A stretch of DNA of 64,000 bases from Amphibalanus amphitrite. Its lineage: Eukaryota; Arthropoda; Thecostraca; Balanomorpha; Balanidae. The notes beneath the pieces are model-generated. The model was not told the origin of the DNA. It was given only the letters and a program-made list of their open reading frames with translations, and did not search any database. The stretch spans positions 62,001-126,000 of the forward strand of contig NW_024882790.1 in assembly GCF_019059575.1 (NCBI RefSeq), read 5' to 3'. Of the stretch, positions 1 through 64,000 are shown in pieces. A program made the translations under genes and the position numbers. Position 1 is the first letter of the stretch; each line of letters opens with the position of its first letter.

Positions 1-117
1 TCTCCATCTCTCTCTCTCTCTCTCCCGCTCTCTCCCTCTCCCTCTATCTCCCTCTTTCTCTTCCACTCTCTCTCTCTCCTCTCTCTCTCTCCCTCTCTCT
101 CTCTCTCTCTTTCCTCA
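1..117. repeat. (CT)n microsatellite
   Basis: Nearly pure CT dinucleotides with occasional C or A interruptions run from the window edge to about 117. The array is probably truncated by the window start. Open frames across it are low-complexity Arg/Glu or Ser/Leu shadows. Confidence 0.95.
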
Positions 118-617
118 CAATATTCTCGACTGCCACAGCGTTGTAGAACTTGTTTCCAGACAGGTCCAGGCGCTCCCCACTCCGCAAGCCCCAGCCCACA
201 CGGCTCAACCGCCCAAACACCCTCCGGCGGATGACCTCCGACTTCGGCGACCTGACCCCAGCCGACCGTACCGATCGCGTCCCTCTCCACGCCTCCGCCC
301 CGCTTCCCCCACTACAACTGCGTAGTAATTGTAGCGTGTGCAAAGGTCACGTGACATTATTTACTTCTGCGGTTTGTTCGGCTGACAAGAGATGGCACTA
401 GTGGTCTGTGGATCAGAGGCGGGGCTAGGTTCTACGACTTCTTGGGGCAACTTTAGGGCAGAAAAGACGTTTTTTGGCTCCTCATCCCAAAATGCTTCGA
501 ACATACAAAAACAAGTTAGATATTCGAAAATCAGAGGACCAAACCGATCGTTTGACGTATCTTGCTCGACTGAGAATTGATCGGTCTTCAAACTACTGAG
601 CAAAAACGAGGTGATTA
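118..617. other. Unassigned stretch, no supported gene
   Basis: Only short overlapping frames on both strands, none with a recognisable domain. One palindromic CACGTG with flanking GT and AC lies at 348-353. I see no tRNA, terminal repeat or long tandem array. Confidence 0.5.
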
Positions 618-818
618 GTAGCAAGTGCTGGTGACTGTACTTAACGGTTCCTTAAAAATGTCCGCCTCCTTTTCAATGGTTTGCGCGAAGACACAATGCC
701 AGAATCAACCAATCAATACCAGAATTTTAATTGCGCAGCGAGTCAGAGGTGCCCTCAATCCTCAATACACATAGCATAGCACATACTAAATGTAGGCATA
801 GTCACCAGCACTTGCTAC
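618..818. mobile_element. Short inverted-repeat (MITE-like) unit
   Basis: GTAGCAAGTGCTGGTGACT at 618-636 recurs as its exact reverse complement at 800-818, giving 19-bp perfect terminal inverted repeats around a roughly 160-bp non-coding interior. This is the layout of a small non-autonomous DNA transposon. No clear target duplication is visible, so the superfamily is open. Confidence 0.55.
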
Positions 819-1654
819 CCATCACCCGCGGACGGCGGGGGAGCAAGCTACCACCGCCCCTGAGAGACTAGCGCCGCCATGCGCCAAGGAGTGGAAACAC
901 CACGTGACTGAGGCCACGTGAGGGAAGGGTCACGTGATGGAGGGGCGGGGCATAGCAGCTTTTGCGCCCGACACCAACTGAAATGCCGCGCTGTGATGGG
1001 GCGCCTTAGCATTAATGAAACCCGGCCGTCAGAATCAGCTGTTCGCCTTATATGGAAAGTGAGCCTGTGCGTCTCACTGCTCTGTGTTGGTTTGAGAGCC
1101 ACGGCACCATACGAATTGTGGGCCCCTTTGAACGGGTCACCGCCCGAGGCACTGAGGCGACAGCTGTGCCGAGCAAAGTCTAGCCTGGCTGGAGAGGTAG
1201 GCCAGGAAAATTGCGATCTAGCAGCCACTGGGACTTGGATTGGTATTTGGTATTATTATCTAACCGCGACAAACGATGTCAGCAGCCTCTATTCGTGTCA
1301 TAGACAGACAACGTGGGCAGTGCCCAATCAAAGCTACTAAACGAATCAGTTAAGAACTTGGCGAGGTTACCAGACCTCATAAAAAGTGTTTACATTCGTT
1401 TTTGATTGGCAAATGGCATACAAGCCCGCTGTGATGGACCAAAAAAAGAAGCTGAACAGTGCATACAATTTCTTAAAAGCTCAACGGCTTAAAAATTTAA
1501 AATATAAATGCTAGAACTCAGCCTGCATGTGTAAACTCTGGTCCGGCGCAGGCAGGAAGATTATATTGCCACTTGCAATTCCGTTACTCTGTAATTTAAA
1601 AAAAGAGTTCAGAGAGACTGTGAGAGCAGAAATTGAATGAAAGCCCGACGCCTC
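819..1654. other. Unassigned stretch with GC-rich start
   Basis: The plus-strand frame at 918-1340 starts at GTG, has no recognisable domain and overlaps an equally long minus-strand frame, so I do not call it. The GC-rich 820-960 part carries three CACGTG sites, listed separately. Confidence 0.4.
901..936. promoter_or_regulatory. Cluster of three CACGTG E-boxes
   Basis: CACGTG occurs at 901-906, 915-920 and 931-936, with a fourth upstream at 348-353. CACGTG is the palindromic site of bHLH-zip factors (USF, MITF/TFE, Myc/Max families). Three copies in 36 bp in GC-rich DNA could mark a promoter, but no downstream gene is recognisable, so function is inference. Confidence 0.35.
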
Positions 1655-3200
1655 GTTGGGGGAGGGAGGGGGGGGGGGGGCGAAACGGACCATCTCTCTT
1701 TTTCAGTCGATATCTCCTAATCTGTAGCAGATTTCGCCACCAGTCTTTCGTCACCAGCCTAAAAATGATGCCCTTCCGGGCATCATTTTTACATCTTGTG
1801 ACCACATTTTTCCAAAGTCTTTGAAAGCTTAGCCACAAAGGACGTCAGATTCATGTCATGTTCTGCCATTTTCGACCCAAAAAAGGCTTAGCGGGAAGAA
1901 CTATCACGCCTACAGCTTTGAAGATAACGAAAAATGTTCAAGATAAAAAAGATGTAAAATAAACAGGGCTACAAAACTCCTAACTCGGATTAAACAAATT
2001 GACCATCAAAACTTAAAGTGATTTTTATATCAAACCCCGAAAATACCAGAACTATTGGTCTGCTATACCTACACATGCCAGACGTGATCTCGATGGCTCC
2101 ATTTTTACCAAAGCTATGGTGAAAAAAAAAATAAATCACTCAACATTTATTACGTAAAATTTCCAAACTCACCTTTTAGCTGTTTTAGACCACACAGAGC
2201 AAAAATGACCACCTTTGGATTCCCCGTGATGAGCTGAAGCGAATATCTAGGTACCCATTTTATGCAAAATATCAACTTCGAAAATTAACCTTATTTCACC
2301 TGACCTTGACCTGACCTTCACCAGGGTGTAATCTAAGCCGCAGTGTTCTAAAATTGGATATTGGTTGGGTGTGCCGATGAAGAAAAAAAAATCTTAGGAT
2401 GAAAAAAAAGAAAGTAAATAACTGCAGTATTTTTGCAAAATGGTTTAATGCCAATTTTTATGCTAACTGATAAACCAGGATTTCATGTCAGGATCTTGAC
2501 AGGGTGTGGAACAAAAGGATGTGGGTGCATCAACTGTCAAGTGACAAGTGAACTGGCTGTTGGGAATACATGAAACTCTTTTCAGAGATGAAGTAAAGTT
2601 GGTCATTCATATTTTAGAGATGAAAATATTTTCCCCATTAGGTGTGATTTGCCACCAAAAAGGCTGAAAAATGAAACACTGCTAAGCCGGCCCCAATGGT
2701 CGTCTAGCCCACACCATTGAGTTTGAAATGCAAAATTGGCTATAAAACTGTATCACACGACGCTAGTATAGTTGGATTTATATTGTAACCCTTAGTGGCC
2801 TGACCTCGGTGGCCTGATCTGGCATCAGTGACCTTTAGCAACATATGTATAAGGCAACCAACGCTCGATGATTTTCGATTACACCTATCGATGATTTTCG
2901 ATTACACCTATCGATGATTTTCGATCACATGCCTTCTCTTTGATGTTATAACGCATTCCATATAGAAAAGGCCCAATTAATCTGTGAAAAAAATCGACCT
3001 TTGACCTGACCTGTGACGTCATCGGTTGCACCTAGGTCAAGGAAAACTTGGTTACCAGGTAGTTCGCTGATGTGGCTATCGAAGGCTCTTTGAACTTTCA
3101 AAATCGGTCGGTTACTTTCCGAGATTTTAGGTGGAGGGGCGAAACGGCCACCATCCCCAAGGAGCGGTAAGGTCCGCCAATAGCCCAAAGGGGAGCGGGC
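1655..3200. other. Decayed AGGTCA-rich, probably TTAA-element-derived DNA
   Basis: A G run at 1659-1681 is followed by GCGAAACGG, and a related GGGGCGAAACGGCCACC occurs at 3135-3152. Between them are several TGACCT/TGACCTTGACCT clusters (about 2298-2320, 2800-2830, 3000-3015). These resemble the G-tract and half-site modules of the intact TTAA elements elsewhere, but I cannot find matching TTAA ends, so this is at most an old, eroded copy. Confidence 0.35.
2866..2934. repeat. 23-bp tandem repeat, three copies
   Basis: Units start at 2866, 2889 and 2912, each beginning CGATGATTTTCGAT and ending ACACCTAT. The third copy is cut short. A local tandem duplication without obvious function. Confidence 0.85.
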
Positions 3201-4189
3201 TAAATATTTTTATTTTGACATCCGTTCCATGCTTCTATCCTCAGGATACTGAAATCCTTCTCCTCCACGCCGCAACCCCCCTCCGGGCTGGACAGGCAAC
3301 TTTATCTCATGCGGGCTGCTCCCCTGGAGCGGCACCGCTGCTCCCGAGGGGGCGCACCCCGTAGCCGGGTGCAGTGAGTGCCTTGGGGCTGGGTGGCCTG
3401 TCCTCTGGACGGGCTCAGCCCCGGCGACTCACTAGGGTTCCTGCCCAGACCAATGTCTCCCCCTATATCCTATCATCCTCCCGGCTCTGAAATGGTCTCA
3501 TTGGACCGAAATGGCCTAACCCAACAAAACAAAACAAACAAAAAAATTATTTTGAGAACACCTTTCACACGCCATGACATGGTCCTCTAGTAATAGATCG
3601 AGACGAGGAAAGTGTTTTCACGCCTCCTTATGCACGGCTCTAGTGTCATTGAGCTATCAATCGTCAGCGGTTTCCGGACAATGTAGGAAGGTTTTTGGTC
3701 ATTTTAGGTCAGCGTCAGATCTTGGGTCAGATCATTTTGCACCCATCTCAAACCAATTAAAGATTTTATGAAAAAAAAATAAGTACATGTGTTATTACAA
3801 TTTGAAATGTTATTTTTCGTATCCGAAACGCAGTTTTCCAGGACCCAGCCATGCTGCTCATCAGCTGATCTGTAATGTTGATATGAGCACATCAGATGTG
3901 TTTTCATATGCCTTCTTATATGTTGGATCTAGAGCTTAGAATATGCTTTGAGCACGAAGCTAGCATGTGTATTTAAAATTGTTATAAACAATCGCTTATC
4001 ATCTTTCTTGACATTAGATGACCTAGGATGTAAAATAGGGCCACCAATAATAGTTTATGATTGGATGTTCGAACTTTGCCAGCAAAACAATGTCTGGGAA
4101 TGTTTGGTATTACTTTGACGCGAACGATGTCCACCTGAATTTTCCCTCTTGAATGATTATGGATAGCTCGCGAAATAAACTTTAAGCTA
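3201..4189. other. Unassigned stretch, no supported gene
   Basis: The first 300 bp are GC-rich, then AT-rich non-coding DNA. All frames are under 80 codons, mostly overlap on both strands and show no domain. Weak GGTCA half-sites occur at 3696-3735. Confidence 0.4.
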
Positions 4190-4322
4190 AGCCGCCTCGT
4201 GCGTTTCGCTGCGCCTCTTGGTTATCGAGTTATGGGCTTGAGGCGTTTAACGCCCCCTCTCCCCCCCCCCCAAGCAAACGGTGGGTGCCGGCGGCGAAAT
4301 ACCCCAGCAACTGCCAGGTTAA
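4190..4322. mobile_element. Terminus of a TTAA-type element (family E)
   Basis: A segment from GCCGCCTCGTGCG through a G/C hairpin (GGCGTTTAACGCC) to ACCCCAGCAACTGCC, ending at TTAA 4319-4322, is closely matched by 38510-38647, which also ends at TTAA. The pair defines a family right end: hairpin, C run, ATACCCCAGCAACTGCC, GGTTAA. No left end is identifiable upstream, so the copy is probably truncated. Confidence 0.65.
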
Positions 4323-4621
4323 TTAATACAGGAGAATCCGCTTAATAAGACCACCTTGGTGACACAGCGCTTTGGATTTATAAGCGGTAGCTTCATTAAC
4401 CGGGGTCAGTTATGCTTCTAAGGAAAAATCCGTGAAAAGCTCAAGTGGGCACACTAAGCGGCTGGGTTTTCTATCCGAAGATTTCTTAAGCGCATTCTAC
4501 TAGGTATATAATAATACACTGCCTTATAATGCACTATATTACCGCATCAGCCACAATTCATTATTCCTTGTAGTTGTTATTGCATGTCCTCCTGTCCTTT
4601 CTATCGGCACTTGTGGAGACT

Positions 4622-4783
4622 GGGGTGGTGTTTCACCGGTGATAGCAGCACGCTGCTCTTACACGTGTCAAATTGGGTTTCCATGGAGACGTCAACATTA
4701 ACAAGCCCCATTGCTCCAACACTATCACAAGTGTGACGTCAGCAGAATAGCAGCGTGCTGCATCACCGGTGAAACACCACCCG
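4622..4783. mobile_element. Small foldback MITE
   Basis: GGGTGGTGTTTCACCGGTGA at the left end is the reverse complement of the right end near 4762-4783, and the inverted homology continues into AGCAGCACGCTGCT and CACGTGT-like inner sequence. Nearly the whole 160 bp can fold on itself. No coding sequence. The target duplication is unclear. Confidence 0.7.
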
Positions 4784-6440
4784 GGCGGGTAGGGGCGGCG
4801 CGGCCGGCTCGTCGCACCATGGGACGGATGCCCCTAAGAATGCCCACTTAATCAAAAAAATAAAGTTTTGTTTTCTGATTTCTAAAGGTGGTTTCCAGTG
4901 TAAAATTGACCAGCGGACCCAAACATGGCAACGATTTTAACTCTAACAGTGCCCTTTCCGATCAATTTGACTTCAAACACAAGCTACGTCCCACCCGCTA
5001 TGGACGCGAGTCGGACTGCTGAATCTGGTATGGTATTTTGAGATTGTATAAAGGCATGAAGCTGGAATGGGAGTCAGAAAATATGCATACCATTATGATG
5101 CTTGGTTAGTGGGCTTGCAGACGGACCACTTTTGAATTGATTGTTTTGTACTTATGACAGTTTTTTGGTGCAATTAACACGTGACGTCAAAATATGGCCG
5201 CTAACATTATGAGACAAAGCTTAAGTTACCTCTACGAAAAAAAGTTCCATCGAGTTCCGTTAAGTTTCTGCCATCGTTAATGTCGTTGGCATGTTGTTAA
5301 ATTGTCCTGAGATTTTCAGCTGCGGATTGCTGCGGTTTTCGGAGATATGCCGCGTGAAGTCGTTAATTACCGGTCGGCCGGCTGAGTCGGTCAGACCAAG
5401 GTCAGACGCCGGGCCGGCCGGGGTTTCAAATGGTGGGGCGCCTCCGTCTTGTGCGTGGCTGTTCGGCACTACCGGGTGTCAGGTTATGGAGAGCAGGGAC
5501 AGAACGACCCGATAAAACTCGAGACCGACCTTATATGACAGAAAGACGGTCCTGTCGGCATCGTTGCGTCTGAACGTACGGGAAGAGTGCGCGGTCGGGT
5601 TGCGTTTGGCGTCATGCTGCGAAGGGAGCTCTGAGCTAATTGAGCTGCAGGGAGGTGTGTTGTTGAGCCTGCTGAGAGTCGACATCTATAGCGATGAATC
5701 CGACTTGAGCGATTCTGACGACGCCTAAGACGCTGTAGACGCACGCTGTCAGGACAAGGCGCCTTGTAACGCATAGAAACAGCGGGTACCTGTGGACTCA
5801 ATTTTGCCAACTGGTAGGTACTGTTGCTAATCACGCGTTCCCTGATAATTTGTAATTGGACACGGTTGACTTGTGTTCGTTTTGCGTGCAAATGTGTGAT
5901 AATCTGCTTTGATGTTCCTGAATAAACTTTGAAACCACAATCATATTGTTAATCGTTTTAGGCATCCCTGAATAAAAAAAAACGTTAAAGTTGAAAAGAT
6001 GTTATTTAGGTTGAACTCGTGATCAAGCTGAGTCCAAACTGAGTCAGTATACTTGATACAATTTGACAGCAATCTATGCGAAAAGCATGTGAACTATGCA
6101 TCATGCCTTGAAAGTGCGTTAATATTAACCTGACAATAAAATTAATGTCAAAATCGGACTCAGCGCATAAAATAACCCCCTTACGTACCAAAATAACTTT
6201 GTCTTACGCAATCCACGATTTAATAGACATTTTGGGGGCCATCGTCCCATAGTGCGTCGGAGCCGCTGCCGCGTCAAACGCCGAGCCGCCAGCTGATTAG
6301 CCGGCTGAATGAACCGCCGCCCGGGGCGACCGGGTCAGCGGGCGCTGACCTCGCCCGTGCCAGACGGCCAGTCTGGAATTGGTCGCGGGCGTGGCGGACG
6401 GTGGTACTGAGTGCTCCAAAAACTGTCGTCGTTCGCAACT
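4784..6440. other. Unassigned stretch, no supported gene
   Basis: Several frames of 60-135 codons lie on both strands around 5290-5890 without recognisable domains. A plus-strand frame ending near 5728 has an acidic Asp/Ser-rich tail (SDESDLSDSDDA), but no upstream homology I can name. No half-site cluster or TTAA ends were seen. Confidence 0.4.
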
Positions 6441-6510
6441 TTAACCCGCGCCCTGCTGGGGGGGGGGTGTTTGAACACCCCCCCCCCCCTGTGGTTTTTC
6501 GCGAATATCT

Positions 6511-6543
6511 CAAAAACGGCGGCGCGGAGCGCCGCCGTTTTTG
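6511..6543. other. Internal perfect hairpin (15-bp stem, 3-nt loop)
   Basis: CAAAAACGGCGGCGC pairs perfectly with its reverse complement around loop GGA. The same hairpin with loop AGA occurs at 23791-23823. Related hairpins with changed but paired bases occur at 13598-13616 and 44752-44770, always just inside a TTAA-type terminus. Confidence 0.85.
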
Positions 6544-7066
6544 GTATACCTTATCACACATCAATTCTACACATGTTCTGAAAATTTCAGACCAAGGTCA
6601 TTCAAGGTCAGGTCACCAGGTCACTTGAAGTGACCTCACCTCATAAAAAGTTTCAATGTCTGCCATAGCTACACCGAGTGACCGATCGCTTTGAAACTTT
6701 CAGCGATTGCTAAGAGCAATAGCATGTACAAAATGTATATCTCAGAATTTTGATATCGATGACCTAAGGTCAGGTCAATTTTGCGACCTCCCCATTATGA
6801 GTCAATGGGAGAAAATTGAAAGGCGCTTTTTTTTGGATGAAAGCCATTATAAACACTCCCAAACACTGAATAACAAGTAACTAAGACACACTGAACATGA
6901 AAATGGTATCTGTGACCCCTGTGTATGCCCCTGAGGTCATCTCAGGTCACGGATGGTATCTAACAGTTTTTCGCGAATAACTTTTGATAGAGGCATGCTA
7001 GAGCGATGAAAACGCCTTGGATGTGTTCAGCTCGACGATACGGATCGACTGATATGCAACATGACC

Positions 7067-7128
7067 CTTTCCGGTCAGGTCATGACCTTGACCTGAGGTC
7101 AAATTTTCAAGTTGACCTTTCAAGGTCA
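7067..7128. promoter_or_regulatory. Cluster of nuclear-receptor half-sites
   Basis: AGGTCATGACCT, an inverted repeat of AGGTCA with no spacer (the classic palindromic thyroid-type element), lies at 7077-7088. TGACCTTGACCTGAGGTCA follows, and TCAAGGTCA at 7120-7128 matches the FTZ-F1/SF-1 and ERR monomer consensus. The same block recurs at 25112-25175, 27540-27600 (inverted) and 30770-30835. Binding is inference from consensus only. Confidence 0.5.
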
Positions 7129-7914
7129 AGTTATAGTTCATTCGATGCGTCTTGACGAGAGGAACACGATGCCGGTAAAAGTAAGCTCGTGCAAGGCCTG
7201 GGTCAAAAGTTATTGCAGAAAAACTGTTTTCGAAAAAATCGGCTATTTTGGCAGTTTTTGCCCCCTGCAGGCAAAACCGTTGACGATAGGTCAAATCTGA
7301 GAGAATTACTCAGAAAGAGCGTTAATAGGGCTATCGAATGCGCTTTTCCGCGGCGCTGTAGCTCTATTGGTTCCCGAGTTATGCGTTGGCTTCTTGGAAA
7401 TTGTCGACATTCGACCTGAAAATCGGCGAAATTTTGTCTTCAATGACCTCTGGTGACCTGACCTTTGACCTGACCAAAAAAGTGACCGAAGTGATTTCGT
7501 CATTATTTTTAGCGCTCTTTCGAACGTCGCCTTCCGCGTATCGCTACGTGGCCCAGGAGCCGAGTTAGAAGGGGGGGTGTTCAAACACCCCCCCCCCCCC
7601 AGCAGGGCGTGGAAATCCAGGACCCCCAGCCGGGCGCGGGTTAACTACGCCTACATTCATACGACTACTAGTGGCGTCTTGTCTCCTCAGAGATCGGATG
7701 CCGCAGTGAATAAAGTATAACAGAGGGCGAACGGACGTAGAGCTACCCAGGTAAGCCCGGCATCACATTGGCATCACCAATTTTATTTTTCTATACCCTT
7801 AAAGGGCTCATCAGGGTTTCAAAAATTTAAAGGGATCGGCTTGATTTTGCTATTGCTGGATTTTCCTAGTTGCACTGATTCTAATGATGTCAGTGGGGGA
7901 AACTGTGGTCAAAT

Positions 7915-8014
7915 CTTCCATTTTTGGAAGCCTTTCATTTTTGGAAAGACCTTCCATAAAGGGGTATGCATTTTCCAAAAATGGAAGGCTTTCAAAATTG
8001 GAAGGCCTAATCTC
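7915..8014. repeat. Imperfect palindrome built of TTCCA/TGGAA blocks
   Basis: Repeated CTTCCATTTTTGGAAG-like blocks on the left are mirrored as CCAAAAATGGAAGG blocks on the right, centred near 7965. Short frames appear on both strands because the sequence is self-complementary. Confidence 0.7.
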
Positions 8015-8740
8015 AGTGTTCCCAACTGTGATTTCCATCCTTTGATTTAAGCTACGGCCTTTTTAAATGTGTTAGGTACATCAACAGGTGATTTTGCCAT
8101 TTATGATCATTGATATAAGGAGAAGCAGCAGTGCTAGTGTTGGTAATACAGGCATGCTATGTCAATGTACATAGTGATATAATAGCATGGTGTCCTGGTG
8201 CACTGCTCTCTTTTTCTACTTCTAGAGGACACATAATAATTCAGAAGAGAAAAAAGCTGGTCAATAACCAACCAGGAGGAACACAGCTATAGTCTTGGCA
8301 AAGGATGGTTTAAAATAAACTTACTACCTACGTCTCATATAAATTGAAGATCCTTGCTCCTTCGATAGAAAGTAGCACGAAAAACGGCGCACCAACGCCT
8401 AATTTAATTCGTCTCATATTCCGGGAAAACATTGAAAAATGACGAGACCTCCACCCAAATGTTTGGCAAAAGCCCTAAAAATTTGAAATCAACCACGCAA
8501 TATGCTAATAAATGCAGAAAACAGCAACAAATACATGTTTTACTCGCCACTACCCTCCCGGGACCTTCGCCCTCGCTCCCGACAATTCCGCACTATAAAC
8601 AAAGCCGGCGATATGAAACTAGCATGGCCCATCACTAAAGTACTTTTAAGAATCGTTACTTTTCGTTTTTGATGCTTTTTGCTCACCAAATGTTTGATAA
8701 GGTCTTATACAGGGCTGCGGAGTCGATGGATTTTAGGGTG

Positions 8741-8803
8741 ACTCCGACTCCGACTCCGACTCCGGCTTCAAAAGTCGACTCCGACTCCGACTCCGACTCC
8801 GGG
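8741..8803. repeat. (GACTCC)n hexamer array
   Basis: Two runs of CGACTC hexamers follow CAGGGCTGCGGAGTCG. Arrays with the same hexamer and a similar GCGGAGTCG or CGCAGCCCTG edge recur at 25768-25862 and 37508-37783, with a degenerate one near 44920-44985. A recurring edge suggests a dispersed repeat carrying the hexamer. Confidence 0.85.
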
Positions 8804-9046
8804 CGGTTCCATTAAAATACATATCATGATATTGAAGTTCATAATGGAGATATTTTTATCTTGACTGGAACGATCTCTTGTGTGTTCCAAGGCTTTGCGT
8901 TGCAAATATGCATTAAAAACATGCAGAATTAAAAAGCAGGTTACGGTGAATTCACCAACTTCTGCTTCTTTCGCTGAAAACGTTCGTCCAAAACAGCAAA
9001 ATGACCTTTTTTCGACAAAATCTAATTTCGAACGCAGTATCGTCAA

Positions 9047-9951
9047 TTAACCCTCGCCCGTATATACCCTCGCCCCTACCTAACCTAACCCTCGCCCGGG
9101 GGGTCGAACGGACCCCCCCCCCCTCGGTTTTTTGCGAATAACTCGCTTAAAAAGCAGCCGATCGCGACGAAACTTTCAGTACCCTCGCGTTAATGCGTTA
9201 TTTAATTTTACACCTACCCTAATAATTTCATGACCCTGACCCAAATGACCTTGACCTGTGACCTACTTTTCGAGACCATGTTTGGCCGGAATCGCGATTC
9301 GGCGTATGTGTGCTCGCATTAGCCGCGCGTTTGCAGTCTTTTCGTGGGTTCAAGCGTTTAAACATGTGATATGATGTTGCCCCCATGCATAAGGGTGGGT
9401 GTCAAGGTCACCTGCAGATCAGGTCAGGTCATTGACCTTTGATGACCTCGGTTCACCTTTTCGAGTTTTATTTGTTTCTAGGCCAGTTTTTAAGAGCTGA
9501 ATTCGAATTTAGCAACCATAGGAACATTTACGAAGTAGTTTTGGTGCCTTCATAACAAGCTACGAAGCTGTCAGAGGCGGTTGACACCTACTACGAATAC
9601 CCGGCAGGACCCCCACTGGTTGATCTGACCTGACCTGACCCGACTTGACCTAAATGCATGAAGACATCATCTCTGATCAAAACTAACATTATATTCGTGA
9701 TCAACACCCCGAAAAACCCCATAGCAGCCACGCTTTACGACGTTCTAACAGGTCCCGATTTTCCCGACTTTTGGGTCATTGACCTGGCCTGGAAGGACAA
9801 CTAATGACCTAGGACCTTAAACTTGGGTATCATCGGCCTCCTCTCGTCACGGGCAACACGCTGGTTTTTTTGCGCGAAGCTCTAGCTCAATCAGGGGCGA
9901 AACGGCAAGGGGGTCCAACGGACCCCCCCCCCCCCCCTCCTATACGTTCGC
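9047..9951 (+). mobile_element. TTAA-type element, family B copy 1
   Basis: It starts TTAACCCTCGCCC at 9047, followed by hairpin GGGGTCGAACGGACCCC and TTTTTTGCGAATAACTCGC. The interior has many TGACCT motifs. A second hairpin GGGGTCCAACGGACCCC at about 9911-9937 marks the other end, though a closing TTAA is not evident. It is homologous along most of its length to 13862-14641 and, inverted, to 18546-23725. Non-coding. Confidence 0.65.
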
Positions 9952-10896
9952 GGCTGGAAAAACACCAATAGGGTAAGGTGCCTAATTAGCGACCCTTTCC
10001 TATTTGCGACCTACAGAAAAGCTGGCAAGAGAACTCGGTGAAAGGTCTGCCATACTTTGTTTATTTAACTAAATTCTTTTCCGGTTGTCAGTGCTTCTGG
10101 TGGTACGTGTTAGGGTAGTTTAAATAAAAATGGTCACTTGCTTATCCAAAATGTGCGTATATGAGCCCTAGCTGATAAAAAACGATTCACCTTTTTTATT
10201 CTGAATCGACAATCCTTTTTCCATTGATTGCTGTTTTCCCGTAGTGAATCGCTGGACTGTGCACTGCATGGTGGTTAAAAAATAAAAAATGTGTCGCAAC
10301 ATATATTTCCTATTTGCGCCCGACATGGTCGCAAATAGCTCAAGAAGGGAAAGAAAGAGGAAAAGAGAGAAATGAAAATGAGGTGATGCTGAAGCTTGCA
10401 ATGTGTGGCGGTTGATGCCAACTGTCGTCACCGACTGCAGGGGTGAGGGGTGCCAAATCCAGGGTGGGCCTCGAATATCATACGAGGTAGCCCGCAAATT
10501 TTGGGTTTTCGCCTTTTTTTCGCCTTTGGTACGGCACGTGATCAGTTTTCACTTTCATAAAGGTGTTGGATAAACGCTCCTGTTCCAGTGATTGAGTGCT
10601 TTGCGTATAGGTTACCTTTTTGGGATCATATTTCAGCTTTTCAGGCGTCACATTTTTGTCATTTTTATTATGGGAAACCCCATAGACTTATTAGCGAACC
10701 TCCCCGGTCGGTAATCGGGACGAGTTCCCTATTAGCGTTTTTTTTTACAATAGTTTGCCAAAATGCTCACTACAAATAATTTAGTGGATATTAGGGCAGA
10801 AAATGAATAGATTTTAATAGAAAAATGAACGATCTCTCCGAAAATCAAGCCAGTGATACAGTGGCACCCATAGAGCGTGAGCAATGACGGCTCAAA
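9952..10896. other. Unassigned stretch, no supported gene
   Basis: No domain-bearing frame. The phrase TATTTGCGACC or its complement GGTCGCAAATA occurs several times (about 9999-10012 and 10327-10338). A minus-strand 109-codon frame at 10168-10497 has no recognisable features. Confidence 0.4.
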
Positions 10897-11275
10897 TTAA
10901 CCTTCGCCCCAGTGGGGGGGGGGGGCATATGTTATCACCTTGTCGCTTTTTTTGTGTGTGTGGATAAAAAACCGCGGTAGCTTTTTTGTAGGTACGGTTC
11001 TCCAGTAAAAGTCTTGTTGGTTTTGCTTTTTTGGATAATATGGTCCTATATAATGTTCAAATGCATAAGTATGAACCCGAATTATGTGTATGCACATTTA
11101 CCACGAGACTGTAAAATTGCATCCTTGTATGCCAAATACTTTCCGAGATATTCACCAAAAACTTCATTTTCTGCCGTTTTGGGTATTCTGGCCGCAATCT
11201 GCCTGGGATCGCCTATGACATCATCAGTAGATACATCTAACGAGAGGAACGCGGAAACACAGAATCATGAATGAA
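10897..11275 (+). mobile_element. Left end of a TTAA-type element (family C)
   Basis: TTAACCTTCGCCCCAGTGG followed by a G run and GCATATGTTATCACC matches the reverse complement of 25606-25655, where GGTGGTAGCATATGC, a C run and CACTAGGGCGAAG precede a TTAA end. The far end of this copy is not recognisable, so the 3' limit is approximate. Confidence 0.5.
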
Positions 11276-11947
11276 TCGAGCGCATAGTAAACGGTGTATG
11301 AAAGGGAGACTCGGCAGAGGCTATCCGGGTGGCCGGCGGGCGGGAAGTCTCGGCTCTAGGTTTTGGAGCTGTGCAGTCAGGAAGGGAGGGGAGGATAGCG
11401 CTAGCCCGACTGACTAGTATCTCGGCTGATTCGTGTGGGGTGGAAGGGAGCAGAGAACGGGATGGTGGTTAGTGGTGGATGGTGGGATGGTGGTTAGGTT
11501 AGTGCGTACTGCGTAGAACGTAGCTGAACATGCAATGTTACAAACAACATGCAGCATAATGTGCGGGATTATGCCAGAACTGATACAAAAAGGGAATTTA
11601 TTATTTTTCTGGCGAGGGAGTGGATGGGTGCCGTGACACAGCATGACGAAGACGATGCTGCCGAAATCGGGATGCTTTTTTGCCCCCAGTCTTTTACCCC
11701 AACATGGAGCGCTTGACCCGAACTTAGAGGTCCCCGACTGACCTTAGACCTTAAAATCGCACCCGTCCGGTGCGCCATCTTTTCTTCAGGGGCGCTCTTC
11801 CTGGTTGCCTCTGTTCTTACCAATAACTAAAGCAAATCGAACGTATAATTAAAAGGCATACCTCAAATACAATTTTATTCACACCCACTCGTGTTCATAC
11901 TTGTTTTGACCTATATCTTCCCGTATCATAATATATCACTTCAGTGC
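11276..11947. other. Unassigned stretch, no supported gene
   Basis: GC-moderate DNA with a short purine-rich GGATGGTGGTTAG tandem near 11459-11500. Frames are short and mutually overlapping. Confidence 0.4.
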
Positions 11948-12649
11948 TTAACCCTCAACGGACTTGTGGGTTTTCTGCATATACCCCGGCCGAGGGGGGG
12001 GGGGCGATTACGACCCCTCTCCGCCTTTTCGCCCCTAATTGAGCTAGCGCCTTGGGGATAAAACTGAGCGCGTGCATCGTATGAGATGAAGAGTTGAATG
12101 TCTCAGGTCAACCGATAAACTCTGAGGTCAGTATAAGTGTTCCAAGTCGCGGGATCGGTTTTTGGTAAACAACTTCACCATAGTGGATACAGAGCCAAGG
12201 AAATAGCACCATCGAGTTTTGCATGCTCAAGCGCGTCGAATAGTATACGCTTTGTTTTTGTTGAGGTCAATTTAAGGTGTTCACCTCAGGTCATGGTCAT
12301 TGGTCAGGGCAGAGCCACTCAGGCCACGAAGCTGGCCCAAGGAGGTCATATCGCTTATTCGATTCGGTAGGTCCTCAAAAGTCCACTGGTGGCTTCCCGA
12401 CTCGCTAGCTCAATTTGATCGGGACTTTTTTGGTGAAAACTCCTGTGACCTTAGTGACGTCATAAATAAAGTTGCCTATGATCAAGAATTCAAAAGTTAA
12501 TGCTGGGGCTCGCAAAGATTGTATAATATCACGAATCAATGCGCTTGAGACAGCTTAAGATGGCTCCCGGCGCGAAAATAACAGTTTTCATATTTCCACA
12601 TTGATTATTAATCGTGAGGTTGCGTGACCGACCTGACTTCAGGTGACTC
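11948..12649 (+). mobile_element. TTAA-type element fragment (family B-like left part)
   Basis: TTAACCCTCAACGG at 11948 leads to a G run with hairpin GGGGCGATTACGACCCC and CGCCCCTAATTGAGCTAGCGCC, matching the end modules at 18600-18660 and 43960-44030. Half-sites follow at 12105-12300. The right side stops at the TTAA of the next element (12650) without its own terminal hairpin. Confidence 0.5.
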
Positions 12650-13684
12650 TTAACCCTCGCCCTGGCAGGGCATTTTTCATAACGCGGCCTTGCAGGGGGG
12701 GGGGTCGATGCGCCCCCCCTCGCGATTGGCTCCTATGGCACCTAGAAACACTAAATTTGGTAGGTAGGTGGGCCCCCTGGAGTTCTCGCCCCTGTGCAAA
12801 TTTGGTTGCTCTAGGTCAATATTTAGGGGGGTTTTGGGGGGTATAAATGTAAAAATTTCGCTAAAAACAGGTCAAAAGTTTTTCGCTTATAACTTTTGAT
12901 CTAATTAAGATAGAGCAAAACGAAAAGCATCAGTGAACTCAGCACGTCAAGGCGCGTCGAATGATATACTTTTTAGCTTGCTTAAGTGTACTTAAAGTTT
13001 TTCTTAATTTTTAAGTAAACTTTAATTAATCAATTAAGTTAAACTTAACCAAATTGCATCATATCGCATATCATTCGATTCGGCTGATCACCAGGAACAC
13101 AATGAGACCATTTTTTAAGCTCTGGCATCATTATGTGCCAAGTTATTGGCAAAAACGTCATTTGACCTCAGTTGACCTCATTTGACCTGACCCATGGATA
13201 AGTACACCAAACAAAGAAGCACCAAGTGACCTGCTGGTAATTACTGTGGTTTCAAAGCACAAAAGTGATAGAACGAAGCTGATATCTCCAGTATTTTTCG
13301 AATTTAGTATTTTCCCATAGGCTTAACATTACGACGTAATGACCTCTAACTGACCTCAGGTCAGTGACCTCAAAAAACCCGAACTATATGTTATACAACT
13401 CGGTGAACTTAGCACATCCTGAAAGTTTGAAGGAAATCAGTGCGAAACTGTGAGTTGGACAGGTGCAAAAAGAAAATTGAAATTTGACCATGACCTTGTA
13501 CCGATTTTTCTGACCTGGTGACCTGACCCAAGGTCACCCGGACCTGAAATTTTGAGGTCATATGTAAAAAGGTTGCCCCATAGGCTGTGCCAAATTTGGC
13601 GGCGCTACGCGCCGCCGTTTTTACGCTATCTTCGAAAAACCTTAGGGGGGTCGCATCGACCCCCCCTGCCAGGGCGAGGGTTAA
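12650..13684 (+). mobile_element. TTAA-flanked element, family D (complete)
   Basis: TTAACCCTCGCCCTGGCAGG at 12650 is mirrored by CCTGCCAGGGCGAGGGTTAA ending at 13684, a perfect 20-bp inverted repeat including TTAA. Hairpins GGGGTCGATGCGCCCC (left) and GGGGTCGCATCGACCCC (right) lie beside the tips. The 1.0 kb interior has half-site clusters (about 13156-13190, 13338-13366, 13494-13560) and the hairpin at 13598-13616. No transposase frame. Confidence 0.85.
13598..13616. other. Internal hairpin, 8-bp stem
   Basis: GGCGGCGC TAC GCGCCGCC followed by a T run. The homologous hairpin at 44752-44770 reads GGCGGCAC TAC GTGCCGCC, a G-C to A-T change on both sides of the stem. Confidence 0.8.
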
Positions 13685-13861
13685 GAAAAATACGAGATAA
13701 CTACATTCAAGTTGTGAGGCCTCCAGGAGATAGTACTATGCAGATCATATAAGCTTCATCCCCCAGTGAAAGGTCCCCTGGTACGAAAGGTGGTGCGACG
13801 TTGCGACATTTTGGGACCTTACAGAGGTTCACTTTTGACGTCATTGGTCAACGGTCTGACC

Positions 13862-14641
13862 TTAACCTTCGCACTTGTAGGAGGATGTCGAACAGAACCC
13901 CCTCTCAGTTTTTCGAAAATAACTCGCGCAAAAAGCGGCTGTTCGCGACGAAACTTTCAGTACCCTCGAGTTAATCAATATTACGCCTACCCTTAACATT
14001 TTTATGACCCTGACCCTTTGACTTGTGACCTGTTTTCTGAGACCATGTTTGGCCGGAATCGCGATTTAGCGTATTTCGTCTCACAATATGAGCGTGTTTA
14101 TTGTCTTTTTTGTGGCTTTAAGCGATCAAACATGTGAAAGGATGTTGATCCCATGGATTCTAGTGGGTGTTAAGGTCACGTGAAGGTCAGTCAGGTCACT
14201 GACCTTTGATGACCTTAGTTCACTGCTTCGAGTTCTACATGTTTCTAGGGTAGATTTTGGAGTTGATTTCGCATTTAGAAACCGTTTGAACATTTACGAA
14301 GTAGTTTTGGTTCCCTCGTAACATGTGACCTGACCTGACCTGACCCGACCTGGACTAAATGCACGAAAACATCATCTGTGATAAAAAATAGTTTGAAATT
14401 CATGATCAGCACCCCGCAAAGCCTTATAACAGCCTCACTGTAAAAAGCTCTAACAGGTCCCGATTTTCCCGACTTTTGAGTACATATTGACCTATCAACA
14501 AATGACCTAGGACCTTAAAATTGGGTATCAACGGCCTCCTCTCGTCACGGGCAACACGCTCTTTTTCCGCGAACCTCTAGCTCGATCAGGGGCCGAACGG
14601 CAAAGGGGTCCAACGGACCCCCTCCCCTTTACGCTAGACGC
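13862..14641 (+). mobile_element. TTAA-type element, family B copy 2
   Basis: It starts at TTAACCTTCGC (13862). The interior follows copy 1 closely (AATAACTCGCGCAAAAAGC, GGCCGGAATCGCGATT, ACATTTACGAAGTAGTTTTGG) and it ends with hairpin GGGGTCCAACGGACCCC at about 14608-14624. Non-coding. Its right side abuts the hairpin and the LINE. Confidence 0.65.
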
Positions 14642-14678
14642 TGGCAAAACACCTAACCAAAGGTTAGGTGTTTTGCCA
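14642..14678. repeat. Perfect hairpin, 17-bp stem and 3-nt loop
   Basis: TGGCAAAACACCTAACC, loop AAA, then the exact reverse complement. It lies at the junction of family B copy 2 and the LINE. A related but unpaired GGAAAAACACCAATAGGGT occurs at the same place beyond copy 1 (9954-9974), so the hairpin may have grown from flanking sequence. Confidence 0.8.
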
Positions 14679-14719
14679 AAGGCCGCCTAACCAAGGGTAA
14701 CTCACCATCCAATGCTCAG

Positions 14720-15364
14720 ATGCCTTCTCACGATATCATAACCCAGATGTTTCAACACATCAAGGGAATATGTAGCACAGTTAGGGAACTTGTTGAACAG
14801 GTCAAAGTTCTGGCATCCACAACTCCTCCACAAACCCTCCTGACTCCAATGATCTCAGTCACTCAGCCTTCTAACAACCAACAACCGCAACAGCCCGCAG
14901 CTGACTACCGCACAATCGTTCATGAGGAACTTAAGGAGATGAAGGAACGGGACAAGCGTAAGGAATCAGTGATCATCAAAGGCCTTTCTGCTTCATCTTC
15001 AAGTGAGCTGACTGCCAAATTTGAACAGCTTTCAGATCAGGTCATGGGTGCCAAAGTGATTCTATCAGATGTGTCTCCCATCTCAGGTCATCCTAATCTT
15101 TATCGAGCTAAGATAAAAGATGCAAATCTCAGAAAGCTGGTACTTGAGAAAGCAAAAATGCTGAGAAGCTCTGATTTTAGCTCAGTCTATATTTCTAGAG
15201 ATCTCACCTACGCACAGAGGACTGAACTATTTGCACGCAGGAAGGCTAAGCAGACGGAGGCTCAAAATGCTCAAAAGGTTCCTGTGAGAAACTCTGGCGG
15301 AGGAAACCTTCCCCAAGCACACTCCAGGGAGAGTGCTCCGCAACCTACCCCCCAGGGAAACTAG
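14720..15364 (+). CDS. LINE ORF1 protein (RNA-binding/coiled-coil type)
   Basis: 214 codons from ATG 14720 to a stop at 15364. In LINEs, ORF1 proteins bind the element RNA and assist target-primed reverse transcription. Residues about 8-35 look helical. 36-65 is Pro/Gln/Thr-rich. From about 90 to 190 the pattern VIIKGLSASSS through YISRDLTYAQRTEL resembles the RRM-like ORF1 core, where an R-DLT-QR phrase is common. The C-terminus is Gly/Gln/Pro-rich and basic. The frame is intact although ORF2 is broken. Assignment rests on position and these phrases. Confidence 0.7.
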   Translation: MPSHDIITQMFQHIKGICSTVRELVEQVKVLASTTPPQTLLTPMISVTQPSNNQQPQQPAADYRTIVHEELKEMKERDKRKESVIIKGLSASSSSELTAKFEQLSDQVMGAKVILSDVSPISGHPNLYRAKIKDANLRKLVLEKAKMLRSSDFSSVYISRDLTYAQRTELFARRKAKQTEAQNAQKVPVRNSGGGNLPQAHSRESAPQPTPQGN

Positions 15365-15417
15365 TTAGCGCCACTGACTACGTGACTACCCTTAATAGTA
15401 CCAAAATCCTAAGGATC

Positions 15418-18247
15418 ATGTCCACCAATGTCAATGGCCTTGCTCCCAAGTTGAATATTCTGAAAGACAATGTTGGAATCCATCTGTGGGACATCATATG
15501 CGTCACCGAAACCCATCTCCTCGCTCACCTTCCTAGCTCCATTGTAGATATTCCCAATTATTCCCTGATCAGGCATGATGCCAGTGGCCATGTGTACAAA
15601 CATGGTGTATGCAGTTACATTCACAACAGCTTGATGGTTGATTCTGTGACTCAACCTCTTCCAAATGTACTCTCTTTTCGTCTTACATCCTTTGATGTTT
15701 TTATACTGATCGTTTACAGAGCCCCCTCTAATTCCTCTGATGCTAATGAATCATTGAACTCATTCATACTATAGACTTCTGCAGTGGCAAAGAGGTTATC
15801 GTTGCCGGAGACTTCAACCTGCCTAACATTGACTGGAGTCGTTCAAACCCTTCCTGTACTCCCCTTGAAAGAATGTTCCTCGACACATTCACAGCTGTTG
15901 GTCTTCACCAATGGATTATAGAGCCCACCTTTCCCAGGTCTGGGAATGTCCTTGATTTGCTTCTCACTTCAGAGTCTGACAGAGTAGGCTCTCTCAACGT
16001 ATCTGCTCCACTGCCTGGTTGCGATCACTGTTTGATATCATTTGATTACATCTTCGATATATCTCCAGATGGGACTCTTTTTTCTGGTCCGTCAACCTTG
16101 TCAAGGGATTGGAACAAGGGACACTACCACTCCGCAGCCCGCAATCTAAACGATGTTGACTGGGATGTTGAGCTTGCTTATTTAAATGCTAATCAATCTT
16201 TTGAACGATTTTCAGCCATCTTACACAGTGTTACAGTGGAATGCATCCCTCTCAAACCCCATAGAAAAGGAAGGCCTCCTTGGTCAACTAGGCCTCCTGC
16301 TAGCCTTCTCAACCAAAGACACGAGGCATGGTCCCATTACAAGACAGTGAGGGGGCGTCTGGGTCGAAAGTCCACAGAGGCCCGTTCCTGCTACTCCACC
16401 TTTGCCAGTATTAACCAGCGATGCCGTGCCCATGCTGTTAATGCCCAAGCCAAATATGAAGAAGACCTTCTCCGTAAATCCCATGAACAGCCTAAACTAT
16501 TCCACTCTTACCTTAGGCATGAGAAGGTTGGCCGTCCTTCGGTTGGACCGCTGCAGCTGTCATCGGGCCAACTGAGTGATGATCCCTCCTGCATGGCTGA
16601 GATTTTTGCTGAGTCTTTCTCATCCGTGTATAGCCGCTCTATCCCATCCGAACCAAGCCCACACCAACAATTTCACGAATCCTCACTTGAACACATTGCT
16701 ATTTCCCGTGAAGATGTGTTAAAGAGTCTTCTCGAGCTTGATGGAAACTCAGCCATGGGACCTGATGACATTCACCCTCTCTTATTGAAGAAGTGTGCTG
16801 ATCAGTTGGCTCAACCTTTGATGACCATTTTCAACAGATCCCTCCGAGAAGGTACCTTACCAGATAGCTGGAAGAGGTCTCTTGTTGTTCCCTTGTTTAA
16901 GAAAGGTGTACGGTCTGACCCTCTCAACTACCGACCGATAAGTCTTACCTCTGTGCCGTGCAAACTGATGGAGCGCTTAATTTGTAAATCACTTGTTCCC
17001 TATCTGGAGTCGAATGAGATTATCAGTCCTCACCAGTTCGGGTTCAGGTCTGGAAGGTCTACAATGGACCAACTGCTACTGGTCTATGATGACGTGTCAA
17101 GACGGACAGATGAGGGTGCGGTAACGGATGTTGTTCTCTTCAATTTTAGTAAAGCGTTTGATGTAGTTGTTCATGAATTGCTTATAGATAAACTGATAAG
17201 CCTAAATATCAATGGAAATCTTTTGAAATGGATAATTTCATTCCTCACAAGCAGGTTCATGAGGGTATGTGTCAAGGGCAAATCAAGCAGTTCCAGACCT
17301 GTACTCAGTGGTGTGCCCCAGGGGTCTGTGCTGGGCCCGATCCTTTTCCTTATTTATTGAATAGCATTGCATCCGATCTTAAATGCGACTACAAAATCTT
17401 TGCAGATGATCTGAAAATATACAGCAGCTTTGAGCACAAACGTGACTCGGCACCGGGCTCCCCTATGTACCACTCCGTTCAACATGATATCGACGTTTTG
17501 CTGAGGACTGCCACATCGTGGGGTTTGCACATGAACGCCAAAAAATGTGTGGTCCTACGCTTTGCTAGACCTTGTCCTAACATTAGCCAGCCATCCTACA
17601 TCCTGAATGGTGCTCCGATAACTCCAGCAAGCAAGGCCTCTGACTTGGGCGTCCTTGTTGATGTCACCATGAAGTTTCATGACCACATCCGAAATGTAGC
17701 CCATAAGGCGGGTGGCCTAGCTGAAAGCCTACTTAAGTCCACAGTGTGTCGCTCTCCTCAATTTATGCTGTCCCTTCTCACAACCCACATCCGACCAATC
17801 ATGGAGTACTGTTCTTGCATTTGGAATACTGGGTATGTACAAGACCTTCGACTTCTTGAACGGGTTCAGCGGAGATGGACGAGACACATTGATGGAATGA
17901 CTGGACTTAACTATGGTGAAAGGTTAGCTGCATTGGACCTCTATTCGGTACAGGGTAGACTGCTGCGGGCCGACCTGATCCAGTACTGGAAAATCCTAAA
18001 TAACCACTCCTGTATCAATCCTAATGACCTTTTCCAGAGGCCCTATCGCAGCGGCACCAGGGGTCACGGATGTAAGATATTTCCCCCAGCCACCAGAACT
18101 GACACTCGCAAGCGCTTTTTTTCTGTTCGCTGTATTCGCATATGGAATGAGCTGCCTGCAGAGGCAGCATGCGCGACTAATATTAATAGCCTAAAACGCA
18201 TTCTCGATACATGTATTCGTAGCAAACTGTTCGATTATGTAGATTAA
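15418..18247 (+). pseudogene. LINE ORF2: endonuclease + reverse transcriptase, frameshifted
   Basis: The first ATG of the reading frame is at 15418 (MSTNVNGLAP, endonuclease start). An APE-type endonuclease covers 15418-16050 with ICVTETHL and AGDFNLPNIDW. The reverse transcriptase follows (about 16740-17600): GPDDIHPLLLKKC, NYRPISLTSVPCKLMER, QFGFRSGRSTMDQL, GVPQGSVLGPILF, IFADDLKIY. Frame changes near 15760-15783 (frame 1 to 3) and near 17345 (just after GSVLGPILF) split it into three frames. Motif A reads NFSKAFD where the family has an Asp, so the catalytic Asp is Asn (codon AAT). The C-terminal CR1-like region ends at the stop at 18247. Confidence 0.9.
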
Positions 18248-18988
18248 CTTATATGAAAATGCGAACTGTGTTGTGGTAACGATAACTGTATAGGTAGGTA
18301 TCGTCTTACAACTTGTTTTTCTTATATGATGTAGGTCTATCTTGTACGACTATGTTTCGCGAGGCGCAATTTCCGGTCCATTATTAAATGTTATTATTTC
18401 TTGTCTGTCACCATTTGGACTGGCGCGTCTCTTTCATTTAGGGTTCCTTACATCCACCTAGCTTGACCCCTTCCTATCCGGACAAGCGAGGCAAAGAGGA
18501 ACCCAACGAGGTAAAAATAAGAAAAAAACACCAATATAAGCGATGGTTAGCCCTCGCCGGCACAGGCCATTTTGCGTCCTTCGACGGCACAAGGGGGGGG
18601 GGGGGTTGGTACGACCCCCCTCGCGTTTGGCCCCTGATAGAGCTAGAGCTTCGCGGAAAAACGAGCATGTTGCCCGTCACGAGAGGAAGCCGATGATACC
18701 CAATTTTAAGGTCCTAGGTCATCGGGTGACCTTCCAGGTCAGGTCAATGACCCGAAAACCGGGAAAATCGGGACCTGTTAGAAAGTCGTAAAGTGTGACT
18801 GCTTTGTGGTCTTCCGGGGTGCTGATCACGAATATCGTGTCAGTTTTGATCAGAGATGATGTCTTTAAGCATTTAGACCAGGTCGGGTCAGGTCAGGTCA
18901 GGTCAACCGGTAGGGGTTGTGACGGGTATTCGTAATACTTGTCAACCGCCTCTGGCAGCTTCGTAACATGTTACGAAGGCACCAAAAT

Positions 18989-21900
18989 ATTACAGGTAAG
19001 TCAGAACAGGTCTTTTTTTTACAAAACATTTCCGGTACATATCCACACACACGCACACACAAACCCATACACACATGCCCGCTCGGACACGGTCAGGAGG
19101 CATTCAAGCGCCAATCCTCCGTGCGGCAGTTACAGTCCCCCACCCTCCATCCTGACTATCTGGCTGCAGAGCTCCTTGTGGAGGTAAAAGAAGGTATAAC
19201 CGTCCCGTTGGTGACCTTCATTCAGGACGTACGCCTCGTCCACGCAGCTGACTCGCTGGTCGTCGTAATTGAACCACATGTTCCGTCCTACACTGTACAC
19301 GTCAGACACATAGTGTCCTGAGTGCGTGGCGCCACCGTAGTGGCTGACGACTCCCACCAGCCGATACGTAAAGTCGCCGACCAGGTCGACGGGACGGAGC
19401 GACTGATCTTCCTGGACGCAAAACTCGGAAAGGTGCACCTGTTCCACGGCGCCGGCCGGTTCTCTCTCCTGTGACCTCCTGATAGCATGGAGCTCGCGAC
19501 CCTTGTCCTCACGGGTCCGCCCCGGCTTCGAGTTTGAGTTGGCGGCGTCCAACACCTGCAGCTCGGGTGGCGGCAATGGCGGCGACTCAGCAGCAGCAGT
19601 CGACGATGGCGAAGGACGAGCCGGCGCCGTGGCTCCGGCCGACACTGGAGAGCCTGCAGTGGTGGGCGCTGTTGGGGCGGCGGTGGCGGCCAGTGGGCCT
19701 GAGGGAACCTCCGACTCCCTAGTACACAGGGAAGGATTTGTGCAGTTCCACTCGGGAGGCCGGGTGACGTCGTCCGCGACAAACTCGTTCAGCGAGAGGA
19801 ACTTGGGGATGCTCACTTTGGTCCGGACCTTCTTCGCCTCATCCCCCAGAAAGACACACCGGTTCAGTTGGAGGATCAGTGTCCTGGGAAGCTGACTTAT
19901 CTTGGTGGTGATGTAACACTCATCGTGGCGGCAGTGCTGACAGAGCAGGTGGCGCCGGTCGGGTCGCATGCTCAGCCGCAGCGCGTCCTGCAGCGTGGGC
20001 GCCTCGGTGCCCTGGTGGTGCGGTACGCTCACAAACCAGCTGATGTTCTCTTGGCGCTTCAGAACTGTCTCATGACACTTTGTGCACCTGTAACTCTCGA
20101 GGGTCTGGTAATGGAAGTTGTCGCGGACCGGGTTGTCTGTCGATCGTCGAGCGTCGACTTTGTCTTTCATTGTGTCCAGCAGGCGCAACAGGAACTCGTT
20201 GGCGTCCTGCATCTCGGTGCCTCGAAACGCCGGATCGATGTCGGCGAAAACATCGCGCAGGTCATTCAGGTGGCTGAAGACTAATTTGCTGAGCGCCTTC
20301 TGGCGAAGATCCATCAGTTTGGCAACGCCACACAGCGTGCGGCACTGGCCGCTTTCGACCGGGCCCGAGATCAGGGACACCATCTCACACTGGAACGGTT
20401 GGAGACCCAGCAGGGATTGCAGGGTGGCGTTTTGATAGCAGGTGTTCCCATAGTTGGGCAGGCCGATGTAGAGTGGGTCCTTGCTGTTCTTGTCCGAGTC
20501 GAGCGGCGGGATGACTGGATTCAGCTGTAGGTCGTGACTGGTCGTCTGTGCCTTGCTCTCTGACCCTGCTTGTCTCCTCTTCTTGCGCGCCTCAAGCTGG
20601 CACTGGCTGCGCTGTCGGACATCCTTGGCCACCTCCAAACGCTGAGGTGGGCGGGAAGGAAGCGAAGTGCTTGTCAGCAGGATGGAAGCTGCGTTGCCTC
20701 TGATGATGGCGATCGAACACCGCTGGAGAAGCCACTCCGTCTCCCGTCTCTCTCCCGTGACCGCGGACACCTGAGCTCCGATTTCTCGGAGAAGACTCTT
20801 TGTTGATGGGCCGCAGGAGCCACTTGTCTCAAAAGCGATTGGCTGAAAACGGAAGCGCCGGCAGAGTTCTGGGTATTTTCTACGTTTTTCTTCTTCCGCT
20901 TCAGCGGCAGCTGCCCCTGCTTGGACCACCGCCGAGGCGAGGCGGGACTCAGCGTACGTGTTGACGCACGTAACATCCCAGACAAGGCACTGTCCCTGTG
21001 TGAAAGGGAAGATGGTCATTCCATCTGGGCGTTTGCCGTCACCTCGATTGATGCCGAGCGGTTCTAAGAGGGCGGGCACGCCGGCCGACTGCAGAGCTCT
21101 CCTGATGACCTCATTCAGCGCTGTGTGTCGGGGAAGTCTTCCAGCGCTGAAGCGGCATGTGAGCGTGTGATGACCCTTGCAGTCTGCCACCGCGCCGCAC
21201 TTGCAGACATGGCTGCTGTTCACGTCGGCCCCGACTCGTAGGGCTATAGCGATACGGACGGTGTTGTTATCTAGAAGGGTGCCGAGACTCGCAGACGGTA
21301 ATGATCGCATCCATGCGCCGCTCTCAGGTGTCGCTGCGCTGAGGAGTCGAGCGCGCTCAAACTGGTTGGCCGCAGCCAGCAGAGAATCTCTCTGCTTTTC
21401 TGCGAGGGGATAGTCCCACTTCTTCTGCTGGCGGCGAGCATCAGCGTCTGGAGTCATTTTGTCACCTGCCTTTGTCAGCCAGTCAGCCGTCGATTCATCC
21501 AGCTCCTTAGAAATAGCGGCAGTGAAGAGAGGAGGTAGAAGAGAAGACAGCAGTTGCTGACATCGGTGGAATGAAGCTATGAAGCTGGGCAGGGCGACGT
21601 CTGTAACTCGTCTGAGACCAAGCCCTCCAAGAGAGGTGGGTAGGACCGCCTGCTGCCAGCTAGTTTGGTCAAAGTAGACGTTGGTCAGATCCTGAACTGC
21701 TGACTTCAGGGTTACGTCCAGCTCGTTTAGTATATCCGGCTGAAGATATACTGGTGCGGCTCTGAGCAGGTACTGGAGTCTGGGTAGCCAGAGGCAGTGG
21801 CGAAGGAGGTAGAAGGCTGAGTGGCTATCTAGGAGTTTGAGGCCGGTGATGAGGCGATCCAGTTCCTCTTTCTTTCGTCCTAGTGCAGTTTCAGCCGCTG

Positions 21901-23386
21901 AACTGGTCAGGGGCGCTCCAAGCACCATCTGTTCAGCATCGTCTTTTACTGTCGCGCCCGGGATGAGATGGTGCAGCTTCTCCACGCAAAGGGTGTGCTG
22001 CACCGCATCGCCACTGGCGTTGATGATTTCACATTTGGCTGGATTGACTTCCAATCCGATGCGTGCCATGGCTGGAATCAGGTCTTGTAAGTCGGCACAC
22101 ACGCCGTCAATGCCACCTCCTAGTGTCCCGTCGTCTAAATACCAGACGTTTAGAGGAGAGGTGACGTTTCTGGTAACTGACTGGACCGCCAGAGAGAACA
22201 CAGCCGGTCCCGACGGGTCTCCTTGCTGCAGACCGGTTGCTGACCAGATGACGGACGTGCCATAATACAGCGGAGTCGACACTGAGTACGCCTGCCACAG
22301 CAACGGGAACAATTCAGGCGCATGGATGCGCACCTGTCGCAGGAAGTGATCGCGGCGCACAGTGTTGAAGGCGTTGCGCATGTCTACTTTAACAAGCACG
22401 CTGTCCTCAGAGAGATTGCGTGCAAAGAGGCGGGTAGCGTGGGCAGCAGCTTCGCAGCCTCCAGGTGTCCCGAAGCCTAGCTGGTTCGGGCGCAACAGCG
22501 CCCCTAGCTCAGAGCTAGGTGGCCGTAGTGCGATCTTGGTTGCCAGTCTGCGGTATGTTGTTCCAATTGCGATGGGTCTGACGCCCCCGCAAGGCTTTCT
22601 TAGCGCAGTCAGCGAGGCAGCGTAGAACGCTGCATGTGCGGAGGCTGGCACTTGACCGCATATAGCCAGATTCACCAGCCGGGTGAGCGCTGAAACCAGT
22701 CTCGCCCCTGCCTCGCCAGCTGAACGGCCCACCAGATCCTTCAGGTGCGCCGGCCTCAGGCCGTCCAGTCCGGCACTGGCGCCAGGGTCGAGAGAGGCTA
22801 CTGTCGCCAACACCTCTGATTCGGTGGCCAAAACAGGCTGAGTGTCATCGTCTGGACCGGGTGGGAGGTCGAGGTCCTCCGGACTTGACGGATGTTTAGC
22901 CTTGAGGGACTCCAATACGTCGTCTGAGTCGTGTTCAACACGGTCAGCGGATGCTAACAGACGAATGGCGCCTCGCACGTCACTATCTTGCAGCTTCAGG
23001 GCGACGCCTCGTTTCAAACGCTCGTCAGGCTTCCGAATGCCGGGAGATTGATGATGATTTGTAGCCCTATTCGGGAAAGTCATCTGCTTGGTGCAGCTCT
23101 CTTCTGGTGGGAATGACGCAGCTAGGCTTGGTTCGGAGGAAACGGCTTCCATGTAGGCAGCGATTGAGCGTTTTACCTTTGTTGTCAGAGAGATATTATC
23201 GGTGTTGCGAGCATCAATTTGGGGAACGCTTAGGGCCTTGTATGGAAAGCACAAGAGCCTTGACCACGAATTGGCTGTGCCGGTGTCTACAGCGTTCTCG
23301 ATCAGAGAGGAGAGGGCCTCCGCCGCTGCGATCCTTGCCCCTCTGGGTATTCTTCGAAAATTACTGGGCACCACTGGGCACCGCTG
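18989..23386 (-). mobile_element. RLE-type non-LTR retroelement carrying a ubiquitin-specific protease
   Basis: GGCACCAAAAT occurs at 18978-18988 and again at 23387-23397. Family B copy 1 has a single GGCACCAAAA (on the complementary strand near 9540-9550) at the same place, so this is an 11-bp target duplication around a 4,398-bp insertion. The open frame reaches almost to the 5' junction without a usable ATG in its first 74 codons, consistent with 5' truncation. At the 5' junction GGGCACC is repeated three times at 10-bp spacing (23366-23392), as in imprecise 5' joining. The 3' UTR is about 140 bp, with a CA-rich stretch and no terminal poly-A. Confidence 0.85.
19130..23374 (-). CDS. Reverse transcriptase-endonuclease-ubiquitin protease fusion
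   Basis: One uninterrupted frame of 1,414 codons; the listed start is GTG and the first ATG is codon 75 (23152), so it is probably 5'-truncated. Residues 1-180 resemble the N-terminal region of RLE-type RTs. RT at about 185-560: motif A VKVDMRNAFN (Asp331), GLQQGDPSGP, WYLDDGTLGG (Asp414, Asp415). CxC-x8-H-x4-C knuckle at 724-740. Restriction-like endonuclease KRPDG (Asp783) and VWDVT (Asp800), possible Glu849. A basic linker (905-965) leads to a C19 protease: Cys box GNTCYQN (Cys979), zinc ribbon CTKC 1097-1100 and CQHC 1145-1148, His box HSGHYVSDVY (His1354), NYDDQRV (Asp1371). The tail DGYTFFYLHKEL resembles USP37/29/26. A low-complexity Pro/Ala/Ser insert (1222-1300) splits the protease fold. 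All catalytic residues I can place are present. Confidence 0.9.
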   Translation of the reverse strand: MVPSNFRRIPRGARIAAAEALSSLIENAVDTGTANSWSRLLCFPYKALSVPQIDARNTDNISLTTKVKRSIAAYMEAVSSEPSLAASFPPEESCTKQMTFPNRATNHHQSPGIRKPDERLKRGVALKLQDSDVRGAIRLLASADRVEHDSDDVLESLKAKHPSSPEDLDLPPGPDDDTQPVLATESEVLATVASLDPGASAGLDGLRPAHLKDLVGRSAGEAGARLVSALTRLVNLAICGQVPASAHAAFYAASLTALRKPCGGVRPIAIGTTYRRLATKIALRPPSSELGALLRPNQLGFGTPGGCEAAAHATRLFARNLSEDSVLVKVDMRNAFNTVRRDHFLRQVRIHAPELFPLLWQAYSVSTPLYYGTSVIWSATGLQQGDPSGPAVFSLAVQSVTRNVTSPLNVWYLDDGTLGGGIDGVCADLQDLIPAMARIGLEVNPAKCEIINASGDAVQHTLCVEKLHHLIPGATVKDDAEQMVLGAPLTSSAAETALGRKKEELDRLITGLKLLDSHSAFYLLRHCLWLPRLQYLLRAAPVYLQPDILNELDVTLKSAVQDLTNVYFDQTSWQQAVLPTSLGGLGLRRVTDVALPSFIASFHRCQQLLSSLLPPLFTAAISKELDESTADWLTKAGDKMTPDADARRQQKKWDYPLAEKQRDSLLAAANQFERARLLSAATPESGAWMRSLPSASLGTLLDNNTVRIAIALRVGADVNSSHVCKCGAVADCKGHHTLTCRFSAGRLPRHTALNEVIRRALQSAGVPALLEPLGINRGDGKRPDGMTIFPFTQGQCLVWDVTCVNTYAESRLASAVVQAGAAAAEAEEEKRRKYPELCRRFRFQPIAFETSGSCGPSTKSLLREIGAQVSAVTGERRETEWLLQRCSIAIIRGNAASILLTSTSLPSRPPQRLEVAKDVRQRSQCQLEARKKRRQAGSESKAQTTSHDLQLNPVIPPLDSDKNSKDPLYIGLPNYGNTCYQNATLQSLLGLQPFQCEMVSLISGPVESGQCRTLCGVAKLMDLRQKALSKLVFSHLNDLRDVFADIDPAFRGTEMQDANEFLLRLLDTMKDKVDARRSTDNPVRDNFHYQTLESYRCTKCHETVLKRQENISWFVSVPHHQGTEAPTLQDALRLSMRPDRRHLLCQHCRHDECYITTKISQLPRTLILQLNRCVFLGDEAKKVRTKVSIPKFLSLNEFVADDVTRPPEWNCTNPSLCTRESEVPSGPLAATAAPTAPTTAGSPVSAGATAPARPSPSSTAAAESPPLPPPELQVLDAANSNSKPGRTREDKGRELHAIRRSQEREPAGAVEQVHLSEFCVQEDQSLRPVDLVGDFTYRLVGVVSHYGGATHSGHYVSDVYSVGRNMWFNYDDQRVSCVDEAYVLNEGHQRDGYTFFYLHKELCSQIVRMEGGGL

Positions 23387-23725
23387 GGCACCAAAATTAC
23401 TTCGTAAATGTTCAAATGGTTGCTAAATTCGAATTCAGCTCCAAAAACTAGCCTAAAAACATGTAAAACTCGAAAAAGTGAACCGACGCCACCCGAGGTC
23501 ACCAAAGGTCAATGACATGATCTGACCTTCAGGTGACCTTGAAACCCACCCTAATGTATGAGAGCAACATCAAATCACATGTTTGAACGCTTGAAACCAC
23601 GAAAAGCTTGCAAACGCGCGGCTAATGCCAGCCGACATACGCCGAATCGCGATTCCGGCCAAACATGGTCTCGGAAAAAAGGTTGGTCACAGGTCACAGG
23701 TCATTTGGGTCAGGGTCATGAAATT

Positions 23726-25685
23726 TTAACCCGCGCCGGGCCGGGGGGTGTTTGAACACCCCCCCCCCCTGCGGTTTTTCGCAGATATCTCAAAAACGGC
23801 GGCGCAGAGCGCCGCCGTTTTTGGCATACCTGTTCGTGCATCTTTTCTGCACATGTTGTTAAAATTTCAGACCCAGGTCACCTTAGGTCAGGTCACCAGG
23901 TCACGCCAAGTGACCTCACCTCAGAAAAAATAAGAATGCTCGTCATAGCTACACCGAAGAATGATGCTTAATCCCCATTTCCACTCCAACAGGGCTTGAG
24001 AGTCCAGGCATTCCTGTGGGGCACGGGCTAACAATGACTAGCTCATAATCATTGTGGCCATGAACATCTACTGCCATTGATTAACACCGGTTTCGCTGCG
24101 CTGAGCGGTGGCCGTCCCGTTTGTTGGATTCTACAGCTGGCTGGCGGAAAGCGTTACCGGTCGCCCGTCCACCGCCCGCGGGCCGGACCGAGCGGTCCCT
24201 TCTTCTTCTTCTTCTTTGTGGGTTAGGGCGCGCAGCCGTCAGGCCCTAGCGTCCAACTTCTTCGTTTCTTGCATTCAACTGTCCGATCTTCCACGATGTA
24301 GTGTCGGGGTTGGTAGGTACTAAGCGGTAACTAAGCAGGGTTGTGGGTAGCCGGAAAAGGAAAAAACCTAGGGAAGGACAAATGCCAGGGGAGGAAATTG
24401 CCGGGGAAGGATTAAGCCAGAAGGAACAGACCTGAGTAGCAGTGTTAGTGTCAGTTTGATTGGGCAGCAATCTACAAAATGATGAAAGAAAGATCAATAC
24501 TCTTCTAGTACGTAACTGGGCGGAGCAAGGGGTCACGCGATACAGGGGCGGAACTGGTTGCCCTCCCGCTCGCCGAGCGACCAACGACTAATACCCTGGA
24601 GAACCGTACATCAATTTTGGACAATTTGTGAAATTTTTGACCCCAGGTCATGTCAGGTCAGGTCACCAGGTCAAGTTTACTGACCAAACCTAAAAAAGTT
24701 TGCAATCATGTCCAGCCTGCAGTGTTGGTCAGAAAGGTTTTAAACTTGGTGGATTGCATGATGTTATAGGCGCCTATAATTTGTATATCTCGGATTTTTC
24801 ATATCCGTGACCCAAGGTCAGGCCAGTGGCGTGACCTTACCATTATAAGTCAATGGAGAAAAATGAAAATGCCTCTAAATCCGTGTGTACGCATAGGAAC
24901 AGTCCAAATATTTCAGAATTACAATGATTTGGACCACCCGTGACGACCAAGGTGTCTTTTTTGCTGATAGCCTCTAGAAAGGTCATCCGAGGTCATTTGA
25001 GGCTACAAACAGCTTTTTGCCAGTAACTCTCGAATGGAAAGACATAGAACGCTGGGGATGGTCTCATTGTGTTTGTCTTGCCGAGACGCATCGACTGATA
25101 TGCAACATGACCTTTTCCGGTCAGGTCATGACCTTGACCTGAGGTCAAATTTTCAAGTTGACCTTTCAAGGTCAAATTATAATTCATTTGATGCGTCTTG
25201 GCAAGAGGAACATGATTCTGGTAATAGAAATGTCTTGGCTTTTTTTTTAGTCAAAAGTTATTGTCGAAAAACACTTTTCGTAAAAACAGCTATTTTGGAG
25301 TATTTGCCCTCTGGAGGCTAAACCGTTGACCTGAGGTCAATTTTGATGATAACCTTATCGAAAGAAGAGTTTAAAAGCTATCAATTGCTATTCCATGCGT
25401 TTTTCTAGCTATCATAGTTCCTGAGATAAATTCATGTTTTCTGAAAAATATAATGACATTTGACAAATTTTAACCTTTGATGACCTTCAGTGACCCCAAT
25501 ATTGCTCTAAGATGAAAAATGACCGAAATACTTTCAAACGTACGCATTAAGAGCTATCGACTGCTTTTTACCGCGTCTTTCTAGCCCTCTATAGTTTTTG
25601 AGTTAGAGGTGGGTGGTAGCATATGCCCCCCCCCCCCCCCCACTAGGGCGAAGTTGACTGAGATCGCCACTGGGGCGCGGGTTAA
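23726..25685 (+). mobile_element. Composite TTAA-type element (family A left end, family C right end)
   Basis: TTAACCCGCGCC at 23726, hairpin GGGGTGTTTGAACACCCC, the internal hairpin at 23791-23823 and half-sites follow family A copy 1 to about 23960. About 640 bp of unrelated GC-rich DNA follows (23960-24600, including a TTC run near 24200). From 24601 half-site-rich sequence resumes (AGGTCATGACCT at 25123-25134) and ends with the family C terminus and GGGGCGCGGGTTAA at 25685. Either an insertion occurred or two elements recombined. It joins the family B tail at a TTAA, so it probably inserted into that element. Confidence 0.65.
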
Positions 25686-26151
25686 GGGGGTTCCTAATTA
25701 GGCACCTCACCCTACGGACGAGGGTTAAATAGGTGCAGTGCATGACGCTGAGCCATGCAGCGTTAACTCCGACTCCGGAGTCGGAGTCGGTAAGATTTTG
25801 GCGACTCCGACTCCGGGCAGAACTGTCGACTCTGACCGACTCCAACTCCGACTCCGACTCCGCAGCCCTGTTTCGACCCAATAAAAGGTTTTAGTTTAGC
25901 GGGAAGAGCTGTCACGCTTACAGTTTTGAAGATAACGAAAGATATTTAAGATAAAAAAGATGTAAAATAAACAGCGCTACAAAACTGCTAACTCTAATTT
26001 CTAAACAAAAATTGATTTTAACCATCAAAACTATAGAAGTATAACTAGGGCGTATTTTAACATGTTAACTAGGTCGGCAATGGCTGACCCAGTCACGGAG
26101 AATGCCGACCCATTGACAGCCGTTTGCCGACCCAGTTGCCACCCCTTCTAG
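25686..26151. repeat. Unassigned DNA with a (GACTCC)n array
   Basis: CTCCGACTCCGGAGTCGGAGTCGG, which is partly palindromic, opens a hexamer array at 25768-25862 that ends TCCGCAGCCCTG, the same edge as at 8711. The rest has no gene. A GCCGACCCA phrase repeats near 26070-26145. Confidence 0.6.
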
Positions 26152-26225
26152 GATGCAGCCAGGGACGTAGCCAAGGGGGGGCGGAGGGGGCGCCCGCCCC
26201 TCCCTTGGGGTTTTCAGGAGGCCCC

Positions 26226-26282
26226 CCGAAAGGATTCAGGCCAACGTGGGCCGAAGGCCCACGTTGGCCTGAATCCTTTCGG
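26226..26282. repeat. 57-bp perfect palindrome with 3-nt loop
   Basis: A 27-bp arm beginning CCGAAAGGATTCAGG pairs perfectly with its reverse complement around GAA. Its inner half (CAACGTGGGCC GAA GGCCCACGTTG) is repeated at about 26290-26318. It sits about 65 bp inside the left end of the hAT-type element. Confidence 0.9.
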
Positions 26283-26464
26283 CCTGAATCCAACGTGGGC
26301 CGAAGGCCCACGTTGGCCAAAATCACGTCGGAGGCGAACGAAATTCACGCGGGAATCTAAAAAATGACGTCAGAACAATCAGGGCCCTCTGACCAGCCTG
26401 ACAAGTGACAGCTAGGGCCCTTCTCATCTCCTGTGAATAACCACTAGTGTCTGTGTCTGACCGC

Positions 26465-27100
26465 TAGGGCCCCTCTGACTCCTCAGTAGACAGGAGGCCC
26501 TCTGTGGGTAGGAGGCCCTCTGTAGAGAGGAGGCCCCCTTAGAGAGGAGACCCCCTGTAGAGAGGAGGCCCTCTGTAAAAAAGAGGCCCTCTGTAAAAAA
26601 GAAGGCCCTCTGTAGAGAGCAGGCCCTCTGTAAAGAAGAAACCGTCTGAAATCAGAAGGCCCTTTGAAGAGAGGAGGCCCTCTGTAGAGAGGAGATCGTC
26701 TGAAGAGAGGAGGCCCTCTGTAGAGGAGGATTCCCTCAGTAGAAAGGAGGTCCTCTGTGGGAAGGAGGCCCTCTGTAGAGTGAAGGCCCTCTGAAGAGAG
26801 GAGGCCCTTTGCAGAGATGAGGTCCTCTGTATAGAGGAGGTCCTGTGTAGAGACGAGACTCTGAAGAGAGGAGGCCCTACATAGATAGGAAGCCCTCTGT
26901 AGAGAGGAGGTCCCTGTAGAGACTAGAGAGGAGGCCCTCTGTAGAGAGGATACCCTCTGTAAATGAGGCCCTCTGGAGAGAGAGAGAGAGAGACACCCTC
27001 AGCAGAGAGGAGGCCCTCTGTAGATAAGAGGCAATCTGTAGAGAGGAAGCCCTCTGTAGATAAGAGGCCCTCTGTGGGCAGGAGGCCCCCGGTAGTCAAA
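26465..27100. repeat. Minisatellite, about 18-bp GGAGGCCCTCTGTAGAGA units
   Basis: Degenerate tandem copies of AGAGGAGGCCCTCTGTAG fill about 630 bp, with variants such as AAAGAAGGCCCTCTGTA. A few more copies lie near the right end of the same hAT-type element (29351-29415), so both flanks carry the unit. Confidence 0.9.
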
Positions 27101-27360
27101 GACAGCGTCGTATATTAAGTACATAGAGTGGAGGCCCACTGTGAGCAAATTACCTTCTGGCTTCTGGTCTCTGCTACTCTCTATAGAGAGTTATCAGTTC
27201 TCACTATAGTGAAAACTGAGAACTCAGGAAACTGTACAGAATAGACTCCCAACCGCGTCGCCGCCCACTGTAGGAAGGGACAGGGGAGGAGGTCCTCTGT
27301 AAACAGAAGGCCCTATTCTATGTAGACAAATTATTTGTATAAATGCGCTCAGAGAAATCA

Positions 27361-28188
27361 TGCCGCGTGCCGTCAGCGGTTTTCCCGTCAACGGTTTTAC
27401 CTGCAGTGGCCGCAAAAACTGCCTAAATGGCCGATATTTTCGGAAACCAGTTTTCGGCGATAACTTTCGTCTCAAAATTTGCACGAACTTCCCTTTACCA
27501 GCATCGTGTTCCTCTCGTCCAGACGTGTGGAATGAACTATGAATTGACCTTGAAAGGTCAACTTGAAAATTTGGCCTCAGGTCAAGGTCATGACCTGACC
27601 AATAAGGGCTAAGATCCATATCAGTCCATCCGTATCGTCGAGCCAAACACAACTAAGGTGTATTCATCGCTCTAGCATACCTCTATCAAAAGTTATTCGC
27701 GAAAAACAGTCAGATACCATTCGTGACCTGAGATGACCTCAGGGTTATAGAAAGGGTCACGGGTGCCATTTTCATGTTCAATGTGTCAAAGATACTAGTA
27801 ATTCAGTGTTTTAGAGTGTTTATAATGACTTCCGTCTAAAAAGGCGACTTTCAATTTAAGGTCGCAAAATTGACCTGACCTTATGTCATCGATATCAAAA
27901 TTCCAAGACATACATTTTTTTTTGCATTTTGTCGCTCTTGTGCATTTGCATCTCTGAAAGTTTCAAAGCGTTTGGTCACTCCGTGTACCTTTGGCAGACA
28001 TTAAAACTTTTTATGTAGTGAGGTCATTTGACCTGACCTGGTGACCTGACCTTAAGTGACCAGGGTCTGAAATTTTCACAACATGTGTAGAAATGATGTA
28101 GAATAAAGTGTGCCGCGTCGCCGTTTTTTAGATATTCACGGAAAACTGCAGGGGGGTGTTTAACACCCCCCGGCAGGGCGCGGGTTAA
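27361..28188 (-). mobile_element. TTAA family A copy 3, inverted and truncated
   Basis: The right side ends CCCGGCAGGGCGCGGGTTAA at 28188, with hairpin GGGGTGTTTAACACCCC. Reading leftward it matches family A copy 1 (AGGTCATGACCT at 27585-27596) up to about 27361, where homology stops without the second TTAA end. Only one arm of the internal CGGCG hairpin remains. Confidence 0.75.
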
Positions 28189-28679
28189 TGCATGAACACA
28201 GCAGCCCATTTCTGTAATATATACCTGTGGCTGTGTTGGTATTTTTACGATGGATGCAATTACCCAAACCATTTAATAGACCGTGGTGATATTCCCATAG
28301 CCATGCTTCGCACAACTCATAATAATTTATTTGACCGGGAACTTAATATACCTATACCTATCCATCGATTGTTTGTTTCATCTACGGCGTAAATGAAGCA
28401 AACCACCTGGACCTAGGAAAATTTACTAACGAAACCATGTGTTACTTACAGCAAGTAAACGTGGCATAATTCACACAGAAAGAATTGATAACCGTATAGT
28501 TTCAATCTTGCAGACGTCAGTAAGGTCAGAATCGTGACAAGCCTATTGGAAAATATAGGTAATGAACTGTGTCCTGCTTCGAGAAAACGAGTCAAAACCA
28601 CCCAATTCTTTCTGAATTACGTCAGATTATCTGATCTGTAAGCACCCAGGTGGCATTTACTGACAGGAGCACCGGGAAG

Positions 28680-29065
28680 GATCATCTGAGGTGAGGTGAG
28701 GTCATCAACAGTTTTTAGCCAATAAATCGCGACATGATGGGGCTAAATAGTTGTTAGTGTACCAAACCGTTCGCCTGGTCATGACGCGTCGATTGGTACC
28801 CAGCGTGACTTTCCTAGGTTAGATTTTGAAGTTGACCTATCTATGTAGGTCGTTATAAACCATGTTATTTGTTATGACCTCTGGCGACCTCAATATTGAC
28901 CTGACCCAAAAAAAAGTTGTTTACAAAAGTTGTAAGTCGTTCAACGAACTATCAAACGCCCTTGCCGTTTGTCGCTACGATTCGTGCTTTTCGAGTTCTG
29001 ACGGGGGCCAGAAAAGGCCCCCGCCCGATTCAGAGTCTTTCAGAGCCCGCCCGGAATACGGTTAA
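28680..29065 (+). mobile_element. TTAA-type element fragment with right end
   Basis: GAGGTGAGGTGAGGTCATC and TGACCTCTGGCGACC half-sites lead to GAGTTCTGACGGGGGCC, hairpin GGGGGCCAGAAAAGGCCCCC and GGTTAA at 29061-29065. The layout matches the right ends of the other TTAA elements, but the end sequence is different. The left limit is approximate. No coding sequence. Confidence 0.5.
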
Positions 29066-29467
29066 GCGCTTGAACGATATATGATAATACACCAAGTGTT
29101 ACTCTGACCGTCATCCAGTATCCTCCCATTCCTCGCAGATCCTCCCCCTCCTGCTGCGGTCCGGCCGCCGCCGGCGCCCGAGTTTTTTTTTTTTTGCCCG
29201 TTATCATGCCACTCGGAGACTTGTGATATGCGTATGTTTCTTACCGCTGCAGCCTGCAGCGGTAAGAATAAAGAAACATACCAGTGCGCTTGCCATATGA
29301 AAGCTGAACAAAAGTAAATGCATTATGTTGTATATGTAATTGTGTAGGCATGAGACCCTCTGTAGAAAGGAGGCCCCTTTAGGGAGGAGGCCCCCTGTAG
29401 AAAGGAGGCCCCCGGGATTCCTCCGCCCCTCCCTTGGCCAAATCCTAGCTACGTGCCTGGATGCAGC

Positions 29468-30177
29468 ACGCACATGCAGGCTACTGTTAACGCCAGACTC
29501 CTTGAGACCCTAATTTTTCGCGATTATTCTTTAATGCGTGGAAGAATTTCAACCAAACTCAGGACATGGCCGCTTCAAGACCTGCCGAAACTTTTACAAT
29601 TTAGATATTTTGTCGCTATTTCTTTATTTCAGGCACTTCTCATTGACTCGTAATGTTATATTTCGAGCAAGATTTTCAGCCGGTGTGTAGGGGCTATCAC
29701 CAGTCAGTCTGTGATACGTTATGACGTCACAGCTAAGCCCCGCCTCTGTGGTCTTGGCCAGGGGCTTAACTTTTTTTTTGTTGGGGGGCACTGCTGTTAG
29801 GGGCGCCTTTTTAAGAGCATTAGGGCGCCTCCCCGTGTCTTTCTACGAATTAGTCCTAATTCAGTTTACGGCAACATTTTTACGTTTACCAAACACATTG
29901 TATTTTGTGCCGTTGTCTTTTGGCACGTTGTGTTGCAGCATTTTGCTTCCGCAGTGGCGCGCCGAAGGTGCGGAAATTTTTTGAAACCAAGCACATTTTG
30001 AAAGCAATTTGGGGGTCAGCAACCGCGGGCGAGTTGTGGAATTACCATAGTAGTCATAGGCGGCGGAACAGGGAGGGCACCGGGGCACCGTGCCCCTCTT
30101 TGATTTAGGCATTTTAACATTAGCCCTATGGCGTTGCATGGAAAGAATGGGACCAAAAGTCGGCAGTCCCCCCCCCC
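29468..30177. other. Unassigned stretch, no supported gene
   Basis: AT-rich then mixed sequence. The frame at 29861-30283 (minus) runs into the adjacent TTAA element and has no domain. Near 30058 GGCGGCGGAACAGGGAGGGC resembles a transposon edge, but no partner end was found. Confidence 0.4.
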
Positions 30178-31325
30178 TTAACCCGCGCCGGGCCGGGGGG
30201 GGGTGTTTGAACACCCCCTTGCGGTATTTCGCAGATATCTCAAAAACGGCGGCGCACACTGTTCGTGCATCTTTTCCGCACATGTTATGAAAATTACAGA
30301 CTCAGGTCGCCTTAGGTCAGGTCACCAGGTCACGCCAAGTGACCTCACCTCACAAAAAAATGCTGGTCATAGCTACACCGACTGAACGATTGCCTTGAAA
30401 CTTTCAGCGATTGATTAGAGCAACATTATCTATAAGATGTATATCTCGGAATTTTGATATCAGTGACCTAAAGTCAGGTCAATTTTGCGGCCTCTCCATT
30501 ATAAGTCAATGGGAGCAAATTGAAAAGCGTCTGTTTTGCACGAACGCTATTCTAGACACTCTCAAACATCGAGATGTAGGTAAAATTGGCACACTGAACC
30601 GGAAAATGGCAACTGTGAACCCTCGTTATGTCCCCGAGGTCATCTCAGGTCACGAACAGAATCTGGCAGTTTTTTCGCTAATAACTTCTGATAGAGGCGT
30701 GCTAGAGCGCTGAAAACGCCTTAGATGTGTTCGACTCGACGTTGCGGATCGACTGATATGCAACATGACCTTTTCCGGTCAGGTCATGACATTGCCCTGA
30801 GGTCAAATTTTCAAGTTGACCTTCAAGGTCAAATTATAGTTCATTCGACGCGTCTCGACGAGAGGAACACGATGCTGGCAAAAGTAATGTCATGGCTCTT
30901 TTTGGTCAAAAGTTATTGCCGAAAAGCGTTTTTAATAAAAACGGCTATTTTTGGAGTTTTTGCCCTCTGGAGGCTAAACTGTTGACCTGAGGTAAAATCT
31001 GAGAACACCTCTCAGAAAGGTCTGTAAAAGGGCTATCGAATGCGCTCTTCTGCGGCGCTGTAGCTCTATCGGTTCCCGAGATAACCGTTGGCAGTTTCCA
31101 AAATGTTGAAATAATCAACATTTTACCTTTGGTGACCTCTGGTGACCTGACCTTTGACCTGACCCAAAACATGACCGAAGTGTTTTCGTCTTTATTTTGG
31201 ACGGTCTTTCGATTACCGCTTACCACGTGTCGCTACCTGGCCCAGGAGCCGAGTTAGAAGGGAGGGTGTTCAGACACCCCCCTGCCCGGCGCGGAATCTC
31301 GGAGCACCGGCCCGGCGCGGGTTAA
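30178..31325 (+). mobile_element. TTAA-flanked element, family A copy 4 (complete)
   Basis: TTAACCCGCGCC at 30178 and GGCGCGGGTTAA at 31325, with hairpins GGGGTGTTTGAACACCCC near the left and GGGTGTTCAGACACCC near the right. It is colinear with copy 1, including TTTTCGCTAATAAC and CCGGTCAGGTCATGAC. One arm of the internal CGGCGGCGC hairpin is deleted at 30247-30260, and the AGGTCA palindrome has one mismatch (30781-30792). Non-coding. Confidence 0.8.
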
Positions 31326-32528
31326 TTGAAGGTGTTCCGCCGCTACTGATAGTAGTGACGCCCTATTACACTCTAACGAACATGGTAGTCCGTAGTGCTT
31401 CTAAAAAGGATGAACAGATGGAATGAAATGACCCGAAAAATGAGAAAGCAGCCGATTAAAAAAAAAACGAGATAAAAAACGATTATGCAGGACGTAAACG
31501 CGACAAGGTGCACGTTTATGAAACGTTGATAGCTCATATTTCATGTTTCCCATGATTTCCTGTAGATATGAACTATGACAAACGGTTGGTGAATGGTGAC
31601 GAAAGTGTAGCGGGGTTTCGCCGTTGCGGGGCTAACCGGGCATTCGCTTCTCAGCAGGTGGGCTGGCTCGAGTGGGGGTGTTAAAATCGGCCTAGTCGGT
31701 GCGCTTCTACTCGTAAAAGCCCTTCTCGGTTCAGCCCCTCGCGAACTCGTCCCGACTCTGTCTTTACATTCTCCGGGGCGATCAATCATCGGAAACACAT
31801 AGGCCAGGGTTAGGGAATGGGAGATAATGATAAATGATAATCAATTACCCTCGATCATATTGGTATAGAAAATCAACTCTATTTAACAAAAAGTCCCACT
31901 CTCAAACAACAGCGCCCTTCCTAGCTGAGGGCTATCTCCCACCGGATATACACAACAATCATACTTCCACTCGTGCATCCCTTCTCACTTCTGTCATACG
32001 TCCAGTTATACCTCATAATTATCAGAGTTAGCCGTCTCCGATCCCTCCCTCTTTGCCTAACTTCCCCGGTGGTGCTAAGGCGTGCGCAAGTCGTTATTGA
32101 GTCATTGGCCTTAAATTTCATTAACCGTTATCCCTTCATAACCACAATGCTCCGTACATCAGACAAACGCTTCATAATGCTCACGCTACACGAATAGATT
32201 ATACGAACCACCACAGATTTCGGCACTCCGCCCTTGAATTTCGCGACTTATAGCGGGTCCAAGACCATGCCGAACTACCTACACACAAATAATAAACACA
32301 CACGCACGCAGGTTGTTGAGCGAACAATGGACTTACAGCATGGGCCGGTAAACCTTTGCAACAACGTATGCAGCCCTTGTCTTACTGCCACTCACGTGTG
32401 GACCTACCTTCTGCTGCCAGTGGTCAGTCAGCATCTCTAACACACTCCAGCCCACGGTTCCGGAGCTAGAGCTCGCAGGGCACTCAGTAGCCCGGGCTTT
32501 CCGCGGCGGACGTATCTAAAATTTGAAA

Positions 32529-32615
32529 GCCGGGTTGGGTAACTAAAGTCCGTCCGTGATACTAATGACCGCATCTCGCACCAGCCATAGTTCAGGGTTT
32601 CCGGGCCAACCCGGC
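32529..32615. repeat. Stem-closed 87-bp repeat, copy 1
   Basis: It starts GCCGGGTTGGGTAACTAA and ends CGGGCCAACCCGGC, so the ends pair. The interior includes GATACTAATGACCGCATCTC and CATAGTTCAGGG. Copy 2 is about 85-90% identical by eye. Confidence 0.7.
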
Positions 32616-33069
32616 GACCGAAAAAGGGTTAGCTCTCGTCGGCTAACTACAAAGACGACACGCGTCTTCCACGCACGCAGGTCCACTCGGGGACATCCTG
32701 CACTCAACACACATCGTCGACTACCAGCACATAGGTGTCCAAAGCCCTATCTATCCGTGGCTGGTAGTTAAGCTGTCGTCACAGACCTATTCGAAAGGAC
32801 CAGAGCATGGCCGGAGCTACTCGACTGACTGCGGGTGGCCAGCACCGTCTGACTGCGATCACCCGACTCGAATGCTCGGTATCTAATGTTCACCCCCGTC
32901 TTGCGGCATTATACGTTCCTTCGCGGGGCATTACTCTTCCGGCGGCATACGATTCCCTCGCTAAGACGCCCGGGGTCCTAACCACCTCCGAAACTATCTA
33001 TGTCGCTCTTCAAATGACGTCCCGCGCCGACCACTTGAGGGACCGATAGCGGGCCTACCTATCTTTTTG

Positions 33070-33158
33070 AAACCGGGCTGGGTAACTAAGGTCCATCCGT
33101 GATACTGATGACCGCATCTCGCTCCAGTCATAGTTCAGGGCTTCCGGGCCAGCCCGGC
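33070..33158. repeat. Stem-closed 87-bp repeat, copy 2
   Basis: ACCGGGCTGGGTAACTAA to CGGGCCAGCCCGGC. Compared with copy 1, a T in the left arm is C and the paired A in the right arm is G, so pairing is kept. Direct orientation, 541 bp from copy 1. Confidence 0.7.
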
Positions 33159-33771
33159 AGCCTAAAATCTGCCCAGCCTCCGAGGCTGTTAATCCGAGAC
33201 GGAACACCGTCATCTCGCGGCGGTCCACCCGCCGATACACATCCCAGGCGACGGCCCACGTGACCTTAATTATCACCCAGGCCTACCCTGGGCCGGAACA
33301 ATCGGGCCACTGGTCCCGTGTCCCGCTAGCCAGAGGTTAGACAGACTACAGCCCGTCGTCCCCTCCGAGCCAGGACACGAGGCTGACCGGGTAACATTTC
33401 TTGAAACCCTCCTCGGCGGTCTGTGCCCGACTCGCCTTCATCCTCACGTTTAATTTCGCGACTTATTGCACGCATCCAGGGCTTACTCAATCGAGGCCTC
33501 ATATCTAGTGGGGTCTGTCCGAATTTAGCGTCATTCGGGAAACCTGATTTATCTATTTGTACAGTCTTCCTCCTTTTCACTCGCGTCTCATCTCCCTCCT
33601 AACCCATGGCCGCGCCGGTGGATTCTCCACGCACAGGGGCGTGACGTGCACCATCTATCTCCCCGGTTCCATCCATTGCAGTGTCCATGTAGAATACAAT
33701 TACATATATTTGGTGTGCAACAGGGTCTAAGCGTGTTGCTTGTATGCGGGGCGTTGGTAAATTGATTAGTG

Positions 33772-34553
33772 GAGTGCCAGGAAATCCGCTGGCAAGGGCA
33801 CTTGGGAGTCAACCGGAGAAGCTCCAGTATCGGTTGGGCTAGGGAGGTCCTGTATGTGTTGTGTATAATCGCTATCATTTGGACCGTGGGATAATTTAGG
33901 GAGGATGGAGTGCCAGGAAATCCACTGGCAAGGGCACTTAGGAGTCAACCGGAGAAGCTCCAGTATCGGTTAGGCTAGGGAGGTCCTGTATGTGTTGTGT
34001 GTAATCGCTATTGTTTGGACCGTGGGATAATTTGGGGAGGATGGAGTGCCAGGAAATCCAATGGCAAGGGCACTTAGGAGTCAACCGGAGAAGCTCCAGT
34101 ATCGGTTAGGCTAGGGAGGTCCTGTGTGTATTGTGTGTAATCGCTATTGTTTGGACCGTGGGATAATTTGGGGAGGATGGAGTGCCAGGAAATCCACTGG
34201 CAAGGGCACTTAGGAGTCAACCGGAGGAGCTCCAGTATCGGTCAGGCTAGGGAGGTCCTGTGTGTATTGTGTGGAATCGCTATTGTTTGGACCGTGGGAT
34301 AATTTGGGGAGGATGGAGTGCCAGGAAATCGACTGGCAAGGGCACTTAGGAGTCAACCGGAGAAGCTCCAGTATCGGTTTGGCTAGGGAGGTCCTGTGGG
34401 TGTTGTGTGTAATCGCTATTGTTGGACCGTGGGATGATTTGGGGAGGATGGAGTGCCAGGAAATCCACTGGCAAGGGCACTTAGGAGTCAACCGGAGAAG
34501 CTCCAGTATCGGTTAGGCTAGGGAGGTCCCGCATGTGTTGTGTATAATCGCTT
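33772..34553. repeat. 136-bp satellite, about six copies
   Basis: GAGTGCCAGGAAATCC recurs at 33772, 33908, 34044, 34180, 34316 and 34451, a period of 136 (once 135). Later units are nearly identical; the first is the most diverged and the last is partial. Frames across it are repeat shadows. Confidence 0.95.
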
Positions 34554-36226
34554 TGTGCACTGTGTAAAATCAACAGATCAAGAGAACTGATCGTTGTAAA
34601 TTACTCTGGCCAGACACCTTGGAAACGACCTCTTTCCTGACTGTGGGTTAGCATATGGCCTTTTATGCTCCATCCTCCGATCCCTGCCCCTTCAGCACTA
34701 CTCACACTCGTATTTCAATATTTACAAGTCCCATTTATTTACATACTCCGACGCAACACCTTGAATTCCCTTGCACGTCAAATTTAAAGGAAAGATTCTG
34801 GGCCCAGGCCGCCCATCAACTGAGTCCCACAAGCCGCGCGGTGCGGTACACAGTCGCCCGTCCCTTTCCCGACTCCCCACGGTGCATAATCCCCTCCCTC
34901 CGTCCGCCTTAATCACCATGGGACGCCGGACGAGAGTCCACGCCGGCACGCGTCTTACGACAACAGACACTCGTACATTTTAAATAGCTGACAGAATCGA
35001 ATTGTTCAATTAAACTACCTAAAAATGAATGGCCCGAAATATTGCGGGACGGCACAAAAAAGAAGAGGAATATAATGTGGCTCACATAGCAGTAACGAGG
35101 GGGAAGTGATTATTCCAAGGATTTGGGGATTAGGTGCACGCCCGTGATCACCGTGACCTTACTTGAGATGGAGTCGCTGACATGATGGCCGTGTCCGTCC
35201 AGCGCCCGGCCCGGCGGCCAGAGCCGCCGCCGGCGCCGTGGTGTCCAGCCGTGGAGGTCTCGTGGGCTGTCCGCGATGCCAGACGAGAGACGTGAACCGA
35301 GAGAGTGCCAGCCCAGAGTCCGTCGTCCGAGAGAGAGCCAGAGCCTTCCAGTTCCGTTTCATCAACTTATACTTTTGATGACGTCATACTTCAGAGGGCC
35401 GGGCAGCATCTCCTTGTCCAAGCTTCGTCCTCCATTCTCAGAAAGTGCGTTTGGCTCCGCCTTCAAACGTTCGTGATTTGCTGAAGTTCGGCACCCCCGG
35501 CCATGGCAGTCACACCCTTTCACGCAGCGGTCGGGTGGAATTCGCCGCCGGCGATCACGGCGTCTGGGGCGCCAGGTGGCGGGGCTGGCCCTCCGCTCCC
35601 CTTGTTTTTGAAGCCAGCTCCGGCCAGATGTCCTATATTTTGTCGTTGGCGACCGAGTTCTATTTCATCCTGTTTTCGTACAAACCGGGTCGGTCCCCGC
35701 TCCCCTTTCTTGTTTTGGTTCAAATCAGGGCCGGTCTGCACTCCCCTCTCCTTGTTCTTCTCTTCTGGCGGGGTGCCGAGCGTGGGACATTGTCTTGTTT
35801 TCCAAAGGTTAAACTGATAAATGGTTCGAGACGGGCCGAATGGCGCGTTTCGGTATGCTATTTGTCGACTTCAAATCCGGGTTCTCATGAAGCGGGGTGG
35901 TCATCTATAGGGGACCCTGTTTGTCAAAGCCGGCTGCGGCGTTTCTGTGGGCGCCGGCTGGGACGGAGATCGGGTATCACAGCCGATTTAGCCGGCTGAC
36001 CGTGTCTGTGTGGCGCTCGCAGATGGCTATGTTTCAGCTTGTGACACAGCTTGCAATTCCGCATGAAAGATGAAAAAATGTAGCGCATCTGCGTTACAAA
36101 AGGTCTAAATGTGCACGGGGTGTAAGATGACGTTATTGGTCGGTGCCTTCCCCAATCTTAAATCACGTGGGTGCCGGGTGTGGTACGTGGCACGCACGCT
36201 GAGAAAACGCGCATTTCCCCATTATT
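34554..36226. other. Unassigned 1.7 kb, no supported gene
   Basis: The longest frame (35445-35999 plus, 184 codons) begins at GTG, is Pro/Ser/Arg-rich and shows no domain. The 35160-35360 part is GC-rich with GAGAGAGCCAG-like repeats. A TGACGTCA site lies at about 35379-35386. Confidence 0.4.
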
Positions 36227-37507
36227 TTAACACGCGCAGTGGAAGGGTTGCGAGTACTACGCCCAGTGGAAGGGGGGCGGATGTCGCCCCCCTAAGATCT
36301 CAGCTCCCACTGGAGCTAGAAAGACAAAATTTGGAGGGTAGGTGGGGCCCATGGAGAACTCTGTTGTGTGTGAATTTCATGACCCTAGGTCAATATCTTC
36401 AAGGTCAAATGAGGTCAAATGTGGTCAAATCTGCCATATTAGCGGCTTTTTTGCGTTTACACGCCGATAACTCAAAAAGTTACCGGCCGATTTTCTTTTT
36501 TCTTTCACTATACGAAAGAAAAAACATTTGTGAGTATGTAAGGTGAATTTCTAGATAATCCAACAATAAATATGGCAGTTAGAAGCCTGCTAAGGGTAAG
36601 ATGTCGCCGGCTGAAGCGGGATCGGCCGACGCGGGAAACGCGGCAATCACAATTTTGTGTTTACACACTCATAACTCGAATTGTTACCGGCCGATTTTCA
36701 AAATTCTTTGACCATATGATTGCCTGTACATTTCTCAGTCTTCTCACCGAATTTGACGCGAATCTAATATAATCAGCGGTAAGGAGCGCGATGTAAAGAC
36801 GGAACCGTCCCGCCCCGGCACAGTCTACAATTCAGGCGGCGCGTAACGGTTAGCGCCGGCAGCCGCGCCGCCGCGCCGCCGCACTATGGTTGGAAATGGC
36901 CTCACGGATGGCCGTGGGCAATTTCGGAATATATGTATATTTGGGGTGTCATTCTGTTGGAAATTGATGAAATGTTTTGAATTGGGCAGAAAAAATTATT
37001 TAGTTGCGCATTTAGTCTCCATTATTGTACGTGGAATCGGGAGTTTCTGACAGTGACTTTTTTGGTGCGCCGTCAAAGGTTTAAACAACCGCGCTGGTGA
37101 TAGCATGTGGAGTACCTCCATGACGTTGTAAAACTGGATTATTATATATCAAAATAATCCTTATGTTGGCTATCGAGTGGAGTGACTCTTTTTCCCATGC
37201 GTGTTCAAAATCAGGAACGGCATTGCATTCTGTTTGCAGTGTCACCACAGCAATATTTGCAAAATTGCGTTTATGTTTCATTGGACATACAAAAAGTTCT
37301 CCATCGACCTCCATTGAGCTTTTTGGCAGAATAAATCGCTGTTCAATTCTGCGTAAGGGGAACGTAAAAGCAGACTGCGCACTTGTGCGCAAAATCGTCC
37401 GTGAAGCGTCATCTCCCGAGGCGTACCTACCCGTCGCTTCGTTAGCACCAGGTCGGCTCGTCAGTCTTGCAATCGCTTATCCTTATAAATGATGGTAAGA
37501 AGCAGGG

Positions 37508-37783
37508 TTGCGGAGTCGTGGTGGCGCCAAATCCGACTCCGACTACGACTCCGACTCCTGACTCGTTGCCATGACTCTGGCCGACTCTGTCTCCGACTCC
37601 GGACCCCTGCCAGTGTTTCGGAGTCGCGATGGAGCTGTTCCGATTCGGACCGACTCCGACTTCCACTGCGGGCTCCTGACCGACCCCGACTCCGACTCCG
37701 ACTCCTGGCTCGTTGCCACGACTCTGGGCGACTCTGACTCCGACTCCGACTCCGACTCCGACTCTGACTTCGACTCCGCACCC
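37508..37783. repeat. (GACTCC)n hexamer array, degenerate
   Basis: About 275 bp of CGACTC hexamers with interspersed variants, entered by GCAGGGTTGCGGAGTCG at 37502. Both strands read as Ser-Asp or Arg-Ser repeats, which explains the long frames here. Confidence 0.9.
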
Positions 37784-38509
37784 CTCGTAAGAAGTAACTG
37801 CTCGCCCCTGCACCTGGAGTATGAATATCGTGCAAACGTGTATGGATATCCTGGAGTATGGATATGGATATCCACTGACAGAACAGACATACAGACATGC
37901 TGTAAACTCCATTACACTGCCAATACCATGGCAAATCAAATGGCTATCTATGGTTTTTGATCATCGTTCTACAGTTTCCAAAATCTTGAACTGAATGTTG
38001 GCAATTTCTCGTGACTACTTCACGACCATGACGCATGCATTTCTGAAATTGATCTTTTTTCAACCAGCCACGTACTCGTATGATAAAATGAATGTCACCA
38101 TCGTGTTCTACGCCCAAAAGTACCCATAAAACATGTGTCATGCATGGGCTGCGGATAGGTACCAGTTTTAATTTTCGGGGTTATGTGCTTACCTGATTGA
38201 CCTGACTTTGACCCTGGCCAGTGGCCTATGCTTGACTGACCCCTACATTGATCTGACACTCTTTTAGCACTTATATGAAGGGTTGTGACAGTTGTGACAG
38301 TTGTGACAGATTGTTTAGGACCAACTGATGACTGAATTTATTTAGGACCAACTGATGACGATATAATCGAAACGCGAAACGCGAGGCACCGATTGCGAGG
38401 TTCTAAAGTCCATGCTACTGAAAGCCCGATTTCAAGTGTTTGACCTGACCTTGACCCGACCTGTGACCTCGAAATTCAGCTTTAAAGTATTCATGTGAAT
38501 CGTCTCGTC

Positions 38510-38647
38510 GCGTTCTTCTTTCGTTTGCCGCGCCTCGTGCGTTTCGCTGCGCCTATTTGTTCGCGAGTTATCGGCTGGGGGCGTTGAACGCCCCCCCCCC
38601 CCCGGCAAACGGCGGATGGGGAAATACCCCAGCAACTGCCGGGTTAA
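38510..38647. mobile_element. TTAA-type terminus, family E copy 2
   Basis: It matches 4190-4322: CCTCGTGCGTTTCGCTGCGCC, GTTCGCGAGTTATCGGC, hairpin GGGGGCGTTGAACGCCCCC, then ATACCCCAGCAACTGCCGGG and TTAA at 38644-38647. It lies inside family F, so it is a nested insertion or captured end. No left end was found. Confidence 0.65.
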
Positions 38648-39312
38648 TCTGACGCATGTTTTGTCATTTGATCGTCATTTTATTTCTTACTTTTTTGCCT
38701 AATCTAAAAAAAAATCATAAATACTCTTTCTCCAAATTTGTGACCCTTTATGACCAATAGTAAGACACTGTGCGTCACTACGTTGATATTTCTCGCCCTA
38801 AAGCATAACAACAATATCCATTCAGTAATAGCAGTATTCAAAACATGTTCAAAATGCCTCACGATATCGATAACATAACGAAAGACATAGGCGACTTATG
38901 ACATACTTGCAATGATGACGTCACACACGCGTGACGTGACGTGACCTCGTCATTTCTGAGTTACTGTATGATGCACGAAAGACACTGGTATACCTATGCA
39001 AAGTTTCATCGCAGTCGGTCTACGCATTAACAAGTTATGGGCAAAACATTTTTTCGCGTTGACCCCCGGCCATCCGTGAGGCCGTTTCCAACCATAGTGC
39101 GCCGCGGCGGCAGGATGTTTGACTTTACACCGCTATTACTAGAAAAGTTGTGAACCGATTTTCTTATTTCTTGCACGAGAAGATCCGCAATTCAATTCTG
39201 GACAGGTAGCCGAAATTTCACATTAATATTATGTTTGCGGCGCGAGTTATTGGCGAAAAACAGGAGGGGTGGGCGAAATCCGCCCCCCCCCCCCTTCCAC
39301 TGCGCGTGTTAA

Positions 39313-40172
39313 CAGAGGAGATTTTCTGTGAGAAATAAATGACCAAATTCTGAAAAGGAGGCGGCGGAGGGTGCTTCCCCGGGTCATTATTTACCGACCG
39401 GGTATCCCATCGGAGCAGAACAAAACCGGAGGTTTCAGAATTGGACGGGCTATAGAATCATGCTGAGACTTTGATGAGTAGGTGGAGCACCATGCGCCGT
39501 TCTAAAACACAGAAATGTCACTATGCACTTCCGAGAGGGGTGTGCCAAATCTTGCTCGAGAGTTCCCTCTGGGAGGGACCAATGGTACGTCCGTCAGGAT
39601 GCGCCGTTCTGGGAACAGCAATGACAAGGTATTGGAGAGTGGGCACTTCAACTGCCTCATGGGGCACGTTAATTAACTGTTGAGGCGCCACCCTGACGGG
39701 CGCGGGGCACCGCGCCTAACATAAGAAACGACATTAGACACTAGTGTAGTTAAAGATGTTAGTATAGGTCATGGAGACTAGGCAAAGGGGTTACCTAATA
39801 TCTATTATAGTCGAGATTGGCTCGAGAGGCGCTTTTATTGACCGATGAGGCTCTCCAACTAGCTAAGTGTGCCGTTTTACCGCAAAGATAATAACACATT
39901 TCCCGGAGGGACGATTTCAAAGACTGTAGCTGGGCGCATTAATAAATAGTGGGGCGCCACTCAGCGCCAAGGGCGGCGGCGCCGCTCTTCACCACATATG
40001 TAAATGTCATTACGCACTGAAGAAGGGCGTCAAAAGAGCCTCGAGGGGCGCTGTTCTAGCACCGAAATAGGGGCGCCGTTCTAGCTGCAGCGATGGCATT
40101 AGGTATTGACCGCATTGACCAGAGGAGCGGTTCATGTGGCTAAAGGCGCGCCGATAAACTGGTGGGGCGCCA
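39313..40172. repeat. Degenerate GGCGCC-containing repeats
   Basis: Phrases such as GGGCGCCACTCAGCGCC, GAGGCGCCACCCTGACGGG and GGGCGCCAGTCTAGGG recur at roughly 200-270 bp spacing (39685, 39953, 40162), suggesting diverged tandem units. No domain-bearing frame. A GTCTA edge leads into the hAT-like end. Confidence 0.45.
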
Positions 40173-40256
40173 GTCTAGGGCTGATAATCCCGGGACTTTT
40201 TGGCAATCCCGGGATTTTAGAAATGCAATCCCGGGATATCCCGGGATCCCGGGATT
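40173..40256 (-). repeat. Array of palindromic ATCCCGGGAT sites, probable hAT subterminal repeats
   Basis: TAGGGCTGATAATCCCGGGA is followed by five more CCCGGGA copies within 85 bp, ending CCCGGGATTGAGCAG. TAGGG is an acceptable hAT tip, and the array lies about 230 bp beyond the stop of the hAT transposase. hAT transposases bind short repeats near the ends, so this may be the 3' subterminal region. No matching opposite end was found. Confidence 0.5.
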
Positions 40257-40489
40257 GAGCAGTTTTTATTTTAACCTGTCTACAAAGCAGAATTTTCTTG
40301 CAATATCGTATGTATATGGCGCATCCTTACCATCATAAACACAATACCAGGCATACACCTTCACCCCGAACAAATATAAGAGCATGAATGACATTGATCA
40401 TTGTATTTCTTGTTTATATTTCGAGTCAGGATACAGTAGACGTGCCTACGGATTGTGGTCGTCTGACCAGCAGCATGTCCTGGTCACAT

Positions 40490-41572
40490 TCACTTGTTAC
40501 GGTAGTAGCACTTGAGGAAGCAAAGTGCATCAACGACTTCGTCGCCGAGACTCGACCGCACTTTTGTGACGATATTCCCGACAGTGGAAAACACTCGTTC
40601 CGATTCAACGCTCGTAGGAACTATGCCCTTCAGCCAGTTGTAGGACAGCGCTACCATGCCTGTCCTTCCTGAGATAGGTAAATTTTCCAATTCTTTCCTT
40701 ATGGCCTTCGTCATCATCAGAGAAGATTGCGAAAAGTTAATCCCAGACGGGCATGAACTGGTGCCTTGCTCTGGAGCTCTAACCTCATCTAGAGCTTGTT
40801 GAAGCATCGACTGAAGAGACGGCGCTGCTTCAGGATCATCAGCGTCCATCACTTCTGTATCTACACCTACTTCGGTATCATGCATCTGTTCTCCCAATCT
40901 TTCCATCATGTGGACAACTAAGTCCTGTGCTTCCTTGCGAGAGGCACTAGGAAAAATATCTTTCCAGTCTCTGTCTGCCGACATTTTGTTATGGAGCGAT
41001 TGTAGGACTTTAGCCGCACGTGACCGTCTCTGTCGGATGCGCTGTTTCAACGCATCAGACAGTTTACATGCAATCGCGCAGTCCTCCTTGTCAAGCGCGC
41101 TTAACATAAACTTTAGAGCAGCTTCAGCCTCCAATAGTCCACTTTGTCTCCTGCATAGCGCTTCTGCTCCGAGTTTCATGATTCTCAGGCAGCGAATGAG
41201 CGCAGGTATGGCGGCGTATTCATAATCATCGATCATTTTCATACGTTTGTCTCCTATGTCAATGAGTGCTTTGTGGACAGCTGCTTTGAGGTTATCCAAT
41301 CGTTCTAGCATGTCATACAAACTATTCCATCGGGTTTTACAGTCTAGCACTAGCATCAGTTCCTGCCCACGCTCCTCTCTGACGTATTTCTGAAGGACTT
41401 CATTTCGTACGGGCGATTTTCTAAACCAGCGGACAATGTTTCTAATGCTTTTAACGACTGGAGAGAGCGAACTATGTAGTTCGTGGTGACCAGTAGCACC
41501 AGTAGTGTTTTCTTCCACGTTGTCGTCCTCATCCTCGTCATCACCGTCGGATTCATCTGACGAGTTCACCTG
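40490..41572 (-). CDS. hAT-superfamily transposase, C-terminal part
   Basis: About 360 codons to the stop at 40490. An acidic stretch (SDESDGDDEDEDDNVEEN) precedes RNIVRWFRKSPVRNEVL, then KTRWNSLYDMLERL, a helical middle, and the C-terminal dimerisation region PTSVESERVFSTVGNIVTKV with RSSLGDEVVDALCFLK, a hAT hallmark. The BED finger and the first catalytic Asp region are absent. The frame opens right after CCTTGCAG, a plausible splice acceptor, so an upstream exon may be missing or outside recognisable sequence. The segment is undamaged but lacks an ATG at its start. Confidence 0.85.
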   Translation of the reverse strand, partial: QVNSSDESDGDDEDEDDNVEENTTGATGHHELHSSLSPVVKSIRNIVRWFRKSPVRNEVLQKYVREERGQELMLVLDCKTRWNSLYDMLERLDNLKAAVHKALIDIGDKRMKMIDDYEYAAIPALIRCLRIMKLGAEALCRRQSGLLEAEAALKFMLSALDKEDCAIACKLSDALKQRIRQRRSRAAKVLQSLHNKMSADRDWKDIFPSASRKEAQDLVVHMMERLGEQMHDTEVGVDTEVMDADDPEAAPSLQSMLQQALDEVRAPEQGTSSCPSGINFSQSSLMMTKAIRKELENLPISGRTGMVALSYNWLKGIVPTSVESERVFSTVGNIVTKVRSSLGDEVVDALCFLKCYYRNK

Positions 41573-41606
41573 CAAGGCGACAATATCCTTACCTTATTAA
41601 TCTATA

Positions 41607-41710
41607 TAAGATGTACTATTGAGCGCAGAATCCGCGCTCATACCGGGACCGAAGCGGGACAGGTCTGGTGTATCAGAGAGTGTACCGATAGTGTGCTGCG
41701 GAACAGTATC
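41607..41710. repeat. Dispersed repeat shared with 63598-63706 (inverted)
   Basis: GTACTATTGAGCGCAGAATC with CGCGCTCATACCGGGACCGA and TGTGTCAGAGAGTGTACCGA-like text match the reverse complement of the second copy. The centre is a hairpin, TGAGCGC agaatcc GCGCTCA. It lies immediately upstream of the hAT fragment and could be where that gene was cut. Confidence 0.7.
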
Positions 41711-41773
41711 CCATCCAGGCGGCTGCTGTCTGGTGAACTTGGGTCAGCCGCCGCACGGAAGGCAACCGCCCCG

Positions 41774-41806
41774 GCCTCCCTCCCCGAGTGGGGGAGGGAG
41801 GCCGGA
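41774..41806. repeat. GC-rich hairpin, 14-bp stem
   Basis: CGGCCTCCCTCCCC, a short GAGTG loop, then GGGGAGGGAGGCCG. Perfect stem. Function unknown. Confidence 0.8.
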
Positions 41807-42087
41807 GAAGGGGAGCGATTCATGCAGTGGCAGCCCGCGCGGAGTTAGTGCGTCAGTGTCTACTGTGTATATTGGGATTATTTCTCCAGCAAAGTTTTGG
41901 GTTTGCTTGAAGTCCACTGATCACGGTGGCTGTTTGCAGGGAGCGGGCCCGGGCGGTGTCAGCAGATAGCTGTTCCCCTACACAGGCAGGCCACAGACAT
42001 GGTGAAACGGTGTATTACTGTAATATGGCCGACCAGCCGGGGAAAGACCCCTTTCTGTAGGAATGCGATTAAAGAGGCTTCTGTGTT

Positions 42088-42998
42088 TTAACCCTATTAG
42101 TGGCAGGCTCCTGGCTACCCCCTATTAGTGGCAGGGGGGGCTGTTTACGACCCCCCCCCTTGATATCTCGAGATCTAACTGGCCGATTTTCAAAATTCAA
42201 ACGGCATTCGATTTCGCTCAACGTGATCTACATTTCTAAAAAATAAAAATTAAAAAATGTCAAAAGTGGGGGGGGGGTAGAGGGGGTAAAAACGGGCAAA
42301 TTGCAGATGCATTTTAGACTGTTTATCACGGCCAGGTTTCTGAACCAATCTTAACGCAACTTTTGCCGATCGATAGAGAATGAACCAGGAATTCACATGG
42401 ATCCTAAAAATATGCATTTTCAAAAATCATAGGCGGATACAGATAATTGAGATTGGGGGTACACAAAAAGTATAGTACATAAGGTTTTTGTTGGTACTGT
42501 TTCTAAAAAGGGTGGCAATGGTCTTGTTGTGTTACAATTTTCTTATGAGAAAACGACTACAATTGTATTAGTCATGCATAGGCGGTGTCAGGGCACCTAT
42601 GTTGGGAGGTAAAACATAAACCCCCTTTTTGGACGCCTGGATCCGCCTATTATAGCAAAAACGTGTCAAAAGAGGATGCACAATAACTTTGTATATGTTA
42701 TCACATGATACCTTTCATTCAATGTTCGTAAAACTGGTGTATACAGTTATAATACATCAGCATCGTGATCTTCGCCCCAAATGACTCGCTTCACGAATAG
42801 GACCCCCCAATTCCCAGTGCTCTGGAGCCGCCCCTGGTAAAGGTATGAACTTGAAATTTTCAGGGAATGTGCCCAATTTAGTTTTAGGAAAAGTCAGAAA
42901 ATTTCAGCATCGTAGCTTCAGCGGTTTCGGAGATATTCCCGAAAAACCTGAGGGGTGGATAAAAACACCCCCCCCCCCCCTGCCACTAATAGGGTTAA
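42088..42998 (+). mobile_element. TTAA-flanked element, family G (complete)
   Basis: TTAACCCTATTAGTGGCAG at 42088 is mirrored by CTGCCACTAATAGGGTTAA ending at 42998. The left tip repeats its CCTATTAGTGGCAG motif twice (42093 and 42121), with hairpin GGGGGCTGTTTACGACCCCC. The right tip has GGTGGATAAAAACACCCCC. The 0.9 kb interior has few AGGTCA sites, unlike families A-D. No transposase. Confidence 0.85.
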
Positions 42999-43903
42999 GG
43001 TGTGCCGTTACGTAGTTTCGGATCGTCCTTAAATTTCTCGCCCTCTTTGCTCTCACCGCAACGTTTTATAGAAAAACTCCTGATGTTTTTGGCCTTGCTC
43101 CTTGCTCTTAACCTTGCTCTTCCAGACCATGAGGCATGAGCACACTTTTTATTAACTTTAAATGGAAGTTTGCCATGTTTCTCAAAAATGCACGGGTAAA
43201 ACCTGGTGTTAGCCGGTTTTTCCGCCAACCTGCGACTCTGGGCGCCCTCGGAGCCGGTCCCGTGGATCCCCTGGTCACGTGATGGCGCGACCCCAGCCGA
43301 ACGGTCTCGCCTGGTCACACGGACCGCTCAGCCAATCAGAAGCCAGGGCCAAGGCCGCCCGGCCGGCGTGGGACTGGGCGGCACGCGCGCGGGCCACTTG
43401 GTCGGCGAACGGCGACACTCAATGCACTCTGCCAGCTAAGCTAAGAAACAGCTAAGAAACATGACCTTGCCATGTTTCTCAAAAATGTTCATCTCACCTT
43501 AAAAAAAATTAGTTCCTATCAAATAAGTATCGGAAGCACAAATCTCACCGGAAGTCTGAGGCGAACTATAAGCGAAAATGCCACAACTTCCCTATGGCCA
43601 CCGCCATTCTGTCTGAACTAGACTTTTTGTTTCTCCAAACTACATGTATATGGTAACATAACATGTATGTGGTAACATAACGTATGTTACATATATATGG
43701 TATATGGTAACATATACCATATACACATATACCTACATATATATATATACCATATACATATACCTACATGTATATGGTAACATAACGTCAATGTGACATA
43801 ACAATTCACATTTATTGGGCATGCGTCACGAATGCGTGCACCTCGGTATTACCGTTATGAAAGTTGCCCGAATCGGCGCTTAAGAACTTTGCAATTTGAA
43901 AAT
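42999..43903. other. Unassigned DNA with AT-rich palindromic stretch
   Basis: 43639-43793 is built from ATGTATATGGTAACATA and its complement, so it is a self-complementary AT-rich microsatellite. The frames at 42995-43439 have no domain. GC-rich sequence at 43230-43400 shows nothing further. Confidence 0.45.
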
Positions 43904-44831
43904 TTAACCCTCGCCCGTGGACGGCATTTCGCCATCCTTTCCAGTGGAGGGTGGGTGGGGGGGGGGGGGTTACGACCCCTTCTGCCGTTTCGAAACGCGT
44001 CGTCGTAGAGCTTAGCGGAAAAACACCGTATTGCTCTCGACGAGAGCTCGCGATTGCGCATATTACTTTTGACCATAGGTAAATATTTGACCTAGGTTTG
44101 GCAGGTTAAAGATCAAAGTTCGGGAAAATCGGCATTTTTAACTTTGCGCGCCGGTAGCGTCGCCGCTATGGCAGATATGGTCATGGAATTTTCACCATCG
44201 TATTTCTGGATGAATTTGGTGCATTTTGGTGTAAAGTTTGTCACATTTTACGCGATAACTTCCGGGGCAGAGCGCCCGGAAGCCGGCGGGGTCGCGTTCG
44301 CGCCCCGGGTGGTCGAAAATGCCGTCTGACAGTTGGGGTCGGAAATGTGATCTAACCTGTCGGCGACTTCTCCTTGACCCTGAGACGCTCATTAAACCGT
44401 GATTAAACCAAGTGCCCCAGCTTTATTTGGCCGTCAGATTCGAATTCAGGGCCAAAAATTACCGCCGGAAAGTCAAACTTCAAGAGGTCACCAGAGGTCA
44501 CTGACCTGAACTAGACCTGACCTGACCTTGACCCTACATAGGTCAATGGAGGGTATGTCAGTGCCATGTCAGTCACTTTTGACCCAAACAATGCCAAAGT
44601 GTAACCGATATCATCGAAAAACTACGATTTCGTGCAAAATCGGCCTGACCTTGTTACCTTTGTGACGTCATAGCTCTGTTACCTGACCTGAACCGGTCAT
44701 TTTTTCGCCAAAAGTTGCGCAAAGGATGGTCCATAAGGTAGCCGGAAAGCTGGCGGCACTACGTGCCGCCTTTTTTCGCTATTCGTGAAAAACCTCAGGA
44801 GGGTGCGGCCCTTTCAACGGGCGACAATTAA
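43904..44831 (+). mobile_element. TTAA-type element, family B-like
   Basis: TTAACCCTCGCCCGTGGACG at 43904, then a G run with hairpin GGGGTTACGACCCC and GTAGAGCTTAGCGGAAAAAC, matching 18548-18665. Half-sites at 44486-44540 and 44643-44700 precede hairpin 44752-44770 and TTCGTGAAAAACC. The right tip is eroded; TTAA at 44828-44831 is a possible limit. Non-coding. Confidence 0.6.
44752..44770. other. Internal hairpin with compensatory change
   Basis: GGCGGCAC TAC GTGCCGCC followed by a T run. It is the counterpart of 13598-13616, with one base pair swapped. Confidence 0.8.
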
Positions 44832-45479
44832 AATAAATATCACATAGTGCACCAATCTTCCTTTTCATCTTTTGCACAACCGTTTTAGGAATCCTCAATG
44901 CAAAAGATGTCGAAGCCGGAACCGTAGTCGGTCGGAGTGAACAGTTTTATTAGTAGTCGGAGTCATTCAAAATTTGTCGAAGCCCTGGGTGCTGATTAAA
45001 CTCTCGCTGTCAATGAATTAGAGTTGACTAATTCATTGTTAGAGGAAATGACTGCAATAGAGGAATGACTGCATGCTAGTAGCACCTACGTCTAAAACGA
45101 AGCTTAACAGTTTTTTTCAAATAATAAAACAAGACATGCCAGGAGTGTCAGCTATATATTTCTTCAAGTGAAGTCCTGGGGTATGTCGGATAAAAGGTTG
45201 AGTGATCAAGTCTATTCTCACTGTCACTGCACATAATCCAGCGATGCTATATACAAGTGCTGCTGATCATAGCACTCCTAGCTCGCACTAATAGTTGAGA
45301 CGTTTCAAGTCCCCTGAATATCACATCACGAAAGAAAAAAATCAGGCATCAGCCTCTTGTCACTGAGTCACATTTGTACTAATATACATCTTGCACACTA
45401 ATCACATGTAGGTAACATAAGTAAAATTTATAAACAAAACACTGTTCTTTAACATTAGATGACAAACAAACAGAACGGT
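44832..45479. other. Unassigned stretch, no supported gene
   Basis: AT-rich. A degenerate GTCGGAGT hexamer region lies at 44915-44985. CTCTCGCTGTCAATGAATTAG shows a short inverted repeat (ATGAATTAG/CTAATTCAT near 45013-45037). It may include the 3' end of the Tc1 element, but no terminal repeat is evident. Confidence 0.4.
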
Positions 45480-45736
45480 TTAGTAGGTGTGACCGCCCGC
45501 TGCCTCGGAGCACTGCTCCAGCCGCTGCCTCATCGAGGCCACCATGGGCTCCGGAAGTAGCCGGGGCGGCGGCGGAGCTCCTCCCATTTCGCCAAGACGG
45601 CGGCCCAGAGCTCGTCCTGGTTGAGCTGCCGGGCCGGCTGGCGCAGCTCCTCCTCCAGCTCATGAACCACTAGAGACCACACATTTTCGATAGGGTTCAG
45701 GTCTGGGCTTATTGAGGGCCAGGGGATGGCACGAAC
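45480..45736 (-). pseudogene. Tc1/mariner transposase, C-terminal exon
   Basis: Reading leftward from 45736: VRAIPWPSISPDLNPIENVW, the block holding the third catalytic residue region of Tc1-type DDE/D transposases, then SLVVHELEEELRQPARQLNQ and ELWAAVLAKWEEL. A one-step frame change in the CGCCGCCGCC tract (about 45565-45580) separates this from the expected C-terminal phrase MVASMRQRLEQCSEAAGGHTY, which ends at the stop at 45480-45482. It is preceded by TTCGCAG, a good splice acceptor. Confidence 0.8.
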
Positions 45737-46585
45737 CTGCGAACAAAACCATGTTTGTTACTCACTGTAACGTGATATAGGTTGACACATCGGTCATGAC
45801 TATGAAGCTGTATGGTGCAACGAATAACACCTGTTGGAAAGTGTTTGATCATTACTGAGCAATTTTGTAAGGCATCTTAAGAACTTTTTAAATAATTGTT
45901 TAAGTTATCTCGATAAGTTTATAACAGGCGGGGACGAGGCGACCAGGGGCAAAGCGGCCTCCCGCACATAGCCGTAGGCCTCGCCTCCTCTAATTGGGAT
46001 GCATTGCTGTTGGGGTGAAAATGAATAAACAGATAAATAAATAAACAGCATCTCAAGATTTTTTTTAAATAATGCCATCAGGTCACCGGTCACCTAGCTA
46101 AATCATACCACAACTTAAAGCCGCCCCACACTGGACCTCGCATGCGGGCTTTGAGTTTGCAGGTTTTGAGTTTGCGGGCATAATACTAACTCATAGAGTA
46201 ATTAGACCGTACCCTCATGGTCACTTCATGAATGCTGTGAAGCCGGTACACCTTCAGAAAACTACATATAGTCGCAATAGCAGCATGAACGAACCAAAAT
46301 TCGACTCCAACGAAAAACCCGCAAACCTCGTAGAGCTTGCAGACCTCGCAGCGAGGAAAATCGAAAGTTGACTCAAAATCAACTTTTGGAATGCGATGCA
46401 AGGTAGCTCGGAAGCTAAAAACATGCAGACTCGCTTGTTAGATAGTAGTGTGAATCGCTCAGCTAGATTGCATTATTTGATTTTGAAGAAACCCGAAAAC
46501 CCAAAAACTCGCAACCCGCATGCGAGGTCCAGTGTGGGGCACCCTTTAGAGTTAGCAGCCATGATAGGTTTATGATGCCACTTAC
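45737..46585 (-). other. Apparent intron of the Tc1/mariner gene
   Basis: On the minus strand the donor reads TCA|GTAAGT at 46585 and the acceptor TTCGCAG| at 45737. Joining the flanking exons keeps the frame and brings DHADS next to VRAIPWPS, as expected for the domain. The 849-bp interval contains a MITE (46123-46540). An insertion later adapted as an intron is possible. Confidence 0.6.
46123..46540. mobile_element. MITE with 26-bp perfect terminal inverted repeats
   Basis: GCCCCACACTGGACCTCGCA continuing to TGCGGG at 46123-46148 is exactly mirrored at 46515-46540. Homology extends weakly outward (CTTAAAGCC versus CTCTAAAGGGT reversed) and inward (GAGTTTGC/GCGAGTTTTTGG). 418 bp, non-coding, inside the apparent intron. 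Confidence 0.85.
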
Positions 46586-46711
46586 TGAGTCTGCGTGGTC
46601 TTCGAACCACTGCTTGACTGCCCTCGCTGTGTGGATAGGGGCGTTGTCTTGCATTAGAGTCCAGGGTCGCTCCTCGTCGGGGCGCATTTCCTCCACGGAG
46701 GGCAAAAACGC
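46586..46711 (-). pseudogene. Tc1/mariner transposase, middle exon
   Basis: Encodes AFLPSVEEMRPDEERPW, LMQDNAPIHTARAVKQWF and EDHADS. MQDNAPIHTA is the block with the second catalytic Asp of Tc1-type transposases. GGCAG immediately precedes it (possible acceptor at 46712) and GTAAGT follows. The segment with the first catalytic Asp should lie upstream but was not found. Confidence 0.8.
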
Positions 46712-46847
46712 CTGCCGGAGTAGTGAAGACATATTTAACAACAATGAAAAATGCACATGTTCACAAGGGTATACAGTCAACTCAACCAGTGACAACTTAA
46801 CCAACGTGGTTTGTGACAATGGAGCCAATGCGTTCAGCACACTGGTT

Positions 46848-47056
46848 GAGTTGTCACTGGTTGTCACTGGTTGTCACTGGTTGAGTTGTCACTGGTTGAG
46901 TTGTCACTGGTTGAGTTGTCACTGGTTGAGTTGTCACTGGTTGAGTTGTCACTGGTTGAGTTGTCAATGGTTGAGTTGTCACGGGTTCAGTTGTCACTGG
47001 TTCAGATGTCACTGGTTGAGTTGTCACTGATTGAAATGTCACTGGTTGAGTAGTTG
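46848..47056. repeat. 15-bp minisatellite, GTCACTGGTTGAGTT
   Basis: About 14 copies in direct tandem, some with single changes (AATGG, GGGTTC, GATTGA). Both strands give long Leu/Val/Glu or Thr/Gln/Pro frames that are repeat shadows. It sits just upstream (minus sense) of the Tc1 middle exon. Confidence 0.95.
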
Positions 47057-47571
47057 TCACTGGTTTGACCTGCTTGAAATGCCACTGGTGGAATTGACAT
47101 GGAACCGTTTGCAAGAGTGCGGGGAAGACGGCGTGCTGGACAAAAACGATATCTACCTGGATATGACTTGTGCAATCGGACGTTTACTGGCATTTGACCT
47201 GTTACACAAAGACCATAAAACGTTTATCTTAGGTTTTGTCTCTTAGACACCCAGAGGGCAGGAAACCGCCAACCATTGTTCAGTTGGTTCGATTTTTTAT
47301 GTGCTCTGATTTTGTCTCGCAAACTTTACAAGCATTCAACATGAACATAAAATGTTTGAGCTGTGGCTCTGGCGACATTAAGCGAGATAAAAAAATTACT
47401 CGCTATTATTATCAATCCTATCTTGAAGTAAATAGTTTGACACTTTTCTAATTTGAAAATGTTTGAAAAAGGCCTGCGGTCGAAATAAATATTACATTCT
47501 GTCAAGTAAAGTATATATTTGTACAGCATTAGTTTTGGTAATTATCGAGGAAAAAAGGTCATGTTTTTACA
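47057..47571. other. Unassigned stretch, no supported gene
   Basis: Short frames only. The missing Tc1 segment with the first catalytic Asp was looked for here on the minus strand and not found. GTAAATAGTTTGACAC at 47428-47443 recurs at 53667, just beyond the Helitron-like array. Confidence 0.4.
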
Positions 47572-49033
47572 TCTAACTTACTATTCGAACAAAATCCGTC
47601 TGTGAGTCTGTCTGTGTGTCCGCACATCGTGTAGTGGGTTCAATTTGTTACGGCTACAGGGCAGACGGTATATCGTAGGGGGTTGAAGTTTGCACACCTT
47701 CTAGGTGACAGAGCGGGTCAGCGCCTTTTCTAGGTTCCGACTCGCTGGGGTGCACGGTTCGCGCGTGGGGCGCGCTGGAAGAACGCCAATGAAATTTTGA
47801 TCGGTTCGTAGATCTTCATTGAGAGCCGGGGTCGACAAACTTTGTGAGCTAAATGCATGCCGATCGGTGGCGGGTGCCTCGCATTGGCGGATGGGTAAGT
47901 TTTAATTTGAATAAAAAGTGGCGAAAAAATGTGTTGATTTTCGTTCAATGGAAGCAGTTTGTGATGCGAGTTTATAAATGCATCGTGTTTGCCGCAATGC
48001 GTAACATTGGTCACAGGGCGTCATTTTTGCCGCAAATCGCACAGTTTTGTCAAATATGGTCCGATATGGGTGCAATTTGGTGTCAAGATGCATGCTCAAT
48101 CGCCGGGTGAAAATGCGCCGCGTTTGTCGCAATGCGCCACATACGCCACAAAGCGCCATTTCCCACAAATACGATTAAGCGTAATGGAATGGCACGAATA
48201 GGAGCAGGGCTGGGAACACTTTAAGTCTGATATTTTAGTACTGATTGGATCCAATTATTCCGTGACCTGACATGACCCAGTGATAGGTAGTGGTAGTTGT
48301 ACGGGTAGTGGTAGTGGTAGTGGTAGGAGGTAGTGGTAGGAGGTAGTGGTAGAGCTGTAGGTGTAGTGGTAGTGGTAGTGGTAGGGGTAGTGGTAGTGGT
48401 AGTGGTAGGAGTAGTAGTAGGGGTAGGGGTAGTGGTAGGGGTAGTAGTAGGGGACAGGGGTAGTAGTAGGGGACAGGGGTAGTAGTAGGGGTAGTGGTAG
48501 GGTAGTGGTAGGGGAGGAGTATGGGTAGGAGTAGTGGTAGGGGTAGGGGTAGGGGTAGGGGTAGGGGTAGTGGTATAGGTAGTGGTAGGGGTAGTAGTAG
48601 GGGTAGTGGTAGGGTAGTGGTAGGGGTAGGAGTATGGGTAGGAGTAGTGGTAGGGGTAGGGGTAGGGGTAGTGGTAGGGGTAGGGGTAGGGGTAGGGGTA
48701 GTGGAAGGGGTAGTGGTAGGAGTAGGGGTAGTGGTGGAGACAAAAGCAGAACAGTGGCCCGGGCTGATCCCAGCGGACGAGAGGTGACCTTTGTGACCTG
48801 GCCTGACCCAAAGTGACCGGGGCTGACCCCTTTGACCCGTCTTGACCCCGTATCACCCAAATTTCATCCAACAACGCCCTCAGAACAGTTCTTTTTTAAA
48901 TTCTCTTCACATTTCCGTCCATATCTATGCTTCTAGACGACACATCGACATGAATCAAACACCATTCGAAAGCAAATTGGCTGGTGCCGCAATTTTTCCT
49001 ACCACGCAGCAAAGCAAGTGGCGCAGCCGCTTG
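47572..49033 (+). mobile_element. Helitron-like unit 1 of 6
   Basis: It starts TCTAACTTACTATTCGAAC after an A, followed by GTCTGTGAGTCTGTC, like many animal Helitron 5' ends. It ends with hairpin CAAGTGGC GCA GCCGCTTG. It is colinear with unit 2 outside the hexamer array at 48283-48742. No Rep/helicase. The 3' tip is CTTG rather than the usual CTRR, so the class call is tentative. Confidence 0.55.
48283..48742. repeat. (TAGTGG/TAGGGG)n hexamer array in unit 1
   Basis: 460 bp of GTAGTG and GTAGGG hexamers. G-rich strand runs (GGGG every 6 bp) could form G-quadruplexes. The long Tyr/Pro/Thr and Gly/Arg frames are artefacts of this array. Confidence 0.95.
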
Positions 49034-50326
49034 TCTAACTTACTATTCTAACAGAATCCGTCTGTCTGTGAGTGTGTGTGTGTGTCCGCCACGCCGTGTA
49101 GTGGGTTCAATTTGTTACGGCTTCAGGGCAGACGGTACGACGTAGGGGGTTGAAATTTGCACACCTTCTAGGTGACAGAGCGGGTCAGCGCCTTTTCTAG
49201 GTTCCGACTCGCTGGGGTGCACGGTTGGCATGTGGCGCGCGCTGGAAGAACGCCAATGAAATTTTGATCGGTTCGTAGATCTTCATTGAGAGCCGGGGTC
49301 GACAAACTTTGTGGACTAAATGCATGCCGATCGGCGGCGGGTGCCTCGCATTGGCGGATGGGCAAGTTTTAATTTGAATAAAAAGTGGCGAGAGAATGTG
49401 TTGATTGTTGCTAAATGGGTGCAGTTTTTGATAGGTATTTACAAATGCACCGCGTTTGCCGCAATGCGTCACATTTGTCCCAAGGCTCCATCTTCGTCGC
49501 AAATCGCACAGTTTTGTCAAATATAGTCCGATATGGGTGCAATTTGGTGCCAAGATGCATGCTCAATCGCCGGGTGAAAATGCGCCGCGTTTGTCGCAAT
49601 GCGCCACATATGCCACAAAGCGCCATTTCCGACAAATACGATTAAGCGTAATGGAATGGCACGAATAGGGGCAGGGCTGGGAACACTTAAAGTCTGATAT
49701 TTTAGTACTGATTGGATCCAATTATTCTGTGACCTGACATGACCCGGCGGTGTTGGTAGGGGTAGTTGTACGGGTAGTGGTAGGGGTAGGGGTAGGGGTA
49801 GTGGTAGGGGTAGTGGTAGTGGTAGTGGTAGGGGTAGTGGTAGTGGTAGGGGTAGTGGTAGTAGTAGTGGTAGGGGTAGTAGTAGGGGTAGAAGTAGGCG
49901 TAGTGGTAGGGGTAGTAGTAGGGGTAGGGGTAGGGGTAGATGTAGTGGTAGGGGTAGGGGTGGGGGTAGTGGTAGGGGTAGTGGTAGGGGTAGTGGTAGG
50001 GGTAGGGGTAGTGGTGGAGGCAAAAGCAGAACAGTGGCCCGGGCTGATCCCAGCGGACGAGAGGTGACCTATGTGACCTGGCCTGACCCAAAGTGACCGG
50101 GGCTGACCCCTTTGACCCGTCTTGACCCCATATCACCCAAATTTCATCCAACAACGCCCTCAGTTCAGGGTGTTGCCAACAGTTCTTTTTAAATTCTCTT
50201 CACATTTCCGTCCATATCTATGCTTCTAGACGACACATCGACATGAATCAAACACCATTCGAAAGCAAATTGGCTGGTGCCGCAATTTTTTCTACCACGC
50301 AGCAAAGCAAGTGGCGCAGCCGCTTG
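49034..50326 (+). mobile_element. Helitron-like unit 2 of 6
   Basis: TCTAACTTACTATTCTAAC begins directly after the CTTG end of unit 1. It is the same family as unit 1, about 170 bp shorter mainly because its hexamer array (49755-50015) is shorter. It ends with the same CAAGTGGC/GCCGCTTG hairpin. Non-coding. Confidence 0.6.
49755..50015. repeat. (TAGTGG/TAGGGG)n hexamer array in unit 2
   Basis: 260 bp, same hexamers and same position within the unit as 48283-48742, so the array existed before the duplication and has changed length since. Confidence 0.95.
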
Positions 50327-51080
50327 TTAATATACTATTTGAGTAGGATTGCGGTTTTTTTGAAGCGGTCAGTTTTTGCAGCGAGCTTTTTCTCTTGGGG
50401 CTTGCGAGATGGGCTCGGACAAACGCATTCACTTAACATTAGCAGAAAGACACAGGAATGCGGCTGAATTCTCGCGCAGTAATGAGCGAGGGTACCCCCA
50501 GTTTGAAGATTCGGCTGTAGAATCTGTAGTTTTAAATACGTATAGTTTGACGTAGATCTGGGAAAAGTGAAACACGGCCGATTGACGTGCAGTTACTGAG
50601 CGTGGGGTCCTCCGTTTTAAAGATTCTGATCAGCGCCGATGGAAATAATTCACCGTGCGTATCTCGACTTATTCACGACCGATTCACACCGGACAAACAC
50701 CGATCGATACCAAATCTGGGGGGCACTGGGAACTGGGGGGGGGGGGGGTCGGGAGTAGAGTGGCAAGTTTTCCTACCCGGCGAACCCGGTACCAAGCAAG
50801 TACCAAGTACCTTTGCAAGTACCAAGCCAGTACCAAGTACTTTTTGCATGTTCCAGATACCAAGCAAGTACCAAGTACTTTTGCCAATACCAAGCAAGTA
50901 CCAAGTACTTTTGCAAGTACCAAGCAAGTACAAAGTACTTTTGCAAGTCGAACAGGTTTTTTGCGATTATCTTAGCTTCTAGAAAGCCGATCGACACGGG
51001 ACAAACACCATTCGATCCCAAATTTTATGCCTCATCATTTTATAACCTTTTGCGCCGCGAAGCAAGCCAGGATCCACTAG
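50327..51080 (+). mobile_element. Helitron-like unit 3 (754-bp repeat, copy 1)
   Basis: TTAATATACTATTTGAGTAG at the 5' end and GAAGCAAGCCAGGATCCACTAG at the 3' end. CTAG is the canonical Helitron tip. Inside are a G run (13 G near 50737) and a 27-30 bp tandem based on GTACCAAGCAAGTACCAAGT. The GGACAAACACCATTCGA-type block near the 3' end is shared with units 1 and 2. Confidence 0.65.
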
Positions 51081-51830
51081 TTAATATACTATTTGAGTAG
51101 GATTGCGGGTTTTTTGAAGCGGTCAGTTTTTGCAGCGAGCTTTTTCTCTTGGGGCTTGCGAGATGGGCTCGGACAAACGCATTCACTTAACATTAGCAGA
51201 AAGACACAGGAATGCGGCTGAATTCTCGCGCAGTAATGAGCGAGGGTACCCCCAGTTTGAAGATTCGGCTGTAGAATCTGTAGTTTTAAATACGTATAGT
51301 TTGACGTAGATCTGGGAAAAGTGAAACACGGCCGATTGACGTGCAGTTACTGAGCGTGGGGTCCTCCGTTTTAAAGATTCTGATCAGCGCCGATGGAAAT
51401 AATTCACCGTGCGTATCTCGACTTATTCACGACCGATTCACACCGGACAAACACCGATCGATACCAAATCTGGGGGGCACTGGGAACTGGGGGGGGGGTC
51501 GGGAGTAGAGTGGCAAGTTTTCCTACCCGGCGAACCCGGTACCAAGCAAGTACCAAGTACCTTTGCAAGTACCAAGCCAGTACCAAGTACTTTTTGCATG
51601 TTCCAGATACCAAGCAAGTACCAAGTACTTTTGCCAATACCAAGCAAGTACCAAGTACTTTTGCAAGTACCAAGCAAGTACAAAGTACTTTTGCAAGTCG
51701 AACAGGTTTTTTGCGATTATCTTAGCTTCTAGAAAGCCGATCGACACGGGACAAACACCATTCGATCCCAAATTTTATGCCTCATCATTTTATAACCTTT
51801 TGCGCCGCGAAGCAAGCCAGGATCCCCTAG
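51081..51830 (+). mobile_element. Helitron-like unit 4 (750-bp repeat, copy 2)
   Basis: Nearly identical to the previous unit. The only length difference I see is the G run (9 instead of 13). It starts directly at the preceding CTAG and ends GATCCCCTAG. Confidence 0.7.
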
Positions 51831-52584
51831 TTAATATACTATTTGAGTAGGATTGCGGGTTTTTTGAAGCGGTCAGTTTTTGCAGCGAGCTTTTTCTCTT
51901 GGGGCTTGCGAGATGGGCTCGGACAAACGCATTCACTTAACATTAGCAGAAAGACACAGGAATGCGGCTGAATTCTCGCGCAGTAATGAGCGAGGGTACC
52001 CCCAGTTTGAAGATTCGGCTGTAGAATCTGTAGTTTTAAATACGTATAGTTTGACGTAGATCTGGGAAAAGTGAAACACGGCCGATTGACGTGCAGTTAC
52101 TGAGCGTGGGGTCCTCCGTTTTAAAGATTCTGATCAGCGCCGATGGAAATAATTCACCGTGCGTATCTCGACTTATTCACGACCGATTCACACCGGACAA
52201 ACACCGATCGATACCAAATCTGGGGGGCACTGGGAACTGGGGGGGGGGGGGGTCGGGAGTAGAGTGGCAAGTTTTCCTACCCGGCGAACCCGGTACCAAG
52301 CAAGTACCAAGTACCTTTGCAAGTACCAAGCCAGTACCAAGTACTTTTTGCATGTTCCAGATACCAAGCAAGTACCAAGTACTTTTGCCAATACCAAGCA
52401 AGTACCAAGTACTTTTGCAAGTACCAAGCAAGTACAAAGTACTTTTGCAAGTCGAACAGGTTTTTTGCGATTATCTTAGCTTCTAGAAAGCCGATCGACA
52501 CGGGACAAACACCATTCGATCCCAAATTTTATGCCTCATCATTTTATAACCTTTTGCGCCGCGAAGCAAGCCAGGATCCCCTAG
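51831..52584 (+). mobile_element. Helitron-like unit 5 (754-bp repeat, copy 3)
   Basis: Identical by eye to copies 1 and 2 apart from G-run length and a base or two near the 3' end. It ends GATCCCCTAG at 52584. Confidence 0.7.
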
Positions 52585-53616
52585 TCTATATTACTATTTG
52601 AGGAGGGTGCGTCTGTCCGTTACCGAGGTCCCGACTTGGTGGTGCTTTGCGTGGACTGCAGGCCAGACCGTTGCACCTAGCCCGGTGAAATTTGCACAAC
52701 TCATAGATCAAGGATGCGCGACGTGCCTTTGAGGGGTCTCAGCTCGATCGGGTCGATAGGGAGCGCGTGGTGCGTGCTCAAAAAGTGCAAATTCGCGTCA
52801 TAGACTTTACATGTATAAATCGGCGTGCGAAATCGGGCGAAAATGGCTAATTTTGGCCGACACGGGTCCAGTTCCCGTGCAATATCTTGGTGACCAGGGA
52901 TCCGACCGGCACGGGGAAAACAGCATCGTGTACAGAATTGAACGGGCTATTGAATGGTGTGCAATGCAGAGGATAGCACGCGCCACGTGCACCGGAGAGG
53001 GCACTTTTATTTGAAAAATTGCGGTTTTTGAGGGATTTTGGAATTAATTTTATTTTTAGGTGACCGTTAAATGGAGCGAGTTGAATCAACGCCTATTTGC
53101 AAGAGAAAGGTACCGCCTCTCATATAAAAATTATGAAAAGCTGATTGATCCAAATCAAGGTGGTGCAAATCACAGGAGAAAATGGTGTTTGTCAATTTTG
53201 TGCCACTTTATTAATCACACGGGGTTTGCTGCATAACCTGATACCTTTGGCAATTGAATATGGTACCATTGGATAGAGCATTCAATTCTGTCCAATATTC
53301 ACTCTTCATTTTTGCATAATTAGCAACAGTATCCTTAAAAATGTAAATGTTCCAAACCATTACATTGTCATTTTTAGCGAAATTCATCGATGGCCCTCAA
53401 AAGACTTCACGCCAGTTTTCGAATCATTCTAAAGTAGAACGCATGATAATACGACACGGGCACCTCGATGCGATGTATCTTTTTGTTTTCTTACAAAATG
53501 CTTGGCCGTCAAAAAGCAATCGAACGAAATGGATATTTACCAACCAAATCGACACAGACCAACCCACGGGTCAAAAAATCCCCCCTTAGCGTTGCGGAGC
53601 ACGCGGGTAACCCTAG
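52585..53616 (+). mobile_element. Helitron-like unit 6
   Basis: TCTATATTACTATTTGAGG after CTAG, then GTCTGTCCGTTACCGAG, a good Helitron 5' end. The 3' end GCGTTGCGGAGCACGC (hairpin with a bulge), a short spacer and CCTAG at 53616 fit the Helitron rule of a GC hairpin a few bases before CTAG. Its 5' region (GTGAAATTTGCACAACTC) parallels units 1 and 2. 1,032 bp, non-coding. Confidence 0.7.
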
Positions 53617-53861
53617 TTTTCTACTATTTATGTATAAACATGTTCCTCGTACAAGCACTAACCTCAGTAAATAGTTTGACACGTTTAATCAATTAGACAT
53701 GCTCTTTAATCGACATATTATCATTATATGCTGTCCCGATTAGTCATTATGGCCCGATATTATCATTATGCTGGCCCGATTAATCATCTGATACTACACT
53801 CTCGTCTTGACATAGAAATGCAGAGACAACAGCAACAAATACCTAATAAAAGAAAAGTACG
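53617..53861. other. Short unassigned stretch after the array
   Basis: TTTTCTACTATTTATG directly after CTAG looks like a further Helitron-like 5' start, but no end follows. GCCCGATTAGTCATTATGG-like phrases repeat at 53733-53786. Confidence 0.4.
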
Positions 53862-54086
53862 AACCTCCACCATGTGCCTGTCTTCCTCCTCCGTCGTCTT
53901 CCGTTTTCTTCCACACTTATCATAGCGCGCTTTCAAACCCCTTTCCCCTTCCTGCTCATAACGGTGTTTCCACCGTCTGGCAGTAGTTAGAGCTACACCG
54001 AGAATCTCTGCCGCCTGCTTGACAGAGTGACCTTGATCGAAAAGCAAGATGAGCCTGCCCTTGTCAAGATCACTGAGGTGTGCCAT
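53862..54086 (-). pseudogene. Tc1/mariner transposase, N-terminal DNA-binding exon
   Basis: ATG at 54086 starts MAHLSDLDKGRLILLFDQGH, then SVKQAAEILGVALTTARRWK, a helix-turn-helix of the Tc1/IS630 type, then basic GRKRKTTEEEDRHMVE before a possible weak donor (GAG|GTTCGT). It may be the first exon of the gene whose later exons lie at 46586-46711 and 45480-45736, or a separate fragment. The 7 kb between is filled by the Helitron-like array. Confidence 0.7.
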
Positions 54087-54653
54087 CACGCTCACGTTGA
54101 CGTCTAGCCGCACACACTCCACGCGGGCTGCGGCCGCCTACTGCGGCTCTCCTTCCCCGGCTTTCCGCCCCACCATGGGTGAAACTTTGACATCACCATT
54201 GGGGTCCCAAACGTCCAAGGGGGCCTCCATTTAGTGGGGGCCTCCAAGCAATTAGGGGCCTCCAATTGCGGAAGCGGTAATTTACGAACCACGCCAGGGC
54301 CTCCTCTAAGAAATTTTCACTGGGGGACCGGAGGCTCAGAAGCCAAACCTAGGGTACCCCCAAATCCAGTTTTATCATCGGATTAAGGCCACTTATTTTT
54401 CGTCATAGCCCGGATGCCATGATTTTTTTTTAATATAATAAAGAAATGACGTAGTTCACCTGACACATACTGGTGGATCCAGGCCAGCAGGGTGACATTG
54501 TATGCAAATATCCCCCGCGGCGTCCGAAATCGATGAAAATTTCTGGCTTTTTTACTTTCGACGATAAAACAAAATGCCTTTATTATAGAAAAAAGAATTT
54601 AATGGCACAGTATTGTGCAAGGAATCTAACCTATACCCCAGAAAGTGTGAGGC
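54087..54653. other. Unassigned stretch with GGGGCCTCC repeats
   Basis: AAGGGGGCCTCCATTTAGTG and related GGGGCCTCCAA units occur at 54218-54262, resembling the minisatellite at 62.4-63.4 kb, and ATTGGGGTCCCAAA at 54199 recurs three times at 63454-63507. No gene was found. Confidence 0.45.
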
Positions 54654-54870
54654 TTAACCCTCGCCCACACCTGGGGGGGAGGGCAGGGGTGGATTTTTTT
54701 GTTTTTTATTGGGGTTGCACAGCCCTGAAAGGGCGCCCAAAGCGGTTCCGAGGGGCGCAATAGTCCGGAAGTGGGCGCCACCAGGTACGGTCGTAAACTT
54801 GGCGTTGGGGGGGGGGGGGGAATTGGCAAAGGGGCCCCTGTAGACCCTCGCTGGGGGGCGGTGTGTTAGC

Positions 54871-54935
54871 TTAACCCGCGTACCGCGGAGGGGGGCGAAT
54901 ATCCGCCCCCCTCCCCCTGAAGTTTTTCGTAAGTA
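54871..54935 (+). mobile_element. TTAA-type left terminus nested in the hAT-type element
   Basis: TTAACCCGCGTACCGCGGAGG followed by hairpin GGGGGCGAATATCCGCCCCC and TTTTTCGTAAGTAGCGG. It has the common architecture with a new tip sequence. No partner end was found; the minisatellite follows directly. Confidence 0.5.
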
Positions 54936-54989
54936 GCGGAAAACTTCTGAAACCAGTATGAGACCCTTATATAAGCCCGGCGTAAGATC

Positions 54990-57120
54990 ATTTAAGGCCA
55001 GTATTGAGATTGACCCTCATAAACCGGGTGAGACCTCGCACAGCAGTATGGGTCTTTGAACTTCAACGTGGGTCTTACGAGACCTGCCTGAGCCATCAGA
55101 GGCCAGTACGGGGTCGTCAAAGGCCAGTTCGGAACCTCTGAGGTGGTGTGAGCCCTTGAGGCCAGCGTTGGTCCTTGAGAGGTCAATGTGGGACCCCTTG
55201 ACTGGTATGGGCCCTAAGAGACATGTGTGGTGCCAATGCGACCCAAAATAGATACAACTAACGACATGGGGCTCTCAGAGACTAGCAGCGGCCCTTAGAA
55301 ACCTGCACGGGCCAAACAGATCGACAGGGGCCCTCCGAGATCGGCAGAGAATAAGAAGATAGCATGAGGCGCCTATGATGGGCAGGCCTGGGCTCTCAAA
55401 GACCTAAATGGAACTATCAGAGACCAGGGACCCTTGGCAGCAGACATGGGCCCTCAGAAACCGATGTGACCCCGATATGGTAATGGACCTTAATGCCGGC
55501 CCGCTGCGACGAGATAACGGCCCTCAAATTCCGAAATTCCTACATGGGGACCAACAGAGACTGACAGGGAACCTTGGAGGATGGTATGAAACGCCAAAAG
55601 TTCTTCCTTGGACCCCAGAGACTAAAGATGGGACTCTCAGAGTCTGGTGCGGGGCCCTCTGAGGCCTGTTTTGGGCCACCAGGGTCCGGTTCAGTCCATC
55701 AAATGCCGGTTATGGCCCTCAAAAGCCGGTTTGGGACCCTGAGTGGCCACTAGCCAGTACTGGCCCTCCAAAAGCAGTTGTTCATCAGAGGCCAGCCCAA
55801 TATGATCCCTTACAGGCCAGTGTGGAGCTCTCGGAGGTCAATGTGGGCCCTCAGAGCCCAGTGCGAGGCACCCAAAGTTCAATCTTGAGCCCCCAGCGAC
55901 CGGAGTGGGTTCATCAGAGGCTAGTGTGGGTCCCTCAGAGGAGCCCGATTCGGGGCCCTCAGAGGTCGGTGTAGGGCCCTCAAAGGCCAGTATTGGCCCT
56001 CAAAGGCCTGTATGGGGCCCCAGGCTCAGAGGCCGATGTGGGCCCTCAGGGACCAGACCAACCTGGCACCCCAGAGACCATAATAGGGCCATCAGTGGCG
56101 GTGTAGAGACCCCATAGACCGACTGGGGCCCATTGAGGCCAGTTTGGGGCCCTCAGAGTCCAGTGTGGGGCCTATTATAAGCGACAGTAGGGCTCCCGCT
56201 TGCATTGTGTCTCGAACAAGACTGGTCCACATTCCAAACGCGCCCGCTGACCCCAGCCGTCGGCCCATGCGCCGGCGGGCAAGTCATCGCAGAGGCGGCT
56301 CCAGGGAGACAATCGAGGAGCACACTACCACAGGGCCCCTAAAGACCGTCATGGGTCCTCAGAGGCACCCAAGGGACAAGGGCCAGCCTTGGGTGTCAGT
56401 GACAGAAATGGGGTTATCAGCAGCCGGTGTGAGACATTTAGAGGCCGGTTTGGGGCCCTCAGAGGCCAGTTTGGGACCCTTAGAAGCCAGTTTAGGGCCC
56501 TCTGGGCTCTGAGACCAGTACAGGGCCTTCAAAGGGCAGTTTGGAACCATCAGAGGCCGACGTGAGCCCTCACATGCCGGTGTGGTATCTTACAGGCCAG
56601 CGTGGAGCCCTCAGAGGTCAGTGTGGGGCCCTAAAAGACCAGCATGGGTCGGTGTTGGACCCCAGAGGTCAGCATAGGGCCCTCAGAGGCCGATGTGGAC
56701 CCTTAAAGACCGGCATCGGGCCTTCAGAAGTCAGTACGGGCCCTCGGGGACACCCAAAAGCCAGTCTTGGGCCCCCAGAAAAAGAAATGAGGCCATTAGA
56801 GGCGTGGACCCCCAGAGACCAGTTTGGGAGCCCTCGAGACCAGTACAGGGCCCTCAAAGGCCAGTTTAAGGCCCTCAGAGGTCGATGCGGGCTCTTAGTG
56901 ACCGGCACCCAAAGGTCAGTCCTGAACCCCAGAGACAGAAATGAGGCCATCAAGAGATCAGTGTGGGGCCCTCAAAGGCCGGTTGGGGGACTCCTGATGC
57001 TGCTTTAGGGCCCTCAAGGGCCAGTGCAGGGCCCTGAGAGGTCGATGTGGGCCCTCATCGGTCAAGGTGGCCCTTGAAGGCCACTGAAGCGCCCTCAGAA
57101 GTCAGGATACTCAAAGGCCG
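54990..57120. repeat. Minisatellite, about 22-bp GGGCCCTCAGAGGCCAGTGT units
   Basis: More than 2 kb of strongly diverged tandem units of GGCCCTCAGAGGCC type, some with CAAAGGCCAGT or GACCGG variants, interrupted by GC-rich sequence at 56190-56310. Long frames here are repeat shadows. Confidence 0.85.
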
Positions 57121-57435
57121 GTATGGGGGCTGTTACATAATACCTGGCGTTGGTTTCTTGAGCCTCGTGAGTCGTGACAATCGGGTAAGAGCCAGGGCCC
57201 CTACGCCCATCGGGGCCCATCGGTTGTTTAAGGGGGCAAATTATATGATGGCCCCTGATTTGTCTTTGGAGGGCCATGGCTCTGATGCCCCCCTGCGACC
57301 TCCACTGGGCACCACCCCCACCCCCCACTGAGCGGTGAGCGGCGCACCAGGAATCGAAATTCACGATTTTTTTTAACTGGTCATTTTTGCATGTCCGACA
57401 GCTCTATACGGCCTTGTGACAGCTCAAGCTCTTGA
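57121..57435. other. Spacer between minisatellites
   Basis: About 300 bp of unique-looking DNA with AGGGGGCAAATTATATGATG and a short T run. No gene. CCAGGGCCCCTACGCCCATC could be a transposon edge, but no partner is seen. Confidence 0.4.
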
Positions 57436-57439
57436 GAGG

Positions 57440-58740
57440 AGGGTAGTACCTACATTAGAGGGGGCGGCGATGGCATTTGCACTTGAGGCGGCAGCGCCTA
57501 CACTTAGAGGGGGCGGCACCTACATTTTATGGGCAGCACCCTAACTTGAGGGGCGGCACCCACGCATGGGGGGCGGCATCTATCTACATGTGAGGGAAAG
57601 GCACCTTCATTTCAAGGGGTGGCACCTACACTTAGGGTGTCTGGGTGTGGCACCTACATTTGAGGGGGCTGCACTGCAACTAGGCCTTAGGGGGCGGCAA
57701 CTACACCCTAGGGGGTGCCATCTACATTCGAAGGGACGGCACCTACATTTTATGGGATGACCGATGACACCTATGCATAAGTGGCCGGGGCCAACATTTG
57801 AGGGGGCGGCGCGGCACCTTCATTCGAGGGGGCGGCACCTGCATTCGAGGAGGGTCGGCACCTACATTCGAGGGGGCGGCACTAACATTTGAGGGGGCGG
57901 CACTAACATTTGAGGGGGCGGCACCTACATTCGAGGGGGCGGCACTAACATTTGAGGGGGCGGCACCAACATTCGAGGAGGGCCGGCATCTACATTCGAG
58001 GGGGCGGCACTAACATTTGAGGGGGACGGCACCTGCATTCGAGGAGGGCCGGCACCTACATTCGAGGGGGCGGCACCTACATACATTCGAGGAGGGCCGG
58101 CATCTACATTCGAGGGGCGGCACTAACATTTGAGGGGGCGGCACTTACATTCGAGGGGGCGGCACCTACATTCGAGGGGCGGCATTTAGGTACATTTGAG
58201 GGGGCGGCACCAACATTCGAGGAGGGCCGGCATCTACATTCGAGGGGGCGGCACTAACATTTGAGGGGGCGGCACTAACATTCGAGGAGACAGCGCCTAC
58301 ATTCGAGGGGCGACATTTACATTTGAGGGGGCGGCACCTACATTCGAGGGGCGACACCAACATTCGAGGGGGCGGCACCTACATTCGAGGGGGCGGCACT
58401 TACATTCGAGGAGGGCCGGCATCTACATTCGAGGGAGGGGGCGGCACTAACATTTGAGGGGGCGGCACTTGCATTCGAGGGGGCGGCACCTACATTCGAG
58501 GGGCGGCATTTAGGTACATTTGAGGGGCGGCACCAACATTCGAGGGGGTGGCGCCTACATTTAATGGGCGGCGCCTACATTTAATGGGCGGCGCCTACAT
58601 TCGAGGGGGCGACATTTACATTTGAGGGGCGGCACCTACATTCGAGGGGGCGGCACCTACATTCGAGGGGCGGCACTTACATTCGAGGGGGCGGCACCTA
58701 CATTCGAGGGAGCGGCACCTACATTTGAGGTCTGAGGAGG
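57440..58740. repeat. Minisatellite, about 21-bp ATTCGAGGGGGCGGCACCTAC units
   Basis: Around 60 units; variants include AACATTTGAGGGGGCGGCACT and GAGGAGGGCCGGCATC. The right part is more regular than the left, which suggests more recent expansion there. Confidence 0.95.
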
Positions 58741-58942
58741 CGGCAACTACACTAGATAGTTGAGGGGTGACTATTGCCTACATGATGGGTAGGGCTCTTT
58801 TGAAAGATGGTGCCAAGTCAACGGGTGGCATAGTTTTGGGATGGCTCAGGGTTATGGGGGCGGCACCATTCGAGTCGCCCGCCGATTCATTTCAGTTGTA
58901 AAGTTGGGGTTGCACAAACCGATGTTGGGGTTGCACAATTCA

Positions 58943-58972
58943 AAGTTGGGGTTGCACGTGCAACCCCAACTT
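58943..58972. repeat. 30-bp perfect palindrome
   Basis: AAGTTGGGGTTGCAC is immediately followed by its reverse complement. A direct GTTGGGGTTGCAC also occurs at 58904 and 58924. It lies 20 bp inside the right end of the hAT-type element, so it is an extension of the terminal repeat. Confidence 0.9.
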
Positions 58973-60589
58973 AATATAAAAATCCACCCCTGGGGGAGGG
59001 TTGCCAACCCCCAAGTTAGTTTTTCTGCTCTACACTGAACATTGTTAAAGCTAGAAACGCGATTTTTGGATAGCTGCTTTTCTATCTTTTCTCAGCGTCC
59101 ACTTTGAAAATTTCAAGTTTCTGTGGCTTTTGGGTTTGGAGATATGACCTTGTTCTTCAGGTCATGTCATGACCTAAATGAGGAATACCCAATATCTTGC
59201 ATTCAGCGTTGGCTATGGGCCTTGTGAGCTTTTGACACCTTGATTTCCGCTTTTTTTTGCCAGTCTTACCTCCCACCTATCATTGAACATGTTGTTCTGC
59301 GATGTACAGATGTGAGGGTCAGGGTTAAGGTTAACCTAGGTCATCTAAAATTATTTTCGTGAAGTTTCTTTGACTGCATGTTTAGTAAAAGCTTCTCAGT
59401 TCATGATCTCATGTAATAAGGACACACAACCCAATCTGTGCACACATCAGTACATACACAGACATACACAGACATACAAACAAATATCATTGACCTTGAC
59501 CTAACTTGACGTGAAATGACCACAGCCAGCAAATTAGTCGGATAGTGTGACAAAGAGCTGTTCTTGCTGGCTTGGCACCAATACGGCAGCGTCATCGGTA
59601 TATGATGGGTTGGCCCGCTGCTTGTGTAGGTATTTTATTCGACATCACCACAATTTATTCAAACAAGATTTTAAGCTTCGCGGTCAAGAGCAACAGATTC
59701 TTTGGGAAGAGACGAATCCAATGATACCAAACTTAACCTCATCAGGCCAGTCATTGACCTTCCAGGTCAGGTCAAACTAAAGAATGTTGCTGTTTGGGGT
59801 CACCCATGCCCGTTGGAATATCACGTGCGCTGCTCATCATATACCGATGACGCTGCCGTATTGTGGTGCCAAGCCAGCTAGAACCTCTTTGTCACACTAT
59901 CCGACTAGGTTTTTGCTGGCTGTGGTCATTTCATGTCAAGTTAGGTCAAGGTCAATGATATGTGTTTGTATGTCTGTGTGTGTGTCTGTGTGTATACTGA
60001 TGTGTGCACCGATTGTGAATGTGTCCCTATAGCATGAGATCATGAACTGAGAAGCTTTTCCCAAAAATACAGTCAAAGAAACTTCACGAAAGTCAACTCA
60101 GCTTGCCTAAAACGCAATATTTTTAAATGACCTAGGTTGGCCTTGACCCTGGCATCTCTACATCATCGAACAACATGTTCCATGATAGGTGGGAGGTAAG
60201 ACTGGCAAAAAAAGGCCGAAATCAAAGTGTCAATCGCTCACAAGACCCACAGCCAACGCAGGATATTGGGCATTTGTCATTTGGGTTATGACATCACCTG
60301 AAGAATAAAGTCATATCTCCGAAACCAAAAACCACAGAAACTTGAAATTTTCAGTGGACGCTATGAAAGGATAGAGAAGCAGATATACGAAAGATCCGGC
60401 TTCTAGCAATCAAAATGTTGAGTGCAGAGCAGAAAAAACTACCTGGGGGGGGGGCGGCAACCACTGCCCCCCCCCCCCATGTGCGGGCGAGGATTAAATA
60501 ATTTGAATATCAGGAAAACAATTTATTCAAACAAGCATTCCAACAGAGTCCTGCTTTTTTATAGGTGACCTCCGATTTTTATAGCCTCT

Positions 60590-60917
60590 AAGTTGCCCAG
60601 GGGGCCTCTTATTTGTAGGTATAGTACAGAGAACCTCCTACGTCGACTACTTGCACAGAGAGCCTCCTTTTTGTACATACAGCTAAGCTTCTACAGGCCG
60701 AGCGCCGGCCTCCTATTTGTACGTACAGAGAGCCTCCTACTCTTACAGAGTCTATTTGTCTAGGGGGCCTCCTATTTGTCCAAGCGGCCTCCAATTCGTC
60801 TAGGGGGCCTCCTATTTGTCCAGGAGGCCTCCTGTTTGTCCAGAAGGTCCCCTATTTATCCAGGGGGCTTCTATTTTCCAGGGGGCCTTACCTTTATCCA
60901 GGGGGCCTCCTACGTGT
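60590..60917. repeat. Minisatellite GGGGGCCTCCTATTTGTCCA, left part
   Basis: About 20-bp units with variants (TACAGAGAGCCTCC). It stops at CCTCCTACGTGT, where the LTR element begins, and resumes with TCAGGGGCCTCC after it. Confidence 0.9.
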
Positions 60918-61187
60918 TGTGGGACCGATTCCCTTCTTCCATATCATGACAAAGAGAGTACACGTTCAAGCTTTGTTACAATGAAATACCCGTCACTTTC
61001 CCCTTCGTGACGGCACCGCCCGACGACCTAGATATACCAGAAGGTCGGCGGACCGGTCCTTCATTGTGCAACCACCTTGCATATAACGCAGACGCACTGG
61101 CGAACCCCTACCAATCAGAATCAGAACCACAGTTGCAATACAAGTCTCGGCCCGCTCAGTCGTCTCTCCTTCCGCGCCTCCGCGACA
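60918..61187 (+). repeat. 5' LTR
   Basis: 270 bp, TGTGGGACCGATTCCC to CCTCCGCGACA. It differs from the 3' LTR by CGACGACC versus CGAGGACC and CTCCTTCC versus CTCCATCC, so insertion is recent. Confidence 0.92.
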
Positions 61188-62142
61188 ATGGTGGCAGCGG
61201 CGGTCGAGGGGACTTGTGCCCCTCACCACGGACCCCAGCCTCTACATCTGCACTGACATCGCAGACTGGTTAGTCCGTGCTCCGTGACAGTGTATCGCCC
61301 CTACGTCGCGTCATCGACTAGGGAGCTGACCATCCTGGACTCGTCATCGTCCAACAGCACCGTCTCCAGTGAGTAGCTCTGCCCAGCAAGACTATCTGCC
61401 CTGCGGCAAGGTCATCAGCTACCCTGGACTACTACGGAGCCCGCCGACAGCGCACGGCTCATCAGCCAGTGCCGTCCTCCTCAGCATCATCGAGTGATGG
61501 ACACCACCTCGCTGAAGGACTCAAGATCGGAGGAGAGAAGATAAAACAAAAACTTCAACGCTAAATTCAAGACAACTTGGCACCGAAATCAAGAAAATTC
61601 ACCCATTATGAACTTTTGCGGTATTTTCGTCAAAAACGTGACAGTGAAATTGTGCTGTGAAATTTGTGTCAATTTCGATGTGTTTCAAAACCGTACTGTT
61701 TCATTATCCGTTTTCGTCAGTGTTCTGTCGTTTGTTGCACTTCATTGTGGTTGCTCACCCCAAAATTTACGGAGAAATTGCAAATGCGCTTAATTTTTGC
61801 CTGCATTTTGCAGTGTCACTTTGACACTAATAAGCATAAAAAGAGCATATTCTGAAGTTGGTATGAACATTCAAATACGTTAATCGTTGTCAATTCACTG
61901 AAATTATATTGTGTTGATATTCGGCCAGAGATGCCGAGGGCCAAAGACGCCCAGGGACGGTCCCCGCCAAGAGTGCGGAGGGATCGCCCGGTAGTAGGTG
62001 TAATTGTCACGAAACTTACTTATCTGTTCATGCCATTTTGTGATACGCTCATATGGAAATTTCTTTCTCCGTCAGCTAAACGTTTCCTCTCTTTGTTATG
62101 ATCGCTTCGGTTCCCTACGCTTCCCTGGGGGAGGGAAGATAA

Positions 62143-62412
62143 TGTGGGACCGATTCCCTTCTTCCATATCATGACAAAGAGAGTACACGTTCAAGCTTTG
62201 TTACAATGAAATACCCGTCACTTTCCCCTTCGTGACGGCACCGCCCGAGGACCTAGATATACCAGAAGGTCGGCGGACCGGTCCTTCATTGTGCAACCAC
62301 CTTGCATATAACGCAGACGCACTGGCGAACCCCTACCAATCAGAATCAGAACCACAGTTGCAATACAAGTCTCGGCCCGCTCAGTCGTCTCTCCATCCGC
62401 GCCTCCGCGACA
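62143..62412 (+). repeat. 3' LTR
   Basis: 270 bp direct copy of the 5' LTR, preceded by the purine tract 62127-62142 and followed by GTGT and the resumed minisatellite. Confidence 0.92.
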
Positions 62413-63440
62413 GTGTTCAGGGGCCTCCTATTTATCCAGAGGTCTTCTATTCTACCAGAGGTCTCTTATTTGTGCAGTGGTCTCCTATTTGTCCGGGGGT
62501 CTCCTACTTGTCCAGGGGCCTCCTTTTTTGAAGGGCCTCCTTTTTGTTAAGAGAGCCTTCTATTTGTACAGAGGGCCTCTAGCTCTACTTGTCCATGGGG
62601 CCTCCTATTTGTTCAAGAGGCCCACTATTTGTACAGGGGGCCTCCTATTTGTTCAGGGGGCCTCCTAGTTGTCCAAGGGGCCTGTTATTTTTCTAGGGGC
62701 CTCCTATTTGCCCAAGAGGCCTCCTATTTGTCCAGCGGGCCTCCTACTTATTCAGGGGGCCTCCTATTTTTCCAGGGGGCCTCCTATTGGCTAAAGTAGC
62801 ATCCTATTTTCCAAGCGGCCTCCTATTTATCCAGAGGGCTCCTATTTTAGGGGGCCTCCTTTTTATCCAGGGGGCCTCCTATTTATCCAGGGGCCTTCTA
62901 TTCATAAAGGGGCCTCCTATTTGTCCAGGGGGTCTCCTAATTGTCCAAGGGGTCTCCTTTTGTGAAAGGGGGCCTCCTATTTGTCCAGGGGGCTCCTAAT
63001 TGTCCAGGGGGCCTCCTTTTGTGAAAGGGGCCTCCTGTTTGTCTAGGTCTAGGGCCTCCTATTTGTTCATAGGGCCTCCTATTTTTCCAGGGGGCCTCCT
63101 AGTTGCAGAGGGCCTCCTACTTGCCCATGGGGCCTCCTATTTGTTCAGGGGGCTTCTTATTTGTACAGAGGGCCTCCTATTTGTCTAGGGGCCTCTTATT
63201 TGTCTAGGGCCTCCTATTTGTCCAGGAGGCCTCCTATTTCTCCAGGGGGCCTCCTATTTATCTAGGGGGCCTCCTGTTTTCCAAGGGGCCTTCTACTTGT
63301 TCAGGGGACCTCCTATTTGTCCAGGGGGCCTCGCATTTGTCCAACAGGGCCTCCCATTTTTCCAAGGGACCTCTTTTTTATACAGAGAACCTTATATATG
63401 AACATCGGGCCTCCATTTGTAAAGTAGCTGGTGCGTCTCG
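62413..63440. repeat. Minisatellite GGGGGCCTCCTATTTGTCCA, right part
   Basis: About 50 units of 19-21 bp, continuing the array cut by the LTR element. The joined unit CCTCCTAC-GTGT-TCAGGGGCC fits the array consensus. The long frames are shadows. Confidence 0.95.
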
Positions 63441-63768
63441 GGGGCCTCCACTATTGGGGTCCCAAAATGACAATTGGGGTCCCAAATGTTCGCATTGGGG
63501 TCCCACATGGGACCTCGAAAGTATACAAAGTTACACCCATGCGCCCCACTCGGAACAGAAACAGCCAGGTCATGTCATTCCGTGACCCTCAAAGGATACT
63601 GTGTCGCATCACACTAATCGGTACACTCTCTGACACACCAGGCCTGCCCCGCCGTGGCCCAGCCTCGGTCCCGGTATGAGCGCGGATTCTGCGCTCAATA
63701 GTACATATATTAAGGGGTCATCCTGCTGTGTTGGCTCCTCGGATTATTTGTAGATGAAGATTTACGAC
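63441..63768. other. Unassigned stretch with dispersed repeat copy
   Basis: ATTGGGGTCCCAAA occurs three times at 63454-63507. 63598-63706 is the inverted counterpart of 41607-41710, including hairpin GAGCGCGGATTCTGCGCTC. No gene. Confidence 0.6.
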
Positions 63769-64000
63769 CAGTGGCGTAGCCAGAGATCAGCGAAAGGGGG
63801 GGGGCCATGGTGCTCGAGGGGGCGACTTTTTCCCTTGAGAGGGGCGCCATTGTCAGCTAGTGACAGGGGTGTCAGGCTAAAATGTAACGTCATGTTCATG
63901 CATGATTTACTATAGGTGTTGCAAAATACATAAGAACCAGCTTTCGCTGATTTTCATAAAGTCCAATTAATGCAATTTGCAGCCTGGTGTTTTTTTTATC
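63769..64000 (+). mobile_element. Left end of a probable hAT-type element, cut by window edge
   Basis: CAGTGGCGTAGCCAGAG at 63769 closely resembles the CAGGGACGTAGCCAAGG tip of the element at 26160, and a G run follows as there. If real, TTTACGAC (63761-63768) would be the 8-bp duplication. The other end lies beyond the window. Confidence 0.55.

Follow-up and report, generated by a model that had tools for sequence, protein, structure and literature searches.

We analysed a 64,000-nucleotide window of contig NW_024882790.1 of the barnacle Amphibalanus amphitrite, which carries on its reverse strand an insertion with one long open frame (Table 1). The frame encodes a reverse transcriptase (RT), a C-C-H-C zinc knuckle and a restriction-like endonuclease (RLE), followed by a variable linker and a C-terminal ubiquitin-specific protease (USP) of the C19 family. 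The initial annotation, made from the letters alone, had read an RT, an endonuclease and a USP in one frame of more than 1,400 codons; we count 1,418 open codons, with Pfam matches to RVT_1 and UCH. The motifs it named, WYLDDG (LDDG at residue 417), the CxC-H-C knuckle and RPD...WD (RPD at 786, WD at 803), were all located. The complete C19 domain that it described, with a triad (Cys983, His1358 and Asp1375) and both zinc-ribbon CxxC pairs (at 1101 and 1149), comprises the same residues, their numbers shifted by + 4 in our numbering, which counts the frame from base 23386. Asp1375 is presumably the third triad residue, being the first Asp of the last box in USP alignments. The UCH match (1.4e-45) covers the whole profile (1-254 of 254), and no Ulp1 appears among the Pfam matches of the window protein.

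Table 1. Coordinates of the insertion, its target repeats and its coding features within the window.
Feature	Position	Strand	Basis
Whole insertion: 5'-truncated RLE retrotransposon with C-terminal USP	18989..23386	-	Target duplication and two element-free copies of the target repeat
Target site duplication GGCACCAAAAT, copy at element 3' end	18978..18988		Exact repeat
Target site duplication GGCACCAAAAT, copy at element 5' end	23387..23397		Exact repeat
5' junction filler, 10-bp target-like repeats	23363..23386	-	Tandem repeat 23363-23393 of period 10, and sequence
Target-repeat copy without element	9224..9935	-	Continuous across insertion point; 86% and 90% identity to left and right flanks
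Second target-repeat copy without element	14000..14627	-	81% and 80% identity to left and right flanks; continuous at insertion point
Open frame, 1,418 codons and stop	19130..23386	-	Coding part 19133-23386, stop codon 19130-19132
Reverse transcriptase (RVT_1), residues 263-456	22019..22600	-	Pfam 1.3e-14
C-C-H-C zinc knuckle, residues 728-744	21155..21205	-	Sequence; conserved in alignment of 37
Restriction-like endonuclease core RPD...WD, residues 786-806	20969..21031	-	Sequence; conserved in alignment; R2 fold match of whole RT-RLE model
Variable linker between endonuclease and USP, residues 902-971	20474..20683	-	Low identity with gaps among six pairs
USP/C19 deubiquitinase domain, USP37-like, residues 974-1401	19184..20467	-	Pfam UCH
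Catalytic Cys983	20438..20440	-	Sequence
Catalytic His1358	19313..19315	-	Sequence
3' untranslated region	18989..19129	-	Between stop codon and target duplication

The residues of the knuckle and of RPD/WD are invariant or at least 90% conserved among 37 aligned relatives. When the model of the RT-RLE part (region 20670-22960) was compared with solved structures, the seven best PDB matches were R2, followed by LINE-1; the R2 match spans ∼850 alignment columns at 16-18% identity. By residues and fold, the domain is a restriction-like endonuclease, and nuclease activity is predicted. The R2-like placement derives from the RT domain and the fold matches, and applies to RLE-type elements in general rather than to one of their clades (CRE, R2, R4, NeSL or HERO). 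The USP model has a mean pLDDT of 62 (modest confidence), and the other four models lie at 34-41.

Elsewhere in the window, positions 15873-18247 (+) hold another retroelement RT in two overlapping frames, with RVT_1 in 15873-17360 and, below the Pfam cut-off, in 17228-18247 (+); this element looks like a frame-shifted LINE. A 361-residue ORF with a hAT-family dimerisation domain lies at 40490-41575 (-), and a 136-bp tandem array (5.8 copies, 95% matches) at 33770-34556. Three 30-bp arrays of one common unit (50858-50948, 51608-51698 and 52362-52452) are spaced ∼750 bp apart, which suggests a larger tandem unit. Scans of the window with Rfam and, under bacterial settings, for tRNA genes gave 0 matches each.

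The insertion is bounded by an 11-bp target site duplication whose two copies are identical. Exact 11-mers in common were found in 16 of 2,000 random pairs of equal-size zones of the window, and on its own the duplication is only fair evidence of insertion. Stronger evidence is provided by two element-free copies of the target repeat, the second of which (14000-14627) lacks ∼60 bases starting ∼22 bases to the left of the insertion point. Because both copies cross the insertion point without the element, they fix both ends and place the USP inside the moved unit. This confirms that RT and USP moved together as one insertion, as the initial annotation had proposed. Its further claim, that the duplication encloses the whole unit, stands as to the exact repeat and needs correcting as to the unit, which is 5'-truncated. 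Likeness to relatives starts only at ∼23359-23365, downstream of the PHD-like finger of those relatives, and 24 bp of 10-bp target-like repeats separate the relative-like sequence from the 5' target site; the window copy is therefore without the family N-terminus. With that N-terminus missing and GTG proposed as the in-frame start, the copy is probably not autonomous. Truncation at the 5' end is common for target-primed insertions, whose hallmarks are present here: a target duplication, element-free target copies, and a truncated 5' end with filler. We also considered the GGGCACC repeats as an unrelated satellite and rejected this, since they sit at the 5' junction and look like the target. 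The target itself is a dispersed repeat rich in AGGTC/AGGTCA units, seen at 9224-9935, at 14000-14627 and at 18593-18988 with 23387-23730; further stretches of its right flank match 6437-6677, 27980-28188 and 30178-30381.

Two database searches were made with parts of the window protein. Residues 860-1414 gave 12 proteins. The RT side (residues 150-960) was scored against 7,991 candidates, those with most words in common with the query at 0.55-1.75 times its length, and gave 371 proteins, of which the best 120 were listed; the RT-RLE match was compared across 127 proteins. Both searches together yield 21 further proteins that unite RT and/or endonuclease sequence of the window family with a USP. 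A unique one-off fusion is rejected by these 21 relatives, as is the outcome named beforehand as damaging to the finding, that all other copies would lack the USP. UCH is present in 15 of the best 120 of 371 proteins from the RT search, a proportion that is not a genomic frequency, and beyond RT, PHD and one zf-C4 it is the only one among the precomputed Pfam domains of those 120. In the fullest relatives the order is a 2A-like peptide, a PHD-like finger (mostly under the Pfam cut-off), RT, zinc knuckle, restriction-like endonuclease, variable linker and USP; the 2A-like motif, D[VI]ExNPGP, lies close to the N-terminus in five relatives (P0005, P0134, P0142, P0209 and P0222). Two of the 21 are gene models of Amphibalanus amphitrite, named USP37 (P0002) and USP2 (P0203) by NCBI. 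Annotated as host genes, both contain transposon RT-endonuclease sequence, and A. amphitrite is so far the only named host of the clade with USP-ended polyproteins. A pattern search for relatives gave 45 matches in viral contigs and 575 in genome contigs, none of them confirmed.

There are also clade members whose listed protein has no USP, including P0011, the nearest RT (83%). P0011 stops 62 residues past the endonuclease with a tail that by eye resembles the linker of P0002, and its ORF may be broken or incomplete. The USP may be dispensable, unless such USP-less ORFs are cut short. Seven USP-less members (P0012, P0138, P0142, P0145, P0187, P0191 and P0202) end in another common module with motifs like LxxYRxxYxEM and ADPELARYL, the order of which is swapped in P0138 and P0202. 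Pfam scans found nothing on the tails of P0142, P0012, P0187 and P0202, and one chance-level match (E 0.14) on P0145. On the RT tree the module is dispersed, its 7 rows needing 7 changes, and it is possibly a second exchangeable cassette. An RT-RLE relative from the sea spider Nymphon striatum, P0238, has an 830-residue C-terminal extension and is perhaps a merged gene model. NCBI names P0138 and P0238 'SLACS', which we take to be a CRE-type name.

The USP differs in kind between relatives, a point that, like the 5' truncation, goes beyond the initial annotation. Five distinct kinds occur among the fusions (USP37-, USP10-, USP2-, USP35- and USP30-like), and a USP8/15 group is a probable sixth. 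The USP37-like kind is common to the window copy and seven relatives. Among the 12 proteins of the USP-side search, two cellular ones match the window USP, both decapod and at 30-31% identity: P0008, a USP37-like protein, and P0009, which comes from a crayfish, bears the name CWF19-like and contains a UCH domain. No USP37-named chain was among the 60 PDB matches listed for the window protein, and a barnacle USP37 was not found. The catalytic domain of USP37 has an insert with ubiquitin-interacting motifs; their pattern is seen in P0001, P0002 and P0004, likewise in P0008 and P0009, and is absent from the window copy, P0003, P0005, P0006 and P0007. Comparison with solved structures identifies P0203 as USP2 (369 bits, with 271 for the next kind); P0193 and P0140 are USP35 (165 and 154 bits, next kind 76 and 67) and P0222 is USP30 (167 bits, next kind 58). 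P0134 and P0139 fall within a USP8/USP15/USP2 group, in which this comparison does not separate the kinds. Assigned only by visual inspection and by identity to members already typed (46-81% over 59-301 residues), P0132 and P0135 are USP2-like, P0141 and P0157 USP35-like and P0217 USP30-like, and P0209 belongs to the USP8 group; P0136 is counted among the 22 USP-bearing proteins (window included) with no kind assigned.

For one kind the source can be named. P0010 is a USP10 that matches the Amphibalanus USP10 from host residue 540, just its catalytic end, at 70% identity. In a tree of 18 USP10 domains (P0010 and 17 host proteins picked from a list, one of them barnacle), it is sister to the Amphibalanus USP10 gene with full support, which shows a host origin of the USP10 cassette. 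A host origin is the natural reading for the other kinds.

The active site has been kept in most of these proteins. The Cys box is found in 21 of the 22, the exception being the gene model P0002, and the triad positions are all filled (Cys, His and Asp/Asn/Ser) in 13, a count that partly reflects row selection, as these 13 'complete' USPs are defined by not being cut short. The other nine are P0002 and eight shortened proteins: P0003 ends ahead of the third triad residue, and P0132, P0135, P0136, P0141, P0157, P0209 and P0217 lack the C-terminal USP part. Ser as third triad residue presumably fits USP30 (P0222: WFYTSD). In six pairs the N-lobe of the USP is 54-78% identical, versus 23-35%, with gaps, for the linker directly ahead of it. 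Conservation so much stronger in the domain than in the linker points to selection on the domain, by identity rather than by a dN/dS test. Judged from these residues, the active site of the element USPs is intact and deubiquitinase activity is predicted.

USP kinds do not follow the RT phylogeny. The RT tree, built by a quick method with SH-aLRT support only, holds 59 of the 127 RT-RLE-matching proteins (22 with USP, 7 with the other tail and 30 chosen from the rest), and in both of its main subclades the kinds are intermixed. Eight USP37-bearing elements need eight state changes on it. Nine labels taken together need 25 changes versus 27.6 in shuffles, a value as low being reached in 10 of 200, so the labels are slightly clustered and not random. 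In the USP37 trees (10 and 8 rows) the domains of the elements form one group separate from the two decapod genes (100/100), but their branching within it departs from that of the RTs. Pairwise identities shift between the two parts of the protein: P0003 and P0007 are 69% identical in RT and 45% in USP, P0003 and P0001 59% and 74%, and the USP2-kind pair P0135 and P0203 49% and 68%. In the approximately-unbiased test, the RT data reject two USP pairings (p 5.8e-7 and 0.0037), and the USP data reject one RT pairing out of two (p 0.0004). On USP data the RT pairing of P0002 with P0005 (p 0.058) and one RT subclade held together (p 0.068) fall short of the 0.05 level. The scatter of USP kinds over the RT tree, together with the conflict between RT and USP trees, indicates that cassettes have been exchanged between element lineages. 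Each USP kind requires at least one capture; much of the scatter is accounted for by exchange, and extra captures are possible. The several kinds and the conflicting trees lead us to reject that all members inherited a single ancestral USP by simple vertical descent.

Taken together, the locus is an R2-like (RLE) non-LTR retrotransposon, inserted by target priming and truncated at its 5' end, and we lean towards reading its USP as one that was captured, has been swapped and protects in cis. For the clade as a whole we find it fairly probable that host USP domains serve as exchangeable cassettes, at least five and probably six paralogues having been captured and placed under selection for deubiquitinase activity. 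RTs jump between templates, and capture of host mRNAs by such enzymes is mechanistically easy. USP catalytic domains may have been taken from host mRNAs by template switching, may have lost their native targeting parts and become attached to the C-terminal end of the RT-endonuclease, and may have been swapped between elements by further template switching in the linker. The native targets of USP10, USP30, USP35, USP37 and USP2 differ. That USPs with unrelated native substrates occupy the same place, and that just the catalytic end was acquired in the case of USP10, suggested to us that the useful property would be a generic deubiquitinase activity tethered beside the RT. Such a tethered USP probably strips ubiquitin off the element's own protein or RNP, which would amount to protection in cis from host ubiquitin ligases and the proteasome. 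The initial annotation had likewise suggested, as one option, a shielding of the RT or ribonucleoprotein from decay through ubiquitin.

The main rival to cis protection, which we hold to be rather unlikely, is action in trans at the integration site. The PHD-like finger and the endonuclease would deliver the USP to chromatin, where it would deubiquitinate histones or DNA-repair factors, so that the insertion is completed or the new copy unsilenced. Such a finger is present in the fullest relatives, but the different native targets of the swapped kinds are easier to reconcile with a generic activity held in place by a tether than with a single substrate on chromatin. A role of this type has a published counterpart in the proposal by the authors of the Ginger study that such proteases aid repair in transposition (PMC2836005, in excerpt). 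That the USP is hitch-hiking host sequence, an option left open by the initial annotation, is disfavoured and to us improbable. Template switching would now and then fuse host coding sequence to the element end, with USPs among many such fusions and of no benefit. The ease of mRNA capture fits this, as do USP parts that look broken or cut short (that of P0157 appears frame-shifted by eye) and the USP-less members. Against it, the choice of domain is one-sided, only UCH occurring beyond RT, PHD and one zf-C4 in the best 120 of 371 proteins, although that search covered proteins of similar length and may miss other fusions; different USP kinds recur; the catalytic boxes have been retained; and conservation is far stronger in the domain than in the linker.

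A cysteine protease fused to a long polyprotein through a variable linker could also process that polyprotein, or a ubiquitin-like moiety on it, in the manner of viral proteases. We consider this very improbable, as C19 enzymes cleave after ubiquitin and Pfam finds no ubiquitin-like domain in the window protein or the relatives scanned. That faulty assembly or gene modelling merged an RT element with a host USP gene, a concern given that gene models or short contigs account for several relatives, is hardly credible and, like a chance juxtaposition, was rejected: the window join lies within one open frame bounded by the target duplication, the target repeat is unbroken in two other copies, and the same domain order recurs across many contigs whose USPs differ.

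Host ubiquitin ligases and the proteasome are regarded as a restraint on retrotransposons. If this restraint holds, an element with its own deubiquitinase would make for a directly testable arms race. The use of host USPs as exchangeable cassettes, if true, would be a defence by tethered deubiquitinase that a genomic parasite has evolved in nature, and repeatedly, against host restriction acting through ubiquitin. Should one clade have taken up different USPs again and again, it would be the activity that pays, and not one particular enzyme. The fusions form a natural set in which knockouts of catalytic residues could show the effect of ubiquitin on the retrotransposon RNP. Target-primed RTs moreover attract interest as tools for gene insertion, a use in which the stability of the protein counts. 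Our results document that modules are exchanged at the C-terminal end of non-LTR elements, and they carry a warning for annotation: transposon polyprotein sequence is present in two barnacle genes whose annotations read USP37 and USP2.

Among known systems, R2 non-LTR retrotransposons share the fold and order of RT, knuckle and RLE and differ in identity (16-18% in the structural matches); R2 is not known to carry a USP and targets rDNA. The Helitron2 element 'Helinoto' has reportedly been described with three deubiquitinase-like domains; it is alike as a mobile element with such domains and differs in being a Helitron2 DNA element. 2A-bearing non-LTR elements of multicellular hosts are said to be called APE-type in the title of one paper, whereas the present relatives are RLE-type and the window copy is without the 2A part. 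The likeness lies in the D[V/I]ExNPGP motif near the N-terminus of the five relatives (motif as in PMC4981915, in excerpt). RNase H was acquired repeatedly and independently by plant and oomycete retrotransposons, another case of one enzyme class taken up repeatedly by different retroelements (PMC5348765, in excerpt), but RNase H serves reverse transcription, whereas here the enzyme is one of ubiquitin control and comes from several paralogues. Ginger1 DNA transposons have a C-terminal OTU or Ulp1, thus a ubiquitin/SUMO protease at the same end and of one of two kinds within one superfamily, and a Trichomonas vaginalis transposase joined to Peptidase C19 is a C19 precedent in a DNA transposase (PMC2836005, in excerpt). 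These are DNA transposons and not retrotransposons, Ginger1 has OTU or Ulp1 and not USP, and the excerpted text of PMC2836005 describes no exchange of cassettes between Ginger1 lineages. In our literature search, which covered open-licence papers and so does not prove absence from print, we found no non-LTR retrotransposon with a USP. The nearest described elements are NeSL and Utopia-1_TSP, RLE non-LTR retrotransposons that join RT, zinc finger and RLE to a ubiquitin/SUMO-type cysteine protease within one protein, the protease being Ulp1-like and N-terminal (PMC4640811, in excerpt). The initial annotation had set the present element apart from them, and correctly: here the protease is C19/USP, C-terminal and of several interchangeable kinds, and the one target observed is a dispersed repeat rather than spliced-leader or U2 genes. 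Protease-bearing RLE elements were thus already known; a C19 in a retrotransposon would join the Ulp1 and OTU proteases of mobile elements, and what would be new is captured, exchangeable deubiquitinases in RLE retrotransposons.
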